A DNA stretch of 64,000 nt from Herbaspirillum sp. RTI4 (lineage in GTDB: Bacteria; Pseudomonadota; Gammaproteobacteria; Burkholderiales; Burkholderiaceae_D), in NCBI RefSeq assembly GCF_034313965.1, contig NZ_JAVIWQ010000002.1, forward strand, positions 2,666,001 to 2,730,000. The letters are read 5' to 3'. Shown one piece after another: positions 1-64,000 of this stretch. Under the pieces are notes generated by a model. The model did not search any database. It was not told the origin of the DNA and saw nothing but the letters and a program-made list of their open reading frames with translations. Position 1 is the stretch's first letter. Each line of letters starts with the position of its first letter. The position numbers were made by a program, and so were the translations under genes.

Positions 1-3000
1 GGCGTGCCATCACTTCCAAAATAACGACGCGTCAGTTTGATGTCCCCTCCCGCAGGCGGATTTTTCTTTGGATAGCCGCTATTGCGGACCTGGACATAGA
101 GTCGGCTCGGAGAAGTATTGTTAATTTGTATGCCGCCGTTGAGTTCGGCATACGTGATTCCTGGGTAAAGATGACCGTTTCCCTTCAGTTCACGTATCTT
201 GCCGCCGGCATCAAGCTGCGCACTCCAGGAACTGGCCGGTGTTGCCTCCATTCCCCGCGCCGCCAGAAATAAAGCCAGCTGATCTTGCGTGGACAAGCCG
301 CGCCCCTCTTTCATCAGTGCTGCGATACGACCCACCAGCCGACTGGCATTAGGTGCATCTGGCTTATGCTTCAATAACAGCGCATACGATAAGGCTGCAT
401 CACGCAGATCGCTGCCGTAATCGTGACTCCAGGCGCTATTGTTACGCGGCTTGTCGATGCCTTCCGCGATGGCTGTTTTAGAGCGCGCGGTATCGCCCAT
501 CAATTGCAATGCGATGCCAAGCTCGATCAGGGACAAGCCGCTAGTGGCGTTGGCACGTACCTCATACAACTGCCGCAGCGAGGCCAGAGGTGCCTGACGG
601 TCCTGCGCCAAGACATACGCGCCATGCGTGAGCCCGGAAAAACTGTTGTTGCGACCTGCCCATATCTTTTCCCAGCGCTGACCAGCGTCATTGACTGGCT
701 GCTTGATATGAAGCGAAGCGATACCGACCGGGAGTTGCTTGCTCAGAAATTCACTTGCCTTGCGATACATGGCGTCAGGAACTTCAAACCCATTGCTGCG
801 CGCATCCTGCAAGAATCGGGTTGTGTAAGCCGAAAGCCAGTATTCATAAGCGGAAGCGTCGCCCCACAAGCTGAACCCGCCATTGGGCGCTTGTCGCGTA
901 GCCAGACGTGCTATGGATTTTTCGATGATGGCAAGTCGTTGTTCTCGGCTAAAGGGTTTCAAGCCGTAACGACGGGCAGTTTGCTCATCAATAAACACAT
1001 GCGGATAACTGGTGCTGATCGTTTGTTCCGTGCAGCCATAAGGATAGACAAGTAAATCGCTGATGGCGCTTCGTATATCCAAAGGCGTGCGGTCAGTGAT
1101 CATTATTTCCGCTGATTCGGACCCGGGATACCATTCGGACGACTCCGCCGCAGTCTTAAGTTGCACGCTGGCACCTGGGTCAACGATGTGCAATGCCGTG
1201 ATATTTTGTGGAGCAGTCGGCGCCTCTACCTGCAATTTGAACTGGCGATCCACACTCAGATTCTGCCCTGCCACCTGGACTCGTATTGTGTTTAATTGCG
1301 GCGCACCGCTTGCAGTCAGACGAAAGCGCAGCGTAGTTTTCCCCTGATTTGCGAGCGACAATTCCCGCTCCGCCTCCTGCAATTGCAAGCCACGCTCACC
1401 GCTGAGCCTGATTTTCAATTGCTGATTCGAGCCTGACATATTGTGCAGATCCAGGGCCAGCGTCGCGCTATCGCCAAGGTTGACGAATCGAGGCGTCGCC
1501 AATTCCACAATTAAAGGAGCGGCGACGGTCATTTCACGTTCCGCAGAGCCGAACCGGTCGGCACTGGAAACGACTGCCATCAATCGCAGCTTGCCATTAA
1601 AGTCGGGCAAAGGGAGTGCGATATCCGCTTCGCCATTGGCGTTCAATGCAACCGGTCCAGAAAAAAGATCAAGCAGTTTGACTTTTTGCGGCAAGCCCTT
1701 GGTTGGGACCATGGTGCTGGCATCACCACCAAATTTCAGCGTCCCTTTTTTTCCTGCCATTTTTTCAATCAGCCGACCGTAAATATCATGCAGATCGGCG
1801 CCATAGCGCAATTGACCGAAAAAATAGGCATAGGGATCGGGCGAGATGAAATTAGTGATGTTCAAAATACCCGTATCCACCGCAGAAACTGTCACCATCG
1901 CATTTTTGCCGCGGGCCGCCGGAACTTTTACTTTTATCTTGACGGTCGTTTCCGGGCGTACTTTTTCAGGGGCATCGATTTGCACGTCGAATTTTCGGTC
2001 GCTACGATCGAGCGGCAAATGAATCAGTCCCAGCGCCCGAGCCGGAGTAACGCGGTCATCGCCGGTACGCAGCACCATCACATTCACATACATATCTTGC
2101 CGACGCCAGGACGGATCAAGTTTCAGGTTGATGGTTTCTTCTTCATCGCCAATGCTGAGACGTTTCATCATCAACATCTTGTCGCCCTCTATCGACACAA
2201 TGGCTTGCCCCTTGTGCGGTGAGTGGATACTCAAACGCACGGTGTCGCCATCCCGATACATGGGTTTATCGAGTTTCAATGTCACCAGATCGGGGCGATT
2301 GCCCTGTTGTTCACTTTGCTGCGCATTCCAGCCGGCGTAGAAATGGTAGCTTGCCAAGGCTGGACTGGCAGGGTCAGTGATCTCAACACGGTAGCGGCCG
2401 TATTTGACGGGCAGCTTCAGCTGAGATTTTCCGTTAGCCTCGGTATCGAATGTGAAGGTATGGATCAACTCATTGCCATCCGTATAGCCTGAGTGCCAGC
2501 CATGCTGATCGTCGAAACGCCAGTAATAATCCCTATCCTCGCGGTAAAGTCGCACCTGCAAGCCTTTGCCCGGCACAGGGTTTCCCAGGCGATTCACGCG
2601 AACAACTTCAAACTCCGTGAGCGAATCTGCATTGGCGTAAGTGCCATTGAATTTAGGCCGTACACCGATGAGTGTGTCGCCGGGCCATACGGTGCGCTCT
2701 ATGCTGCGGATAACCGGACGTCCGCCAGTCTCAAGCAAACTCAGCGTGGCATATATCCTGATCGGCGAATGCGCTGTAAGCGCGGCATCGGTGTCAATAT
2801 TTATCCTGGCATGTCCTTTACCGTCCAGAAATTGCTCTTCGATTTGTTCACGTTTTTTCAGTTTCTCGTCTTGTTCATTGCCAAAAACGAAGCCGGGAAA
2901 TTTTTTATCAAATGGATTTAAATTACGGGCGTACTCAATCACACCCAGAAGCTTATTGCCTGATGCCGGAGCGCCATACAAATAATTCCCCTGCACTTCG

Positions 3001-4661
3001 ACGTTAAAATTTTGTTTTACGTTGAGTAGGGCTTGCGGGCTGCTGAGATCCAGTTTCATCCTTTCCGGCATGAATTCTTCGACGGCGAAAGAATAAACAC
3101 TGCTGGCTTGCTTTTCAGCGGGATCATGGCGTACTTCAAGCTGCCAGGTTCCTGTTGGCGCGTCTGGGGGTAACTCAAGGCGTTGGCGATAATAGCCGAG
3201 GTAAGCTGGATCCGGCTTCCAGTTGGAAAGAAATTGTTTATTGCCATCCGGCCGCCGAAGAATCGCCTGTATTGGCTGAGAAGCAATGGCCTTGCCATCC
3301 GCGTCGCGCGCCAGCACCGACATATCGAATGCCTCACCGGGTCGATATAAATTCCGACCGCTATAAGCAAATAATCGCGTTGCTTTATACGCATTCCCGC
3401 CAATGCTGTACTCTGACAAATCAAGTGCAGGCTCCTTCAATGCCAGCATAGAAAGATGCTCACCTTTTCTGGCCAAAACGATTTTAGCTTCAGTCGGGAT
3501 AGTGGAAAAATTAGCGCGACCATCCCCATCCGTTTCACCGTGCGCAAGAACCTTTCCTTGCCGATCGACCCAGGAAATTTGTACGCCTGAAATCGCCTTG
3601 CCATTTGAAAGAGAGCTCACCAGTGCGTCGGCACTAGCGGGAAACATGCGCAATGAAAGACCGATATCGGATACATAAAAATACGTGGTCTGATATTCAG
3701 AACCGAATCTGCCTGGCTGGCTCATGATCGCGATGTAAATTCCCGGCTCTTTCAATTCCTTGACGTCTTCCACCGGCAGAAAAGTAACGCTTTGCTTATT
3801 AGTTTTTTGCTCAGTCAAAAATCGTCCCTGATAGACGCTGTCGGAAAGCTTGTGCAATGAATCGAGTTCCCATCGGCTCAGTAATCCTCGCAATGTGCGA
3901 CTACGTAGCTCAGGTTCGGAGTCATCATCGCCGCGCTCTTGATCGCCGTCTTCATTGTCTGAATCAGCCGACTGTGCAGACTGTGCTGTCTTGCGGCGCT
4001 CTGCTATGACCATATCCAGAAAACGCGGTAACTGATCCGGCCGCACGCGCATGAACTGAACATCGACTTCCGGTACGTTAACCGTGACGACAGGCAAGCC
4101 GCCATTTTGTTTGGCCGGCAAAACCATGCCATTGCTGGCGAAATAATAAGCCGGTGAAATTTCCGCCGTTAAAATTGAGAATCGACTCTCACTCGCAAGT
4201 TTTTTCATGGATGCAGACGTCAGTGCATCACTCACTTGGACGACATAACGGGTCTGCGGTTTGATGTGCGGAAAATACAAGAGACGTGGATTGTCCCCCA
4301 CCACCCAGGCACCATTGACGGCCTGACCTCCGGCAATAGAAATTGGCTCTGAGTCCTTACCCATGCCGACCTTTTCCAGTTTCTTTTCATCACCGTTCGC
4401 GCCCGCCATTTTCTCTGGCATCTGAAAAACCTGAATCAGTTTTTGATAATCGCGTTTGGGGTCTAGCGGCTGAGAAAACGTCAGGACTAAAGCGGGAGAG
4501 CCATCCAAATTTCTGTCGGCGGCATCGATCACTTCAAAGGGCGCATTAGTGTCTGTGGCACGAGAAAGATCATCTGTCTTTTTGGTACACGCAGACAAGA
4601 AAAAAAAGAGGAATGCACTGAGTATGGCTGCAACAAAGCTTGATCTGAAGATAGCACGCAT
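1..4661 (-). CDS. Alpha-2-macroglobulin family lipoprotein, 3' end beyond window
   Basis: Bacterial alpha-2-macroglobulins are large periplasmic protease traps, usually anchored to a membrane by a lipid. Reading the minus strand from ATG at 4661 gives an open frame to the window edge (about 1,553 residues; the E. coli YfhM type is about 1,650, so roughly 100 are missing). The N-terminus is a lipoprotein signal with lipobox L-S-A-C, lipidated Cys at residue 25. At residues 1210-1213 the frame reads C-T-E-Q in the context YGCTEQT, the internal thioester motif of this family, so it should be a thioester-active form. The gene lies 164 bases after clpV on the same strand and may be read from the T6SS transcript. 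Family assignment is firm; the link to T6SS is inference from position only. Confidence 0.88.
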   Translation of the reverse strand, partial: MRAIFRSSFVAAILSAFLFFFLSACTKKTDDLSRATDTNAPFEVIDAADRNLDGSPALVLTFSQPLDPKRDYQKLIQVFQMPEKMAGANGDEKKLEKVGMGKDSEPISIAGGQAVNGAWVVGDNPRLLYFPHIKPQTRYVVQVSDALTSASMKKLASESRFSILTAEISPAYYFASNGMVLPAKQNGGLPVVTVNVPEVDVQFMRVRPDQLPRFLDMVIAERRKTAQSAQSADSDNEDGDQERGDDDSEPELRSRTLRGLLSRWELDSLHKLSDSVYQGRFLTEQKTNKQSVTFLPVEDVKELKEPGIYIAIMSQPGRFGSEYQTTYFYVSDIGLSLRMFPASADALVSSLSNGKAISGVQISWVDRQGKVLAHGETDGDGRANFSTIPTEAKIVLARKGEHLSMLALKEPALDLSEYSIGGNAYKATRLFAYSGRNLYRPGEAFDMSVLARDADGKAIASQPIQAILRRPDGNKQFLSNWKPDPAYLGYYRQRLELPPDAPTGTWQLEVRHDPAEKQASSVYSFAVEEFMPERMKLDLSSPQALLNVKQNFNVEVQGNYLYGAPASGNKLLGVIEYARNLNPFDKKFPGFVFGNEQDEKLKKREQIEEQFLDGKGHARINIDTDAALTAHSPIRIYATLSLLETGGRPVIRSIERTVWPGDTLIGVRPKFNGTYANADSLTEFEVVRVNRLGNPVPGKGLQVRLYREDRDYYWRFDDQHGWHSGYTDGNELIHTFTFDTEANGKSQLKLPVKYGRYRVEITDPASPALASYHFYAGWNAQQSEQQGNRPDLVTLKLDKPMYRDGDTVRLSIHSPHKGQAIVSIEGDKMLMMKRLSIGDEEETINLKLDPSWRRQDMYVNVMVLRTGDDRVTPARALGLIHLPLDRSDRKFDVQIDAPEKVRPETTVKIKVKVPAARGKNAMVTVSAVDTGILNITNFISPDPYAYFFGQLRYGADLHDIYGRLIEKMAGKKGTLKFGGDASTMVPTKGLPQKVKLLDLFSGPVALNANGEADIALPLPDFNGKLRLMAVVSSADRFGSAEREMTVAAPLIVELATPRFVNLGDSATLALDLHNMSGSNQQLKIRLSGERGLQLQEAERELSLANQGKTTLRFRLTASGAPQLNTIRVQVAGQNLSVDRQFKLQVEAPTAPQNITALHIVDPGASVQLKTAAESSEWYPGSESAEIMITDRTPLDIRSAISDLLVYPYGCTEQTISTSYPHVFIDEQTARRYGLKPFSREQRLAIIEKSIARLATRQAPNGGFSLWGDASAYEYWLSAYTTRFLQDARSNGFEVPDAMYRKASEFLSKQLPVGIASLHIKQPVNDAGQRWEKIWAGRNNSFSGLTHGAYVLAQDRQAPLASLRQLYEVRANATSGLSLIELGIALQLMGDTARSKTAIAEGIDKPRNNSAWSHDYGSDLRDAALSYALLLKHKPDAPNASRLVGRIAALMKEGRGLSTQDQLALFLAARGMEATPASSWSAQLDAGGKIRELKGNGHLYPGITYAELNGGIQINNTSPSRLYVQVRNSGYPKKNPPAGGDIKLTRRYFGSDGT

Positions 4662-4749
4662 ACGCGACTTTCGGATAAAGGTGGAATGGGCAAATACCAA
4701 AAGAAAAAAGTGCATTGAAGTTATGAGAATTCAATGCGCTGTTGTTCAA

Positions 4750-4769
4750 GATTCCCACTTGCGGGAATC
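4750..4769 (-). terminator. Hairpin between clpV and alpha-2-macroglobulin gene
   Basis: A 7-bp inverted repeat (GATTCCC/GGGAATC, 6-base loop) lies in the 164-base gap between the two genes. On the minus strand it is not followed by a clear T-run, so it is at best a weak terminator or an attenuating or processing hairpin. Confidence 0.3.
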
Positions 4770-4825
4770 CTTGTAAAGCAAATAAACAGAAAGGAAAAAA
4801 AATGGTACGGCAATTCATTACAGAA

Positions 4826-7507
4826 CTATTTGATCGCGTATTTGAATTGACCAATCTTGTTTGCCGTCACTTTTATTTTGGCAACACTGCGCTCTTCTGC
4901 CATCCCTGAAAGAATCGATCCGGCCATCTCTGGCAGGAGGCTGCCATTCAAAATGTGATCCACATTGCGTGCGCCCGAATCAACTTCAATGCAGCGTGAC
5001 AACACCGCATCGACCAGCGTCTTGTCATAACTGAATTCCGTTCCGTGATTTTCGACAATACGTTTTTTAATACGCGCAAGTTTCAAATGGATAATGTCAG
5101 TCAGCACCGCATCTGAAATCGGGTAATAGGGAACCACTTTCATACGACCGAGAAATGCGGGCTTGAATACTTTCATCAGATGAGGTCGTATCGCAGCCTC
5201 AAGCACATCGATTGCAGGCAAATCCTTATCGGTCTTATTCAGACAGTTTTGCATGATCAGACCCGACGCTACGTTACTGGTGAGAATGATGAGGGTATTT
5301 CGGAAATCAATTTCTCGACCTTCCGCGTCATCAAGAACCCCCTTATCGAATACCTGAAAAAATAACTCCAGCACATCGGGATGCGCTTTTTCTACTTCAT
5401 CCAACAGCACTACGCTGTAGGGTTGACGCCGTACCGCTTCGGTCAGCACGCCGCCTTCGCCATAACCCACATAGCCTGGTGGAGAACCTTTGAGTCCCGA
5501 TACGCTGTGCGCCTCCTGATATTCACTCATATTGATGGTGATCAGTTTGCGTTCGCCGCCATACAGCGCATCTGCCAGCGCGAGTGCGGTCTCGGTTTTG
5601 CCAACGCCCGATGGACCGGCAAAAAGGAAAACCCCTTGCGGCTTGTTCGGATCATCCAGATTGGCACGTGCTGTGCGTATGCGTTGCGATATGGCTTCAA
5701 TCGCATGGGGCTGACCAAGAACACGTTCCCCGATCAAGGCGTTAAGATTCATCACCGTCTTGATATCATCTCTCACCATTTTCCCCAACGGGATCCCGGT
5801 CCAGGCGGCAACGATGGCAGCCACCACTGCACCATCGACCTGAACCGGCACTAAAGGTGATTCCCCTTGCAAGGTCCTGAGTTCCTCCAGATATTTGCGC
5901 AGTGTTTTAGCAAGTTTGCTATCGGTGGACGACCGCTTGCCAGTTGAAATATCTGTAGCGGCACGCTGTTCCAGATCAGTACGGGCGCTCTGTATTTTTA
6001 CGTTAAGTGCCTGTTCTTGTTCCCAGCGGAGACGATATTGAGCAAGCTCCAAAGCTAAATCAGTGAGCAAGCTCTGCAATTCCGACAGGCGCGCTCCATG
6101 TTGATTTCCAACACATTCCTCACGCTCCAACGAATGTAATTCGGCCTTCAATCGCGCTTCTTTTTTGATCAAATCGTCGATCAAAGCAGGCGTCGCGCTC
6201 TGCCCTAGCGCGACCCTTGCGCAGGCAGTATCAAGAATGCTGATGGCTTTATCTGGTAGCTGACGACCGCTGATATAACGATGAGATAACCGTACCGCCT
6301 CGGTAATCGCATCGTCGAAAATACGAACATGAAAATGCTTTTCCATCAGAGAAGCCATACCGCGCAACATAGCGCATGCCAACTCTTCGCTGGGCTCTTC
6401 CACTTTAACGACCTGAAATCGACGTGCTAGCGCAGCATCTTTTTCAAAATATTTTTTGTATTCACTCCATGTCGTCGCGGCAATCGTACGAAGTTCGCCC
6501 CGTGCGAGCGCCGGCTTGAGTAAATTCGCCGCATCGTTTTGACCCGCCTGCCCTCCGGCACCGATCATGGTGTGCGCCTCATCGATAAAAAGGATAATGG
6601 GTGTCGGATTTTTTCTTACTTCATCGATGATACTTTTAAGACGATTCTCGAATTCGCCCTTGACGCTGGCACCAGCCTGCAGCAATCCCATGTCCAGTGA
6701 ATAGAGTTCAACTCCCTGCAATACCTCAGGCACATCCTTCTCAATAATACGTAACGCCAGACCTTCTGCCACCGCCGTTTTCCCAACGCCCGGCTCGCCG
6801 GTCAGTATCGGATTGTTTTGACGGCGGCGCATCAGGATATCCATAACCTGCCGGATTTCATTATCACGTCCGATGACCGGATCGATTTTTCCATCTCTGG
6901 CGCGCTGTGTCAGATGGGTGCTAAATTTATCCAGCGCGACTGTCTTCGACAAACCCGCTTGCGAACTGGCATCGTGGCAATTGCGCTCAGCCGTTCCATC
7001 AGACTCAATCGCATTTTGTTGTGAAAAACTATTTTCTTGCGAATCAATACACCATCGTTCGGCGTCGTGTTTAATCACGTTCTGATCGAATTTTTTAAAT
7101 TGACTTGATGCTCGATAAGCCAGTTGCGCAAGATCTGGTTTTGACAACAAAGCCAACAACAAATGGCTGCTGCGAATCGGCGCAGAGGCGTGCTCCAGCG
7201 AAGCAATTAACCACGCATGCTCAAACAGCGTCGGAAGATGTGGAGAAAATACCGGGGTACGGGTATTGCCGGTTTTAAAGCGCGCAATTTCACTCCGAAG
7301 ATCGTTTTCCAGTACCGAAATAGGGATGCCGCAATGTTGGGAAATCAGCGCGAAATCACATTGCGGCTGTTCAAGCAAAGCGAGAAATAGATGTTCTAAG
7401 TCGACTTCATAGTGTCCGCTTGCTACACAGATATTGGCGGCTCGCTCTGCAGCGACACGAATAGTGTCGTTCAGTTTATTAATCAATGTTTTGAGATTGT
7501 TGTACAT
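4826..7507 (-). CDS. tssH: T6SS sheath-disassembly ATPase ClpV/TssH
   Basis: ClpV is the AAA+ ATPase that unfolds and recycles the contracted TssB/TssC sheath in the cytoplasm. The 893-residue product has a Clp N-domain (about 1-150). The first AAA module has Walker A GEPGVGKT at 237-244 and Walker B ending in FIDEAH near 312. A coiled-coil middle region spans about 440-550, and the second module has Walker A GPSGVGKT at 631-638. This is the normal length and order for TssH. It is the last core gene of the minus-strand arm, 274 bases after the DUF3304-like lipoprotein gene. No strong Shine-Dalgarno sequence precedes the ATG, but the N-terminus fits the family. Confidence 0.96.
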   Translation of the reverse strand: MYNNLKTLINKLNDTIRVAAERAANICVASGHYEVDLEHLFLALLEQPQCDFALISQHCGIPISVLENDLRSEIARFKTGNTRTPVFSPHLPTLFEHAWLIASLEHASAPIRSSHLLLALLSKPDLAQLAYRASSQFKKFDQNVIKHDAERWCIDSQENSFSQQNAIESDGTAERNCHDASSQAGLSKTVALDKFSTHLTQRARDGKIDPVIGRDNEIRQVMDILMRRRQNNPILTGEPGVGKTAVAEGLALRIIEKDVPEVLQGVELYSLDMGLLQAGASVKGEFENRLKSIIDEVRKNPTPIILFIDEAHTMIGAGGQAGQNDAANLLKPALARGELRTIAATTWSEYKKYFEKDAALARRFQVVKVEEPSEELACAMLRGMASLMEKHFHVRIFDDAITEAVRLSHRYISGRQLPDKAISILDTACARVALGQSATPALIDDLIKKEARLKAELHSLEREECVGNQHGARLSELQSLLTDLALELAQYRLRWEQEQALNVKIQSARTDLEQRAATDISTGKRSSTDSKLAKTLRKYLEELRTLQGESPLVPVQVDGAVVAAIVAAWTGIPLGKMVRDDIKTVMNLNALIGERVLGQPHAIEAISQRIRTARANLDDPNKPQGVFLFAGPSGVGKTETALALADALYGGERKLITINMSEYQEAHSVSGLKGSPPGYVGYGEGGVLTEAVRRQPYSVVLLDEVEKAHPDVLELFFQVFDKGVLDDAEGREIDFRNTLIILTSNVASGLIMQNCLNKTDKDLPAIDVLEAAIRPHLMKVFKPAFLGRMKVVPYYPISDAVLTDIIHLKLARIKKRIVENHGTEFSYDKTLVDAVLSRCIEVDSGARNVDHILNGSLLPEMAGSILSGMAEERSVAKIKVTANKIGQFKYAIK

Positions 7508-7781
7508 GGAAATATTTATTGCTTGGGCTTGATCGAAATCCCGCTTACCGCTTTCCAGGGGCAGATCCGGTAGTGGAGATTTTTCATATGGAGATGACTA
7601 TGCGACATCAAATCTGCAAAAAAGTAGATCGCAAATAGGTTATTTAAAACGGAGTGCTTTCAGTAGCAAGGAACGCATCCAATACGAGGAGTGATTTAAG
7701 GACCGTAGTAATTTATGCCATCAAGCACAGGGCCATTCTTAACCAGGTGTATGAAATTACTCACCACAACGCATTAGATAT

Positions 7782-8234
7782 TTATTCCACTTCTTCATTT
7801 TTCCGACAACGGTCTTCATGCCCATCAAAATGGTGCTCGATTCTGGCAATGACTTTTGCATTTCCCGTGGCATCGACATGCACCTCAAGCAAATTATCCT
7901 GATCAGGCAGGACCACACCAGCAATCGGAATAGTGACTTTGTATAAAGGTTTTTTTAAATTATTGGCATCGTCGATGTTCATATTCCATTTGACGCTCAC
8001 CGGTTGATCCGGTGCCAGACGACTACAACAGACGATGCCGCTTGAACCGTAAGGCAGAGTTCCTCCTCCTGCATAATGGTCATTCAAATAAACCTGGCTA
8101 ACTGGCAGATCAGAATCATTGCAAACGAAGGTACTGACCAATACTTTTTCTTCCGATGGGGACGGCTTACAAGCACAGAGACACACTGTCATTAGCAAAA
8201 TAAATACTCGGAAATACTTTTGGCTCTTCATCAT
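7782..8234 (-). CDS. DUF3304-like lipoprotein in T6SS operon
   Basis: A 150-residue predicted lipoprotein: signal peptide with lipobox L-C-A-C and lipidated Cys at residue 22. The mature part has a glycine-rich stretch (AGGGTLPYGSSG), a double cysteine in IVCCS and a V-x-V-K-W strand, the pattern I associate with DUF3304. Such lipoproteins are often found beside T6SS effector genes, where an immunity role has been suggested. Here it sits between tssG and clpV with no recognisable effector beside it. It should reach the periplasmic face of a membrane. Function is unknown; the family call rests on pattern recall only. Confidence 0.6.
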   Translation of the reverse strand: MMKSQKYFRVFILLMTVCLCACKPSPSEEKVLVSTFVCNDSDLPVSQVYLNDHYAGGGTLPYGSSGIVCCSRLAPDQPVSVKWNMNIDDANNLKKPLYKVTIPIAGVVLPDQDNLLEVHVDATGNAKVIARIEHHFDGHEDRCRKNEEVE

Positions 8235-8300
8235 CGTTGCTCATCCTGCAATAAACCCTGCAATATCCGGGAGAGACAGAAGAACTCCATAAGCGCCACC

Positions 8301-9383
8301 TTAAATGGCATGGATTTCATAACGGACATCCGTCCGGTCCGCTTGCGCAGGAGTACTTACGAGAAAAGTGTCCCAACCAAGCCGCCCTCCCTCTCCTTCA
8401 GAAGAGAGATGAATTCCCTGGACTTCCTTCGCACTAAGAATCAGTCGGATTTCATATTCCAGAATGCAGGCACTAAACATGGTGATGATCTTTTTTAGAC
8501 TCCGCGCGGCCGATCCCCCTGGTAAAAAACTGATGAATTGTTTGCGCATAAGTGGGCCTATATGCATGCGTAAACGTAAATTCCGTTGCCACACTCTGGC
8601 ACCAACCATCGCCACATGACCAAGTGTCGCGTTAGTAATGCCCAGTGATGTTTGCTGATCGTCAGGGACCATGTACCAATGACCGACAAATTGCTCAACT
8701 TCAATAGTGGCGTCGAAATATTCGCGAAGCACCTGCTGCAAATACGCTGCCGAAGGTGGGCGATGTCTTATCGCCGTAGAAAAATACGCGATCGATTCCT
8801 CGGATAAATCACCATCCTCTTCGCGAAACCGCTCTCTTAATGCATTCGAACCCATCCCCGACAACGACAACAACAACGCTAAAAAGCTGTCCTTGCCATC
8901 AACCCGATATTGAAACTCCAGACGATATTTTCGCCATGCCTTAAAAAAAAGAGTCACTCCCCTAGATGAAAATACATCCAGAAATGCACGCGGTCCGGCA
9001 TCTTTTTCCAACAATTGATGCCGAGAAATTCGCTCTGTGTAATGCGCCGGCAATGTTCCATTGCTGCCCAAAAACCCGATGAATGGCGTTGTCAGTGAAA
9101 TACTTTCAAGGTTTCTTTTTTGTATTAAAAGAGAAACAGATTCGGCAGAGTTAGCCGGCAATTCCGGGCTTATTGCTATCGATTCAATTTCACTGGCAGG
9201 AAAGCTAAGAGAAATAGAATTTTGAAATTTAATGCAATCAGCAATGGCTTCGTCATTGACCACACCATTTCGTCTGAGCCATAGTTCAAGCAACATGACT
9301 GCCTGAAAAAACTGAAAGCGGTGCGGTGCTTCCAGAAACCGCTGGATTACACTAGATGCGAATCGCCGCTGCGTGGTAAACAT
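8301..9383 (-). CDS. tssG: T6SS baseplate protein TssG (ImpH/VasB)
   Basis: TssG forms the cytoplasmic baseplate wedge with TssF, TssE and TssK. The 360-residue product starts with the family signature around RRFASSVIQRFLEAPHRF and FFQAVMLLELWLRR, and has the usual length. Its start lies inside the last 37 bases of tssF, indicating translational coupling within the tssE-F-G block. The next gene, for a lipoprotein, follows after 66 bases. Confidence 0.95.
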   Translation of the reverse strand: MFTTQRRFASSVIQRFLEAPHRFQFFQAVMLLELWLRRNGVVNDEAIADCIKFQNSISLSFPASEIESIAISPELPANSAESVSLLIQKRNLESISLTTPFIGFLGSNGTLPAHYTERISRHQLLEKDAGPRAFLDVFSSRGVTLFFKAWRKYRLEFQYRVDGKDSFLALLLSLSGMGSNALRERFREEDGDLSEESIAYFSTAIRHRPPSAAYLQQVLREYFDATIEVEQFVGHWYMVPDDQQTSLGITNATLGHVAMVGARVWQRNLRLRMHIGPLMRKQFISFLPGGSAARSLKKIITMFSACILEYEIRLILSAKEVQGIHLSSEGEGGRLGWDTFLVSTPAQADRTDVRYEIHAI

Positions 9384-11191
9384 CGCACTATTTCCTCCCC
9401 TGTCCTTTTTGAGAAAATAACTAACTGGGTAAAGCTATTCGCATGGGCATATAGCCCAAAAAAACGATCGAGAATGTGTGTGAACACATGGATGCCACTT
9501 CCGATAAATCCTTCTTCATCCAGAGTGAGCCGAATTTCAATACCCCTTACCAGTGAAGCAAATGGATTTCCTCGCAGCCATGCGCTCGTCGACTTATGGT
9601 CGATACTGACCAATCCAGCCACCTGCCGATGAGAGGTTGCAGAACGTGGCAGGTCATAGAGAGAAAGGACTTCTTTGAGCGCATCCAATCCGCCTCTTGC
9701 CAGGGATAAATGATTGAGAGATAAATGTGAAATCAGACGCCAATGTGCTCCCCGTCCGCGCGTGAATCGGTACGGTTCGCTAGGTTTTCTTAAAAATCGG
9801 ATGACGCCAAATTTTTCTTCGCCAGAAAGTGATAAATCCCCTCCCTCTAATCCATACGCCAAATAACTGGGCAAATCCCGATTAGTGCTGGTGACCTCAA
9901 TACTGAGCGTACATTCACCGATTTCAGCAGGATTAAAGTCAATATCGACAATCGATATTTCAGTTTCATAACCAGGGCTTTTTTTTGCAACGGTGTCATC
10001 ACGCCGCATCGCCCAATAATGACCATTACTCGCCGGAGTTTCACCATGTCGCAACGAGTAATAAGGTCGGAACTGACGAAACGATTCGCCCTCTGGGTTT
10101 TTCAGAACTTGCGTAACCGAATCGATTGAATACACCTCGAAGGCTGGAGCATTATTACCGTCTACGATGACCGAATAATTTGCAGTGGCATGCGTCAAAA
10201 GGACCGGACTTGCCACTTTCGGAAACAAATTGATCACGGGCGAACATCCGAGCAGAAAATTGTTAGCAGATAAGGTGCTGAGCATGCGAGCGACATTGGA
10301 ATCAGACCGCAAGCCGGTCAGAGTGAGGTGAAGGGTGAACTTTTTTTCATCGACAGGAAGCACCCTACAAATGGCCTCTAAATCAATATCAAAAAAATTA
10401 AATTTTTCGGGATAAGAAAAATATTCAGTCAAAAGCCGATAGGCGGGATGCGACCTTGCAGGAAAATCAATCAAGGATTCATTTTCATTAAATCCGACCG
10501 CTTCTATTGGCAACGCAGGCAGCCCAACCCAACGCCGACTATCGGCCGCCTCAACATAAGCGCATACGGTATTCATGAATAACGCATCCCTGAGCCCAGC
10601 ACAAAATGAAGGTTCACCGTCAATGAAAATGCGAACCTTCTTCACCCCCAGCTGAGACAATGCAACGGATACGTTGGCCGTTTCTAAGCTAATACTGATT
10701 CCAGAGCTCGTATCCGGAGGAAGAACAACCGTATCGGGCGGCATGGGAATCGCATCGAACCTCGCATGCGAAACTAATAGCGGCGTGACCGCAACGTCAA
10801 ACGAAGTCCTGAATTTGCAAGCAACTCCATCGACGACGTGGGATTTCAACTGAGTCCCGCGTGGAATGATCGTTGTCTGTGTCACTTTCGATAAATCGTC
10901 ACTTCCTGGTATTCGGACAATCGAACAAGATGGAAATGGGCGAAGATAGTGCGGATACAAAACCTCGAATAATGCCTCGGTAAACTCAGGATAATCGTCA
11001 TCAAGTCGTTTTGAAGTGCGGGCATTAATCAAGGCAAACGACTGAATCATCCTCTCGATATGGGGATCTTCTGATACCTCGCCGGCCATGAGTAATCGGC
11101 CTGCAATTTTGGGATACCGCTCAGCGAACTTACGAGAATATCGCCTTAGGAAGCCGAGCTCTCGTTCATAGTATGGGAGTAGTTCGTCCAA
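9347..11191 (-). CDS. tssF: T6SS baseplate protein TssF (ImpG/VasA)
   Basis: TssF is the main structural subunit of the T6SS baseplate wedge. I place the start at TTG 11191, two bases after the tssE stop, giving an N-terminus that reads (M)DELLPYYERELGFLRRY, the near-invariant start of this family, and a 614-residue protein. A GGA element lies nine bases upstream. The frame is open back to an ATG at 11269, but that would add 26 atypical residues overlapping tssE. The 3' end overlaps tssG. The tight spacing suggests that translation of TssF depends on TssE translation. Confidence 0.94.
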   Translation of the reverse strand: MDELLPYYERELGFLRRYSRKFAERYPKIAGRLLMAGEVSEDPHIERMIQSFALINARTSKRLDDDYPEFTEALFEVLYPHYLRPFPSCSIVRIPGSDDLSKVTQTTIIPRGTQLKSHVVDGVACKFRTSFDVAVTPLLVSHARFDAIPMPPDTVVLPPDTSSGISISLETANVSVALSQLGVKKVRIFIDGEPSFCAGLRDALFMNTVCAYVEAADSRRWVGLPALPIEAVGFNENESLIDFPARSHPAYRLLTEYFSYPEKFNFFDIDLEAICRVLPVDEKKFTLHLTLTGLRSDSNVARMLSTLSANNFLLGCSPVINLFPKVASPVLLTHATANYSVIVDGNNAPAFEVYSIDSVTQVLKNPEGESFRQFRPYYSLRHGETPASNGHYWAMRRDDTVAKKSPGYETEISIVDIDFNPAEIGECTLSIEVTSTNRDLPSYLAYGLEGGDLSLSGEEKFGVIRFLRKPSEPYRFTRGRGAHWRLISHLSLNHLSLARGGLDALKEVLSLYDLPRSATSHRQVAGLVSIDHKSTSAWLRGNPFASLVRGIEIRLTLDEEGFIGSGIHVFTHILDRFFGLYAHANSFTQLVIFSKRTGEEIVRCLPRSGDSHLV

Positions 11192-11192
11192 T

Positions 11193-11684
11193 TTATGCTT
11201 CCGTGCGTGAGTTGCGGCGCATTCTGCCGATGGAATACTGCAATGATGAGGGTTGTAGCACTGCGTCAAAACTCACCAGCTCTTGCGCCGGATGAACGAC
11301 CAACCTCGCTGATATGACAAAATTAAGACGATTAATAGATCCATCTCGCAACTCCAGAGAAGCATTAACATTCTGTAAACGCGGCTCGTGACGGGCAATC
11401 CCTTTTTCCAAAGATTCACAAATAAGTCGGCGATCCCTCACGCTGGCCAAGCTTAGACCTGCAAAATCACTCAAGCCGTAAGTCAATATGGATTGGCAAC
11501 ACTCGTCAAATTTCCCTAATAGATCCGCTTCAATTACCGTGCGGGTATTGAGCATGGCTTCAAGATCACGAGCAACCGCATCCTTTAGCAAATCCATGGA
11601 AAATATGGAAATGGTTTCTGAGGCATTCGATACAGAATGTTGGCTCATCAAACGATCGAACAACCCTGGAGTAAAGCCTTTCAT
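11193..11684 (-). CDS. tssE: T6SS baseplate protein TssE (gp25-like)
   Basis: TssE is the gp25-like baseplate component that starts sheath assembly. The preferred start, ATG 11684, gives 163 residues beginning MKGFTPGLFDRLM, matching the family. An upstream ATG at 11741 lies inside a hairpin and adds 19 residues that look non-coding. The C-terminal half has the gp25 fold region (RDRRLICESLEKGIARHEPR and the strand around NFVISARLVV). An insertion sequence now separates it from hcp, so its transcription may have changed. No good Shine-Dalgarno sequence is visible. Confidence 0.9.
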   Translation of the reverse strand: MKGFTPGLFDRLMSQHSVSNASETISIFSMDLLKDAVARDLEAMLNTRTVIEADLLGKFDECCQSILTYGLSDFAGLSLASVRDRRLICESLEKGIARHEPRLQNVNASLELRDGSINRLNFVISARLVVHPAQELVSFDAVLQPSSLQYSIGRMRRNSRTEA

Positions 11685-11731
11685 CAACAACCAATTCAAT
11701 AAAAGTGGAAAAATATTAAAGCTCTCGACAA

Positions 11732-11765
11732 GACAAGCCACAACGATTTACTGCTGTGGCTTGTC
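11732..11765 (-). other. Hairpin between hcp and tssE
   Basis: A perfect 11-bp inverted repeat (GACAAGCCACA/TGTGGCTTGTC, 12-base loop) lies between the original hcp stop and tssE. On the minus strand it has no following T-run. It could be an RNA processing or stability element that lets hcp be made in excess of downstream genes. It is now cut off from hcp by the insertion sequence. Confidence 0.55.
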
Positions 11766-11782
11766 CTATTCAAAGCGAATTA

Positions 11783-11790
11783 AATAATTT
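11783..11790. repeat. Target site duplication, left copy
   Basis: AATAATTT abuts the left end of the insertion sequence and is repeated exactly at 13111-13118. Eight bases is the duplication length typical of ISL3-family elements. Confidence 0.95.
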
Positions 11791-13110
11791 GGTTCTTCGG
11801 ACATTTCTGTGGGTAAGGGGTACGCTATGGCGCAGGTTTAGCCAGGGAGTAGCGCAATGGAAGGCAAGGAGCTGTACCAGAATTTGTTGGGTTTGAATGA
11901 ACCGTGGACGGTGGAGCGAGTTGATCTGGACATGGCGAAGCTGCATGTTGACGTGCACGTCGCGCACCCTGCCGGTACCCGGTTTGCGTGTCCTGACTGC
12001 GCGGCGTCGTGCACGGTCTATGACCATTTGGCGGAGCGTGTTTGGCGGCATCTGGACAGTTGCCAATTTCTGACGTACTTGCATGCCCGGCCACCGCGGA
12101 TTTCGTGTCCCGAACACGGTGTGCGCCAAGTTGGGTTGCCGTGGGCGGAGCAAGGCAGTCGGTTCACGCATCTGTTTGAAGTGTTGGCCATCGAGTTGCT
12201 GCAGGCCGCCAACGTCAAACGCGCAGCGCAGATCCTGCGCATTAGCTGGGATCAAGCGTGGCACCTGATGGAACGCGCGGTATTGCGCGGGCGTGCGGCC
12301 AAAGGCGCCGCCGTGCCAAGACAGATTGGTATCGACGAGAAGGCGATTGCGAAAGGCCATCAGTACATGACGCTGGTGTGCGACCGGCAAGCAGCGACGG
12401 TGGAGTATGTCGGGGAAGGTCGTACCCAGGAAAGCCTGGCGGCGTACTTTGCCGCCTATAGCAGGGAGCAACTTGCTGGGATCGAGGCGATCAGCCTGGA
12501 CATGTGGCCGGCGTACATCAGCGGCTGCAAAGCGCACGTTCCGCAGGCGCAGGAGAAGATGGTATTTGATCGCTTCCACATCATGCAGCATGTCGGCAAC
12601 GGTGTCGATCGCGTGCGCAAGGAGGAACACAAAACACTGCTGCAACAGGGCGACGAAACACTCAAGCGCAGCAAGTACCTGTGGCTCTACAGCGCCGAGA
12701 ACATGCCTGCAGCTGCACGCGCCAGATTTGATCAGATCAAGCACGGCAACTTGAAAACGGCCCGCGCCTGGGCGCTGAAGGAATCGTTGCGGGGGATGTG
12801 GGCTTACCAAAGCCTCGGCTGGGCCAAACGGTTCTGGAAGCGCTGGTATTTCTGGGCCACGCACAGCCGCCTGCCGCCCATGATTGAAAAGGCCAAACTG
12901 GTTGCCCGGCACTTGCCCAACATCTTGACCTATTTTAATCATCGCATTACCAATGCCGTCGCAGAAGGATTGAATTCGAAGATTGCAACTGTACAAAAAC
13001 GCGCCTGTGGCTTCCGAAATCGTGACAACTTCAAGATCGCCATTTACTTCCATTGTGGTGGCCTTGATCTTTATCCGGCATCAGTGACCCACAGGAAAGT
13101 CTGTTGAACC
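11791..13110 (+). mobile_element. ISL3-family insertion sequence, complete, 1,320 bp
   Basis: The element is bounded by imperfect terminal inverted repeats of about 24 bases (19 of 24 match). The left repeat is at 11791-11814 and starts GGTTCTTCGG; the right is at 13087-13110 and starts GGTTCAACAG on the minus strand. It carries one transposase gene and is flanked by a perfect 8-bp duplication. It inserted exactly at the stop codon of hcp, opposite to the direction of T6SS transcription. Intact ends and duplication suggest a fairly recent and possibly still mobile element. Confidence 0.95.
11857..13107 (+). CDS. ISL3-family transposase
   Basis: The 416-residue DDE transposase mobilises the surrounding element. 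The N-terminal zinc-binding part has Cys pairs (CPDC and a later C-P-E-H). The catalytic domain shows the acidic residues in IGIDEKAIAKGH, ISLDMWPAYISG and NAVAEGLNSKIATVQ, as in the IS204/IS1001/IS1096/IS1165 group. The conserved end ACGFRNRDNFKIAIYFHCG is complete. The gene stops three bases before the right end of the element and shows no frameshift, so it should be functional. Confidence 0.95.
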   Translation: MEGKELYQNLLGLNEPWTVERVDLDMAKLHVDVHVAHPAGTRFACPDCAASCTVYDHLAERVWRHLDSCQFLTYLHARPPRISCPEHGVRQVGLPWAEQGSRFTHLFEVLAIELLQAANVKRAAQILRISWDQAWHLMERAVLRGRAAKGAAVPRQIGIDEKAIAKGHQYMTLVCDRQAATVEYVGEGRTQESLAAYFAAYSREQLAGIEAISLDMWPAYISGCKAHVPQAQEKMVFDRFHIMQHVGNGVDRVRKEEHKTLLQQGDETLKRSKYLWLYSAENMPAAARARFDQIKHGNLKTARAWALKESLRGMWAYQSLGWAKRFWKRWYFWATHSRLPPMIEKAKLVARHLPNILTYFNHRITNAVAEGLNSKIATVQKRACGFRNRDNFKIAIYFHCGGLDLYPASVTHRKVC

Positions 13111-13599
13111 AATAATTTTATTAGACGCCAGATCCCAGCCGCCTGAGGTGTTTCCACCGGAACCACCTCCCACTTTTTGCTGCGTGTATTTCCACTTGAC
13201 CCTGGAATATTTCAGGCTGACACTTTCATTCAAAATATCGCCCTCGGCTACGTAGGGCGTGACATTAGATATCAGGATATTTTCCAATTCAATTTCAAAA
13301 TATTTGATCCGTGAACCATTGCCATCAGCCCTCAGAAATTCAAATTTAGCTTTTGGAATTGTTTTCCCGGAGGAGCAATTTTGCAGTAAGAGCGGTGTTG
13401 CCAGATCAGCTTGTTTTAGCAGGACGATATCCCTGTGCTCACAACGCTCGGCTGTGTGGCCGCCACCGGTCGAAGAGGACGTTGATTTTGGTTGCAGCAC
13501 CTCCCACTGAACTGACTTGCACTCAATCCAATCTTTATGAATGTCATCAGTGGACTCCCCTTTAATTCCTTCAATTTGCAGATAAACATCAATTGCCAT
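13081..13599 (-). CDS. tssD: T6SS tube protein Hcp/TssD with IS-derived tail
   Basis: Hcp forms the hexameric rings of the inner tube fired by the T6SS. The 172-residue frame begins MAIDVYLQIEGIKGES after an AGGAA ribosome-binding site, and most of it is a normal Hcp. Native coding ends at GGWDLASNKII, where the insertion sequence starts. Removing the element and one target copy gives ATT ATT TAA, so the ancestral protein had 163 residues. The present frame reads nine residues (GSTDFPVGH) into the element before TGA. Hcp termini are packed at ring interfaces, so the tail might affect stacking or export, but this cannot be judged from sequence. The gene is 24 bases after tssC. Confidence 0.95.
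   Translation of the reverse strand: MAIDVYLQIEGIKGESTDDIHKDWIECKSVQWEVLQPKSTSSSTGGGHTAERCEHRDIVLLKQADLATPLLLQNCSSGKTIPKAKFEFLRADGNGSRIKYFEIELENILISNVTPYVAEGDILNESVSLKYSRVKWKYTQQKVGGGSGGNTSGGWDLASNKIIGSTDFPVGH
13111..13118. repeat. Target site duplication, right copy
   Basis: AATAATTT directly follows the right end of the insertion sequence. It is identical to 11783-11790 and overlaps the last codons of the ancestral hcp. Confidence 0.95.
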
Positions 13600-13623
13600 A
13601 CAGGTTCCTTTCAGGACGGGCGG

Positions 13624-15111
13624 TTAAGATTTGCTTGCTTTGGGTAACTCGGCAACCAAACGTAGGGAAACGGATAACTCATCAAGTTGGAAGTGCGGGC
13701 GAAGAAATGACACAGCGCGATATACGCCTGGTCGCCCCGGGACTTCCGAAACCTGAACAGAAGCTTCGCGCAAAGGGAATTGCGCTTTGGCCTCCTGGCT
13801 GGCGTTGTCATCTAACAGAACATATTGGGTCAGCCAGCGATTAAGGAAATCTTCAACATTAGAAGCCGCAGCAAAGCTACCGATTTTGTCGCGCATCATC
13901 GATTTCATGTAATGCGCAATACGCGAGACAGCAAAAATATACTGAAGCTGCGCGGACAAAACCGCGTTTGCATTTGCTGAATCAGTATTGTATTTTTTAG
14001 CTTTTTGGGTTGACTGAGCGCCAAAAAATGCTGCGTAGTCGGTATTCTTACAATGCACCAGAGAGATGAAGCCTAGATCACTCAATTCTTTTTCTCTGCG
14101 ATCTGTAATGGCGATTTCAGTAGGGCATTTAAGCGCTACCTCTCCTTCATCGGTCTTGAAAGTGTGGGTAGGTAAATTTTCAACCAGACCACCGCCCTCC
14201 ACACCTCGGATCGCGGCACACCAGCCATAATCTTCAAAAGCAGCGGTCAGTTTTGTACCGAAAGAATAGGCGGCGTTGCACCATAAATATTTGGAATGAT
14301 CTGTGCCGTCGACATCCTCAACGAAGTTGAATCCTTCGACGGTCATACCATCATTAGGGTGAAACGGAAGCCTCCCCAGAAATCGTGGCAGGGTCAATCC
14401 CACATAACGGGAATCCTCGGATTCGCGGAATGACTTCCACTTTGCATATTCGACAGTTTCAAAGATTTTGGCTAAATCACGCGGTTTTCCCAATTCATCG
14501 AAACGTTCCAATCCAAAAAGTTCAGGGGATGCCGCACTAATGAAAGGAGCATGCGCCGCCGCGGCTATATGCGACATCTGATCGATGAAATACATGTCTT
14601 CCGGCTGGCGGGTAATGTCAAAATCACCGAGCAATGATCCAAATGGAGATCCGCCAAAAGTACCAAACTCTTCTTCGTACACTTTTTTGAAAATCGCACT
14701 CTGATCAAAATCTAAGGCCGATTGAAAATCTTTAACGAGTTCTTTTTTGGATACATTCAATACCTTTATTTTTATATTCCCACTTGTGGTGGAATTAAAA
14801 ACCAGGTAGTGCAAACCAGTCCAGCTACTTTCAATTTTTTGAAATTCTGGGGCATGCAAAATGGCGCTGACCTGATCTGAGAGCAAGCGATCAAGTTCTG
14901 CAATACGAGCATCAATTGTCGCGGCAAGATTCTCGGAAACAACCACCGTCCCTTGCATCACCTGATTCACTAATTCCGAAATAAGGTCTTTTGCGCGACT
15001 ATGTTCCGCGCTGGATTTGGCAATTTTGCTATGCTCAACAATCTGATCGAGCAAACCGGTTTCCATTGTCGACTGCTGCATGGTTTCCGAAATGTTCTGG
15101 GCCAATGACAT
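13624..15111 (-). CDS. tssC: T6SS contractile sheath large subunit TssC (VipB)
   Basis: TssC forms, with TssB, the contractile sheath around the Hcp tube. The start at ATG 15111 follows an AAGGAG site at good spacing, one base after the tssB stop, and gives 495 residues beginning MSLAQNISETMQQ. The frame is open further upstream but only into tssB. Family landmarks include SSWTGLHYLVFN, the long VipB core, FAVSRIAHYMKSMMRDKIGSF and a C-terminal strand near RPHFQLDELSVSLRLVAELP. Length is normal. Confidence 0.97.
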   Translation of the reverse strand: MSLAQNISETMQQSTMETGLLDQIVEHSKIAKSSAEHSRAKDLISELVNQVMQGTVVVSENLAATIDARIAELDRLLSDQVSAILHAPEFQKIESSWTGLHYLVFNSTTSGNIKIKVLNVSKKELVKDFQSALDFDQSAIFKKVYEEEFGTFGGSPFGSLLGDFDITRQPEDMYFIDQMSHIAAAAHAPFISAASPELFGLERFDELGKPRDLAKIFETVEYAKWKSFRESEDSRYVGLTLPRFLGRLPFHPNDGMTVEGFNFVEDVDGTDHSKYLWCNAAYSFGTKLTAAFEDYGWCAAIRGVEGGGLVENLPTHTFKTDEGEVALKCPTEIAITDRREKELSDLGFISLVHCKNTDYAAFFGAQSTQKAKKYNTDSANANAVLSAQLQYIFAVSRIAHYMKSMMRDKIGSFAAASNVEDFLNRWLTQYVLLDDNASQEAKAQFPLREASVQVSEVPGRPGVYRAVSFLRPHFQLDELSVSLRLVAELPKASKS

Positions 15112-15112
15112 G

Positions 15113-15622
15113 TCAGACTCCTTGATTGTTGGTTTGCTGTTTAAGAATTGCCAGCTGCTCAGTATTTTTGAGTACCTCACTCAAAAGATCTTCCAACTTT
15201 TCATTTCCCGCCAGTTTGTTACGTAAATCCGCTAGCTTGGTACGTGCCTCAAGCAATTTCTTTAGTGGTTCAACCTGCTGCACAATTGCTTCAGGACGAA
15301 AATCCTCAAACGATTTGAACTTGAGCTCCACCCCAAACTCACCGCCCTCCTCTGTCAAATGATTCTCGACACGAAAGACGGCTTTGGGTTCGATACCCTT
15401 CAGCACTTCATCAAAATTGTCATTGTCGACATTGATAAATTTTCTTTCCTTGAGCTTGCCTTGTGATACTTCCGACTTCCCGCCAAAGTCACCCAGCACG
15501 CCCATAACAAAAGGCAATTCCTTTTTTTCTATGGCATCGCCGATTTCTACGTCATATGTCATTTGCACTCTCGGCGGCCTGACTTTTTGAAGACGTTTTT
15601 GCGTACTTTCTCTTTTCGACAT
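15113..15622 (-). CDS. tssB: T6SS contractile sheath small subunit TssB (VipA)
   Basis: TssB is the small sheath subunit and carries the ClpV-recognised face of the sheath. The start at ATG 15622 follows GGAG six bases upstream and gives 169 residues (MSKRESTQKRLQKVRPPRV); an ATG 24 bases further up lacks such a site. The core shows ELPFVMGVLGDFGGKSEV and FINVDNDNFDEVLKGIEPK, typical of VipA. It is translationally coupled to tssC. Confidence 0.96.
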   Translation of the reverse strand: MSKRESTQKRLQKVRPPRVQMTYDVEIGDAIEKKELPFVMGVLGDFGGKSEVSQGKLKERKFINVDNDNFDEVLKGIEPKAVFRVENHLTEEGGEFGVELKFKSFEDFRPEAIVQQVEPLKKLLEARTKLADLRNKLAGNEKLEDLLSEVLKNTEQLAILKQQTNNQGV

Positions 15623-15654
15623 GAAAACTCCAGACATTGCTGCCAAATAGTTAA

Positions 15655-15670
15655 GTTCTGCGAACAGAAC
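15655..15670 (-). other. UUCG-loop hairpin upstream of tssB
   Basis: Between the TPR lipoprotein gene and tssB, the minus-strand transcript can form a perfect 6-bp stem (GTTCTG/CAGAAC) around a TTCG loop. No T-run follows, so it is more likely a stability or processing element than a terminator. Confidence 0.4.
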
Positions 15671-15721
15671 ACATTCCTGAATAAATATTTGCTACAAAAA
15701 CATCGATCGCTATCGAATTTT

Positions 15722-16276
15722 TTATTGCAAAGAACCGAACGGAGTTCCGTCCGAACTCGAATCCCCCGGAGACCCAGGCTTCCCCGGGGTGATTATTTTG
15801 CGAGGGCGCATAAGCTTTGGCCTTGGTGGCGGCTGCGGGATCAATACAGACTCCCCCAGACTTTCACGTAAAGTTTTAGCAAGACCCTGCGCTTCCACAC
15901 GAATAGATCCATTCAGATCATTCTGACTGCGCAGATCATTGAGTGCCTTTGTAGACAGCCGTAGCCCACTTACCGCAACGATGCTGTTTGCAAGCTTATC
16001 TTTGGGATCTCGCTGCAAGCCCTCAAGCGCATAAGCGATCGCATCAACATAGTTATCCGAATCGAATTTCATTTGAGCCAAACGTATCCACGGTGCTTTT
16101 TCAGCAGGAAAGGCGACGGTCCCTGCTTTTAATACGCGCGCTGCCTTGTCAATTTGCCCAGATTTTTTCGCAGCATCAGCCTCTGCAATCACCCCCTCAA
16201 TTTTTCCCGATGCAGGCATATTCCCAGCACAAGAATTAAGCAGAAGCATAATTGCCATGCCTGATAGAAACTTCAT
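15722..16276 (-). CDS. T6SS-associated TPR lipoprotein
   Basis: A predicted lipoprotein of 184 residues starting at ATG 16276. It has a short signal (MKFLSGMAIMLLLNSC) with the lipobox L-N-S-C. The frame is open upstream to a GTG at 16333, so a longer signal is possible. The mature part has TPR-like helices (EADAAKKSGQIDKAARVLK, then SDNYVDAIAYALEGLQRDP) and a proline-rich, low-complexity C-terminal tail from about residue 145. A TPR lipoprotein gene directly upstream of tssB is also found in Burkholderia T6SS loci, for example B. cenocepacia. Its exact role is not known to me. Confidence 0.7.
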   Translation of the reverse strand: MKFLSGMAIMLLLNSCAGNMPASGKIEGVIAEADAAKKSGQIDKAARVLKAGTVAFPAEKAPWIRLAQMKFDSDNYVDAIAYALEGLQRDPKDKLANSIVAVSGLRLSTKALNDLRSQNDLNGSIRVEAQGLAKTLRESLGESVLIPQPPPRPKLMRPRKIITPGKPGSPGDSSSDGTPFGSLQ

Positions 16277-16509
16277 TTTCAATGAAACTATTAACCCCCA
16301 ACTTCCCGTTTTTTTAAGGCGCATATATATCACTATCCAAACGTTAAAATTATAAACTTTTACTCAAGTTTCAATAACAACCAAGATAAATAATAAAAGT
16401 ATTAAAGAATTTTTGTTAAATATCCAATTGCTTAAAGATCAAGATATGCGTGATATTATGCCGCCCAATTTCATATAAAAAACATCCGCAAATAATTTTA
16501 ATATTTATA

Positions 16510-16523
16510 TTTAGTATTAATAC
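16510..16523. repeat. Palindrome-containing 14-base repeat, copy 1
   Basis: TTTAGTATTAATAC. Its last ten bases, GTATTAATAC, are a perfect palindrome, as expected of a dimeric regulator site. The second copy starts 64 bases downstream. Confidence 0.6.
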
Positions 16524-16573
16524 GCATATCAAATTTAATGCAAACTCAGATACCATTTAGATGCTTAAAAGTC

Positions 16574-16587
16574 TTTAGTATTAATAC
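16574..16587. repeat. Palindrome-containing 14-base repeat, copy 2
   Basis: Identical to 16510-16523; it ends 24 bases before the tssJ start. The 64-base spacing is about six helical turns, so both sites could lie on one DNA face. The binding protein is unknown. Confidence 0.6.
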
Positions 16588-16611
16588 CTTAATTTTTATT
16601 TAAATTTTATA

Positions 16612-17202
16612 ATGCAATTCCCACTTCATATTATTTTTTTATGTATGCTGATCATTAGTCTGAACGGCTGTACTTTTTCTGCATTAGGTTCTGCTGCCGG
16701 ATCTGTTCTGCAGATGGCGGGTATAGCAAAGTCAGATATTCCCGACGCACAAAAGTCTCCGCGCACTATCCATATAAAACTGCAAGCGAGGAAAAATCTG
16801 AACTCTGACAGTAACGGGACTCCGTTTGCGCTGGTAGTGCGCATCTATAAACTCAGACAAGAAGGGCCATTTCTTCAAGCCGCTTACGAGATATTCACGA
16901 TGCACTCAAAAGAAAAAGATGCACTGGGCGCCGATTTGATAGAAGTAAAAGAAGTCACTCTGGTCCCAGGACAGGATTATGAAATACAGGAAAAAGTTTC
17001 GAGGGATGCCAACTTCATTGGAGTCGTTGCTCTGTACCGCGCACCAGTACCAGAGCAATGGAAGTTATCCGTGCCAATCGATATCGCTGAAAAAAAGGGG
17101 ATTTATATCAATGCACATGCATGTGCATTAAGTGTTGATGGGGGTGTAATTCCAGCAGCCAAAAAGATCGGCCGGCAAAATATCGGCCGGGCCTGTCAAT
17201 AA
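16612..17202 (+). CDS. tssJ: T6SS outer-membrane lipoprotein TssJ (VasD)
   Basis: TssJ anchors the TssJLM membrane complex to the outer membrane. The 196-residue product has a lipoprotein signal with lipobox L-N-G-C, Cys at residue 20. It is followed by the transthyretin-like fold region: LQARKNLNSDSNG, VVRIYKLRQEG, and VALYRAP with the conserved aromatic near the end of a strand. It begins the plus-strand arm, 50 bases before tssK. The downstream C-terminal stretch is longer than the minimal domain but not unusual. Confidence 0.92.
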   Translation: MQFPLHIIFLCMLIISLNGCTFSALGSAAGSVLQMAGIAKSDIPDAQKSPRTIHIKLQARKNLNSDSNGTPFALVVRIYKLRQEGPFLQAAYEIFTMHSKEKDALGADLIEVKEVTLVPGQDYEIQEKVSRDANFIGVVALYRAPVPEQWKLSVPIDIAEKKGIYINAHACALSVDGGVIPAAKKIGRQNIGRACQ

Positions 17203-17252
17203 AGAAAGCGCGTCTGATTTCTGACGCATACTATTCACTCAAAAATGGCACT

Positions 17253-18596
17253 ATGAACACATCAAAAATTTTATGGGGCGAAGGTTTGTTTCTGCGGCCC
17301 CAGCATTTTCAACAACAAGATCAGTACCACGAAAAACGCCTGCACGAAATGAGCGTGGCTCTACATCCCTACGTGTGGGGTGTTCTATCCATGGAAATCG
17401 ACGAAGAGGCGCTAAAAAACAGTTCACTACGCTTTCTCCGCCTGTCAGTCATTTTCCAGGACGGTGAAATTTACATGGCGCCAGAGCAAGACGCTCTGCC
17501 TGCTGCGATAGATCTGAGCAATCTACCGCACGATCATCCGACTATTACTTATCACATCGCCCTGCCCTATCTGAAAGATACGGGAGACAATGCTTCGCAG
17601 ACCGCCGAATACAGTCATGCACACCGCTATACGCAAAGCAATACAGGTACTTGCGACCTGTTCACCAAAGCAGCCGAGGCGGAACTGAGTTTTCTCAAAA
17701 AATCGGTGCGACTGGTATCCGGACTGGATCCACGCGCCTCCCTGACACATTTCCCGATAACACGACTACAGCGTTGTGCTGGCAATGGATATGAAGTGGA
17801 TCCGACCTTCATCGCCCCAAGCCTGTCCATTAAAAGCGCCCCCGGTATTCGCCGCCGCTTGCATCAATTAATGGATGCGCTCCACGCCAAAGTCAGCGCC
17901 TTGTACGGACACCATCGTGAACCGAGTAAAAACGTCATCGAATTTCGTTCCGGCGACACATCATCATTCTGGTTTTTGCACACGGCCAGTTCTGCCTACG
18001 CCTCGCTCGCGCATTATTACCATCACCAGGACTTCCATCCAGAGCGCCTGTTTCAGCAACTTCTTTCACTGGCAGGGGCACTGATGACGTTTTCTAAAAC
18101 ACATACACTGACCGATTTACCCATGTACCAACATGACGACCCCGGACCTTGTTATTCCAAGCTGGATCAAATCATTCGAGACTTGCTCGACACCGTCATT
18201 TCTTCACGTTATTTTTCAATCGCGCTTTCCCAGACTAAGCCCTGCTATTTGCATGGGGTATTGGATTCCGGAAAAATCAACGAAAAAACGGCGTTTTATT
18301 TGGCAATCGGCGCCGATATTCCTGCTCTTGAACTGGTAGAGACGGTGCCGACCATCGTGAAATTAGGATCACCGGAAGATGTCGACAAATTCGTGCTGTC
18401 GTCTATGCCTGGCGTCAAAATTTCACATATGCCCCAAGTGCCATCGGTCTTGCCCGTACGCCCTGAAACCTACTATTTTTCATTAGAGAGCAAGGGGCCT
18501 ATTTACGACCGCATGCTGCAAGCGCAGTCGATCTCGATCTACGTCCCCAGCAATTTCAAAGACCCCCGGATTGAACTTTTCGCAGTTACATCATGA
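17253..18596 (+). CDS. tssK: T6SS baseplate-membrane connector TssK
   Basis: TssK joins the baseplate to the TssL/TssM membrane complex. The 447-residue product begins with the family hallmark ILWGEGLFLRPQHFQQQD and has the usual length and C-terminal pattern (YYFSLESKGPIYDRMLQAQSISIYVP). Its stop overlaps the start of tssL by four bases (ATGA), indicating coupled translation. Confidence 0.97.
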   Translation: MNTSKILWGEGLFLRPQHFQQQDQYHEKRLHEMSVALHPYVWGVLSMEIDEEALKNSSLRFLRLSVIFQDGEIYMAPEQDALPAAIDLSNLPHDHPTITYHIALPYLKDTGDNASQTAEYSHAHRYTQSNTGTCDLFTKAAEAELSFLKKSVRLVSGLDPRASLTHFPITRLQRCAGNGYEVDPTFIAPSLSIKSAPGIRRRLHQLMDALHAKVSALYGHHREPSKNVIEFRSGDTSSFWFLHTASSAYASLAHYYHHQDFHPERLFQQLLSLAGALMTFSKTHTLTDLPMYQHDDPGPCYSKLDQIIRDLLDTVISSRYFSIALSQTKPCYLHGVLDSGKINEKTAFYLAIGADIPALELVETVPTIVKLGSPEDVDKFVLSSMPGVKISHMPQVPSVLPVRPETYYFSLESKGPIYDRMLQAQSISIYVPSNFKDPRIELFAVTS

Positions 18597-19366
18597 ACCA
18601 CACTACACCCTCTCTTTTAAACGACATGTCCGACCGGCATCACCCCAATAAGGTGTCAAAGCAAACCAACTCTTTGCTTGATCTTATGTACGACGGTTTT
18701 TATGCGGCTTTTTTACTTAAAAACGAATGCGCGCCTCAGGACCTTGAAAATCTGACTTCGCAAATCCGAAATTTTCTGATTGATTTTGAAAAAAGCGCAA
18801 AAAAAACGAATATTCACCCTGAAGATATTGATGCGTCCCAATATGCCTATTGTGCAACGGTTGATGAAATCATTCTCCATTCATCCTTTGAAATCCGCGA
18901 TGTCTGGGCGCGTCGCCCGCTACAACTGCTTTTGTTTGGCGATCAACTGGCAGGCGAACATTTTTTTTCTCGCCTCGAAGATTTGCGCGCAAAAGGCAGC
19001 GCGCATCTGCCTGCGCTAGAAATATTTCATCTCTGTCTGCTCATTGGATTCCGAGGGAAGTATTTGATAGAAGGTACCGAGAAATTGAATTACCTGACAG
19101 CACGTCTGGGAGATGAAATAGCGCGCATGAAAGGAAAGAGTGTCGGCTTTGCACCGCACTGGGAACGACCTGATCAGGTGAGCAACAAACTGCGTAACGA
19201 TCTTCCGCTATGGGTACTGTGTTCAGTATTCTCATTGCTTGGACTAAGTGCGTATTTCGCCTTAAATATGATGCTATCCAAAGCGACGATGACGAGTATC
19301 AGCGGATATGGCGACGTGGTTAAGCTGGCGCCGCGACCAGCAAACCTGAATATCACTCTCCCGTAA
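18593..19366 (+). CDS. tssL: T6SS inner-membrane protein TssL (DotU family)
   Basis: TssL is the IcmH/DotU-like inner-membrane partner of TssM. The 257-residue protein has a cytoplasmic helical domain with the conserved EIILHSSFE-like segment and LLIGFRGKY near residue 150. It ends with a single membrane helix (about 203-228). There is no peptidoglycan-binding OmpA extension, so wall binding must come from a separate protein such as the OmpA-domain product at 27928. Translation is coupled to tssK. The plus-strand arm then breaks off for two minus-strand genes. Confidence 0.95.
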   Translation: MNHTTPSLLNDMSDRHHPNKVSKQTNSLLDLMYDGFYAAFLLKNECAPQDLENLTSQIRNFLIDFEKSAKKTNIHPEDIDASQYAYCATVDEIILHSSFEIRDVWARRPLQLLLFGDQLAGEHFFSRLEDLRAKGSAHLPALEIFHLCLLIGFRGKYLIEGTEKLNYLTARLGDEIARMKGKSVGFAPHWERPDQVSNKLRNDLPLWVLCSVFSLLGLSAYFALNMMLSKATMTSISGYGDVVKLAPRPANLNITLP

Positions 19367-19497
19367 TTTACAGTTACCGGGCTATCAAGGTTGCGATACG
19401 CATCGCGATCATTGATATGCCCACTCCACTGAGGCGTCGCAACTCGCGAAAAACATCAACCCGGATTGAAGCAAGGGACGATATGTCTATCTTTCAC

Positions 19498-20742
19498 TCA
19501 ATCCGGCTTGCCTTCGGCTCGCCACATTATTGCTATCACAGCCAACAGAGGGATATTTTTAATCAGCGAGGCCATAGAATCCAGTCCCCATTGTTGTAAC
19601 AATAAATTCATCAATAGCGCACCACCAACGATCAGTATTATTTGGACGGGCCAGATCCAACTACGGTAATAAAACAAAAGTGCCAACCCGGTAGCAGCTT
19701 GGGCAATAACGGCAACCAGCACGATTTCGCCAAACCAAGATGTGCTGAGATTTGACGGATAAGCCCCGCTGACCCAAGTAGAAATAGCATTAAGAAGCCA
19801 GAAGAGTGCGAAGGCAGCTCGAAGAATAGGACTACCCCAGGAAAAAACAATACCCGTACGCTGTTCTCGATGCGCAAAGCTCGCAGGAGCTTGTAACGGA
19901 CGTCCCAATAACGCAGTAACAGGCCCGGCATCCGCAGTATTGCTCCCATCTGCGCTTTGTATCAGCATCTGAAGAGAGTCTGGAGTCAATGCGCTACTCG
20001 GAATAATCGCAGCAACACGAGCAACAATTTTTGCAATAGGAGTGGGCAACGGAAGTACGATTGCAGGAGGTGCTTGTAGGCCATGACGCAATGCCGCAAG
20101 ATAATTTCCCATGCTCAGAGCGACCGGACCAACGACGGCCATTTCACGCGGTACTGATTGCTTCATGAATACCAACTTCACCAACGCAGCAACCAGATCG
20201 TCCACATGAATAGGTTGAACCATGGCGTCATTAGCCATGGGCATCATCAGAAATGGCAACGTGGAGAAAGCGAGAAATAATTGACTTCCTGGACCATCCT
20301 CGCCGTACACAAGTGAAGGCCGAACGATCGTTGCGCTTAATGGCCGCTGGAGTAAGTCGTGTTCCGCCGCACCTTTGCTGCGCCAATATTCGGTCGATGC
20401 ATCAACACCACTTCCCAATGCCGAAACCTGAATCACACGCTGAATGCCGCGGCTTTCACAGGCCGCGAAAAGTGCCACCGGCGCTGCGCGATGCAGCAGG
20501 TCAAAATCGCCACTGCGGGCTTCCCGGATAATACCAACGCAATTAACAACAGCATCGACATCATCAAGGAGTGGCAACCAGGCTTGCTCAGTCGTCATTT
20601 TGGAAAAATCGATTTGGTGATGATTTTTTCTATCGGCTACGGCGCGGCGACTGGCACCGACAACGGAACACCCCGCATTCTCCAGCGCAGTCACAAGATG
20701 GCTGCCGATCAGACCTGTAGCGCCGAGAACCAGAACATTCAT
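19498..20742 (-). CDS. SDR-type NAD(P)-binding protein with DoxX-like membrane C-terminus
   Basis: A 414-residue fusion. The N-terminal part (1-290) is an extended or atypical short-chain dehydrogenase with nucleotide-binding GATGLIG at 7-13 and a YWRSK (Y-x3-K) motif at 119-123. The C-terminal part has about four membrane helices of the DoxX-like type. Such fusions are widespread in proteobacteria with unknown substrate. It lies on the minus strand between tssL and the second part of the T6SS plus arm and has no known link to T6SS. A stem (CCGGATTGA/TCAATCCGG, long loop) overlaps its stop. Confidence 0.8.
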   Translation of the reverse strand: MNVLVLGATGLIGSHLVTALENAGCSVVGASRRAVADRKNHHQIDFSKMTTEQAWLPLLDDVDAVVNCVGIIREARSGDFDLLHRAAPVALFAACESRGIQRVIQVSALGSGVDASTEYWRSKGAAEHDLLQRPLSATIVRPSLVYGEDGPGSQLFLAFSTLPFLMMPMANDAMVQPIHVDDLVAALVKLVFMKQSVPREMAVVGPVALSMGNYLAALRHGLQAPPAIVLPLPTPIAKIVARVAAIIPSSALTPDSLQMLIQSADGSNTADAGPVTALLGRPLQAPASFAHREQRTGIVFSWGSPILRAAFALFWLLNAISTWVSGAYPSNLSTSWFGEIVLVAVIAQAATGLALLFYYRSWIWPVQIILIVGGALLMNLLLQQWGLDSMASLIKNIPLLAVIAIMWRAEGKPD

Positions 20743-20786
20743 AATACTTCCTTATCAATTACATAAAATTCAGAGGATTAATGTGA

Positions 20787-21761
20787 CTATTCGTTCGCTT
20801 GGCAAACGGCATCCGACTCCCAACGTCCTGAACAAATACGCCAGCGACACAACTCAGCCTCCATCGGGCTCAGTTGTTTGCATCTCTGCAACAATTGCGC
20901 TGGCGACTCTCCCTGCTTTCTAACGGTCACATCATCCGATCCCTGCGAGGATTTAAGTTTACTGGGTTCAGATGATTTATTAACAGGTCCTTGTTTGCTT
21001 ATCGGCACATCCTTTGGTTTCCCCAAGTCAAAGATGCTATCACTGTTTGAGACTAATGCCGCAAGGATGTTGACATCGCTATCCGCCGCCGGTCCCGTCG
21101 GAAATTTTTCAGTGCGGGGTTTCGATGTAGCAGCCTCTTTTTTTGATATTTCGGTTTTCTTTGGACTTGGTTGCGGCACATTTTTTGGGGAATTACCATC
21201 CGGCTGTTTTTTAGTACCGGACACAGACTTCTTTTTAATATCGTCTGGCATCGATGACGTATGTTTCGGTAGTCGTATGACTTTTTCCTTCTCTGACAAA
21301 GATGCTTTTAATGCGCTCTCAGGCGTCAAGGCAGACGTTTCTTGCTCAGTCACAATATCATTTTGAATAATGGCCGCTTGCCCGATGTCCGATAAATGAC
21401 GATGATTGTCCGATTCAGCCACAGTGTCCGATAGAGGCGCGGATAAACCTCCGGTAAGCGAAGAAGCTGCAATGGCAGGTATTTCCGGCACAGATTCGGA
21501 CCGCACCTCAGCATGTTCAGGATCTCCTCCTGACGCAAGCAACATAAGCACACCGACCACCAATACCAAAGCAACGACTCCGGAGATACGCCAGAGCGCG
21601 CGGCGCTTCAGCGATGATTTTTTACTGCGTACTGCATTCCCATCTAACGCACTCAGGATACGAGGACTATCTTTGCCACCGTGCGTTGATTGAATCAACA
21701 AATTTGGTTTAACAGAAGCAGCATGAGATTTTTCAGATGATTTCAAAACAGATTTCTCCAT
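20787..21761 (-). CDS. Unrecognised single-pass membrane protein with Cys-rich tail
   Basis: I do not recognise this 324-residue protein. It has a cytoplasmic basic N-terminus (about 1-57), one membrane helix at 58-77 and a long Ser/Lys/Pro-rich, probably disordered periplasmic stretch (about 80-285). A compact C-terminal segment carries four cysteines in its last 31 residues (motif C-x11-C-x4-C-x9-C). The layout, a spacer rich in K and P ending in a small folded tip, recalls proteins that span the periplasm, but there is no recognisable TonB, SPOR or LysM domain. It is 44 bases from the SDR gene on the same strand, inside the T6SS locus. Confidence 0.7.
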   Translation of the reverse strand: MEKSVLKSSEKSHAASVKPNLLIQSTHGGKDSPRILSALDGNAVRSKKSSLKRRALWRISGVVALVLVVGVLMLLASGGDPEHAEVRSESVPEIPAIAASSLTGGLSAPLSDTVAESDNHRHLSDIGQAAIIQNDIVTEQETSALTPESALKASLSEKEKVIRLPKHTSSMPDDIKKKSVSGTKKQPDGNSPKNVPQPSPKKTEISKKEAATSKPRTEKFPTGPAADSDVNILAALVSNSDSIFDLGKPKDVPISKQGPVNKSSEPSKLKSSQGSDDVTVRKQGESPAQLLQRCKQLSPMEAELCRWRICSGRWESDAVCQANE

Positions 21762-22114
21762 ATTACCAAGCCATAAAATGACAGAAAAACTTATAAATTA
21801 AAGATTTAAGATTAAAGAAAATTAATAAGTACTAATTTTTAAAATGCCGAATATAAATGACACCTTATATTCTATTTTTATAATGATGATGCAATTTTTA
21901 AAAATAAACAAAAATAAATTTCACTTTGATACTCGTCTCATTCGCAATAATTTAAAAGTACTAGAAAATAGACGTAATTTATATTTAAAAATAAATTGAT
22001 GAATCTTAATTCTTTCAATGACAGTCAGAATAATCTGTATTAATAAATTCATTGACTCTCTATAAGTGCTTTTAGTCATTTTTAGAAGACGAAACCTCAC
22101 ATGAAAATAAACTC
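21762..22114. promoter_or_regulatory. AT-rich divergent intergenic region
   Basis: This gap of 353 bases between the unknown membrane-protein gene and the M15 hydrolase gene is strongly A/T-rich, with many A- and T-tracts. It probably holds promoters in both directions. One near-copy of the T6SS palindrome, GTATTAATAA at 22037-22046, lies upstream of the plus-strand genes. No gene-like frame was seen. Confidence 0.5.
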
Positions 22115-22954
22115 GTGTTTTTACTCGTTATCAGCCTGTATTTTTTATTGGTGTGCGGCATCGTGTGGCTGCTGCTATTTCCTGTTGCGCGAGAAATTAT
22201 TTGCGCAGTCCTCCGCAATAAATGGGAAAGACTTTGGAAGCTGGCAAGTAGCTGGATGGCGCGCAGAGTTACGTCGACAAACACGTTACCGAAAAGACTG
22301 CTTGCAACGTCTGCGAAAACATCCCGCTATCTGCAACAACATCGCCTGATATTTTTAATAGTGGCAGCAGTGATTATTTTCCCGCCACTGGCAGCATGGC
22401 TTTTCAGTGGGAAAAATATGGTTGTCAGCTATGAAGAGAGCCGGCTAGACGTCAACACACAAATAGCGGACTTATTGAAGGGCGAACAATTAGTTCCACC
22501 TCCGCCATTACCACCCGATATTTTCAGCACGCAGGAGGTAACGCAACTGCGACCGATGCTGGCTACGGCAAGCAGGAACTGGCAAGCGTTGGATGCCGAT
22601 TTTACGCAGCGTTTGCTGCTGACATTCAAGATCATGCGAGAAAAACACGACTATGAAATGGTCATTATTGAGGGCTACCGCAGTCCTGAACGGCAGAATT
22701 CACTCGCCAAAATGGGAACAAATGTTACGAATGCAAAAGCCTTCCAGAGCTATCACCAGTACGGCCTGGCTGCCGATTCTGCCTTCATGCGTAATGGGAA
22801 ATTACTTATTTCCGAAAAAGATCCATGGGCAATGCGGGGCTATCAACTCTACGGAGAAGTAGCCGAATCAGTCGGACTGCATTGGGGCGGACGCTGGAAG
22901 ATGATGGATTTCGGTCATGTCGAATTGCGGAAGCCCGGAGTGATTGGAAAATAA
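22115..22954 (+). CDS. Membrane-anchored M15 peptidoglycan hydrolase, TagX-like
   Basis: A 279-residue protein starting at GTG 22115. Two membrane helices (about 2-24 and 78-97) are followed by a periplasmic domain of the VanY/M15 metallopeptidase family. The zinc-binding pattern is S-Y-H-x4-A-A-D at 213-221 (H214, D221) and G-H-V-E with H268; EGYRSPERQ near 186-194 is also typical. In Acinetobacter, TagX, an M15-type endopeptidase encoded in the T6SS locus, opens the cell wall for machine assembly. The position directly before tssM suggests the same job here. Its specificity is not proved. Confidence 0.82.
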   Translation: MFLLVISLYFLLVCGIVWLLLFPVAREIICAVLRNKWERLWKLASSWMARRVTSTNTLPKRLLATSAKTSRYLQQHRLIFLIVAAVIIFPPLAAWLFSGKNMVVSYEESRLDVNTQIADLLKGEQLVPPPPLPPDIFSTQEVTQLRPMLATASRNWQALDADFTQRLLLTFKIMREKHDYEMVIIEGYRSPERQNSLAKMGTNVTNAKAFQSYHQYGLAADSAFMRNGKLLISEKDPWAMRGYQLYGEVAESVGLHWGGRWKMMDFGHVELRKPGVIGK

Positions 22955-23068
22955 AAAAACAAGCCCGAGCATCAATACATACGGCAATCTTTTTCTGATT
23001 ACATTCATCACTGTCAGGGCGATCTTCAATAATCGTCCTACAGTCAAACAAACGACTTACTTATCTCT

Positions 23069-26000
23069 ATGCAAGCATTCTGGAAATTATTGACTCATTC
23101 GCGCACATTGACTGCCATAGGTTGTGTTGCATTAGCAGCGATCTTATATCTTGGAGCGAGTAGCCTGGGTATTGGCATTATCGGAATAGTCATCATCCTA
23201 TGCGCATGCATTGCTACAGGCGGGCTCGCATGGTGGTACGAGCGCTATCGCACCCGGCGCGATTCGGCAAATTTAAACGGCATGCTGGAAACTCAGGCCG
23301 AAACGGGCGCAGACAAACCGGATGTGAACGAGACCGATGCACTCCGCACACGCATGTTGAGCGCCATTTCGAGAATCAAAAATTCACGATTGGGAGAAAA
23401 ATCAGGGGCAACGGCCTTGTATGAACTGCCCTGGTACATGGTTATCGGCAATCCGGCCGCCGGGAAAAGTAGCGCCATATCCAATTCCGGCCTGCATTTT
23501 CCATTGCAGGATAAAAATAGTCATATCGTCCAGGGTGTCGGCGGCACCAGAAATTGCGACTGGTTTTTTACCACGAATGGCATCCTCCTCGATACGGCAG
23601 GCCGTTACTCAGTGTCTGAAAAGGATCGCTCTGAATGGTTTAACTTTCTCGGACTATTAAAAAAATACCGTAGCCGCGCTCCTATCAACGGCATCATTAT
23701 TGCGGTCAGCATTGCGGAACTGATCAGCAGTCGCCCCGAAGTTGGCGAGGAGTTAGCCAAGAATCTGCGTGAACGGGTTCACGAACTGACAGAACGACTG
23801 GAGGTCTATGCGCCGGTGTACATCATGTTCACCAAGACGGACCTGGTCAGTGGCTTTACCGAATTTTTCCAGGAAATGGAATTGACGGAACAAGACCGGG
23901 TCTGGGGCGCAACTGTCCCGTACAGCACTAAAAATACGCCTCAAGATGTTCTGGCACATTTTGATATGCATTTCGACCGCCTCTATGAAGGACTAAAAGA
24001 AATCAGTCTGGCCAACATGAGTTTTTATAATGGCGACCGCATGCCGCCAGCCATTTTCACCTTCCCGCTAGAATTTGCCGCCATCAAACCCGTGTTGCAT
24101 ACCTTCATGGCAACCCTGTTTGAAGACAATCGCTACCAATTCAAACCCGTCTTCCGTGGATTCTATTTCACCAGCGCAAAAAAAGAAGGCACGAGTTCGA
24201 GTACATCATCGGAACGCGTCGCGCATCGCTTCAATCTGAATGTGCAATTATTTAAATTACCGAAATTAGAATCCGAAGAAGACCCTGTGGAAAATACAAC
24301 ACCACACGGATTATTTCTGCGCAACCTGTTTGAAAAAGTCATCTTTCCCGATAAAGATTTGGTCAGGCAATATGCAAGTCGTCACAAGATGCGTTTGCGC
24401 TATGCCTTTTTTTTCGGTGCCGCTATTCTGCTAGGCCTGAGTCTCGCGGGCTGGAGTTGGTCCTACATCGGCAATCGTCAGCTGGCCGACAACGTGCAGG
24501 CCGATCTGGACAAGGCCATCAAATTGCAGGAAAAAAGACTCGACTTGCAATCGCGATTGGAGGCGATGGAAATTCTTCAGGATCGTATTGAGCAATTACA
24601 AAAATTCAATCGAAAGCACCCTCTTTCTCTTGGATTCGGTTTGTATCAGGGAGAACTTCTGTCGCAAAAATTGCGCGAAGAGTACTTCTCAGGAATTCGG
24701 GAAATCGTTTTAAAACCAGTCGCTTTCAATATTGAAACCTTCCTGACTGAAATGAACACGCATGCTGATGCCCTGCAACCGATGTCCCAACCAATGAAAC
24801 AGGCGAACGGCTCCGCAACAGACTTTACGCAGGCCTCGGCAGCGAAAATTGATAGCGTAAGCAGAGTCACTACAGTCAATACGCCATCACCAACTCAAAG
24901 CCAGCAACCCTATACAGATGCGTCTCCGAGCAACGTCGAAGATGCCTATAACGCCCTGAAAACATATCTGATGCTGGCCGACAAAACGCGCGCTGAGTCT
25001 GGCCATCTGAACGATCAGATCACGCGCTTCTGGCGTGCATGGCTGGAAAGTAACAGAGGCAACATGCCGCGCGAGCAGATGATTCGTAGCGCAGAACGAC
25101 TGATGACATTTTATCTTTCCCAAATTAACGATCCATCGTGGCCAACTATCGACAACCAACTGACTCTGGTTGACCAGTCACGCGACAATTTGAGGCGGGT
25201 AGTTCGTGGAATGGCGGCGCGTGACCGTGTCTATGCCGATATCAAGGCGCGCGCCTCGACACGGTTTCCCTCTGTCACGGTAAGCCGCCTGCTCGATGAT
25301 CAGGACAAGGAATTAGTGCTGGGAAGTTATGCTATTTCCGGAGCATTCACGCGAGAGGCCTGGGAAAAATATGTCCAGGACGCGTTCAGAGACGCCGCCA
25401 ATAAAGAATTACAAAGTGCCGACTGGGTTTTAAAAACCGCTACCAACGATGACCTGACGCTTGAAGGAAGTCCAGAGCAAATTCAAAAGGCACTGGTCAT
25501 GCAATATAAGACCGACTATGCAAGAGAATGGCAAAAATTTGTCCAGGGCGTCAGCATCCCTGATCTTGTCAGTTTCGACAATGCAGTTAAAGCCATGAAC
25601 CGTTTCGGTGATCCGTCAAGTTCACCGATTAACAAACTGGTCACGCAGGTCCATCAGGAAACTTCCTGGGATAACCCGACAAGTGGTGGTTCGGTTCTGC
25701 AACAGGCTTCAAGCGGTTGGGGTGACTGGTTCTCGCAAACGATATTACGAAGATCGCCCGCGCCTGTCGTCGTCAACACCACAAACACGACCACGACCGG
25801 ATCGTCTCCCATGGGTCCCGTGGGAAAAGAATTTTCTGGCGTCGCCCGCATGCTCATGACTAAAGACAATAACGCATCATTGATGCGCGGCTACATGGAC
25901 ACCTTGTCCAAGCTGCGTACGCGCTTCAACCAGATAAAAAATCAGGGCGACACAGGCCCCGGTGCCAACCAGCTGATGCAACAAACATTAAATGGCAACG

Positions 26001-26941
26001 GATCAGAACTGGCCGATGCACTCAAATATGTTGATGAACAAATGCTGACAGGAATGAGCGATTCTCAAAAACAGGCCATACGTCCAGTCTTGGTGCGCCC
26101 ATTGATACAAGCTTTTGCGGTCACTGTCGTCCCCACTGAAGCTGAAATAAACCGCACATGGCTGGCGCAGGTCTATGCCCCGTTCAAGGAAAAACTGGCA
26201 GATAAATATCCATTTTCAAGCAGCTCAAAAATAGAGGCGACCAGTTCAGAAATAGGTCAAATATTTGGCCCGGAAGGTAGCATCGCCAAATTCGTGAATG
26301 CATCGATGGGCCCGCTGGTGATTCGTCGTGGCGACGCATTAGCAGCAAAAACATGGGCAGATATGGGCATTCATTTATCACCCGCCATCGTAAGCAATTT
26401 TTCACGCTGGGTTGGCCCGCTGGGCGCCAATGGTGCGGGAGCCGCCGGCAATAGCGGCAGCGCACCCGCCGAAGCACAAACCATGTTTCAGATTCTGGCA
26501 TTGCCAGCGTCGGGAACGCTGGAGTACACCATCGAAATCGACGGCCAGCAATTGCGCTATCGCAATACGCAGTCACAATGGACCAATTTTATCTGGCCGA
26601 ACCCACAGGGCACGCCAGGGGCGCGTATCACCGCGGTCACGTTCGATGGGCGCACGATTGAAATCGCCAATCAACCGGGACGATTTGGTCTCGAACGCCT
26701 GATCAACAGCGCTACCCGGACCAAAAAAGACGGCACTTTTGAACTGAGCTGGAGCAACGAAAAAATCACGGTCCCCATTAATTTGAAAATTATCAGCAGT
26801 CCACAGGTCAGTGCCAAATCAGCCGATGGAAGCGTGCAGCAAAATCAAGGATTCCGCGGCATGGTTTTACCCGAAACTATCGTGGGTGCCATGCCAGAAG
26901 TCTCGCCGGCAAGAATCAATACGGGAGTACAAGCGCAATGA
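23069..26941 (+). CDS. tssM: T6SS inner-membrane protein TssM (IcmF)
   Basis: TssM spans the inner membrane and periplasm and contacts TssJ, forming the channel for the Hcp/VgrG spike. The 1290-residue protein has two N-terminal membrane helices (about 12-54) and a cytoplasmic GTPase-like domain with Walker A GNPAAGKSS at 127-135 and ILLDTAGRY about 45 residues later. A third helix lies near 448-468, followed by a large periplasmic part. A Ser/Thr/Gln-rich stretch interrupts the periplasmic part around 570-620. The stop overlaps tagF by four bases. Confidence 0.97.
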   Translation: MQAFWKLLTHSRTLTAIGCVALAAILYLGASSLGIGIIGIVIILCACIATGGLAWWYERYRTRRDSANLNGMLETQAETGADKPDVNETDALRTRMLSAISRIKNSRLGEKSGATALYELPWYMVIGNPAAGKSSAISNSGLHFPLQDKNSHIVQGVGGTRNCDWFFTTNGILLDTAGRYSVSEKDRSEWFNFLGLLKKYRSRAPINGIIIAVSIAELISSRPEVGEELAKNLRERVHELTERLEVYAPVYIMFTKTDLVSGFTEFFQEMELTEQDRVWGATVPYSTKNTPQDVLAHFDMHFDRLYEGLKEISLANMSFYNGDRMPPAIFTFPLEFAAIKPVLHTFMATLFEDNRYQFKPVFRGFYFTSAKKEGTSSSTSSERVAHRFNLNVQLFKLPKLESEEDPVENTTPHGLFLRNLFEKVIFPDKDLVRQYASRHKMRLRYAFFFGAAILLGLSLAGWSWSYIGNRQLADNVQADLDKAIKLQEKRLDLQSRLEAMEILQDRIEQLQKFNRKHPLSLGFGLYQGELLSQKLREEYFSGIREIVLKPVAFNIETFLTEMNTHADALQPMSQPMKQANGSATDFTQASAAKIDSVSRVTTVNTPSPTQSQQPYTDASPSNVEDAYNALKTYLMLADKTRAESGHLNDQITRFWRAWLESNRGNMPREQMIRSAERLMTFYLSQINDPSWPTIDNQLTLVDQSRDNLRRVVRGMAARDRVYADIKARASTRFPSVTVSRLLDDQDKELVLGSYAISGAFTREAWEKYVQDAFRDAANKELQSADWVLKTATNDDLTLEGSPEQIQKALVMQYKTDYAREWQKFVQGVSIPDLVSFDNAVKAMNRFGDPSSSPINKLVTQVHQETSWDNPTSGGSVLQQASSGWGDWFSQTILRRSPAPVVVNTTNTTTTGSSPMGPVGKEFSGVARMLMTKDNNASLMRGYMDTLSKLRTRFNQIKNQGDTGPGANQLMQQTLNGNGSELADALKYVDEQMLTGMSDSQKQAIRPVLVRPLIQAFAVTVVPTEAEINRTWLAQVYAPFKEKLADKYPFSSSSKIEATSSEIGQIFGPEGSIAKFVNASMGPLVIRRGDALAAKTWADMGIHLSPAIVSNFSRWVGPLGANGAGAAGNSGSAPAEAQTMFQILALPASGTLEYTIEIDGQQLRYRNTQSQWTNFIWPNPQGTPGARITAVTFDGRTIEIANQPGRFGLERLINSATRTKKDGTFELSWSNEKITVPINLKIISSPQVSAKSADGSVQQNQGFRGMVLPETIVGAMPEVSPARINTGVQAQ

Positions 26942-27924
26942 ATTCAGGAGAAAAATTGGCTCATATAGCGTATTTTGGAAAAATTCCCAGTCGTGGCGAC
27001 TTCATCAAGGCAACCGATAACCTGCCGCTGGTGACGATTCTGGATGAATGGCTGGCGCATGCCATGGAATTGCTGGCCACAGAGCCCCGCTGGAAAATTG
27101 CCTACGATGCGGCCATGCCTATGCATTTCGCCTTTGTCGGACCGCATAGCAAACGCGCTATTGCAGGACATCTGGTTGCCAGCCGGGATCAGGCTAAACG
27201 GCGTTTTCCCTTCCTGGCAGTTTGCACGGCCGAAGTCGAAGATCCGCTCGACTTCATCAACCAGAACCCTATGGCTTTTTCACGCCTATGGAGCTGGCTG
27301 GAAAGTCAGGTCGCGACAGTGCTTGCCGCTCAGGATCCTGCTGAATCATTGCGCCAATTAACTGTCACGGATATCCCCTTACAGTTGGGACCTGGCGCTT
27401 ACCAGGCGGTGTATTCCGATTTCACCGAAATCCAGACCATGGGGTCATTGCAGCAACTACTGACCCATGCAGGATTCCCAGGGTCCTTGCGTCAGATGAT
27501 ATTGGCATTAGGAATACTGCTGCAACCCTTGCTGAATAATGCCGACCAGCGCCTTCAAAAAAATCTGGTGATCCCCCTGCCCGACGATCCGCTCTATAAA
27601 ACCCTGACCGCCTCTTTTTTGCTGCACCTGATTACACCCTTCATCTTGCACGATCACTTTGAACTGGCGATCATCCTCACCCGGCTCGATGGCAAGTCGG
27701 TCATGATCATCGGCTTTAACGGCGCCTCGCCACGCACCCTGCAATCCATCATGGATAGCCAGATTGCCTCCGATAACCACATTTCCTTCGACGAGGCCAG
27801 TTGGGTAGAAGAGCCGGTCAGCCAGAATTCCCGCCTCCAAAAATTATCCAGCTATCTGGCGCAATCCGCCCTATCGTTAAAATCAGCTCATGATTCGTAT
27901 CGTGATGCATTTATTGGAGCCTGA
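26938..27924 (+). CDS. tagF: T6SS-associated regulator TagF (ImpM)
   Basis: TagF-type proteins repress T6SS assembly post-translationally; in Pseudomonas aeruginosa this runs parallel to the PpkA/PppA/Fha1 pathway. The 328-residue product begins with the family signature AYFGKIPSRGDFIKA and continues with the Longin-like ImpM domain (LVASRDQAKRRFPFLAV). The second half is less conserved. No PpkA, PppA or Fha gene is in the window, so TagF may act alone or the others are elsewhere. It is coupled to tssM by an ATGA overlap and lies three bases before the OmpA-domain gene. Confidence 0.93.
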   Translation: MNSGEKLAHIAYFGKIPSRGDFIKATDNLPLVTILDEWLAHAMELLATEPRWKIAYDAAMPMHFAFVGPHSKRAIAGHLVASRDQAKRRFPFLAVCTAEVEDPLDFINQNPMAFSRLWSWLESQVATVLAAQDPAESLRQLTVTDIPLQLGPGAYQAVYSDFTEIQTMGSLQQLLTHAGFPGSLRQMILALGILLQPLLNNADQRLQKNLVIPLPDDPLYKTLTASFLLHLITPFILHDHFELAIILTRLDGKSVMIIGFNGASPRTLQSIMDSQIASDNHISFDEASWVEEPVSQNSRLQKLSSYLAQSALSLKSAHDSYRDAFIGA

Positions 27925-27927
27925 TGC

Positions 27928-28734
27928 ATGCGTCCCTACTCCCCCATTCTCTCCCCTATTTTCTCTCTCCTTCTGGCCGCCACGATCATGCCGCTGCTGA
28001 GCGTGGCGCAAAATATCGCCCCACCGGTCGCCATGCCCAAACCCGGACAGGTCCTCATCAGCGGCACCGTTCCCGATGAAGCCAGCAAGCAAAATGCGTT
28101 AAGCAAACTACAGGAAATTTATGGCGTCGACCGGGTAGTCGACCAGATTTCCATCGGCCCGGTAGCACTACCGGCCAACTGGAATACTTACGTGCAGAAA
28201 CTCATCAATCCCAGTTTGAAATTAGTCAGCAGGGGACAGCTGGCCATCGATGGCAGCAACGTCAGTATCAAGGGCGAAGTCGACAACGAAATGCAGCGTC
28301 AACAAATTGCCAGCGAGATGGCAGGTAATCTGAATCCGACTTACACCATCAAAAACGGATTACGGGTGTCCGCGTCAGAACAAAACATCCTCGATCAAAC
28401 CCTGGCTAATCGGACCATCGAATTTGAAAGCGGACAAACCACCATTACTGCGTCAGGAAAACGCATCCTGGATGAAATGTCCGCCGCTCTGTTGAAACTG
28501 CGGGGCAAAAAACTGGAAGTTATCGGCCATACGGACAATCTTGGACTGCGCGCCAGCAACCTTTCCCTCAGCAAAGCCAGAGCCGATGCAGTCAAAGAAT
28601 ATTTAGCCCAGAAAGGTGCCAATCCGGATGACATCAGCACCTCCGGTCAGGGTCCCGATCGGCCGGTCGTTCCCAACGATACCGTGGACGGACGTTCCCG
28701 CAACCGGCGCATCGAATTCAGAGTTGCACGTTGA
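27928..28734 (+). CDS. BON/OmpA-domain protein of the T6SS
   Basis: A 268-residue exported protein. The signal peptide spans about 1-28 and is followed by two BON-like repeats (about 40-150; ISGTVPDEASKQNAL and IKGEVDNEMQRQQIA). A C-terminal OmpA peptidoglycan-binding domain follows (FESGQTTIT, IGHTDNLG and SRNRRIEFRV). Since TssL here lacks its own wall-binding domain, this protein probably ties the TssJLM complex to peptidoglycan, as TagL/TagN-type proteins do elsewhere; that role is inferred. It follows tagF by three bases. Confidence 0.88.
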   Translation: MRPYSPILSPIFSLLLAATIMPLLSVAQNIAPPVAMPKPGQVLISGTVPDEASKQNALSKLQEIYGVDRVVDQISIGPVALPANWNTYVQKLINPSLKLVSRGQLAIDGSNVSIKGEVDNEMQRQQIASEMAGNLNPTYTIKNGLRVSASEQNILDQTLANRTIEFESGQTTITASGKRILDEMSAALLKLRGKKLEVIGHTDNLGLRASNLSLSKARADAVKEYLAQKGANPDDISTSGQGPDRPVVPNDTVDGRSRNRRIEFRVAR

Positions 28735-28907
28735 GACCACTGAACGCGTCCAACGGTCATTACCCGCTGAGATTGATCCGGGCATTCGCTTAATCGGCAG
28801 CTCACTCGCTGGCTTAAGCGGGTTTAGTCGACCTTCATCCATGACGCTTTTTAAAATCACATGGCACCCCATCCCGGCTGTTGCCCATTTACACACGGAG
28901 AGCATCT

Positions 28908-29951
28908 ATGCTGTCAATCGCCCATTTACTCAAACCCATCAGTCCGTCGCAAGCCTGCGGCACCGATCTGTCTTTTTCCAGTGACTTTGACGCCATCGTA
29001 GAAGCACGTCGCTTCGACGATGCCTCTCTTGATCAAGGCGAATGGGTCACCCAGATCAAAGAAGCAGACTGGCATTTTGTCGTCGACAACTGCGCCCGCT
29101 TGCTGGCTGACAAGACCAAAGATTTAAGGCTGGCAGTCTGGTGGACGGAAGCCAACGCCAAAATCCGTAATTTACGAGGATTGGGAGAAGGCTATCTTTT
29201 GCTGGCAGGGTTGAGCGAACAGTATTGGAATGATCTGCATCCTGTTCCCGATCCGGACGACCAGGAATTACGCGTGGGTAATTTGAGCTGGCTGCTGTCG
29301 CGCTCTGCTGGTCTGGTACGCGAGATGCCGATCACTGAAGGTCGCCATACCGGGTTTTCATCTATGCAGTTTGACGCCGCCAAACGTGCTGGCGACGAAA
29401 AAAAACTAGCGGAGATGGAGTCCGCCCGACGCAAGTCCTCCGCCGCGTTCTATGAATCCTTGCTCGCGGATGCGCATTATTGCCGCCAGGGTCTGCAACG
29501 AATGGAGCAAGCGATAGACGAAAAAACCGGTCAGGACGGACCGGGTTTTTCGGGCATCAGAGAGGCTCTGGAAGAGGTGATTTTCAACATTGGCCGTTTC
29601 GCACAAGAAGCCGGGATTGCCACCAATACCAAGAGGCCGGGTTCAGACCCCTCCGCGCCCGAGGCAGGCAAACCAGCTCCCGGCGCTCCTCAAGACGCGA
29701 CACTGCATTCTGCCCGTACCGATGGAACAATCCTTAGCCGGAAGCAGGCATTGATGCAGTTGCGTCTGGTCGCCGACTTTTTCCGCCGGACTGAGCCGCA
29801 TAGCCCCGTTGCCTATCTGGTGGAGAAAGCGGCGGACTGGGGCGACCTTCCTCTGCACAACTGGCTGCGTACAGTCATTAAGGATGGCGCAGCACTGGAA
29901 CATGTAGAAGAATTGCTGGGCCTGAAAAAGACCAACTTGCCCGGTAATTAA
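28908..29951 (+). CDS. tssA: T6SS assembly protein TssA (ImpA)
   Basis: TssA directs priming and polymerisation of the tube and sheath. The start at ATG 28908 follows GGAG seven bases upstream and gives 347 residues; an in-frame ATG at 28881 lacks a good site. The N-terminal ImpA domain shows PCGTDL-like ACGTDLSF and ADWHFVVDNCARLL. The C-terminal part has the short VasJ-like end with FFRRTEPHSPVAYLVEKA. It is the last T6SS gene of the plus arm, 173 bases after the OmpA-domain gene. It belongs to the short TssA class. Confidence 0.94.
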   Translation: MLSIAHLLKPISPSQACGTDLSFSSDFDAIVEARRFDDASLDQGEWVTQIKEADWHFVVDNCARLLADKTKDLRLAVWWTEANAKIRNLRGLGEGYLLLAGLSEQYWNDLHPVPDPDDQELRVGNLSWLLSRSAGLVREMPITEGRHTGFSSMQFDAAKRAGDEKKLAEMESARRKSSAAFYESLLADAHYCRQGLQRMEQAIDEKTGQDGPGFSGIREALEEVIFNIGRFAQEAGIATNTKRPGSDPSAPEAGKPAPGAPQDATLHSARTDGTILSRKQALMQLRLVADFFRRTEPHSPVAYLVEKAADWGDLPLHNWLRTVIKDGAALEHVEELLGLKKTNLPGN

Positions 29952-30015
29952 ACCTTGATGCAATTTCATGCCAACGCCTTTTTGGACACGCGATAAATGC
30001 ATCTTCGGATAAGAA

Positions 30016-30045
30016 CGAATAAGCCCGAATAAGCCTGAATAAGCA
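30016..30045. repeat. Three tandem 10-bp units downstream of tssA
   Basis: Units CGAATAAGCC, CGAATAAGCC and TGAATAAGCA lie head to tail in the 268-base gap between tssA and the next gene. No terminator-like hairpin or gene was recognised in the rest of this gap. Confidence 0.7.
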
Positions 30046-30219
30046 CTGCAAACGTCGTCGGGTCACAGCGAGAAGCGCAGCTCTGAAATTGTACTGCGCG
30101 GCAGATTAATCATCGATTTTCTGGGGCCTGTCGCTGCATTTGGAGTACCCTCGGGCTTCTGAATCGAATCTGCTCTGGGGGATGCGCCACACGCATTCTC
30201 ATTTTTCACAGGATGTGAC

Positions 30220-31731
30220 ATGCCGTTGCACTCTCTTTATTCTCTCTCGGAAATACGCGCCATCGAGCAGACTGCCGGTGCTGACCTGCCGCTTGATGCA
30301 TTGATGCAGCGAGCGGGCCAGGCATGCGCCGAAACAGCGATGACTCTATGCGCCGAACTTCCATCCGACGCGCAACAAGCACAACGCATACTGATTCTGG
30401 CGGGACCGGGTAATAACGGCGGTGATGCGCTGGAAACAGCCTATCGTTTAAAAAAATCCAGTCTGGCGATCACCGTATTGCTACTAGGCGACCCGCTGAA
30501 ATTACCTGCCGCCGCGCAAGCAGCATGGCAACGCGCCAGCGACGCTTCGGTAGAAATCGTGCAATGGACTGATCTCGATACGCAATTGCCGTTTATCCCC
30601 TCACTGGTCATTGACGGCCTGTTTGGCATAGGACTGAGCCGACCGCTGGAAGGCGCGGCGCGGGCACTGATAGTGCTAATCGATCAACTGCACTGTCCTG
30701 TCCTGGCAATCGATGTACCAAGCGGTCTTGATGCCGATACCGGCAGCGTAGTGGGTGGCAAGGCTGGCTGCGCCTTACGCGCTACGCGTACTCTCACCAT
30801 GCTGGGAGACAAGCCGGGCTTGCATACCGGGGACGGTCCGGACTACTGCGGACATATTGAAGTGGCCGCGCTCGGACTGGACATGCAGCAATTCCCCGCT
30901 GCGCAAGCCTATTTGACTAGCAAAGAAATTATCTTCGACCACTGGCCGGCGCGCCGACGCAATTCGCACAAAGGCAGCTATGGCGACCTCATCGTTGTCG
31001 GTGGCGCTGATGGCATGAGTGGGGCTCCGCTGCTGGCCGCCCGCAGCGCTTTGTATGCGGGAGCCGGACGGGTATTTGCCGCATTTGCCGGTGCTGTGCC
31101 GGCATTCGACCCGGGGCATCCCGAATTGATGTGCCGCGACGCCCACACCCTGGATTTTTCCACAGCCACGCTGGTGATTGGCACAGGTCTCGGCACTAGC
31201 CGACATGCCGCCGATCTGCTCGTGCGCGCCCTGCATGCGCCAGGAGCGCTGGTAATTGATGCCGACGCACTCAACCTGATCTCCGGCGAACCCGGTTTGC
31301 AACACATTCTGTCAAACCGACGTAGCGCGACCATCCTCACTCCGCACCCGCTGGAAGCAGCCCGACTGCTCGGCTGGACTGCGGCAGAAATACAGAGCAA
31401 GCGACTGCATGCAGCGCGTTTGCTGACGCAACGCTTCAATGCCGTGGTGATTTTGAAAGGAGCCGGTACGGTAATCGCCGCTGGCAAAGAAGCGCTGGCC
31501 ATCAATTCCACTGGCAACCCGGGATTGGCGACAGCCGGAACCGGCGACGTGCTAGCCGGCTTGTGCGGCGCCTTACTGGCACAGCATATGGAAGCACATG
31601 CCGCCGCTGTGGCAGCAGTCTGGCTGCACGGCGCGGCGGCCGATGCACTCGTTGCTCAAGGGATAGGCCCGGTGGGCCTGACTGCCAGCGAATTACCGGT
31701 AGCCATCCGACGCCTGCTCAATGAACGGTGA
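30220..31731 (+). CDS. nnr: Bifunctional NAD(P)HX epimerase / ADP-dependent dehydratase
   Basis: This enzyme repairs hydrated NADH and NADPH: the N-terminal domain interconverts the R and S epimers, and the C-terminal domain dehydrates S-NAD(P)HX using ADP. The 503-residue product carries GPGNNGGD at 62-69 in the epimerase (YjeF N) domain and NPGLATAGTGD with the catalytic region at about 433-443 in the ribokinase-like domain. This is the E. coli YjeF architecture. It appears to be transcribed alone. Confidence 0.95.
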   Translation: MPLHSLYSLSEIRAIEQTAGADLPLDALMQRAGQACAETAMTLCAELPSDAQQAQRILILAGPGNNGGDALETAYRLKKSSLAITVLLLGDPLKLPAAAQAAWQRASDASVEIVQWTDLDTQLPFIPSLVIDGLFGIGLSRPLEGAARALIVLIDQLHCPVLAIDVPSGLDADTGSVVGGKAGCALRATRTLTMLGDKPGLHTGDGPDYCGHIEVAALGLDMQQFPAAQAYLTSKEIIFDHWPARRRNSHKGSYGDLIVVGGADGMSGAPLLAARSALYAGAGRVFAAFAGAVPAFDPGHPELMCRDAHTLDFSTATLVIGTGLGTSRHAADLLVRALHAPGALVIDADALNLISGEPGLQHILSNRRSATILTPHPLEAARLLGWTAAEIQSKRLHAARLLTQRFNAVVILKGAGTVIAAGKEALAINSTGNPGLATAGTGDVLAGLCGALLAQHMEAHAAAVAAVWLHGAAADALVAQGIGPVGLTASELPVAIRRLLNER

Positions 31732-31962
31732 GCGCTAATCGGAACGATGGTGAAGAGTCTCTGATCTTGCGATTGCGCGGCAGAATCTCAGGAATGCACT
31801 TCTTGCCCTGACCTTGCGCGCCGACATTGGCCTTGATGAAGGCTTGTTGCATACGGTAGTCGGTATCTCTTCAGCGCCACAAAAACTTGCGCAACGGGCT
31901 GCTGGTCAGGTGCCTTGTCGTAGGCGGTGCAAGTGTGGAACGCTTAAACAAGACAGCGCAGG
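31718..31962 (-). pseudogene. Possible decayed gene fragment
   Basis: In the 266-base gap between nnr and ybbA, two adjoining minus-strand frames look coding in codon choice but lack a start. One reads HTCTAYDKAPDQQPVAQVF and the next MQQAFIKANVGAQGQGKK; dropping a single base (in AAGAGATAC) near 31867 would join them. An in-frame stop lies just upstream. I recognise no family. It may be the 3' remnant of a degraded gene, or chance. Confidence 0.25.
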
Positions 31963-31997
31963 ACAACAACGCGATCTTTTGCGCAAGTCCTGAGCAA

Positions 31998-32705
31998 TCA
32001 AACCAGCCGACCTGCACCGATCGTGATGGTATGCGCGCAACGTGCCGCGGTGGACGTATCGTGGGTGACCAGTACCAACGTAGAGCCATGCTCCCAGTTC
32101 AGGTCGAACATGAGTCGGATCACCGCTTCACCGGTCGCCGCATCGAGGCTGCCAGTCGGTTCATCCGCCAGCAGCAAGGGCGCTTCCGTGACAAAAGCCC
32201 GCGCCAGCGCCACCCGCTGCTGTTCCCCGCCAGACAAATATTTAGGGTAATGCTTCAGGCGGTCAGATAGTCCTACCCGCGCCAGCATGTCCTGCGCCTT
32301 TTGCTTGGCTGCGCCATCTCCATTCAACTCCAGCGGCAGCATCACATTTTCCAGCGCGGTCAGATGTCCAAGCAATTGAAACGATTGGAATACGAAACCC
32401 AGTTGTCGCTTGCGCAGCACTGCCCGCGCATCTTCATTGAGTTTGAAAATATCAACGCCGTCAATCTTGACGCTGCCGCTGGTAGGCGTATCCAGACCGG
32501 CCAGCAAACCCAGCAAGGTGGATTTTCCAGAGCCGGAAGCACCGACGATCGCCAAAGTAGTGCCGCGCTCCACGCTAAAACTGACGCCCTGTAAAATGGT
32601 CAGTTCAGAAGCGCCGGCATCGTTCACTTTTTTTACCAGATTCACCACTTCGATGGCCGGAACGCTTGCTTCAGATAATGCAGAAAATTCAGAGGATTCA
32701 GACAT
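31998..32705 (-). CDS. ybbA: ABC transporter ATP-binding protein YbbA (LolD-like)
   Basis: A MacB/LolD-type ATPase of 235 residues with Walker A GASGSGKST at 55-63, signature LSGGEQQR at 157-164 and Walker B LLLADEPT at 177-184. As in E. coli, it is divergent from tesA; here the two ATG codons overlap within one CATG. In E. coli the next gene is the permease ybbP, but here the downstream region holds no permease. Its substrate is unknown; release of a lysophospholipase- or lipid-linked product is sometimes proposed from the tesA linkage. Confidence 0.9.
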   Translation of the reverse strand: MSESSEFSALSEASVPAIEVVNLVKKVNDAGASELTILQGVSFSVERGTTLAIVGASGSGKSTLLGLLAGLDTPTSGSVKIDGVDIFKLNEDARAVLRKRQLGFVFQSFQLLGHLTALENVMLPLELNGDGAAKQKAQDMLARVGLSDRLKHYPKYLSGGEQQRVALARAFVTEAPLLLADEPTGSLDAATGEAVIRLMFDLNWEHGSTLVLVTHDTSTAARCAHTITIGAGRLV

Positions 32706-32748
32706 GCGTAATAGTCAACTAAGTAGGTTGGAGAAGGTAGCAAACAGA

Positions 32749-33399
32749 ATGCCGACATGGCGGCGCGCAGCGACGGGTCTGGTACTGGGATGTTTACTGG
32801 GCATGAGCGCAGTAGCGGCCCATTCTGCACCAAAAACCGTGCTTGTGCTTGGCGACAGCCTTTCCGCCGAATATGGTCTGGCCCGGGGTACCGGCTGGGT
32901 CAATCTGTTGCAGCAGCGCTTGAAGGCGCAAAAAAATGACGCCGTCGTCGTCAATGCCAGCATCAGCGGCGACACCACCAGCGGCGGCAAGTCCAGACTA
33001 CCGGCATTGCTGGCAGCGCAGCGTCCGGCTATTGTGATCATTGAGCTTGGTGCGAACGATGCCCTGCGTGGCTTGCAGCTGAGCGACACGAAAACCAATC
33101 TGCTCGCACTGGTCGGCATGGCGCAGAAAGCCCATGCCAGAGTACTTTTGGTGGGTATGCAGATCCCGCCTAATTACGGCCCCGCTTACACCCGTCAATT
33201 TACTGCGGTGTTTCCAGCGGTAGCCAGTCAGACTAAATCCGCGCTGGCACCGTTTTTATTAGAAGGCATTGCCGACAAACCGGAGCTGTTTCAGGCAGAT
33301 CGCCTCCACCCGCTGGCACAAGCGCATCCGGCCATGCTCAACAATGTATGGCCGTCCTTGCTACCACTGCTTAACGCGTCTCGACTTCACCAGTCTTGA
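32749..33399 (+). CDS. tesA: Periplasmic arylesterase/thioesterase I TesA
   Basis: TesA is a GDSL/SGNH hydrolase acting on acyl-CoA, esters and lysophospholipids in the periplasm. From ATG 32749 the product has 216 residues with a signal peptide ending near AHSA (residue 27). The catalytic blocks are GDSLS (Ser37), GAND (101-104) and DRLHP (Asp184, His187). ATG 32704 is an alternative start adding 15 residues and overlapping the ybbA start. A much longer open frame upstream lies antisense to ybbA and is not credible. The 3' end overlaps ppiD convergently by 29 bases. Confidence 0.92.
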   Translation: MPTWRRAATGLVLGCLLGMSAVAAHSAPKTVLVLGDSLSAEYGLARGTGWVNLLQQRLKAQKNDAVVVNASISGDTTSGGKSRLPALLAAQRPAIVIIELGANDALRGLQLSDTKTNLLALVGMAQKAHARVLLVGMQIPPNYGPAYTRQFTAVFPAVASQTKSALAPFLLEGIADKPELFQADRLHPLAQAHPAMLNNVWPSLLPLLNASRLHQS

Positions 33400-35290
33400 G
33401 CGCGGTCTTCAACAGTTTTACTTTGGCCTTTTCCTTCAGCACCTGGATATAGGCCAGCATTTCCTGCTGCGCCAGGACGTTGGAAACCTCTTGCTGCTCG
33501 GCCTGACGGCGTGCAGCGTCAGGCGCAGTGGCCTGTTCGACTTTGCTGATGCGATAAAGTTTGTAGCTGCCGCTCGCGCCGCTGACACCCACATAGGCAG
33601 GCAACTTACTGACGTCAGCCTTCATCACGGCTAACAGGGATGGTTCATCCCAACCCTCTGCCTTCACGCGTGACACATTCTTGACGGCGCCGAAACCGCT
33701 GGCGTCATCTTGCTTTTTCAGTGCCGCCAGCTTGTCTTCTCCGGCCTTGACCGCCAGCGCAACTTCCTGCTCCCGCAAGACTTTTTCCTGTACCTGCGCA
33801 CGGACTTCATCGAGACTACGGCGGGCGACTGGCTTATAGCTGACGATGCGTCCGGCAATCAGGGTATTGGCAGCGACTTCGATGGCTTCGGTGTTGTGCT
33901 TGCTCTTGATCGCATCATCCGTGAACAAAGCCGTCAGAAACTTGGAATTGTTATAAGGAGCCGCACCGGCAGAGGGATTAGGCAGGCGCGTGAGCTTGTC
34001 GGCAGTATGCAAAGTCAGCTTCAGCTTATCGGCGGCAGGTTGCAGACTGTCGCCCTGTTCGTAGACGGTATTGGTGAAAATTTCTGCCAGTTCCGTATAT
34101 TTTTTCGACGCCAGTTGTTGCTTGATCGTCGCGGCAATTTCGCTTTTCACTTCTGCCAGCGGCTTGACTGACTCCGGTTTGATACCCGTCAGTTCAATGA
34201 TGTGATAACCGAATTCGGAAGCAACCGGATCACTGATTTGCCCTTCTTTAAGCACACTGACGGCATCGTCGAAAGCCTTGACCATCATGCCCTTGCCAAA
34301 ATAACCCAGATCGCCGCCCTGCACTGCCGAACCGGGATCTTGCGAGTTGGCTTTGGCCAGTGCCGCGAAGTCAGACGGCTTCTTGCGCAATTGCGCGACC
34401 AGCGAATCGGCCTTTGCCTTGGCGGCAGACTTGTCCGCAGCCGAAGCACCACTCTTGACCGTAATCAGGATATGGCTGGCGCGACGCTGTTCCGGGGTCG
34501 AATACTGCTTGGCATTTTGATCGTAGTAAGACTGCACATCGGCATCCGAGACCGACACTTGCGCTGCCACGGCGGCACTGTCGAGCACCAGATACTGAAT
34601 GCTGGCTTGTTCCGGCAAATCGAACTGCTTGCCATTTTTTTCGTAGTAAGCCTTCAGCAAATCGTCATTGATCGTGACTTGGGAGCGAAAATCCGCCGCC
34701 TGTAAAGTCAACTCCTGAACGCTGCGTTCCTGCTCATTCAGATCAGACAAGCGCGCTGCCACGGTCTTCGGCGCAAATGTGCTGGCCTGAATCGCCGTAT
34801 TGAGTTGTTGCAAACTCATGTCTTGCCGCAGGCGCGACTCATACATGGCCGGGGTCATACCCTGAGCGCCCAGCAACATCTTGTATTGCTCATTGTCGAA
34901 ACTGCCGTCCGGCTTGACCAGCCCCGGAATGCCCAGGATGTTTTGCTGCAAGGTCTGGTCCGACACTGCCAGCCTGGCGCGTACCGCTTCGGCGGACAAG
35001 GCGCGTTGTCCGATCAGATTATCCAGCACGGCCCGTTTGGCTTCCGGCGTATCGAACATCTTGGCGTCGAACTGCTCACCGAACATATGCCGCAGACGAT
35101 CAAGCTGCTGACGCTGCGCCGAATTCCATTCTTCCTGGGTAATAGTCTGTCCATCGACCTTCGCTACGGCATTGGCATCATCCGACATGCGGCTATAACC
35201 GCTCAGACCGACGAAAGCAAAAGAGGGAACAATCAACAGCAGCAACAAAAATTGCATCAGGCGCTGGTGGGAACGGATAAATTCAAACAT
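33371..35290 (-). CDS. ppiD: Periplasmic folding chaperone / prolyl isomerase PpiD
   Basis: PpiD is an inner-membrane anchored chaperone at the Sec exit. From ATG 35290 the product has 639 residues: one membrane helix at about 12-30 (MQFLLLLLIVPSFAFVGLSG), a SurA-N-like part, and a parvulin domain around 260-370 (RRASHILITV and EFGYHIIEL). A C-terminal SurA-like region follows. The open frame continues 52 codons upstream but those residues resemble non-coding sequence. In many relatives ppiD follows lon-hupB; here a ligase operon lies upstream instead. Confidence 0.94.
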   Translation of the reverse strand: MFEFIRSHQRLMQFLLLLLIVPSFAFVGLSGYSRMSDDANAVAKVDGQTITQEEWNSAQRQQLDRLRHMFGEQFDAKMFDTPEAKRAVLDNLIGQRALSAEAVRARLAVSDQTLQQNILGIPGLVKPDGSFDNEQYKMLLGAQGMTPAMYESRLRQDMSLQQLNTAIQASTFAPKTVAARLSDLNEQERSVQELTLQAADFRSQVTINDDLLKAYYEKNGKQFDLPEQASIQYLVLDSAAVAAQVSVSDADVQSYYDQNAKQYSTPEQRRASHILITVKSGASAADKSAAKAKADSLVAQLRKKPSDFAALAKANSQDPGSAVQGGDLGYFGKGMMVKAFDDAVSVLKEGQISDPVASEFGYHIIELTGIKPESVKPLAEVKSEIAATIKQQLASKKYTELAEIFTNTVYEQGDSLQPAADKLKLTLHTADKLTRLPNPSAGAAPYNNSKFLTALFTDDAIKSKHNTEAIEVAANTLIAGRIVSYKPVARRSLDEVRAQVQEKVLREQEVALAVKAGEDKLAALKKQDDASGFGAVKNVSRVKAEGWDEPSLLAVMKADVSKLPAYVGVSGASGSYKLYRISKVEQATAPDAARRQAEQQEVSNVLAQQEMLAYIQVLKEKAKVKLLKTALKTGEVETR

Positions 35291-35388
35291 GGTCAGCCAA
35301 TCAAAACGGGTTGCGACGATAACAGTGTGAAAATCTGGGGCGAATCTGGGTATCAATCTGAATATGAATCTGCGCGCAAACTGCCAAC

Positions 35389-35415
35389 AAAAAAGGCGAA
35401 CATCCGTTCGCCTTT
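35389..35415 (-). terminator. Rho-independent terminator of the liv operon
   Basis: A perfect 10-bp stem (AAAGGCGAAC/GTTCGCCTTT, 4-base loop) followed on the minus strand by six T. It sits between the PaaK-like ligase gene and ppiD and would end transcription of the amino-acid transport operon. Confidence 0.85.
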
Positions 35416-35597
35416 CAGATAAGTCGGCGCTTTGCCGCTCCGGCAAGCACCTCAGGTACTACCCGAGATCCTGGCCACGACATCCGCTCGCCATTATACA
35501 CAGCCATGCAGGATGGCCGGGGCATAGCGACGCTCTATGGCGATTTGAGCCAACTTGAATTTTGAGACAAGGAATACGGAGCCGGCAACTCGCCCGG
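35416..35597. other. Intergenic region between ligase gene and terminator
   Basis: Part of the 351-base gap between ppiD and the ligase gene. Apart from the terminator on one side and the tandem repeat on the other, I see no gene, tRNA or clear regulatory site here. A ppiD promoter is expected nearer 35300-35390. Confidence 0.5.
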
Positions 35598-35653
35598 AAT
35601 CACTCGCACCTAATCACTTGCACCTAATCACTCGTACTGAATCACTCATAGCG
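35598..35653. repeat. Tandem 14-bp repeat across the ligase stop codon
   Basis: Units AATCACTCGCACCT, AATCACTTGCACCT, AATCACTCGTACTG and a partial fourth, AATCACTCATAGCG, run into the stop codon of the minus-strand ligase gene at 35642-35644. The array repeats the stop-codon context without changing the protein. Confidence 0.75.
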
Positions 35654-36907
35654 GCGCGCATCGTCAATGACCTTGCCATCATTGGGCAAACTGCCTCGCG
35701 CCACCAGCAAGACCTCGCCACGCAACTTGGTCAGATCGCGGATGCTATTCTCGATCGCCGACTTTATTTCAGTCACTTGCGTCTCCTGCGACGACAGCAC
35801 ATCGCTTTCGCAGTGCAATGTCATACGGTCATCGGCCAGCTCGCCGGACACCACCAGCCGCGCCTTGCCCACTTGCGGATGACGCCGCAGCACTTCCGCG
35901 ATTTGCGCCGGGTGGACGAACATGCCACGCACTTTGGTCGTCTGATCAGCGCGACCCATCCAGCCCTTGATGCGCGTATTGGTACGACCGCAAGGCGACA
36001 CCCCTTCCAGCACGGCCGACAAATCACCGGTCGCAAAACGAATCAGTGGATAGTCGGGATTAAACGAAGTCACCAGCACTTCGCCGACCTCGCCCGGCGC
36101 TACCGGCTGCCCGGTTCCGGGGCGCACGATTTCCAGAATCACTTGCTCATCCAGCACCATGCCCGGATTAACGCGCCCCTCAAACAGGGTTTCATAGGCA
36201 ATATTACCTACATCCGCAGAGGCATACAGTTGCAGCACCTGCGCCACGCCATGTTCCTGCAACCAGAGCCGCAAGGACGGCGGCAATGCTTCACCGCTGA
36301 CCAGCGCCCTTTGCAAGCTGCTGATATCCGCCCCGAGCTGAGCGGCTTTTTCGATAATCAATTTGAGGAAGGACGGCGTGCCGACATAGGCATCCGGTCG
36401 CAGTGCCGCGATAGCCTGCACCTGCAACTCAGTCTGCCCGACACCCGCCGGAATCACGGCGCAACCGAGTTTGGCGGCAGCGCCTTCGACCATGAACGCA
36501 GCCGGCGTGAAATGGTAGGAAAAGCAATTGAGGACAATATCTCCGGCTCCCAGCCCCAGCGCCGTCATCGGCGCAGAAAAACGCCACCAGTCCTCACCCC
36601 AGCCCTCGGGATCGAAAATCGGCCCGGGTGAAACGTAGAGACGACGCAACTGCCGGTGCGGCGTTGCATTCAACCCGCCGAACGGCGCTTGCTGCTGCTG
36701 CAACTGATGCAATTCCGACTTGCGGGTCACCGGCAATTGCGCCAGCGCCGCGCGGCTGTGGATATCGGCGGCAGGCACGCCTTGCAGTATCCGGCTCCAG
36801 CCGGGCGCAGTTTGCGCTGCGGCAATCAGAGCAGGCAATTGCGCCATCAGCGCCTGTTCGCGTTGCTGCGGATCGCGTGTTTGTTGCGGATTGAAAATGT
36901 CGGCCAT
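35642..36907 (-). CDS. Phenylacetate-CoA ligase-like adenylate-forming enzyme
   Basis: A 421-residue PaaK-type acid-CoA ligase, which activates a carboxylic acid with ATP and CoA in the cytoplasm. Visible landmarks are YVSPGPIFDP near 90, VLNCFSYHFTPAAF, YASADVGNIAYE (the place of the Y-G-x-T/S-E motif) and the C-terminal RIKGWMGRADQTTKVRGMFV hinge. It is the last gene of the branched-chain amino acid transporter operon, an arrangement common in Burkholderiales. Its substrate is probably an aromatic or branched acid imported by that transporter, which is inference. Confidence 0.85.
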   Translation of the reverse strand: MADIFNPQQTRDPQQREQALMAQLPALIAAAQTAPGWSRILQGVPAADIHSRAALAQLPVTRKSELHQLQQQQAPFGGLNATPHRQLRRLYVSPGPIFDPEGWGEDWWRFSAPMTALGLGAGDIVLNCFSYHFTPAAFMVEGAAAKLGCAVIPAGVGQTELQVQAIAALRPDAYVGTPSFLKLIIEKAAQLGADISSLQRALVSGEALPPSLRLWLQEHGVAQVLQLYASADVGNIAYETLFEGRVNPGMVLDEQVILEIVRPGTGQPVAPGEVGEVLVTSFNPDYPLIRFATGDLSAVLEGVSPCGRTNTRIKGWMGRADQTTKVRGMFVHPAQIAEVLRRHPQVGKARLVVSGELADDRMTLHCESDVLSSQETQVTEIKSAIENSIRDLTKLRGEVLLVARGSLPNDGKVIDDARRYE

Positions 36908-36954
36908 GGCGGATTCGCGATGAAGGGGTAAAAAAACGGGAAAAACAGCAGAAC

Positions 36955-37758
36955 TCAGGCCAGCCAGCGTTTTCTGCGTCGGTAAAATTTCATGTCGCGG
37001 AAATTCTTGCGCCCAGCGGACGACACGCCCAGATAAAACTCTTTGACGTCTTCATTACTGGCCAGATCGGCCGCCGCCCCTTCCATCACTACGCGGCCGT
37101 TTTCCAGGATGTAACCGAAATCGGCATAACGCAGCGCCACCATGGTGTTTTGCTCCGCCAGCAGGAACGAGACCTGCTCCTTGCTATTCAAGTCCTTAAC
37201 GATTTCAAAGATTTCTTCAACGATCTGCGGTGCCAGACCCATCGACGGCTCGTCCAGCAAAATCATGGAGGGCTTGGCCATCATGGCGCGTCCGATGGCG
37301 GTCATCTGCTGCTCGCCGCCGGAGGTATAGCCGGCCTGCGACTTGCGCCGGATTTTGAGACGCGGGAAGTAGTCGTAAATCTTTTCCAGATCCTGACGAA
37401 TCTGCGCCGCGCTCACCTGCCGCGTATAAGCGCCGGTCAGCAAATTTTCTTCGATGGTGAGATGGCCGAAACAATGGCGGCCTTCCATCACCTGAATCAC
37501 GCCGCGTTTGACCAGATCGTTCGGCGTCAGCCGGTCAACCCGTTCGCCCAGATATTCGATGCTGCCTTTGGTAACGTCGCCCCGTTCCGCGCTCAGCAAA
37601 TTTGAAATCGCTTTCAGGGTCGTGCTTTTTCCTGCGCCGTTCGCGCCCAGCAAGGCGACGATTTTCCCTGCCGGCACTTGCAGCGATACGCCCTTCAACA
37701 CCAGAATGACATGGTCGTAAATGACTTCAATGTTATTGATGCTCAATGCATTGCTCAT
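36955..37758 (-). CDS. livF: Branched-chain amino acid-type ABC transporter ATPase LivF
   Basis: The second ATPase of a Liv-type (HAAT family) importer. The start at ATG 37758 gives 267 residues beginning MSNALSINNIEVIYDHV; an upstream ATG at 37821 adds an unlikely leader. Walker A GANGAGKST, signature SGGEQQM and Walker B SMILLDEPSMGLAP are intact. The C-terminus (SAGRKNFRDMKFYRRRKRW) is longer and more basic than in classic LivF. It lies between the substrate-binding protein gene and the ligase gene. Confidence 0.92.
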   Translation of the reverse strand: MSNALSINNIEVIYDHVILVLKGVSLQVPAGKIVALLGANGAGKSTTLKAISNLLSAERGDVTKGSIEYLGERVDRLTPNDLVKRGVIQVMEGRHCFGHLTIEENLLTGAYTRQVSAAQIRQDLEKIYDYFPRLKIRRKSQAGYTSGGEQQMTAIGRAMMAKPSMILLDEPSMGLAPQIVEEIFEIVKDLNSKEQVSFLLAEQNTMVALRYADFGYILENGRVVMEGAAADLASNEDVKEFYLGVSSAGRKNFRDMKFYRRRKRWLA

Positions 37759-37833
37759 GGTAATTCCCGGTTCGCCCATCAACACTACCGGCGACGGCAC
37801 TGCGCCCTCGCCGGCCACCACATTTACTCTCGC

Positions 37834-39156
37834 TTACTTCAGGCAGGCAGGCGTCATGCCCTTTTCTTTCGCATATTTCGCGGCGGATGCCTTGAACAGC
37901 GGATGGATCAGGTTCTTGTTGCCTTCAATCCAGTCGGACACCAGCACCCATTTAGTACCGTCCCATTGCTGAATTTTGACCTTGCCTGAGCCTTCATGGT
38001 TTTCACAGGAGGTCTTGATTTCCGGCAGCAAACCAGTCGCGCCGACTTGTTGCAGGCGGGCATTGGTAATGTTCAGATTTTCCAGACCCCAACGCACCTG
38101 TTCGCCGCTCATGACCTTGCCTTTGCCATACTTGGCTTGCGCAGTGCGGATCGCCTCGACCGTCGCCAGCGCCGCAGAAACGCCACGGTTATACAGACTG
38201 GAACCGACCTTGGCCTTGTCCTGCATATTGCCTTTGCCCGTGGTGTAGAGCACTTTCAGGATGTCGGTGATGACCGGCACGGAAGTCCCGGAAACACTCC
38301 AGGTCGCGCTCATGTAACCCTTGGCGGCATCGCCGGCCGGAACCGTGTCCTCTTCCGAACCCGCCCACCAGGAACCGATGATCTTGTCGCGTGCATAGCC
38401 GACTTTTTGCGCTGCCTTCAAGGCAGTCTGATTCATCACGCCCCAACCCCAGAAGATCACGTAATCGGGATTTTCCTGGCGAATGCGTAACCACTGCGCA
38501 CCCTGCTCGTTGCCGGGATGGGCCACCGGAATTTCCACCACCTTGAATTTACCAAGTGCGGCTTCCGCTTCAATCGCCACAATCGGCTCCTTGCCATAGG
38601 CAGAATCGTGATACAGGTAAGCGATTTTCTTGCCGGCCAGCGAACCGCCGTTTTTATTCGCCAGGAATTTCACGATGGCGGAAATTTGCATCTGGTAGGT
38701 CGTCACCAGCGGGAACGCATAAGGAAAGACCGAGCCATCCACCGCATCGGTACGGCCATAGCCCATCATCAACAGCGGCACCTTGTCTTCGACCGATTTG
38801 TCGATCAGCGCGTAAGAAATCCCGGTGGCCATGGTGTTGATCGCCGTACCGTGGGTAATATTGTTTTTACCTTTCAAGCGTTCATAGCACTCCACGCCCT
38901 TGGCATTGTTGTATTCGGTCTCGCACTCTTCCCAGGACAGCTTGACGCCATTGACGCCGCCTTCCTTGATGTTGAGGTAATTCAGATAATCGACATAGCC
39001 GCCGTAATACGACTGACCGTTAGTACCGTAAGGCCCGACCCGATAACTGGGAATGGCAATGAATTGCTCGCTGGTCTGCGCCGCCGCAGGCAATGCGGAA
39101 ACCAGTAATACCGCCGCGGTGGCGGCAGCGAGCATCAGTTGTTGTGTTGTTTTCAT
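37834..39156 (-). CDS. Liv-type ABC transporter substrate-binding protein
   Basis: A periplasmic binding protein of the LivJ/LivK type I fold, 440 residues. It has a signal peptide of about 26 residues ending ALPAAA. The mature protein includes YNNAKGVECYERLKG and a typical hinge-containing two-lobe layout. It is longer than LivK of enterobacteria, and resembles the Burkholderiales subgroup found with acyl-CoA synthetase genes. Ligand unknown: branched-chain amino acids, aromatic acids or short acids are all possible. Confidence 0.9.
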   Translation of the reverse strand: MKTTQQLMLAAATAAVLLVSALPAAAQTSEQFIAIPSYRVGPYGTNGQSYYGGYVDYLNYLNIKEGGVNGVKLSWEECETEYNNAKGVECYERLKGKNNITHGTAINTMATGISYALIDKSVEDKVPLLMMGYGRTDAVDGSVFPYAFPLVTTYQMQISAIVKFLANKNGGSLAGKKIAYLYHDSAYGKEPIVAIEAEAALGKFKVVEIPVAHPGNEQGAQWLRIRQENPDYVIFWGWGVMNQTALKAAQKVGYARDKIIGSWWAGSEEDTVPAGDAAKGYMSATWSVSGTSVPVITDILKVLYTTGKGNMQDKAKVGSSLYNRGVSAALATVEAIRTAQAKYGKGKVMSGEQVRWGLENLNITNARLQQVGATGLLPEIKTSCENHEGSGKVKIQQWDGTKWVLVSDWIEGNKNLIHPLFKASAAKYAKEKGMTPACLK

Positions 39157-39229
39157 TTTTTGTCTCCATCCTTCACTAACATTAAGTGGATTACTGCAAA
39201 GTGCCGATTACTCATTACCTGTTACAAAC

Positions 39230-40306
39230 TCAGTGCGGGAAAGGCCACAGCCGCAGCTTTTCCTTGGTGATCTGCCACAAGCGCGCCAAACCATGTGGTT
39301 CCACGATCAGGAAGAAAATGATCAGCCCGCCGAAAATCATCAATTGAATATGCGATACCGAGGCGTTGGTGAACGGCAGATGCAGCAGCGCAGCCAGCGG
39401 CGGCAAAACCTGATCCAGAAAAATTGGCAACAGCAAAATAAAGGCCGAGCCAAGGAAGGAGCCGAGAATGCTGCCGACGCCGCCGATGATGACCATGAAC
39501 AGAATACGGAACGACAAATCCAGCGAAAAACCATCCGGCTCGACCGAACCCAGATAGCAAAACGCATACAGCGCACCGGCCACACCGCAATAAAACGAGC
39601 TGACCGCAAATGCCAGCAGTTTGGTTTTCATCAGAGGAATGCCGATCACCTCGGCGGCCACGTCCATGTCGCGCACCGCCATCCAAGCCCGGCCGGTGGA
39701 CGAGCGCGCCATGTTCTTGGCCAGCCATGCCATCACGCACACGATTCCCAGCACGAATACATATTTTTTGACTGGCGAATTAATCGCGATACCGAAGAAA
39801 TCCATTTTCGGTGTGCTGATGACGCCCGACGAACTATCGTTGGAAAACCAGGCAAATTTGGTCAATACCCACACCACGAAGAACTGCGCCGCCAGCGTCG
39901 CCACCGCCAGATAAAAGCCCTTGATCCGCAGCGATGGCAAACCGAACAACACACCGACTGCCGCCGCACAACAACCCGCCAGAATGAAACTCAGCACCAG
40001 AGGTATCCCTTCGATGCGCAACTGGAAGTTGTACGCCGCATACGCGCCTACAGCCATGAACGCTGCCGAGCCCAGCGACAACTGACCCGCATATCCAGTG
40101 AGGACATTCAAACCCATCGCCGCCAGCGCAAACACCAGGAAGGGAATCAGAATCGCAGAGAACCAGTATTCGCTGCCGGTCAGCGGCACCACGATGAAGG
40201 CCACTGCCAGCAATAAGGCCATGCCGATACGATCTTGCCGGATCGGGAAAATCTGGCTGTCGGCCCCATACGATGTCTTGAACTGCCCTGCTTCGCGATA
40301 CAGCAT
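39230..40306 (-). CDS. livM: Branched-chain amino acid-type ABC transporter permease LivM
   Basis: Integral membrane permease of 358 residues with about nine to ten helices. Family sequence is seen in LNVLTGYAGQLSLGSAAFMA and VVIGGVGSILGSFLGSAFI (with MIIGGVGS in this copy). It pairs with LivH and is served by LivG and LivF. A 116-base gap with a tandem repeat separates it from livH. Confidence 0.93.
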   Translation of the reverse strand: MLYREAGQFKTSYGADSQIFPIRQDRIGMALLLAVAFIVVPLTGSEYWFSAILIPFLVFALAAMGLNVLTGYAGQLSLGSAAFMAVGAYAAYNFQLRIEGIPLVLSFILAGCCAAAVGVLFGLPSLRIKGFYLAVATLAAQFFVVWVLTKFAWFSNDSSSGVISTPKMDFFGIAINSPVKKYVFVLGIVCVMAWLAKNMARSSTGRAWMAVRDMDVAAEVIGIPLMKTKLLAFAVSSFYCGVAGALYAFCYLGSVEPDGFSLDLSFRILFMVIIGGVGSILGSFLGSAFILLLPIFLDQVLPPLAALLHLPFTNASVSHIQLMIFGGLIIFFLIVEPHGLARLWQITKEKLRLWPFPH

Positions 40307-40362
40307 GTGTGTCTCCGTGAATGAATTCTCTGCGTCCGGTTGACCCGGATCGTTGTGCTTAC

Positions 40363-40406
40363 GCTGGGGTGAGGCTGGGTTGAGACTGGGTTGAGGCTGG
40401 GGTGGC
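40363..40406. repeat. Four tandem 11-bp units between livH and livM
   Basis: Units GCTGGGGTGAG, GCTGGGTTGAG, ACTGGGTTGAG and GCTGGGGTGGC lie head to tail in the gap between the two permease genes. They may tune spacing or mRNA structure within the operon, but no function is evident. Confidence 0.75.
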
Positions 40407-40422
40407 GTTGACGAACGCTGCC

Positions 40423-41337
40423 TCAGACCCGATCAATGTGTCGCTCGCCGAACAAGCCCTCTGGCCGCACCAGCAAAAACAGCAGCGCGAACACATAAGG
40501 AAACCAGCCCTCAATACCGCCGAAGTTGCCGCCGAACAGGTCTTGCAGCACCGGCGGAATATAAATCTCGGCCAGTTTTTCCGACGCGCCAATAATCAGA
40601 CCACCGACAATCGCACCGGGAATCGAGGTAAAGCCCCCCAGTATCAATACCGGCAAAGCCTTCAGCGCCGTCATGGTCAGAGCAAACTGCACCCCGTTGC
40701 GCGAGCCCCACAACAATCCCGCTACCAGCGCGACAAATCCGGCGACACCCCACACCACGGCCCAGATATGTTGCAAGGGAATGCCGAGCGACAAAGCCGC
40801 CTGATGATCGTCGGCCACGGCGCGCAAAGCGCGTCCGACCTTGGTTTTCTGGAAGAACAAGGCCAGCAGCAACACCAGCGCCGCCACCATGCCGGAGGCG
40901 AACAAATCGAATTTGGAGATGCCGATACCAATGCCGTCCATGATGGCGGCAATCGGCTCATCCACGATGCCCAGATTGATAGCGCGCACTTCGCCGCCAA
41001 ACAGCAGAGGCCCCAAGCCTTCCAGGAAAAATGAGAGTCCGATAGTCGCCATGAACAAGGTAATGGCCGGCTGATTGACCAGCTTGCGCAAAACGAAGCG
41101 TTCGGTCGCCAATCCCAGTATCAGCATAATCACAAATGCGCCGATGATGGCGGCCCACATTGGCAGACCCTGATCCATCAGTCCGACCACTGCCAGCGCA
41201 GCGAAATACACCATCGCGCCCTGTGCGAAATTGAATACGCCGGATGCCTTGTAAATCAGGACGAAACCCAGCGCCACCAGCGAATACATCAGCCCGGACA
41301 ACAAACCGCTGATCGCCACTTCAAAAAAGAATTGCAT
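40423..41337 (-). CDS. livH: Branched-chain amino acid-type ABC transporter permease LivH
   Basis: A 304-residue permease with eight or so membrane helices. The typical start QFFFEVAISGLLSGLMYSLVA and the segment VLILGGFTSIPGAIVGGLIIG mark it as LivH. It forms the channel with LivM. It lies 79 bases after livG in a continuous minus-strand operon. Confidence 0.94.
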   Translation of the reverse strand: MQFFFEVAISGLLSGLMYSLVALGFVLIYKASGVFNFAQGAMVYFAALAVVGLMDQGLPMWAAIIGAFVIMLILGLATERFVLRKLVNQPAITLFMATIGLSFFLEGLGPLLFGGEVRAINLGIVDEPIAAIMDGIGIGISKFDLFASGMVAALVLLLALFFQKTKVGRALRAVADDHQAALSLGIPLQHIWAVVWGVAGFVALVAGLLWGSRNGVQFALTMTALKALPVLILGGFTSIPGAIVGGLIIGASEKLAEIYIPPVLQDLFGGNFGGIEGWFPYVFALLFLLVRPEGLFGERHIDRV

Positions 41338-41416
41338 ACTGGTCTCCGTGACGCTTTGAGAAAATGTAGCGGCGCGTACGTGGCCCCGCTATCGAACAAA
41401 TTAACTTCGGAATTTT

Positions 41417-42307
41417 TTAATGGGAAGTACCGAGATAAGCCTTGATCACTTCCGGGTTTTGCATCACTTCCTCGGGCGTGCCATCGCCAATCTTTTTGCC
41501 GTAATCCAGCACCACGACCCGATCCGAAATATCCATCACCACGCCCATGTCATGCTCGATCAGGACGATGGTGGTGCCGAACTGCTGATTGACGTCCAGC
41601 ACGAAGCGGCACATGTCCTGTTTTTCTTCCACATTCATGCCGGCCATGGGCTCGTCCAGCAGCAGCACCGAAGGTTCGGCCGCCAGCGCCCGCGCCAGCT
41701 CCACCCGTTTTTGTAAACCGTAAGGCAAGCGGCCGACCGGAGTTTTACGGATGTGTTGGATTTCCAGAAAGTCGATCACTTCCTCGACTTTGCGCCGATG
41801 TTCGAATTCTTCGTTGCGCGCCCGGCCCCACCAGAGGGCATTGGCCAGCACACCGCTGCGCATCTTGGTATTGCGCCCGGTCATGATGTTGTCGAGTACG
41901 GTCATGCCTTTGAACAAGGCGATATTTTGAAAGGTACGCGCAATGCCCTGTCGCGCAATCTGGCTTGGCCGCATGCCGCGCCGTTCCTGCCCGTGAAACA
42001 GGATGCGGCCTTGTTGCGGATGATAAATGCCGTTGATGACATTGATCATTGAGCTTTTCCCCGCGCCATTAGGCCCGATGATGGCGCGGATTTCATGCTC
42101 CCGCACATCGAAAGAAATATCGGTCAAAGCGTTGACGCCGCCAAACGAAAGGGAAATATTTTGCATGTCCAGGATGACTTCGCCGGTGCTGCGTCGGGCG
42201 TCTGGCGCGGCGACGTCCGGCTCGGCAGGGGCGACGGCTTCGCCGGCGGGAGGCAGCAGCTCCTCGTTCACATGTCGTTTCATAGTGGCATTCATATTGG
42301 CACTCAT
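41417..42307 (-). CDS. livG: Branched-chain amino acid-type ABC transporter ATPase LivG
   Basis: ATPase of the Liv importer, 296 residues. Walker A is GPNGAGKSS, followed by MINVINGIYHPQQG; the signature is LPYGLQKRVELARAL and Walker B is VLLLDEPMAGMN. An N-terminal extension of about 45 residues rich in Ala/Glu/Pro precedes the nucleotide-binding domain. The ATG overlaps the stop of the upstream acyl-CoA synthetase gene by four bases, so this start is likely despite the extension. Confidence 0.93.
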   Translation of the reverse strand: MSANMNATMKRHVNEELLPPAGEAVAPAEPDVAAPDARRSTGEVILDMQNISLSFGGVNALTDISFDVREHEIRAIIGPNGAGKSSMINVINGIYHPQQGRILFHGQERRGMRPSQIARQGIARTFQNIALFKGMTVLDNIMTGRNTKMRSGVLANALWWGRARNEEFEHRRKVEEVIDFLEIQHIRKTPVGRLPYGLQKRVELARALAAEPSVLLLDEPMAGMNVEEKQDMCRFVLDVNQQFGTTIVLIEHDMGVVMDISDRVVVLDYGKKIGDGTPEEVMQNPEVIKAYLGTSH

Positions 42308-44274
42308 GCAGCGTTGGACAAATTGGCAAAAGTGCGTGCTTCGGAAATCCGCAGGGTGGCCGAAATCATGCCTTGCCGGCCATCTTCAAATTTCACTTGA
42401 GTCTCGATGTATTGCTCTGTTTTGTCGCTATGCAGAGCGTCGATGAGGACGGCGTATTTTTCAGCGATGAAACCACGGCGCACCTTGCGGGTGCGGGTCA
42501 GTTCATCGTCGTCGGGATCGAGTTCCTTGTGCAGAATCAGAAAACGGTGGATTTGCGAATCGGCCAGCAAGGGGTCGCGCGCCAGATCGGCATTGACCTT
42601 TTCCATACACTCGCAGACCAGCGCATACACGCTCTGATGCGCCGCCAGATCGGTGTAACCGCTATACGCCAGACCGCGCCGCTCGGCCCAGTTGCCAACG
42701 GCATCCAGATCGATATTGATGAAGGCGGTGCAGCGTTCCCGGTTATTGCCGAAAGCCACTGCCTCCTTGATGAAGGGGAAAAATTTCAATTTGTTTTCGA
42801 TGTACTTGGGCGCAAACATCGCGCCACCAGCCATCTTGCCGACATCCTTGGCGCGGTCGATGATTTTGAGATGCCCTTCGCTATCGAAGAAGCCAGCGTC
42901 GCCGGTGTGGAAATAACCCTCCTGATCGATTGCTTCGGCGGTGGCATCGGGCCGTTTGAAATAGCCCTGCATCAGACCGGGAGAACGCACCAGCACTTCG
43001 CCGCTGGCGTCGATGCGCACTTCGACGCCCTGCATAGGACGGCCAACGCTGTCGAGTTTGACGTCGCCGGAAGGCTGCATGCAGACTGTGACGCAGGTTT
43101 CTGTCATGCCGTAGAGCTGCTTGAGATTGATGCCGAGTGAACGGTAGAAGTCGAACAGATCGGGGCCGATCGCTTCGCCGCCGGTGTAAGCCACGCGCAG
43201 ACGCGACATGCCCAGTACATTTTTCAGCGGCCCGTAAATCAATAACTCACCGATCGCATACAGGATGCGGTCAGTAAAGGGGACGCCCGGTTTGCGGTCA
43301 AGAATGGCAATGCCGCTGCGTCGCGCAATCCGCATGCAGGTGTGAAACAGATGACGCTTGATCCAGCCGGCGTCTTCGATGCGGATCATCACTTGCGTCA
43401 GAATATTTTCGTAGATGCGCGGCGGCGCGAAATAATAAGTCGGGCCGATTTCGCGCAGATCGCTGGTGACGGTATTGGGCGACTCCGGGCAGTTCAGGCA
43501 AAACCCGGCGATGTGCGCTTGGGTAAAGGAGTACAAAAAATCGCCGACCCAGGCCAGTGGCAAGTAGCACAGCACATCGTCGCGTTCATTCAAGTGATCG
43601 AAAGCGACCAGTGTTTTCCCGGTGGCAATCATGGCCGCGTGGGTATGGCAAACGCCCTTGGGCTTGCCGGTAGTGCCGGAGGTGTAGAGAATGACGGCAA
43701 TTTCGTCAGGATGACCGGCGGCAATTTCCCGCTCGAAAAAGCCCGGATGATCGTGGTCGTAGACGCGGCCCAGCTCCTGGATGGCGGCAAACGACTGCAA
43801 TGCGGGCTGGTCGTAATTGCGCATGCCGCGTTCGTCGTCGTAAATGATGTGCGCGATGCGCGGCAGATTTTCGCGGATTTCAAATACCTTGTCGACCTGC
43901 TCCTGATCTTCGGCAATCACGAACTCGACTTCGGCATCGGCCAGCACATAGGCCATATCCGCTGCCGGAGCGTCCTGATACAAAGGCACCGGCGTGCCAC
44001 CCAGACATTGCGCGGCCGACATGGCCCAATACAGTCGCGGGCAATTGTTGCCGATGATGGCCAGATGCATGCCGCGCTGAAATCCCAGCGCCGCCAGACC
44101 GCAGGCAAACGCACGGACTTCCGCCACCACTTGTTCCCAGCTGGTGGTTTGCCAGATGCCCAGATTTTTTTCGCGAAACGCCGGCCGCTGCGGCCGCGTT
44201 TGTCCATGCAACAGAAGCAGACGTGGCAATGTCTCCGCTTCTGGACGTCGTGTTGTCTCCACCATCGTCCCCAC
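42304..44274 (-). CDS. Long-chain acyl-CoA synthetase (AMP-forming)
   Basis: A 656-residue FadD15-type AMP-binding ligase that activates carboxylic or fatty acids with CoA. The P-loop-like motif ILYTSGTTGKPKGVCHTH, the YGMTETCVT segment and the GYFHTGDAGFFDSEGHLKI motif are intact. It is the first gene of the transporter operon and is coupled to livG. Together with the PaaK-like ligase it suggests that the imported compound, or a product of it, is converted to a CoA thioester. Confidence 0.92.
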   Translation of the reverse strand: MGTMVETTRRPEAETLPRLLLLHGQTRPQRPAFREKNLGIWQTTSWEQVVAEVRAFACGLAALGFQRGMHLAIIGNNCPRLYWAMSAAQCLGGTPVPLYQDAPAADMAYVLADAEVEFVIAEDQEQVDKVFEIRENLPRIAHIIYDDERGMRNYDQPALQSFAAIQELGRVYDHDHPGFFEREIAAGHPDEIAVILYTSGTTGKPKGVCHTHAAMIATGKTLVAFDHLNERDDVLCYLPLAWVGDFLYSFTQAHIAGFCLNCPESPNTVTSDLREIGPTYYFAPPRIYENILTQVMIRIEDAGWIKRHLFHTCMRIARRSGIAILDRKPGVPFTDRILYAIGELLIYGPLKNVLGMSRLRVAYTGGEAIGPDLFDFYRSLGINLKQLYGMTETCVTVCMQPSGDVKLDSVGRPMQGVEVRIDASGEVLVRSPGLMQGYFKRPDATAEAIDQEGYFHTGDAGFFDSEGHLKIIDRAKDVGKMAGGAMFAPKYIENKLKFFPFIKEAVAFGNNRERCTAFINIDLDAVGNWAERRGLAYSGYTDLAAHQSVYALVCECMEKVNADLARDPLLADSQIHRFLILHKELDPDDDELTRTRKVRRGFIAEKYAVLIDALHSDKTEQYIETQVKFEDGRQGMISATLRISEARTFANLSNAA

Positions 44275-44435
44275 CTTTTATTTTATGGACCCAGTCTGGG
44301 CCGACTTACTTACGTTCCACTTACGCTTCTGCGTCGTGGCCGTCTGCTTTTATGGGATGATAGTAGTCGGTGGCGCTCCCTCGGGTTGTCATTTGACGGA
44401 CAATTGCCCGACCTTTCGATATTGCGACGCATCAT

Positions 44436-45143
44436 ATGACCTTAGCTACCGACTTCACTTCCTCCCCCGCCCCTGATATTGCGCAGATGCTGGCCAAAAC
44501 CTTATGGGCTCCTGCACTTGACGCCGCGCAACTTGCCCGCGTGCAAGGTGAGGTCGTCACGCGCCTGATTCCTTCCGGGCATTTTGTCTGTCGCAAAGGC
44601 GATGCGGTGACGCACTGGATAGGCGTGCATGAAGGCCTGCTGAAAATGAGCAGCGTGTCGCCGGAAGGAAAGCCGGTGTCTTTCGCTGGTATGGCGACCG
44701 GCGGTTGGTTGGGAGAAGGTTCGCTGCTCAAGGATGAGCCGCGCAAATACGATGTGGTGGCGCTGCGCGACAGTCAGTTGCTGTTCATGCCGAAGGCGAC
44801 TTATTTGTGGCTGCTGGAAACCAGTATCGGCTTCAACCGCTTCATGGTGACGCAGCTCAACGAACGCCTGGGCATGTTCATTTCATTAGTCGAATACGAC
44901 CGCATGCTGGAACCGGACGCCCGCGTGGCGCGTTGCCTGGCAGCACTGTTCAATCCGCATCTCAATCCCGGTATAGGACTGGAATTGCAGGTGTCGCAGG
45001 AAGAAATCGGCAATCTGTCCGGCGCTTCACGCCAGCGGGCCAATCAGGCGTTGCAGGTACTGGAACGCGCCGGTTTGCTGCGCGTCGATTACGGCAGCAT
45101 CACGATTCTGGATCTGGAAGGATTGCGCCAGTTTCACTCATAA
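44436..45143 (+). CDS. Crp/Fnr-family transcriptional regulator
   Basis: A 235-residue regulator with an N-terminal cyclic-nucleotide-type beta-barrel (about 30-150) and a C-terminal winged helix with the recognition region EEIGNLSGASRQRANQAL at about 186-205. It lacks the N-terminal cysteine cluster of oxygen-sensing FNR. It is divergent from the acyl-CoA synthetase/liv operon across 161 bases and is the obvious candidate to control it. Effector unknown. Its 3' end overlaps a small minus-strand frame by six bases. Confidence 0.88.
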   Translation: MTLATDFTSSPAPDIAQMLAKTLWAPALDAAQLARVQGEVVTRLIPSGHFVCRKGDAVTHWIGVHEGLLKMSSVSPEGKPVSFAGMATGGWLGEGSLLKDEPRKYDVVALRDSQLLFMPKATYLWLLETSIGFNRFMVTQLNERLGMFISLVEYDRMLEPDARVARCLAALFNPHLNPGIGLELQVSQEEIGNLSGASRQRANQALQVLERAGLLRVDYGSITILDLEGLRQFHS

Positions 45144-45305
45144 ATTAGTCTTGAGCGGCGGCACAGGTTCTTCTTCGGGGATAGGCTCCGGCACCAGCTC
45201 CGGCGGCTCCTCCAGCGGCACGGGGGCATCGGGCAAGACAGGCGGCGCAGGCGGCATCAGCGGCGACTGCGGCGAGTCCTGAGGGGTGTGGAATAGATCG
45301 TTCAT
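45138..45305 (-). CDS. Small proline-rich protein, 55 aa
   Basis: A 55-residue frame from ATG 45305 (MNDLFHTPQDSPQSPLMPP), made largely of Pro, Glu, Leu and Val with PEPIPEEEPVPP near the end. There is no signal peptide or membrane helix. No clear ribosome-binding site is visible, and its end overlaps the regulator gene by six bases. A similar but smaller proline-rich frame lies 90 bases upstream. It may be a real small protein or a biased-composition chance frame. Confidence 0.4.
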   Translation of the reverse strand: MNDLFHTPQDSPQSPLMPPAPPVLPDAPVPLEEPPELVPEPIPEEEPVPPLKTNL

Positions 45306-45394
45306 GACGTGGCTTTCATGGCGACAAACGATTGCCGGCGCTACAGCGACAACCCCCGGTTCCAGCACGCTGCACCGGGACCGGAAAGAATCGC

Positions 45395-45487
45395 TCAGAC
45401 CGGATTCTGATGCGGAATCGGCAATTCCTGCTGGGCGGGTTCCAGCGGCGGGGTTTCGATGGGAGGCATTTCTTCGGGACGGTGCAT
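45395..45487 (-). CDS. Small proline-rich protein, 30 aa
   Basis: A 30-residue frame from ATG 45487, preceded by GGAG six bases upstream (GAGGAGTTGTCGT-ATG). The product starts MHRPEEMPPIETPPLEPAQQ and is rich in Pro, Glu and Gln. The good ribosome-binding site and the compositional match to the neighbour support it, but I know no family. Confidence 0.45.
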   Translation of the reverse strand: MHRPEEMPPIETPPLEPAQQELPIPHQNPV

Positions 45488-45561
45488 ACGACAACTCCTC
45501 AGTGAAAATCCTTACTCATCGATTTGCCGATACCGGACAACACGTCGATATCGGCAAGGGT

Positions 45562-45801
45562 TTAATGCGGAGACTGATCCTGCAAGCGCGTGATGGCATA
45601 GCCTTTTTGCTGAATCTGGATAATCAGATCGGCAGGGCTCAAGGTATATTTAGGCCGTTTGGCATCGGTGATATCGACCTTCTTTTCAACCGGTACCCAA
45701 TCCGTGCTCGTCACTTCCTGCGGCAATGGTTTTTCTTCCGGCACGGCCAGGTAAGAATATAAGTTGCCACTTTCTGCACGCTTGTAAATATCCACTCTCA
45801 T
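45562..45801 (-). CDS. DUF6139-like small protein
   Basis: A 79-residue soluble protein starting MRVDIYKRAESGNLYSYLAV, which I recall as the DUF6139 family found in Burkholderiales. The ATG at 45801 is seven bases after AGGGGG; another ATG directly before it (45804) and one at 45843 are alternatives. Function unknown. It lies between the proline-rich frames and phosphoglucomutase, all on the minus strand. Confidence 0.65.
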   Translation of the reverse strand: MRVDIYKRAESGNLYSYLAVPEEKPLPQEVTSTDWVPVEKKVDITDAKRPKYTLSPADLIIQIQQKGYAITRLQDQSPH

Positions 45802-45988
45802 CATTTTTCCCCCTAAAAGGATTAACCAACAAATCGCCCTCATTACTGGCTGTCGCTACCCAGTGTACAGAGCAAAGGGCCGCAATAGCAAAAAGCCTAT
45901 TGTCTGCCCACAACAATGTACGACATTGGCAGTAAGTACATAAGGGGCTATCGACTACAAGTCATGTAGGAATGCGGGAAGTCCCCTC

Positions 45989-47650
45989 TCAGTCCTGCCG
46001 CTTGAGCGTGGTCGTTACGATGTGTTGCGCCTGCTCAAAAATTTTGTCGAGATGCGCCTGATCGCGGAAACTTTCAGCGTAAATCTTATAAATATTTTCC
46101 GTGCCGGAAGGCCGGGCAGCGAACCAGCCGTTGGCCGTTTCTATTTTCAAACCGCCGAACGGCACCTGATTGGCCGGTGCGGTCGTCAGAATGCGTTCTA
46201 TCTTTTCGCCTGCCAGCTCGGTCGAATCCACATCTTGCGGCGACAATTTCGACAGAATTTTCTTTTGCGCCGGCGTCGCTGGCGCATCCACCCGACCATT
46301 AAAAGGCGTGCCGAGTTGCTGCGTCAGTTCCAGATAGGTCTCGCCCGGATCGCGACCGGTGCGCGCCGTCATTTCTGCCGACAGCAACGCCGCCGTGATG
46401 CCGTCCTTATCGGTACTCCATGCCTGTCCGTCCTTACGCAGGAAACACGCGCCAGCACTTTCTTCGCCGCCGAATCCCAGGCTGCCATCGTGCAGACCAT
46501 CGACAAACCATTTAAACCCGACCGGCGTTTCCACCAGCGGCCGGCCCAGCCGGGCGGCAACACGATCAATCAGCTGGCTGCTGACCAGTGTCTTGCCGAT
46601 ACCGGCATCGGAGCGCCAGTCAGGCCGATGACGAAACAGATAGTCGATCGCCACCGCCAGATAATTATTCGACGGCAGCAAGCCGCTGCTCTTGGCCACA
46701 ATGCCATGACGATCATGGTCGGCGTCGCACGCAAAAGACACATCAAAACGCGACTTCATTCCGATCAGGCCCGACATGGCGTAAGGCGAAGACGGGTCCA
46801 TGCGGATTTGCCCGTCCCAATCCTGCGGCACAAAGCGGAAAGTGGCATCCACCACCCGATTGACCACATCCAGATGCAGACGGTACTGATCCGCGATGCG
46901 CTCCCAATACGCCACGCCAGCGCCGCCGAGCGGATCCACGCCCAGCACAATGCCGGAAGAACGAATCACTTCCATGTCGATCACCGCTTCCAGATCATCG
47001 ACATAGCGCCCCAGAAAATCGTAATGATGCGTCGTCGCGGCGCGCAGCGCGCCATCAAAGCTGATGCGGCGCACACCCGCCAGACGCTTTTCCAGATACT
47101 CATTGGCGCGCTGCTCTATCCAGCGCGTGACCACCGTATCGGCCGGGCCACCATTGGGCGAGTTGTATTTGTAACCGCCGTTGTCCGGCGGATTGTGCGA
47201 AGGGGTAATCACCACCCCGTCGGCCGCGCCGCTGGCACCCGGCGCGCGGCCACGGTTATGGCACAGGATGGCGTGCGACACCGCCGGTGTCGGCGTGTAT
47301 TGCTTGCCCGCCGGAATCATGGTCGTCACCCCATTGGCCGCCAGCACTTCCATCGTGCTGGCAAATGCCGGCGTCGACAGCGCGTGCGTATCAATCCCCA
47401 CAAACAAAGGCCCGTCGATATGCTGCTGCACGCGGTAATCGCAAAGCGCTTGCGTCATGGCCAGCACATGCCACTCATTGAAGCTGCGCTGCAGCGCCAT
47501 GCCACGATGGCCGGACGTACCGAAAGCCACCTGTTGCGTAGGCTGATCCGGCTCTGGCTGCAAAGTGAAGTAAGCCGTGATCAGTTCAGAAATATCTACC
47601 AGCGCCGAAGGGTCTGCCAGTTTGCCTGCGTGTTCATGAATGCTGCTCAT
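45989..47650 (-). CDS. pgm: Phosphoglucomutase (alpha-D-glucose-specific)
   Basis: Pgm interconverts glucose-1-phosphate and glucose-6-phosphate, linking glycogen turnover to glycolysis. The 553-residue product has GTSGHRG at 44-50, the phospho-serine loop TPSHNPP with Ser151, the metal loop DADHDRHG with Asp309/311/313, the sugar-binding GFGGEESAGA and the phosphate-binding RPSGTENIYK. Length matches the bacterial family. It stands next to the glycogen/trehalose operon, although separated from it by a plus-strand gene. Confidence 0.96.
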   Translation of the reverse strand: MSSIHEHAGKLADPSALVDISELITAYFTLQPEPDQPTQQVAFGTSGHRGMALQRSFNEWHVLAMTQALCDYRVQQHIDGPLFVGIDTHALSTPAFASTMEVLAANGVTTMIPAGKQYTPTPAVSHAILCHNRGRAPGASGAADGVVITPSHNPPDNGGYKYNSPNGGPADTVVTRWIEQRANEYLEKRLAGVRRISFDGALRAATTHHYDFLGRYVDDLEAVIDMEVIRSSGIVLGVDPLGGAGVAYWERIADQYRLHLDVVNRVVDATFRFVPQDWDGQIRMDPSSPYAMSGLIGMKSRFDVSFACDADHDRHGIVAKSSGLLPSNNYLAVAIDYLFRHRPDWRSDAGIGKTLVSSQLIDRVAARLGRPLVETPVGFKWFVDGLHDGSLGFGGEESAGACFLRKDGQAWSTDKDGITAALLSAEMTARTGRDPGETYLELTQQLGTPFNGRVDAPATPAQKKILSKLSPQDVDSTELAGEKIERILTTAPANQVPFGGLKIETANGWFAARPSGTENIYKIYAESFRDQAHLDKIFEQAQHIVTTTLKRQD

Positions 47651-47773
47651 ACCATGACGTCCATTTCAGAAAGAATAGGATAAAAAAAGGTATTATCCCT
47701 GAAGCCTGGAATAATCCTGCTGTGCAACCAAATTCAGAAACAATCCCCGCTTATCGGGAGAAAACTCCCGCTC

Positions 47774-48850
47774 ATGAAAACCTTCCACTGCGACACTTGC
47801 GGCCAGCATGTCTTTTTTGAAAATGTAGTCTGCGAAAACTGCGGCAGCATGCTGGGCTACCAGCCCGATCTGATGCTGGTCAATGCCTACGAAGCCGCAA
47901 TCGAAGCGGGAATCTGGCGCGGCATCAATCCTGCCAACGCCGGAAAAAAGTACAAGCAATGCAAAAACTACACCGAAATGCAGGTCTGCAACTGGATGCT
48001 GGACGCCGACTCACCCCATGAGCTGTGCGCCTCCTGCCAGCTCACGCAAATCATTCCGGAGCTCACCAATTCCAACAACCGGGTCTATTGGGAGCGACTG
48101 GAATCGGCCAAACGCCGCCTGCTCTACACGCTGGCCGAACTCAATCTGTTTCCGCCTTCCAAGGCCGACGACCCCGTGCGCGGCCTCGCTTTCGAATTCC
48201 TCGACAGCGTCCCCGGCGGCGAACCGGTACTGACCGGCCATGCCGACGGCCTCATTACGCTCAATATCGCCGAAGCCAATCCGGTCGTCCGCGAGCGCAC
48301 CCGAGAGCAAATGCATGAACCCTACCGCACGCTGCTCGGCCACTTCCGGCATGAAAGCGGCCACTATTATTTCGACCGACTGATTGCCGGCACCCATTGG
48401 GAAGCCGGATTTCGCACCTTGTTCGGCGACGAACGGCTCGATTATCAGCAAGCGCTGGAAGCGCATTACGCCAACGGCCCGGCCGTCGACTGGAATCAGA
48501 ACTTCATCAGCAGTTATGCCGGCTCCCATCCGTGGGAAGACTGGGCCGAGTCCTGGGCGCATTACCTGCACATGATCGATACGCTGGAAACCTCGCAAGC
48601 CTGCGGTTTATCCGCCACGCCGCAAAAAAATACCGAACCCCGGCTCGACCTCGCCGCCGCTGTCAACGCACCGCTGGTAGCCGATGTTGCTTTCGACAAT
48701 CTGATAAAAAACTGGCTGGCGCTGACCTATGTCCTCAACAGCCTCAGCCGCAGCGTCGGCGTGGCCGACTCCTACCCCTTCATGCTGTCGCCGAAAGTGA
48801 TTGAAAAACTGCGTTTCATCGACAGCATGCTGCAGGCGCAACGTCCGTAA
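47774..48850 (+). CDS. Zinc-ribbon plus putative metallopeptidase protein
   Basis: A 358-residue cytoplasmic protein with an N-terminal zinc ribbon (Cys6, Cys9, Cys20, Cys23), further Cys at 63, 72, 85 and 88, and a peptidase-like motif HESGH at 193-197 (HFRHESGHYYFDRL). This matches the family annotated as zinc-ribbon followed by putative zinc-binding metallopeptidase (PF10005/PF15887 type). Substrate unknown. It is convergent with treY, whose end is 13 bases away. Confidence 0.82.
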   Translation: MKTFHCDTCGQHVFFENVVCENCGSMLGYQPDLMLVNAYEAAIEAGIWRGINPANAGKKYKQCKNYTEMQVCNWMLDADSPHELCASCQLTQIIPELTNSNNRVYWERLESAKRRLLYTLAELNLFPPSKADDPVRGLAFEFLDSVPGGEPVLTGHADGLITLNIAEANPVVRERTREQMHEPYRTLLGHFRHESGHYYFDRLIAGTHWEAGFRTLFGDERLDYQQALEAHYANGPAVDWNQNFISSYAGSHPWEDWAESWAHYLHMIDTLETSQACGLSATPQKNTEPRLDLAAAVNAPLVADVAFDNLIKNWLALTYVLNSLSRSVGVADSYPFMLSPKVIEKLRFIDSMLQAQRP

Positions 48851-48863
48851 GGATTGCTGAGAT

Positions 48864-51694
48864 TCACGCAAGATCGAATCGCAGTAAATTGACCGGCAGC
48901 GTGGCAAAGACCTCGCTCAGAGGCAATCGATCCCCTCCCGCCATCGGTAATCCACTCTGAGTCAGTACGCTACGCCAGCTCCCTGCCCCGTGCAGTGCGG
49001 CTGGCAAGAGCAAAGCGCTGTTGCCCCACTGCGTCGGCGGAATCAGCGGCATGACGTCGTCGGCCGACATGGGTCCCTCCAGCACCAACCCAGCCGAAAA
49101 ACGCGAAACCACCACCAGCGCCGCCGCCTCGCCCTGCCGTCGAATGAAGCCCAGCGCATGCCGCGCCATCGGCCCCACCACGGTCAGCGGCAGGTATTCT
49201 CCCTGCGCAAACAAGGACGGCATCTGCTGCCGATAAAGCAAGGCCGCCGCAATTAATTGCTGCTTGCAGAAACCCTCGCGCCAGCCGCGTAAAGTCATCA
49301 CTTGCCCCTGTCGCTCCTGCAAGCTGCGCTGCCGCGCCGCAAAATCGACTGGCCGCCGGTTGTCGGGATCGACCAGACTGACATCCCACCACTCCGTACC
49401 CTGATATAAATCCGGTACACCCGGCGAACACAGTCGCAACAAGGTCTGAGACAAACTATTGAGCGCGCCCGCAGATGCAATTTCCTCCACGAAGGCACTC
49501 AGTCCGGCCAGAAATACATTCTCCGGATGCACTTCTAAAATCGCTTCCAGAAAATGTTGACAGGCCGCTTCATACGCCAGATCGGGCTGCATCCAGGACG
49601 ATTGCTGCTTGGCTTCGCGCAAGGCTTTCTGCTGCCATTGCGCCACCCGCTCGCATAGTGCAGCAACCCCGGCGTGATCGCTGGCGTCCAGACCGATGGG
49701 CCATGCGCCGATCAAGGTCTGATACAGCATCATTTCATCGGTAGCGGAAATCCCGTCCACATCGCCAAAGGGACGCGTATGCACCGCATTCAACAGCCGC
49801 CAGCACTGCCATTGCGCATGCCAGCTCTCGGGAATCTGACTCAATACCGCCAGCCGCATGCGGGCATCTTCGCCGCGCTTGTGGTCATGCGTCGCGGTAG
49901 TCAGCATGGTCTGCGGCAGCCGCATCTGACGTTGGCTGGCCTGCGCATGGAAAGCCTCGACCGACAGCGCCAGTTGCGCCGGATCGGAGCCGACTTCATT
50001 GCGCGACAGCAAACGCCCATACCGATAAAACACCGTGTCTTCGGAAGACTTCGCTGCCAGCGGCGGTGTCAGTTGCTGAAAACGTGTCATCGCCCGCCAG
50101 CGCAAATCGGCGCTATGCTTGTCCTCGATATCGCTCGGTGCCGCCCCCCCAGCCATTGCTCCAGCAAGGCCAGCACCGGCTGATCCACCGGCAAAATGCG
50201 CGCAGCCGCCCGCTTGACTGCCGCGTCCATCACGCACTGATCGACCGCATCGCGGCCATGGACGTCCGCATAAGTGCGGTATAGCGGAAACGCCACCAGC
50301 AACTCGGTCAAGGTGCGATGAATCGCCATGAGCGAGGTATCCGCCGTCGCACCATCGGCCAGCGCCACAGCGTGCAGCGCCCGCACCAGTGCATTGAATT
50401 CACTGGCGAAATTGCTGCTCAGAAAACGACGTCGCACGTCCTCCACTCCAGTGGAACAAGACATCCCGCCACCGGTTTCCTGCCAGATCGCATTGAGTTC
50501 TGCCTCACCGGCGGCATCGTGCAGCAAAGCGCTGACCTGATCCATGAATTCGTAACCGGTCGTACCGTCAAGCTGCCAGCCGGGTCGCAACTCCTCCTCC
50601 GGCCCCAGAATTTTTTCCGCAATCAGATAAGGTGCGCGCAGCTCTGTGTGCGATTCTTTTGCACCTGCCGGTTGCGGCATCCGGGCGACAAGTTCCGCAC
50701 GCAATTTCAGGCAATAGGCAGCAGGATCGGCCAGCCCGTCGATATGATCGATGCGCACGCCATCAATCCAGCCCGCCGCCACCAGCCGGAACAGAACCGC
50801 ATGCATCGCCTCGAAAGCACCCTCCTCCTCGATACGCACGCCTGCCAGTTCGCTGACTTCGAAAAAACGTCGCCAGTTGATCTCATCCCCGGCATTGATC
50901 CAATGAGAAAGACAGTAATGTTGACGCGCCAGCAAATCCCGCAGCGCAGATGCTCCGTCAAGCAGCGCAGGAGAAAACGCGCTCAGGGCAGTTTCTATGG
51001 CGGCGAGTCCCGCTGGATTAGCGCTCAGCTCGCGCAATAAGGCGAAGGCACTGTCGGCCAGTACTTGCCGCTCTTCAATGCCGATACCCTCCACAATATC
51101 GAGCGACGCCAGCAAGGCCGGAGACAAGATCGACGACCCGGCCTGTTCGAGAACGTCGGCATAGTTATCGGGCGCGAGCGGAAAGCGTTGCTCGCCATAA
51201 TCGAAAAAAAACTGTCCCAACCCGGCATCGAACACCAGCCGTATTTCTCCCGACTGCAAGACGTCCTCGTCACTGCGTCCCAGAAACGGCAGCAGCACCT
51301 TGCCGCGCAAGATGGTGTCGGGCGAATGCCAGTCGATATCGAACCAGCGCGCATAACGACTGGACGCGCCCCAGCGCAATACATCCTGCCACCACGGATT
51401 ATGTCGTCCCACGCCCAGATGATTCGGCACGATATCGACAATCAGGCCCATGCCTCTGGCGTGCAGCCGCTCCACCAGTCGCTGCAAACCCGGCTCCCCG
51501 CCCAGCTCGGGATTGATGCAGCTCGGATCGACAATGTTGTAACCGTGCCGCGACCCCGGTTGCGCGCTCAGTATCGGCGACACATAAAAATGGCTGATAC
51601 CCAGCGCGGCGAAATAATCGACCTGCGCGGCGGCATGGTCGAACGTGAATTCCTTATGCAATTGCAATCGTGCCGTCGCACGCAGCGTACTCAT
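48864..51694 (-). pseudogene. treY: Maltooligosyl trehalose synthase TreY, frameshifted
   Basis: TreY converts the reducing end of maltooligosaccharides to a trehalose unit, which TreZ then releases. The frame from ATG 51694 codes for the GH13 catalytic part (YVSPILSAQPGSRHGY, IVDIVPNHLG, VRIDHIDGLADP) and ends early at 50087. The C-terminal half continues in another frame (RFQQLTPPLAAKSSEDTVFYR) to 48864. The frames meet at a run of seven C (50144-50150 on the plus strand). One extra base there would restore a 943-residue protein of normal TreY length. The start overlaps the malQ stop (ATGA). A real mutation, slippage during expression, or a sequencing error are all possible. Confidence 0.9.
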
Positions 51695-53925
51695 GCCGGG
51701 CTCTCTTTCCTGTAGTCCGACCCTGCATTCTGGGCGGAGGAAACACCGGAATGCCCCGACAGACTTTGCCGGACGCGCTGCACTGCCTTCAAGCGCGCCG
51801 CGCAAACGGAGCCTTGCAGCAAGCTCTCGACCTCGGGCAAGCGACGCCGCCAGTTGGGATGAACGCCCACGGTGCCGGGAAGATTCGGCTGCTCAGTCAA
51901 GCCGAGCAAATCTTCCAACGGCAACATCGCCAGCGGAGAAGCGCTACGCGCAACGAACACCAGCGCGGCATCTACCACGGCCGCGCTGTCTGCCGACGAC
52001 AAAGGCGCATCGCCCGCTGCACAACCGGCCTGTACAAACGCCCTCCACAAACTGGCGCGTTCGGCGTCACGAACCTGACTGGCCTGCTCCAGACTCACAC
52101 CCGGCTCCAGCAAATCCAGTGTGGCGCGCCACGCCAGATCCACCCCGCTCCACCAGCCGGCAACGGTGGGCAAATCGTGCGTAGTAGTGACGGCGATTGC
52201 CTGCGTCGACCATTGTTGCGGCGGCAAAAATACCTGCTGCGGTTTAGTCTGAAATTGGTGCTGAAAATTATGCTGAAGTTGATGCTGAAGTTGATGCTGA
52301 AACCACAGCACGCGCATACCGTACAAACCATCCTCGGCCAACTGATCGCCGAAACCGGCCGGCACCGTTCCCAGATCTTCACCAATCACAATCGCTTTAT
52401 GCCGCCACGATTCCAGTGCAATCAGGCGCAGCAAATCACGCGCCGGATAGCGCTGATAAGCCCCGGCCGTGGCATCGCCGCCTTCCGGCACCAGCCACAT
52501 CCGCGCCAGACCCAGCACATGATCGATACGCACCCCGCCGGCGTGGGCAAAACACACCCGCAGCATATCCAGATACGCCCGAAAGCCGGTTTGCTGCATG
52601 GCCCGCGCCGACTGCACGCCCAAGCCCCAGTTCTGGCCGCGGGTATTGAGCAGATCGGGCGGCGCGCCGACCGACAGGCCCTGAAGAATTTCCTCCTGAT
52701 GCGCCCATGCCTGACTGCCGCCGTTATCCGCACCGATGGCCAGATCGGTAATGATGCCGACGCCCATGCCCACCGCCAGCGCATCTTGCTGCGCCTGCGA
52801 CAAACCGCAGGCCGCTTGCCATTGCAAAAATTGGTGGAAGCGAATTTCATCCGCATGCGCCAGCCCGAAGGCCAGTGTCTCGGGCGAATCCGGCTGTCGA
52901 TACACCTGCGGCCATACCCGCCAGTCACAAGGCAGATCAAGGTCTTCGGCGCGCAAATGCAGACTCAGCGCCTCGTACAAGGCGTGCGAGCGCAATGCCG
53001 CGCCACCGCGACGGCTGAATTCATCGAAGGCATCGAGTGCTTGCGCCGGTGCTTGCCGGCAGAATTTCTCATACAGACGACGCAGCAAAGCCAGCTTGTG
53101 CGGCGTTGCCCTGGCCCAGTCCAGCAAAGGTTCTTGTTCCAGTGCCGCGTGCAATGCGCACGCCTCCTCACCGGCTTCGGATAACACCTGCGCCAAGGCC
53201 GGCGCGCCCATCGCCGCAGCGGGATCGACATGCAAGGCATTGAGGAACAATCGACTCGACGGTCCATACGGACTGTAGCGGGAAGGATCGGCGGCGAACA
53301 TCGCATGCACCGGCGAAATTGCCAGCGCCGTCGCGCCGTAGCCCGCGGCTTGCTTTACCAGCTTATCCAGCCCACCGAAGTGACCAATCCCGCCGTCGCC
53401 ATGACTGCGCACTCCGTAGATCTGCGCCGACACGCCCCAATGGAAATCCCCCTGCGCCCCGGCCCGGATCGCATCCGCCACGCCGAAACAACGGCGCGGC
53501 GCGACCGCCAGCGTGAGTTCAAACAAATCCGTCTGCAAACGGTGATAACCGCATTCGTTGATGGCCGGCAGGTTAGCGACTTGTCCGGTGTCGTCCGCAA
53601 AACAACCATGCAGCAGCTGGCCCGAGGCCAGTTCCAGGCGGTAGTGCAGTCCGGCCAGTTGCGGTTTCGCGCCAAAACTGACCATCTCGCCCACGGTGGC
53701 GGTCATCAGTGGCGGCAAGGGACTGGCCGCCTCTTCTGCCGCCAGACGCCGCAAACTATCCTGACATTGCGCCTCGCTGCCGCAGGCCAGGCCCATCAGC
53801 GAAAGAATGGTGCGCAAGGATTCATCCGCAACTTGCTGCGGCTGATCGAAAGCGTCGATCCAGTCGCTATACAAACCGGCAGCCTGCGCCAGTCGCTGTA
53901 AATAGGGTTGTGGATTACGGCTCAT
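51691..53925 (-). CDS. malQ: 4-alpha-glucanotransferase MalQ
   Basis: Amylomaltase (GH77) that transfers maltooligosyl groups and supplies substrates for TreY/TreZ. The 744-residue product has the enterobacterial-type long N-terminus. Family landmarks are YSPYGPSSRLFLNALH, the nucleophile region VRIDHVLGLARMW, the acid region VIGEDLGTVPAG and TTTHDLPTVAGWW. A run of Gln/His (QHQLQHQLQHNFQHQFQ) from a 12-bp DNA repeat is inserted just after the GEDLGTVPAG region. It is coupled at both ends by ATGA overlaps to treZ and treY. Confidence 0.94.
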   Translation of the reverse strand: MSRNPQPYLQRLAQAAGLYSDWIDAFDQPQQVADESLRTILSLMGLACGSEAQCQDSLRRLAAEEAASPLPPLMTATVGEMVSFGAKPQLAGLHYRLELASGQLLHGCFADDTGQVANLPAINECGYHRLQTDLFELTLAVAPRRCFGVADAIRAGAQGDFHWGVSAQIYGVRSHGDGGIGHFGGLDKLVKQAAGYGATALAISPVHAMFAADPSRYSPYGPSSRLFLNALHVDPAAAMGAPALAQVLSEAGEEACALHAALEQEPLLDWARATPHKLALLRRLYEKFCRQAPAQALDAFDEFSRRGGAALRSHALYEALSLHLRAEDLDLPCDWRVWPQVYRQPDSPETLAFGLAHADEIRFHQFLQWQAACGLSQAQQDALAVGMGVGIITDLAIGADNGGSQAWAHQEEILQGLSVGAPPDLLNTRGQNWGLGVQSARAMQQTGFRAYLDMLRVCFAHAGGVRIDHVLGLARMWLVPEGGDATAGAYQRYPARDLLRLIALESWRHKAIVIGEDLGTVPAGFGDQLAEDGLYGMRVLWFQHQLQHQLQHNFQHQFQTKPQQVFLPPQQWSTQAIAVTTTHDLPTVAGWWSGVDLAWRATLDLLEPGVSLEQASQVRDAERASLWRAFVQAGCAAGDAPLSSADSAAVVDAALVFVARSASPLAMLPLEDLLGLTEQPNLPGTVGVHPNWRRRLPEVESLLQGSVCAARLKAVQRVRQSLSGHSGVSSAQNAGSDYRKESPA
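52258..52305. repeat. Four tandem 12-bp units inside malQ
   Basis: Imperfect units based on ATGCTGAAGTTG keep the reading frame and encode the repeated H-Q-L-Q and H-N/Q-F-Q residues of MalQ. The two central units are identical. Confidence 0.85.
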
Positions 53926-55772
53926 TCCCTTCTCCCTTCGGCATCGGCTGCTTCCAGCAAAACCAGTATCGAATACGCCGGCAGATTGCCTTCGGCCAGC
54001 GCATCCAGTGTGCCGCCGCTGTCGAACAAGATCTCGGCTCCACGCAAACCAAGCAGATCGTCCAGCACTTGCGGCTGTGCTGCCGCCCCCAGATTGAGGG
54101 TGATGTTCAATACCGTACCGTCACCCAATCGCCAGCGAGCGTTGACTGCCGCGACTGCCAGCGCCTTGGCCGATAAGGACTTCGCATGCACCAGATGCGG
54201 CACGATGCGTGCCTTGCGGATTTCCAGCAAGCGCTGCGTCCAGCTGTGCCAGAGCGCATTTTCAGACGCATCGCTCGGTGTCCGATGGGGAATGGACGCC
54301 ACGAAACTGGCCAGATTATTCACATCCGGCATGCGGTCGTTGACCGCCGTTGCGGCTAAATGCGGAAAGCGGGAAAACTCGCGGCGGCGACCCTCGCGCA
54401 CCGCCTGCGCCAGCGCCTCATTGGCATGGTCGGTGAAATAGAAAAATGGCTGACGCGCTCCGAATTCCTCGCCCATGAACAACAGCGGAATCTGCGGCGA
54501 CAGCAACAGCAAGGCTTGCGCCGCCCGTAATGCGGCCGGATGCGCCAGCGTTGTCAGTCGTTCGCCGCAAGGACGATTACCGATCTGGTCGTGGTTTTGC
54601 AAAAACAAGACGAAGGAGGTCGGCGGCAATTGCGCACTCGGTTCGCCGCGCGCCACGCCACCGCGATAGGCAGAGGGTTCGCCCTGATAGATAAATCCAT
54701 CCCGCAAACAGCGCGCCAGTTTTTCAGCGGCATCCTCGGCAAAATCGCTGTAATAGCCGTCTTGCTCGCCGGTCAGCAGCACATGCAGCACATGATGGCC
54801 GTCATCGTTCCACTGCGCGTCGAAAGCGGTTTCATGCAACTTGCTGCGGTCGAGCAAATGCGCGGCATTGCCTTCATGTTCCAGCACCAGATGCAGATGC
54901 CGCGAGGCAGGAACCGACTCGTGCAGTCGGCGGCTCAAGCGCGGCAACCAGTCCTGCTCCCGGATCGCCTGCGCAGCGTCCAGTCGCAAACCGTCGAAAC
55001 GATAATCGTGGACCCAGTGCAAGGCGGCCTGCATGAAAAAATTGCTGACTTCCGGTCGACTGAAATCGATGGTGTCGCCCCATTCGGTCGGCGCTTCCTG
55101 ACTGAAAAAGGGCTTGGCATACAAAGAGAGATAGTTACCATCCGGCCCGAAATGGTTGAACACCACATCAAGGAAAACCATCATGCCCAGTCCATGCGCG
55201 GTGTCGATCAGGGCTTTCAATTCATCCGGCGTGCCGTAACTGGCGTGCGGCGCAAACGGCAACACGCCGTCGTAACCCCAGTTGCGCGAGCCGGGAAAAT
55301 CCGCCACCGGCATCAGTTCCACCGCCGTAATGCCCAGCGCGGCCAGTTCCGGCAAGCGTTGACGCACACAGTCATAGCCGCCCATCGCGCCCACATGCAA
55401 TTCATAAATGACCGTCTCATGCCAGGGAAGCCCCTGCCATTCAGGATGTTGCCAGACGTAGGCGCTGTCATCGACCACCACACTAGGGCCATGCACGTCA
55501 TCGCGCTGCGCGCGCGAAGCAGGATCGGGCACCGTGACTTTCGTGCCATCGGTCAGGCTCAGAACGTAGCGATAGGCCGTCCCTGCACGGCAGACAGCTT
55601 CGACGGCAAACCAGCCGTCGGCATCGGGATCTTCCGGCATGGCGATATGCGCGCCGCCTTCGATATCGACCCAGGCAGCGCGTGCCAGCGGGGCCCAGAG
55701 GCGGAAATAGGTGCGATCGGGTGACAATAATTGCGCACCGAACGGTAAAGAATAAGAGAAATGCTGATTCAT
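53922..55772 (-). CDS. treZ: Maltooligosyltrehalose trehalohydrolase TreZ
   Basis: TreZ (GH13) cleaves trehalose from the ends made by TreY. The 616-residue product follows a strong AAGGAGGAG ribosome-binding site. It has an N-terminal carbohydrate-binding-like domain (about 1-110), YELHVGAM, MPVADFPGSRNWGYDG, the nucleophile region FDGLRLDAAQAI, the acid region LVLEHEGNA and QNHDQIGNR. Length is normal. It begins the second half of the operon after a 220-base gap and is coupled to malQ. Confidence 0.95.
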   Translation of the reverse strand: MNQHFSYSLPFGAQLLSPDRTYFRLWAPLARAAWVDIEGGAHIAMPEDPDADGWFAVEAVCRAGTAYRYVLSLTDGTKVTVPDPASRAQRDDVHGPSVVVDDSAYVWQHPEWQGLPWHETVIYELHVGAMGGYDCVRQRLPELAALGITAVELMPVADFPGSRNWGYDGVLPFAPHASYGTPDELKALIDTAHGLGMMVFLDVVFNHFGPDGNYLSLYAKPFFSQEAPTEWGDTIDFSRPEVSNFFMQAALHWVHDYRFDGLRLDAAQAIREQDWLPRLSRRLHESVPASRHLHLVLEHEGNAAHLLDRSKLHETAFDAQWNDDGHHVLHVLLTGEQDGYYSDFAEDAAEKLARCLRDGFIYQGEPSAYRGGVARGEPSAQLPPTSFVLFLQNHDQIGNRPCGERLTTLAHPAALRAAQALLLLSPQIPLLFMGEEFGARQPFFYFTDHANEALAQAVREGRRREFSRFPHLAATAVNDRMPDVNNLASFVASIPHRTPSDASENALWHSWTQRLLEIRKARIVPHLVHAKSLSAKALAVAAVNARWRLGDGTVLNITLNLGAAAQPQVLDDLLGLRGAEILFDSGGTLDALAEGNLPAYSILVLLEAADAEGRRE

Positions 55773-55992
55773 AATCTCCTCCTTGGGAGAGAGTGAGCCG
55801 TCGCCGCAAAAAATTAAATGCGGCTAGGGGGAAATGCATGTACGCCGAGAAAGTCTCTGAACAAGCGTAAAAGTCGACACTAAGGCCGACTGGAAAAGGG
55901 GCATAAACAATGCCGTTGCGATGGAGTGCGGCAAACCTCGCCGCCGGGTGAGTGCGCCGCGTAATCGCTTAATCAAGTGTCCCAGGTATTGT

Positions 55993-58137
55993 CTAATCAT
56001 CATCGCGCCTCAAGGGTCGGTTGGCGAACACCATCACGCCGTGCGCCGGTACGGTGATGGAGGTCGTGGTGTCCGGCAGATGTCGCGCACTTTTTGCGGG
56101 GACACCGTTACCCAGACTGCTATCAAGCAATAAATGATGCGGCCGCGGCGGCATAGGAAAACTGAACTCAATCGGCGCGCTATCGGCATTGACGAACATC
56201 AGCACCAGATCGGTATTTCCCTGCCCCTGTCCCACTCCCGGGCCGGCGCGTTGTACCGCGATAGCACGCGCCTCCGGGTTGTCCCAATCGTCGTCCGACA
56301 CCGGATCGCCTTTTTCATCGAACCACGCCACGTCGGGTATGCCCGGCGCTACCTCGTTCGTGCCATGCAAAAATCCGCCCGATTGCAGGACAGCGAATTC
56401 GCGCCGGATGGCCGTCAAGCGCGACACATAGGCAATCAGTTCTTTGCCGCGCGGTGTTTTGGCCTCGTTCCAGTCCACCCAGGACAGGGCGTTGTCCTGG
56501 CAATACGCATTGTTATTGCCGCCCTGCGTGCGGTGAAACTCATCGCCGGCCAACAGCATGGGCGTGCCTTGCGCCAGAAACACGCTGGCCAGCATGGCGC
56601 GCTGCACCTGATCGCGCACCGCCTGAATCAGAGGGTCGTCGGTCTCCCCCTCCACACCCCAGTTGGCGCTGCAATTATTGTCGGTACCGTCGCGGTTTTC
56701 CTCGCCGTTCGCTTCGTTATGTTTGCCCGCATAACTGACCAGATCGCGCAAGCTGAAGCCATCGTGCGAGGCGAGGTAATTGATCGAGGCCCAGGGCTTG
56801 CGGTGGCGATGATCGAACAGGTCGGACGAACCCAGCAGGCGACCGGCGAATTCGCTGCGCTGCCCGGCATCGCCGGCCCAGAAGCGCCGCATGCCGTCGC
56901 GGAATTTATCGTTCCATTCGGCAAAACCGGGCGGATGCTGGCCCAGCTGATAGCCGTCGGCACCCAGATCCCACGGCTCGGCGATGAGTTTCAGCTGCGA
57001 CAGCACGGGGTCTTGCAAAACCGCCTTGAAGAAACCGGCATTCACATCAAAGCTCTGATGATCGCGTCCCAGCGCGGTGCTGAGATCGAAGCGAAAGCCA
57101 TCGACATGAAAGGATTGCGCCCAGTAACGCAGCGAATCGAGTACCAGCTGCAACACGCGCGGATGACCCAGATTGAGGGTGTTGCCGCAGCCGGTGCTGT
57201 CGTCGTAATAACGCGCATCGTCGGGGGACAGATGGTAGTAACTGGCATTATCCAGGCCGCGAAACGACAGTGTCGGCCCCAGTTCATTGCCGCAACAGGT
57301 GTGGTTATAGACCACGTCCAGAATCACTTCGATGCCGGCGCTATGCAGACGTCGAATCGCCATGCGCATCTCATTGGGATCGCCCGCAGCCAGATACAGC
57401 GGTTCCGCCGCGAAAAATCCCAGGGTGCTATAGCCCCAGTAATTGCGTAGTTGGCGCTTGAGCAAAAAGGCATCCTGCGCGAAAGAATGCACCGGCATCA
57501 GCTCCAGCGTTGTCACGCCCAGCTTTTGCAAATGCTCGATGAAGCGCGGATTGGCGAGTGCGGCGAAAGTGCCGCGTTCAGGCGCAGCGATATCCTCACG
57601 CTGCTTGGAAATGCCACGCACATGCGCTTCATAAATCACGGTATTGGCCCAAGGCACCTGCGGCAGGGTATCGCTGCCCCACTTGAAATTGTCCTCAGTC
57701 ACAACGGCCTTGACCATTGCCCAGGCGCTGTCGCGGCGATCGAAACTCAGGTCGGCGCGGGCAGAACGAAACCGATAGCTATACACCGCCTCCGCCGACC
57801 GGAGGGTACCGATCAGGCGCTTGGCGTAGGGGTCCAGCAGCAGTTTGTTGGAATTGAAACGATGCCCCTGCGACGGCTCATGCGGGCCATAGGCGCGATA
57901 GCCGTAGACCATGCCGGGAACGGCATCCGGCAGATAGCCGTGCCAGATTTCATCGGTGCATTCGGGCAGCGCATAGCGATGCAATTCGTGACGACCGCTG
58001 GCATCGAAAATGCACAGCTCGATTTTTTCTGCATGCGCTGAAAAAACGGAAAAGTTCACCCCCAAGCCATCCGAGCTTGCGCCCAGCGGCGCGGCCGATC
58101 CTGCTGATAAATGCGGCGGAAAGTTCATTGATGTCAT
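55993..58137 (-). CDS. glgX: Glycogen debranching enzyme GlgX
   Basis: GlgX is the isoamylase-type GH13 enzyme that removes short branches from glycogen. The 714-residue product has an N-terminal CBM48 region ([20 protein letters not shown]), the nucleophile motif [15 protein letters not shown], the acid region [16 protein letters not shown] and [17 protein letters not shown]. The start overlaps the glgB stop by four bases. Its 3' side leads into the gap before treZ, in which I see no terminator. Confidence 0.95.
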
Positions 58138-60467
58138 ACGGCGTTCCCTTTTCTAAAAACGGCGTGCGCTTGCCATTGCAAAACGATGGTCGACAGCGGC
58201 GGCAACAGCAGTTGCAGCGACGTCGGATAGCCATGTGAGGCGGTGCGTTCCAGCGCGACCGCGCCCTGATTACCCTGATTGCTGCCGCCGTAAATAGCCG
58301 CATCGGTATTGAGCAATTCGCGCCAGAAACCCGATTTGCCATTAATTTCCGGCACACCAATGCGGTATCCGGCACGCAGCACCGGGGTCATATTGACCAC
58401 CACCAGCACCGGCGGCGCGGCGTCAATCCCACCCTCGCCATAGCGCAACCAGGCAAAGACGCTGTTGTGCTGATCGTCGCCCACCACCCAGCAAAAGCCC
58501 TCCGCCAGATCATCACTCTGATGCAGCGCCGGAACGGCAGCGTAGAGATGGTTCAGATCGCGCACCAGCGACTGCACGCCGCGATGACGCGGATCGTCCA
58601 GCAGTTCCCATTGCGGCGAAGCATCGTGGTCGAACTCCTTGTGCTGCGCCAGTTCACAACCCATGAACAGCAGTTTCTTGCCCGGATGCGTCCACATAAA
58701 ACCCAGATAGGCGCGCAGATTGGCCAGTTTTTCGCTTTCATCGCCGGGCATTTTGCTGAGCAGCGAACCCTTGCCATGCACCACTTCATCGTGCGAAATC
58801 GGCAGCACAAACCGTTCCGAAAAGGCGTAGGCCAGCCCGAACGTGAAATCCTGATGGTGGTACTGCCTAAACAGGGGGTCGTATCCCATATAGCGCAGGC
58901 TATCGTGCATCCAGCCCATATTCCATTTATACGAAAACCCTAGTCCGCCCTGCTCTACCGCTGCACTGACGCCGGGCCAGGCGGTCGATTCTTCGGCGAT
59001 CATCAGCACACCGGGACAGCGTTCCGCCACGGTCTGATTTAACTCGCGCAAAAAACTCACGGCTTCCAGATTTTCCCGACCGCCATACTTGTTAGACACC
59101 CATTCGCCCGATTTGCGGCTGTAATCGCGGTACAACATCGAGGCCACCGCATCAACCCGCAAGCCGTCGATATGGAAATGCTCCAGCCATTCCAAGGCGC
59201 TGGCGATCAGAAAACCGCGCACTTCATTGCGCCCGAGGTTGTAGATCAGCGTATTCCAGTCGGGATGAAAACCCTCGCGCGGATCGGCGTGTTCGTACAG
59301 CGCCGTACCATCGAACAGCGCCAGACCATGCTGATCGGCGGGAAAATGCGCCGGCACCCAATCGAGGATCAGCCCCAGTCCTGCGGCATGACACGCATCG
59401 ACGAAACGGGCGAAATCCTCAGGCGAGCCGAAACGGGCGCTGGGCGCAAATTGCGACAGCGGCTGATAGCCCCAGGAACCGCCGAAGGGATGCTCCATCA
59501 CGGGCATCAGTTCCAGATGGGTAAAGCCCAGTTCCCTGGCATAGGGAATCAGGCGCTCGCCCAGTTCATTCCAGTCCAGCGAACGATGACCTTGCTCCGC
59601 CATACGCATCCAGGAAGCGGGATGCACTTCGTAAATCGATAAAGGCGCATTGCGTGCCTGACGCTGCGGGCGTGCTGCCAGCCAGTCGTGGTCGGTCCAG
59701 TCGAAGGCGAGGTTGTCGGCCACGATCGAGGCTGTGGCCGGTGGTATTTCGGTAGCGCGCGCTACAGGGTCGGCTTTACGCGGCAGCAAGCTGCCGTCCG
59801 GCCCGAGCATTTCATATTTATACGCTGCGCCGGGGCCGATGCGCGGCAGGAAAATTTCCCATACACCGGCATTCGGTCGCAAGCGCATGCCATGCCGTCG
59901 CCCGTCCCAGGAGTTGAAATCGCCGACGACCGAGACGCGCCGCGCATTCGGCGCCCAGACGGCAAAACGGGTCCCCGCCACGCCATCAATGACCAGCGAT
60001 TGCGCACCCAGACAACGGCCCATTTCTCTATGCTTGCCCTGCGCCAGCAAATGCAGATCGAAGTCGCTCAGCAGCAAACCGAAGGCATAGGCGTCTTCCG
60101 TCACTTGCGTGGTGAGCTTGCCCTGCGCATCGAGCCATTCCACGTGCAGCAGATAGCGTGCGCCACCGCTGGCTTTATCCGGCAGGCTAAGCGTGCCGGT
60201 AAATAAACCATCGGACGCGCCGCTGCTGTCCTCTTGCGATTTCAGGGTCGCCAGACGATGCGCGGGCTTTTTTGCAGAATGCACATGCACTGCCGCTGCG
60301 CCAGGCTGAAAGCTGCAGATGCGAACGTCATGCTCGCCATCTTTCTGCCGTATCGGGTGCGCGCCCAGCAAGGCGAAGGGATCGCCAAGATGGCCTTGCA
60401 GCAAGGCGTCGGTCAGCGCGGCCTCCACCGAAGCGAGCGATACGGTGCCAGGAGTTTTGATTGGCAT
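58134..60467 (-). CDS. glgB: 1,4-alpha-glucan branching enzyme GlgB
   Basis: GlgB forms the alpha-1,6 branches of glycogen-like glucan. The 777-residue product has two N-terminal beta domains (the second, CBM48, from about 150: [20 protein letters not shown]) and a GH13 domain. The nucleophile is Asp439 in [15 protein letters not shown], the acid/base Glu492 in [11 protein letters not shown], and [13 protein letters not shown] is intact. The start follows AAGGA, three bases after the treS stop. This is the long, two-beta-domain GlgB type. Confidence 0.96.
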
Positions 60468-60470
60468 GGA

Positions 60471-63400
60471 TTATCCTTCCGCCGGTTCAAGGCCATCGAG
60501 CAAGCGTTCGACTATGCGTTTCATGCCACTCAGCGGCACCGGCAACCACGCAGGACGATGGGCGGCGTCATAGCAAATCTCATAGGCGGCTTTTTCCAGG
60601 ATGAATAAATCCAGCAAGGCTTTCCGCTGCGCCATAAGAACATCGGAAACGGTGCTGAAATCCGTTTCCAGATATTTATAGTAGGCATCCAAAAAAGCCA
60701 ACTGGCATAAGGGCGTGAACGACGCCAGCACGTTTTTCTTATGCGTCTGAGCGGCTTCGCTCAAGTCGGCCGGGCCTATGCTATTGGCAAACGCGGCGGC
60801 GTATTCGAACGAGCGCAACATGCCCGCCACATCGCGCAGAGGACTATTTTTTCCACGGCGCTGCTCCAGCGTGTGCGAGGGTTCGCCCTCGAAATCGATG
60901 AAATACACATCGCCGGAAGAAACCAGCACCTGACCCAGATGCAAGTCACCGTGCAAGCGGATGCGCAGGGAGCCGATTCCGGCAGTCGCCAGTTGCCCGA
61001 TATGCCCTAATAACTCGGTGCGGCGCGCTGCCAGAGCTTGCGCAACACGGGCAGTTTCGCTGTCGGCCCAGTCCTGTGTGCTGTGCAGAATATCCAGCGC
61101 CGCATTGACTTGCGCACAGGCCTTGTCGGTCCAGTCGGCTGCATCGTCGATGGTCGCAATTTCAGGAGAAAACGCCGGATCATAAGTAGGACGTGATAAC
61201 AGCGTGTGCAATTCACTGAGCCGTCGCCCCAGCAAGGCGGCACCATGCTCCAGCTCACCGAGGACACCGTCGCCATCGGCGTAATTCGCCAGCGTTGCAT
61301 CGACCATGCCGGCATTTTCTTGCAGGATGGCGCGCTCCAGCGTATCGAGCGTCCATTGCCAGCCGTCGCTCTGGTTGTGAATGAATTGTTGCAACACCAC
61401 CAGCGTGGTGGGCGTGCCATCGGCGGCGATGCGTTTGACTTCGCCCAGCGTGGCCGGGGTATTGGCATAGCCGTGTTCGGTCAGATACCGCCCCATTTCG
61501 ATTTCAGGATGGATGCCGGTATGGAGGCGGCGAATCAGTTTGAGCATGATCTCGTCGCCAATGACGAGCGAACTGTTCGACTGTTCCAGGGAAATGCGCC
61601 GCATCGCCAGTTCCTGCGGCACTGTCATGACAGCAAAGGCATCGCTGGGAACAAAGTGCAGCACGCCGTCCTCGGTTGGCAGTTTGGTGCGGGCCATGGT
61701 CAGTTCCACCATGGTCATGGCAAACGAATCGAGCGTAAACGCATCGGTCAGCAAACCGATGTGACTGTTGCGACGAATCCGTGCCAGCGCCAGTTGCTGC
61801 GGCAAGGCGGTGACGGTGTCTTCTTCCTTGATAAAGCCCAGCGGCAGCAGATAACGCGCTGCCCCCTCCGCGCCCGAGGTTTCGATTTCGGTGAGCAGAA
61901 TCGGCAATGCGCCGGGGAGTAATTTGGACAGCGGCAACACGGTGGCCAGCGCAATGTGCGCGTGCGCCGGTTTTTGCTGCTTGCCGGAAAACCAGCGCCG
62001 CTTGGGCAAATAGCTGGGCAGCACTTCCTGCTCCAGAATCGTGCGCGACGCGGCCTTGAGCATGTCGTCCACGCCTTGCCGGATCACCAGTGTGAACAGT
62101 TCCGGCAGCGGTTCCGGTGTCGGCGAGAACCAGGTCGGCATATGGGCTTCGATGGCCAGCGCAAACCAGAAAAATCCGTAGGGCGGCAAAGTCAGCAGGT
62201 AACTGCCCTGCCCGATTGGCGGGAAGGCAGTGCCACCCAGCATTTCGACCGGGATGCGGCCGGCGAAGGCCGACAAATCGAGTTCTACCGCCTGCGCACT
62301 CTGCGACACATTGGCCACGCACAGAATGGTTTCGACTGCGCCGGTGTGCGGATCGGTGAATTCGCGCAGGTAGGCCAGTATTTTGCGGTTGCTCGGGAAC
62401 AGCAGTTTCAGTGTTCCGCGACCGAATGCCCGATGCTGCTTGCGCACGCTCAGCATGCGCCGCATCCAGTTCAGCAGGGAGTGACGGTCGCTGTTCTGCG
62501 ACTCCACATTGATGACCTGAAAACCGTATTGCGCATCCATGATGGGAGGCAATACCAGCGAGGCCGGATCGGCGCGCGAAAATCCGCCGTTGCGATCAGG
62601 GGTCCATTGCATAGGGGTGCGCACTCCGTCGCGGTCGCCCAGATGGATGTTGTCGCCCATGCCGATTTCATCGCCGTAATAAATGACCGGCGTGCCGGGC
62701 ATCGACAGCAGGAAGCTGTTGAGCAACTGAATGCGACGGCCGTCGCGCTCCAGCAGCGGTGCCAGACGCCGCCGTATGCCGAGATTGATACGGGCGCGAC
62801 GGTCGGAGGCGTAGAAATTCCACAGATAGTCGCGTTCGGTTTCCGTCACCATTTCCAGCGTCAGTTCGTCGTGATTGCGCAGGAAGATGGCCCACTGGCA
62901 ATCGGCGGGGATATCCGGCGTCTGGCGCAGGATATCGGTGATGGGAAAACGATCCTGTCGCGCCAGCGCCATATACATGCGCGGCATCAGCGGAAAGTGG
63001 AAAGCCATGTGGCATTCGTCGCTCTCGCCGAAATATTGCTGCACGTCTTCCGGCCACATATTGGCTTCGGCCAGCAGCATGCGATCAGGGTATTTCCAGT
63101 CGAGATGGGCGCGGATTTTCCTGAGAATGTCATGCGTTTCCGGCAGGTTCTCATTCGAAGTGCCTTCGCGCTCGATCAGGTAAGGCACGGCATCCAGACG
63201 CAGGCCGTCAATCCCCAGATCGAGCCAGAACGACATCACGCCCAGCACCGATTTGAGCACTTGCGGATTGTCGAAATTGAGGTCCGGCTGATGCGAATAA
63301 AAGCGATGCCAGAAATAGGCATTGGCCACCGGGTCCCAGGTCCAGTTCGATTTTTCGGTATCGAGAAAAATGATGCGGGTGCCGTCATAGCCCTTGTCAT

Positions 63401-63974
63401 CGTCAGCCCAGACGTAGAAATCGCGGGCGGCCGAACCCGGCTTGGCCTTGCGCGCGCGCTGGAACCAGGGATGCTGGTCGGAGGTATGGTTGATGACCAG
63501 TTCGGTGATGATGCGCAAGCCGCGCGCATGCGCTTCGGCAATGAAACGACGGGCGTCGGCCATGCTGCCGTAATCGGGATCGACGCCTTTGTAATCGGCA
63601 ATGTCATAGCCGTCGTCGCGCCGGGGCGAGGGATAAAACGGTAGCAGCCAGATGGTATTGACGCCCAGCCCGGAGATGTAATCGAGTTTATCGATCAGGC
63701 CCGCAAAGTCCCCGATGCCGTCGTGATTGGCGTCGGAATAGGATTTGATGTGGATCTGATAAATCACCGCGTCCTTGTACCAGAGCGGATCGTCGGTAAA
63801 GGCGATCTGCTTGGGTAACTTTTTGGCGCTCGGTTTTGCGCTGGATTTTGCGTTGGCTTTTGCGCTGGATTTTATGCGCGCCTGGGTGTCAGCCTGAGCG
63901 TGCGATGGCGCACTCTCCTCGTGCTTATCCTCAAGGGCTAGTGGCATGCCGGGGGTATCGATGCGTGTATTCAT
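60471..63974 (-). CDS. treS: Trehalose synthase TreS fused to maltokinase
   Basis: A fusion of trehalose synthase (GH13, about 70-650) and maltokinase (Pep2-like, about 690-1167). TreS interconverts trehalose and maltose; the kinase makes maltose-1-phosphate, the substrate of GlgE. Visible motifs are GLRLDAVPYLIEREGTSNEN, LLAEANMWPEDVQQYF and LRNHDELTLEM in the first part. The second part has RLHGDLHLGQVL and VYFIDFEGEPS, kinase-type catalytic and metal-binding residues. The start at ATG 63974 has GGAG nine bases upstream; ATG 63989 is the alternative. The first 60 residues are Ala/Lys-rich. The glgE gene is expected beyond the window. Confidence 0.95.
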   Translation of the reverse strand: MNTRIDTPGMPLALEDKHEESAPSHAQADTQARIKSSAKANAKSSAKPSAKKLPKQIAFTDDPLWYKDAVIYQIHIKSYSDANHDGIGDFAGLIDKLDYISGLGVNTIWLLPFYPSPRRDDGYDIADYKGVDPDYGSMADARRFIAEAHARGLRIITELVINHTSDQHPWFQRARKAKPGSAARDFYVWADDDKGYDGTRIIFLDTEKSNWTWDPVANAYFWHRFYSHQPDLNFDNPQVLKSVLGVMSFWLDLGIDGLRLDAVPYLIEREGTSNENLPETHDILRKIRAHLDWKYPDRMLLAEANMWPEDVQQYFGESDECHMAFHFPLMPRMYMALARQDRFPITDILRQTPDIPADCQWAIFLRNHDELTLEMVTETERDYLWNFYASDRRARINLGIRRRLAPLLERDGRRIQLLNSFLLSMPGTPVIYYGDEIGMGDNIHLGDRDGVRTPMQWTPDRNGGFSRADPASLVLPPIMDAQYGFQVINVESQNSDRHSLLNWMRRMLSVRKQHRAFGRGTLKLLFPSNRKILAYLREFTDPHTGAVETILCVANVSQSAQAVELDLSAFAGRIPVEMLGGTAFPPIGQGSYLLTLPPYGFFWFALAIEAHMPTWFSPTPEPLPELFTLVIRQGVDDMLKAASRTILEQEVLPSYLPKRRWFSGKQQKPAHAHIALATVLPLSKLLPGALPILLTEIETSGAEGAARYLLPLGFIKEEDTVTALPQQLALARIRRNSHIGLLTDAFTLDSFAMTMVELTMARTKLPTEDGVLHFVPSDAFAVMTVPQELAMRRISLEQSNSSLVIGDEIMLKLIRRLHTGIHPEIEMGRYLTEHGYANTPATLGEVKRIAADGTPTTLVVLQQFIHNQSDGWQWTLDTLERAILQENAGMVDATLANYADGDGVLGELEHGAALLGRRLSELHTLLSRPTYDPAFSPEIATIDDAADWTDKACAQVNAALDILHSTQDWADSETARVAQALAARRTELLGHIGQLATAGIGSLRIRLHGDLHLGQVLVSSGDVYFIDFEGEPSHTLEQRRGKNSPLRDVAGMLRSFEYAAAFANSIGPADLSEAAQTHKKNVLASFTPLCQLAFLDAYYKYLETDFSTVSDVLMAQRKALLDLFILEKAAYEICYDAAHRPAWLPVPLSGMKRIVERLLDGLEPAEG

Positions 63975-64000
63975 GGCCTCAGACTCCATTCGGTGTGATA

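What the first reader, a model, noticed from the sequence alone, without database searches (positions are those of the whole stretch)
11783..13118. Insertion sequence lands exactly on the hcp stop codon and extends Hcp
The ISL3-type element has a perfect 8-bp duplication and sits where the hcp codons ATT ATT TAA stood. Hcp now reads nine residues (GSTDFPVGH) into the IS terminal repeat, so the tube protein survives with a new tail. The element lies antisense inside the operon, between hcp and tssEFG-clpV, so baseplate genes may have lost or changed their promoter. This may be a natural off-switch or a tuning event.
Basis: seen in the sequence. Interest (0 to 1): 0.8.

Follow-up and report, generated by a model that had tools for sequence, protein, structure and literature searches.

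The report
IS insertion lengthens T6SS tube protein
A mobile element recently landed on the stop codon of the only tube-protein gene found for a bacterial secretion machine, adding nine residues and moving away an RNA hairpin of a kind known elsewhere to protect that gene's message; the event is ordinary but makes a useful natural experiment.

Summary
An ISL3-family element (11791-13110, 1320 bp, imperfect terminal repeats, one transposase) sits between two AATAATTT copies at the 3' end of hcp. Hcp has 172 residues; the 80 best named relatives' loci have 163 or 164, and 9 close loci of congeners have 163. The nine extra residues (GSTDFPVGH) come from the right IS end. The genome holds four identical copies; none was found in 33 other genomes of the genus, so the insertion looks recent. 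One hcp was found; the tss genes in the window are open, and five long VgrG matches lie in the genome.

A better mechanism: the IS separates hcp from a strong stem-loop that lay about 10 nt behind its native stop and is now 1.3 kb away. Comparable stem-loops recur in many relatives' gaps, and in Yersinia and E. coli such a loop supports hcp mRNA. I expect less stable hcp mRNA, uncertain polarity on tssEFG-clpV, and a probably tolerated disordered tail. None of this is measured. Stop-codon targeting was tested and is not established.

The parts
11791..13110 (+). ISL3-family insertion sequence, 1320 bp
   Evidence: terminal repeats, 8-bp duplication, four identical copies in the genome
11857..13107 (+). 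transposase gene, 416 aa
   Evidence: PF01610 3.7e-72, PF13542, PF14690
11783..11790 (.). target-site duplication AATAATTT, left copy
13111..13118 (.). target-site duplication AATAATTT, right copy
13081..13599 (-). hcp (tssD), now 172 aa; the last nine codons (13084-13110) are IS sequence, new stop TGA 13081-13083
   Evidence: PF05638 4.7e-41; translation; IS-end frames
11780..11782 (-). native hcp stop codon (TAA), now cut off beyond the IS
   Evidence: sequence, codon walk
11728..11769 (-). strong stem-loop (11-bp perfect stem 11732-11765, 17 pairs in the fold) that followed hcp before the insertion
   Evidence: fold -36.7 kcal/mol for the 95-nt gap, z -5.45 and -6.1 in two runs
11193..11684 (-). 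tssE, start by likeness to relatives
   Evidence: PF04965 1.4e-17; starts in relatives
9347..11269 (-). tssF
   Evidence: PF05947 1.7e-180
8301..9383 (-). tssG
   Evidence: PF06996 5.6e-90
4826..7507 (-). clpV (tssH)
   Evidence: Clp/AAA domains; position in the tss run
13624..15180 (-). tssC
   Evidence: PF05943, PF18945
15113..15646 (-). tssB
   Evidence: PF05591 6.6e-61
11770..13053 (-). 427-codon open frame antisense to tnp, starting 27 nt after the new hcp stop and ending 10 nt beyond the native one
   Evidence: explained by the tnp codon usage

Best explanation
A recently acquired ISL3-family element transposed into the AT-rich 3' end of the only hcp gene found in this genome. Shown: Hcp gains nine residues from the IS terminal repeat, and the native stop and the stem-loop that followed it by about 10 nt are now separated from the hcp frame by the IS. 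Inferred: hcp mRNA loses its 3' protective hairpin and becomes less stable, so less Hcp is made. Transcripts for tssEFG-clpV must now cross 1.3 kb antisense to tnp, so those genes are expressed the same or less. The disordered tail is probably tolerated. The net effect is a T6SS that is more likely dampened than dead. The stop-codon position is best read as an AT-rich site that spared the gene, not as a designed switch.
For: Insertion anatomy. Recency: four copies 100% identical, not found in 33 of 33 other genomes of the genus (up to 11 candidate stretches scored per genome), GC 57.6% against 53.8% for the window. Tail unique in what was examined: 72 loci of 163 aa and 8 of 164 among the 80 best of 218 named loci; 9 of 9 close congener loci of 163 aa; among the 120 proteins listed of 2863 found, 113 have 163 aa, 5 have 164, the own one 172 and P0096 197, and only the own one bears the tail. 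Single hcp: one match in the own genome. VgrG family: five long matches and one short. Frames of tssA, B, C, E, F, G, H, J, K, L, M open in the window. Hairpin: own gap z -5.45 and -6.1. In relatives, 31 of 42 hcp-tssE gaps of 40 nt or more have z below -2 or a perfect stem of 8 bp or more, and 9 of 9 congener gaps have perfect stems of 8-13 bp. Control: of 31 windows of 95 nt across the antisense IS the lowest z is -1.79, so the IS brings no comparable hairpin. Function of such a loop elsewhere: PMC12503267 (passages) reports a stem loop between hcp4 and tssE4 whose mutation lowered only the hcp4 transcript; PMC13141884 (passages) reports that deleting the hairpin region between hcp3 and vgrG3 lowered hcp3 mRNA and Hcp3.
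Against: No RNA, protein or secretion data exist here. The hairpin is still transcribed if RNA polymerase crosses the IS, so a long protected transcript is possible. 11 of 42 relative gaps of 40 nt or more lack a strong hairpin by my criteria, and 30 of the 72 gaps found are shorter than 40 nt, so the hairpin is not universal. The z-scores use mononucleotide shuffles, many gaps are GC-rich, the loci are related to each other, and 3 of the 9 congener gaps have z between -1.7 and -1.9. In EHEC the region is also a predicted terminator. The C-terminal residues of EvpC matter for secretion, and an N-terminal His tag abolished it (PMC2944823, passages), so a tail could also harm the tube.
Confidence: 0.6

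Rival explanations
1. Neutral insertion: the nine-residue tail is harmless, read-through across the IS is complete, and the T6SS works as before.
For: The tss frames in the window are open. A 427-codon frame antisense to tnp begins 27 nt after the new hcp stop behind an AAGG, and ends beside the native hcp stop, so a read-through transcript could stay translated and escape Rho. C-terminal FLAG and His tags on Hcp have been used as baits (PMC8262886, passages). The end of the tail is predicted unstructured (pLDDT below 50 for residues 168-172).
Against: The antisense frame is explained by tnp codon usage (385 of 1000 resamplings and 69 of 1000 shuffles reach it). Moving the hairpin away should matter if it works as in Yersinia and E. 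coli.
Confidence: 0.25
2. Off-switch: the insertion silences the T6SS through polarity on tssEFG-clpV and/or a tail that blocks ring stacking, and is a first step of decay or a reversible switch.
For: 1.3 kb of antisense IS lies between hcp and four core genes. A C-rich, G-poor stretch occurs near the IS left end (C 0.40, G 0.13 in 78 nt). EvpC without its last three residues was seriously impaired in secretion (PMC2944823, passages).
Against: No second broken tss gene in the window; five long VgrG matches kept. Terminator-like sites are at chance level: 4 in 3 kb on both strands, of which one (12910-12892) lies antisense in the IS, against 3.0 in shuffles. Reversibility is not shown.
Confidence: 0.12
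3. The element prefers stop codons as targets.
For: 2 of 4 own copies (hcp, and a small unassigned gene at L004) and 3 of 9 independent copies of a 45%-identical element in genome G540 lie within one codon of the stop of an open frame of 80 codons or more. Against AT-matched positions P is 0.005 and 0.008 (the observed counts were entered by hand).
Against: 0 of 8 sites of other ISL3 relatives. If only positions that spare open frames are allowed, P is 0.03 (own, post hoc) and 0.35 (G540). Of the five stop-proximal frames only hcp and L165 match Pfam, so some may not be genes.
Confidence: 0.08

Closest known systems
ISL3 family insertion sequences
   Same: 1320 bp, imperfect terminal repeats, 8-bp direct repeats, one DDE transposase with PF01610; family ranges from PMC5395568 passages
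   Different: No full-length close relative in the searched genomes: the best long match in the family group is 71% over 1193 bp at a contig end; short right-end pieces reach 90% (two candidates scored per genome)
hcp 3' stem-loop (Yersinia pseudotuberculosis T6SS4; EHEC h3R region I)
   Same: A strong stem-loop just behind hcp in the ancestral order, before tssE as in Yersinia
   Different: Here the IS has separated the loop from hcp by 1.3 kb; function not tested in this lineage
Specialised Hcp with C-terminal extension (Hcp-ET)
   Same: Hcp core plus extra C-terminal residues
   Different: Nine residues of IS origin; the specialised class is set at more than 60 extra residues (PMC8262886, passages)

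Membership tests
ISL3 family | ISL3 DDE transposase | tested here: met
   PF01610 3.7e-72 over positions 1-240 of 240
ISL3 family | 8-bp direct repeats | tested here: met
   perfect in 4 of 4 own copies
ISL3 family | imperfect inverted repeats of 15-39 bp | tested here: met
   19 of 24 positions; range from PMC5395568
ISL3 family | size 1186-1553 bp | tested here: met
   1320 bp; range from PMC5395568
Hcp (TssD) tube protein | T6SS_HCP domain | tested here: met
   PF05638 4.7e-41, residues 6-138
Hcp (TssD) tube protein | length of 163-164 residues in this group | tested here: not met
   172 aa; the excess is the IS end
Specialised Hcp-ET | C-terminal extension over 60 residues | tested here: not met
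   nine residues
hcp 3' stem-loop | stable stem-loop between hcp and tssE | tested here: met
   z -5.45 and -6.1
hcp 3' stem-loop | directly behind the hcp stop codon | tested here: not met
   1.3 kb from the new stop after the insertion
hcp 3' stem-loop | loss lowers hcp mRNA | not testable with these tools
   needs RNA work; reported elsewhere

The most novel reading that the evidence does not exclude
The insertion is a natural experiment that separates hcp from its recurring 3' protective hairpin: it lowers the tube-to-baseplate transcript ratio while leaving a functional 172-residue Hcp with an IS-derived tail, so the T6SS is dampened, not destroyed.
Probability: 0.35. Interest if true: 0.45.

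Novelty: new member of a known kind. Interest (0 to 1): 0.3.

Why it matters
If the reading holds, one strain offers a natural test of two points: how much the stem-loop behind hcp sets the Hcp level, which rests on mutants in Yersinia and E. coli, and whether the tube tolerates a short C-terminal tail on every subunit, since no second hcp was found. As an IS event it is ordinary.

Tried and rejected
Promoter loss or gain: no minus-strand promoter-like site above shuffles in the hcp-tssE gap or pointing out of the IS left end. New terminator in the antisense IS: one site, chance level; no strongly folded window. Antisense frame as a selected polarity shield: 408 stop-free codons inside tnp were reached by 0 of 1000 sequences with host codon usage (eight genes of the window), but by 385 of 1000 with tnp usage and 69 of 1000 own-codon shuffles; in relatives it is 390 codons in G540 and 439 in G504, but 95-181 in seven other copies, so it is not conserved. 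Stop-codon targeting: suggestive, not established. Hcp-ET: rejected by length. Sister strains: nothing closer than 86% Hcp identity among the proteins listed, apart from the Collimonas-type hits of up to 88% over 94% of the query, so the empty site in the same species could not be seen.

Literature. Searches (2 papers; 1; 12 listed of 47) gave no report of a stop-codon preference of ISL3. I saw passages of PMC2516522, PMC4133298 and PMC5395568: PMC5395568 says the ISL3 target preference is not known and suggests AT-rich regions; PMC4133298 and PMC2516522 describe elements of other families whose transposase stop codon lies in the target site, a precedent of another kind. One search (20 listed of 33) showed, by titles and abstract starts only, no paper on an IS-extended Hcp. 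Of (20 listed of 147; 10; 12 listed of 22) I saw passages of PMC8262886, PMC2944823, PMC12503267 and PMC13141884 only.

Full report
What is there. The window lies in a 3.99-Mb genome (contig C2, 2666001-2730000). The minus strand carries tssB, tssC, hcp, tssE, tssF, tssG, a small unassigned gene and clpV; the plus strand carries tssJ, tssK, tssL, tssM, tagF, an OmpA-like gene and tssA. These frames are open. The genome search found a single hcp match, but five long matches to the VgrG family model PF05954 plus one short one.

The insertion. The element at 11791-13110 has ends that match at 19 of 24 positions, 8-bp duplications AATAATTT and one transposase with three ISL3 Pfam domains. It meets the four ISL3 features tested (ranges from passages of PMC5395568). 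Four copies in the genome are identical over 1320 bp. None was found in the other 33 genomes of the genus. In the family group 17 of 392 genomes gave a match, own included, mostly short, with two candidates scored per genome; the best other long match was 71% over 1193 bp at a contig end. The element is thus probably a recent arrival.

The tail. Hcp reads ..SNKII and then nine residues from the right IS end. One search found 218 named loci that encode a relative and kept the best 80; in these Hcp has 163 residues in 72 and 164 in 8. In 9 of 9 loci from 8 congener genomes, those with 74-77% identity, it has 163; seven weaker Hcp-like matches in congeners were not examined. In the protein search the own entry is the only one of 172 aa and the only one with the tail among the 120 listed of 2863; 113 have 163, 5 have 164 and one, P0096, has 197. 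A monomer model from 25 sequences has moderate confidence (mean pLDDT 73.7) and leaves the end of the tail unstructured (below 50 for residues 168-172). Whether the tail is tolerated is open. C-terminal tags on Hcp have been used as baits (PMC8262886, passages). [quoted passage not shown]

The hairpin. The native 95-nt space between hcp and tssE holds a stem-loop (11728-11769); the gap folds at -36.7 kcal/mol, z -5.45 and -6.1 in two runs with mononucleotide shuffles. Of 90 hcp loci examined (10 from unnamed relatives, 80 named), 72 show a tssE start within about 300 nt; 42 of these have a gap of 40 nt or more; 24 of 42 have z below -2, 26 of 42 a perfect stem of at least 8 bp, 31 of 42 one or the other, and 11 neither. 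The 9 congener gaps all have perfect stems of 8-13 bp, 3 of them with z only between -1.7 and -1.9. The loci are related and many gaps are GC-rich, so these are not independent trials. Windows across the antisense IS serve as a control: lowest z -1.79 of 31. In Y. pseudotuberculosis T6SS4 a stem loop between hcp4 and tssE4, when mutated, lowered the hcp4 transcript only, and the authors read it as a 3' protective loop, not a terminator (PMC12503267, passages). In EHEC deletion of the hairpin region between hcp3 and vgrG3 lowered hcp3 mRNA and protein; there the region is also a predicted terminator (PMC13141884, passages). Here the IS lies between the hcp stop and that loop.

Downstream genes. 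I find no promoter toward tssE in the gap or at the IS end, so tssEFG-clpV most likely depend on transcripts that cross the IS. Two features point in opposite directions: a C-rich, G-poor stretch near the exit and a 427-codon open frame through the IS in the direction of the operon, which could keep ribosomes on the RNA. The open frame follows from the transposase codon usage and is long in G540 and G504 but short in L141, L149, L150, L154, L174, L175 and L177. Transcription of tnp runs against hcp, with a 27-nt overlap of the two genes' ends.

Stop-codon landing. Two of four own copies lie at stop codons, three of nine independent copies of a 45%-identical element in G540 within one codon of one, and 0 of 8 other sites. 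Against AT-matched positions this is unusual (P 0.005 and 0.008; 0.003 for the own copies against the whole window). Against AT-matched positions that spare open frames it is not convincing (P 0.03 and 0.35). The observed counts were entered by hand. Left out: L172, which is the same target as L171; L166 and L167, which lie side by side without a duplication; nine loci whose ends could not be fixed (L140, L142, L148, L153, L160, L161, L176, L178, L179); the contig-end copies L115 and L159; and the partial matches L116-L137 and L143-L146, which were not tried. L139, L152, L156 and L158 are the same copies as L165, L162, L171 and L169. I conclude that an AT-rich target and survival of harmless insertions are enough to explain the position.

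Verdict. The element is a new but ordinary ISL3 insertion. The interest lies in the natural separation of hcp from its hairpin in a strain where only one hcp was found.

Noticed in passing
window 11728-11769 and hcp-tssE gaps of L006-L013, L025, L035-L114: A strong stem-loop behind hcp recurs in this T6SS type (31 of 42 gaps of 40 nt or more); some are followed by T runs, others not.
   Followed up: partly
L004 1501-2820: A second copy of the IS lies at the stop codon of a small gene that looks like a lipoprotein by eye (no Pfam match) and adds a tail from the same IS end in another frame.
   Followed up: yes
L001 1501-2820: A third copy interrupts a gene with a PglZ domain, a domain known from phage-defence loci (recalled).
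   Followed up: partly
L003 1501-2820: The fourth copy lies 22 bp upstream of the start of a PCu(A)C copper chaperone gene.
   Followed up: no
own genome: One hcp match but five long VgrG-family matches and one short one.
   Followed up: no
window 3-4715: A 1571-aa open frame that looks by eye like an alpha-2-macroglobulin-type protein (not searched) follows clpV.
   Followed up: no
window 48864-63989: A run of large genes that look by eye like glycogen and trehalose metabolism enzymes (not searched).
   Followed up: no
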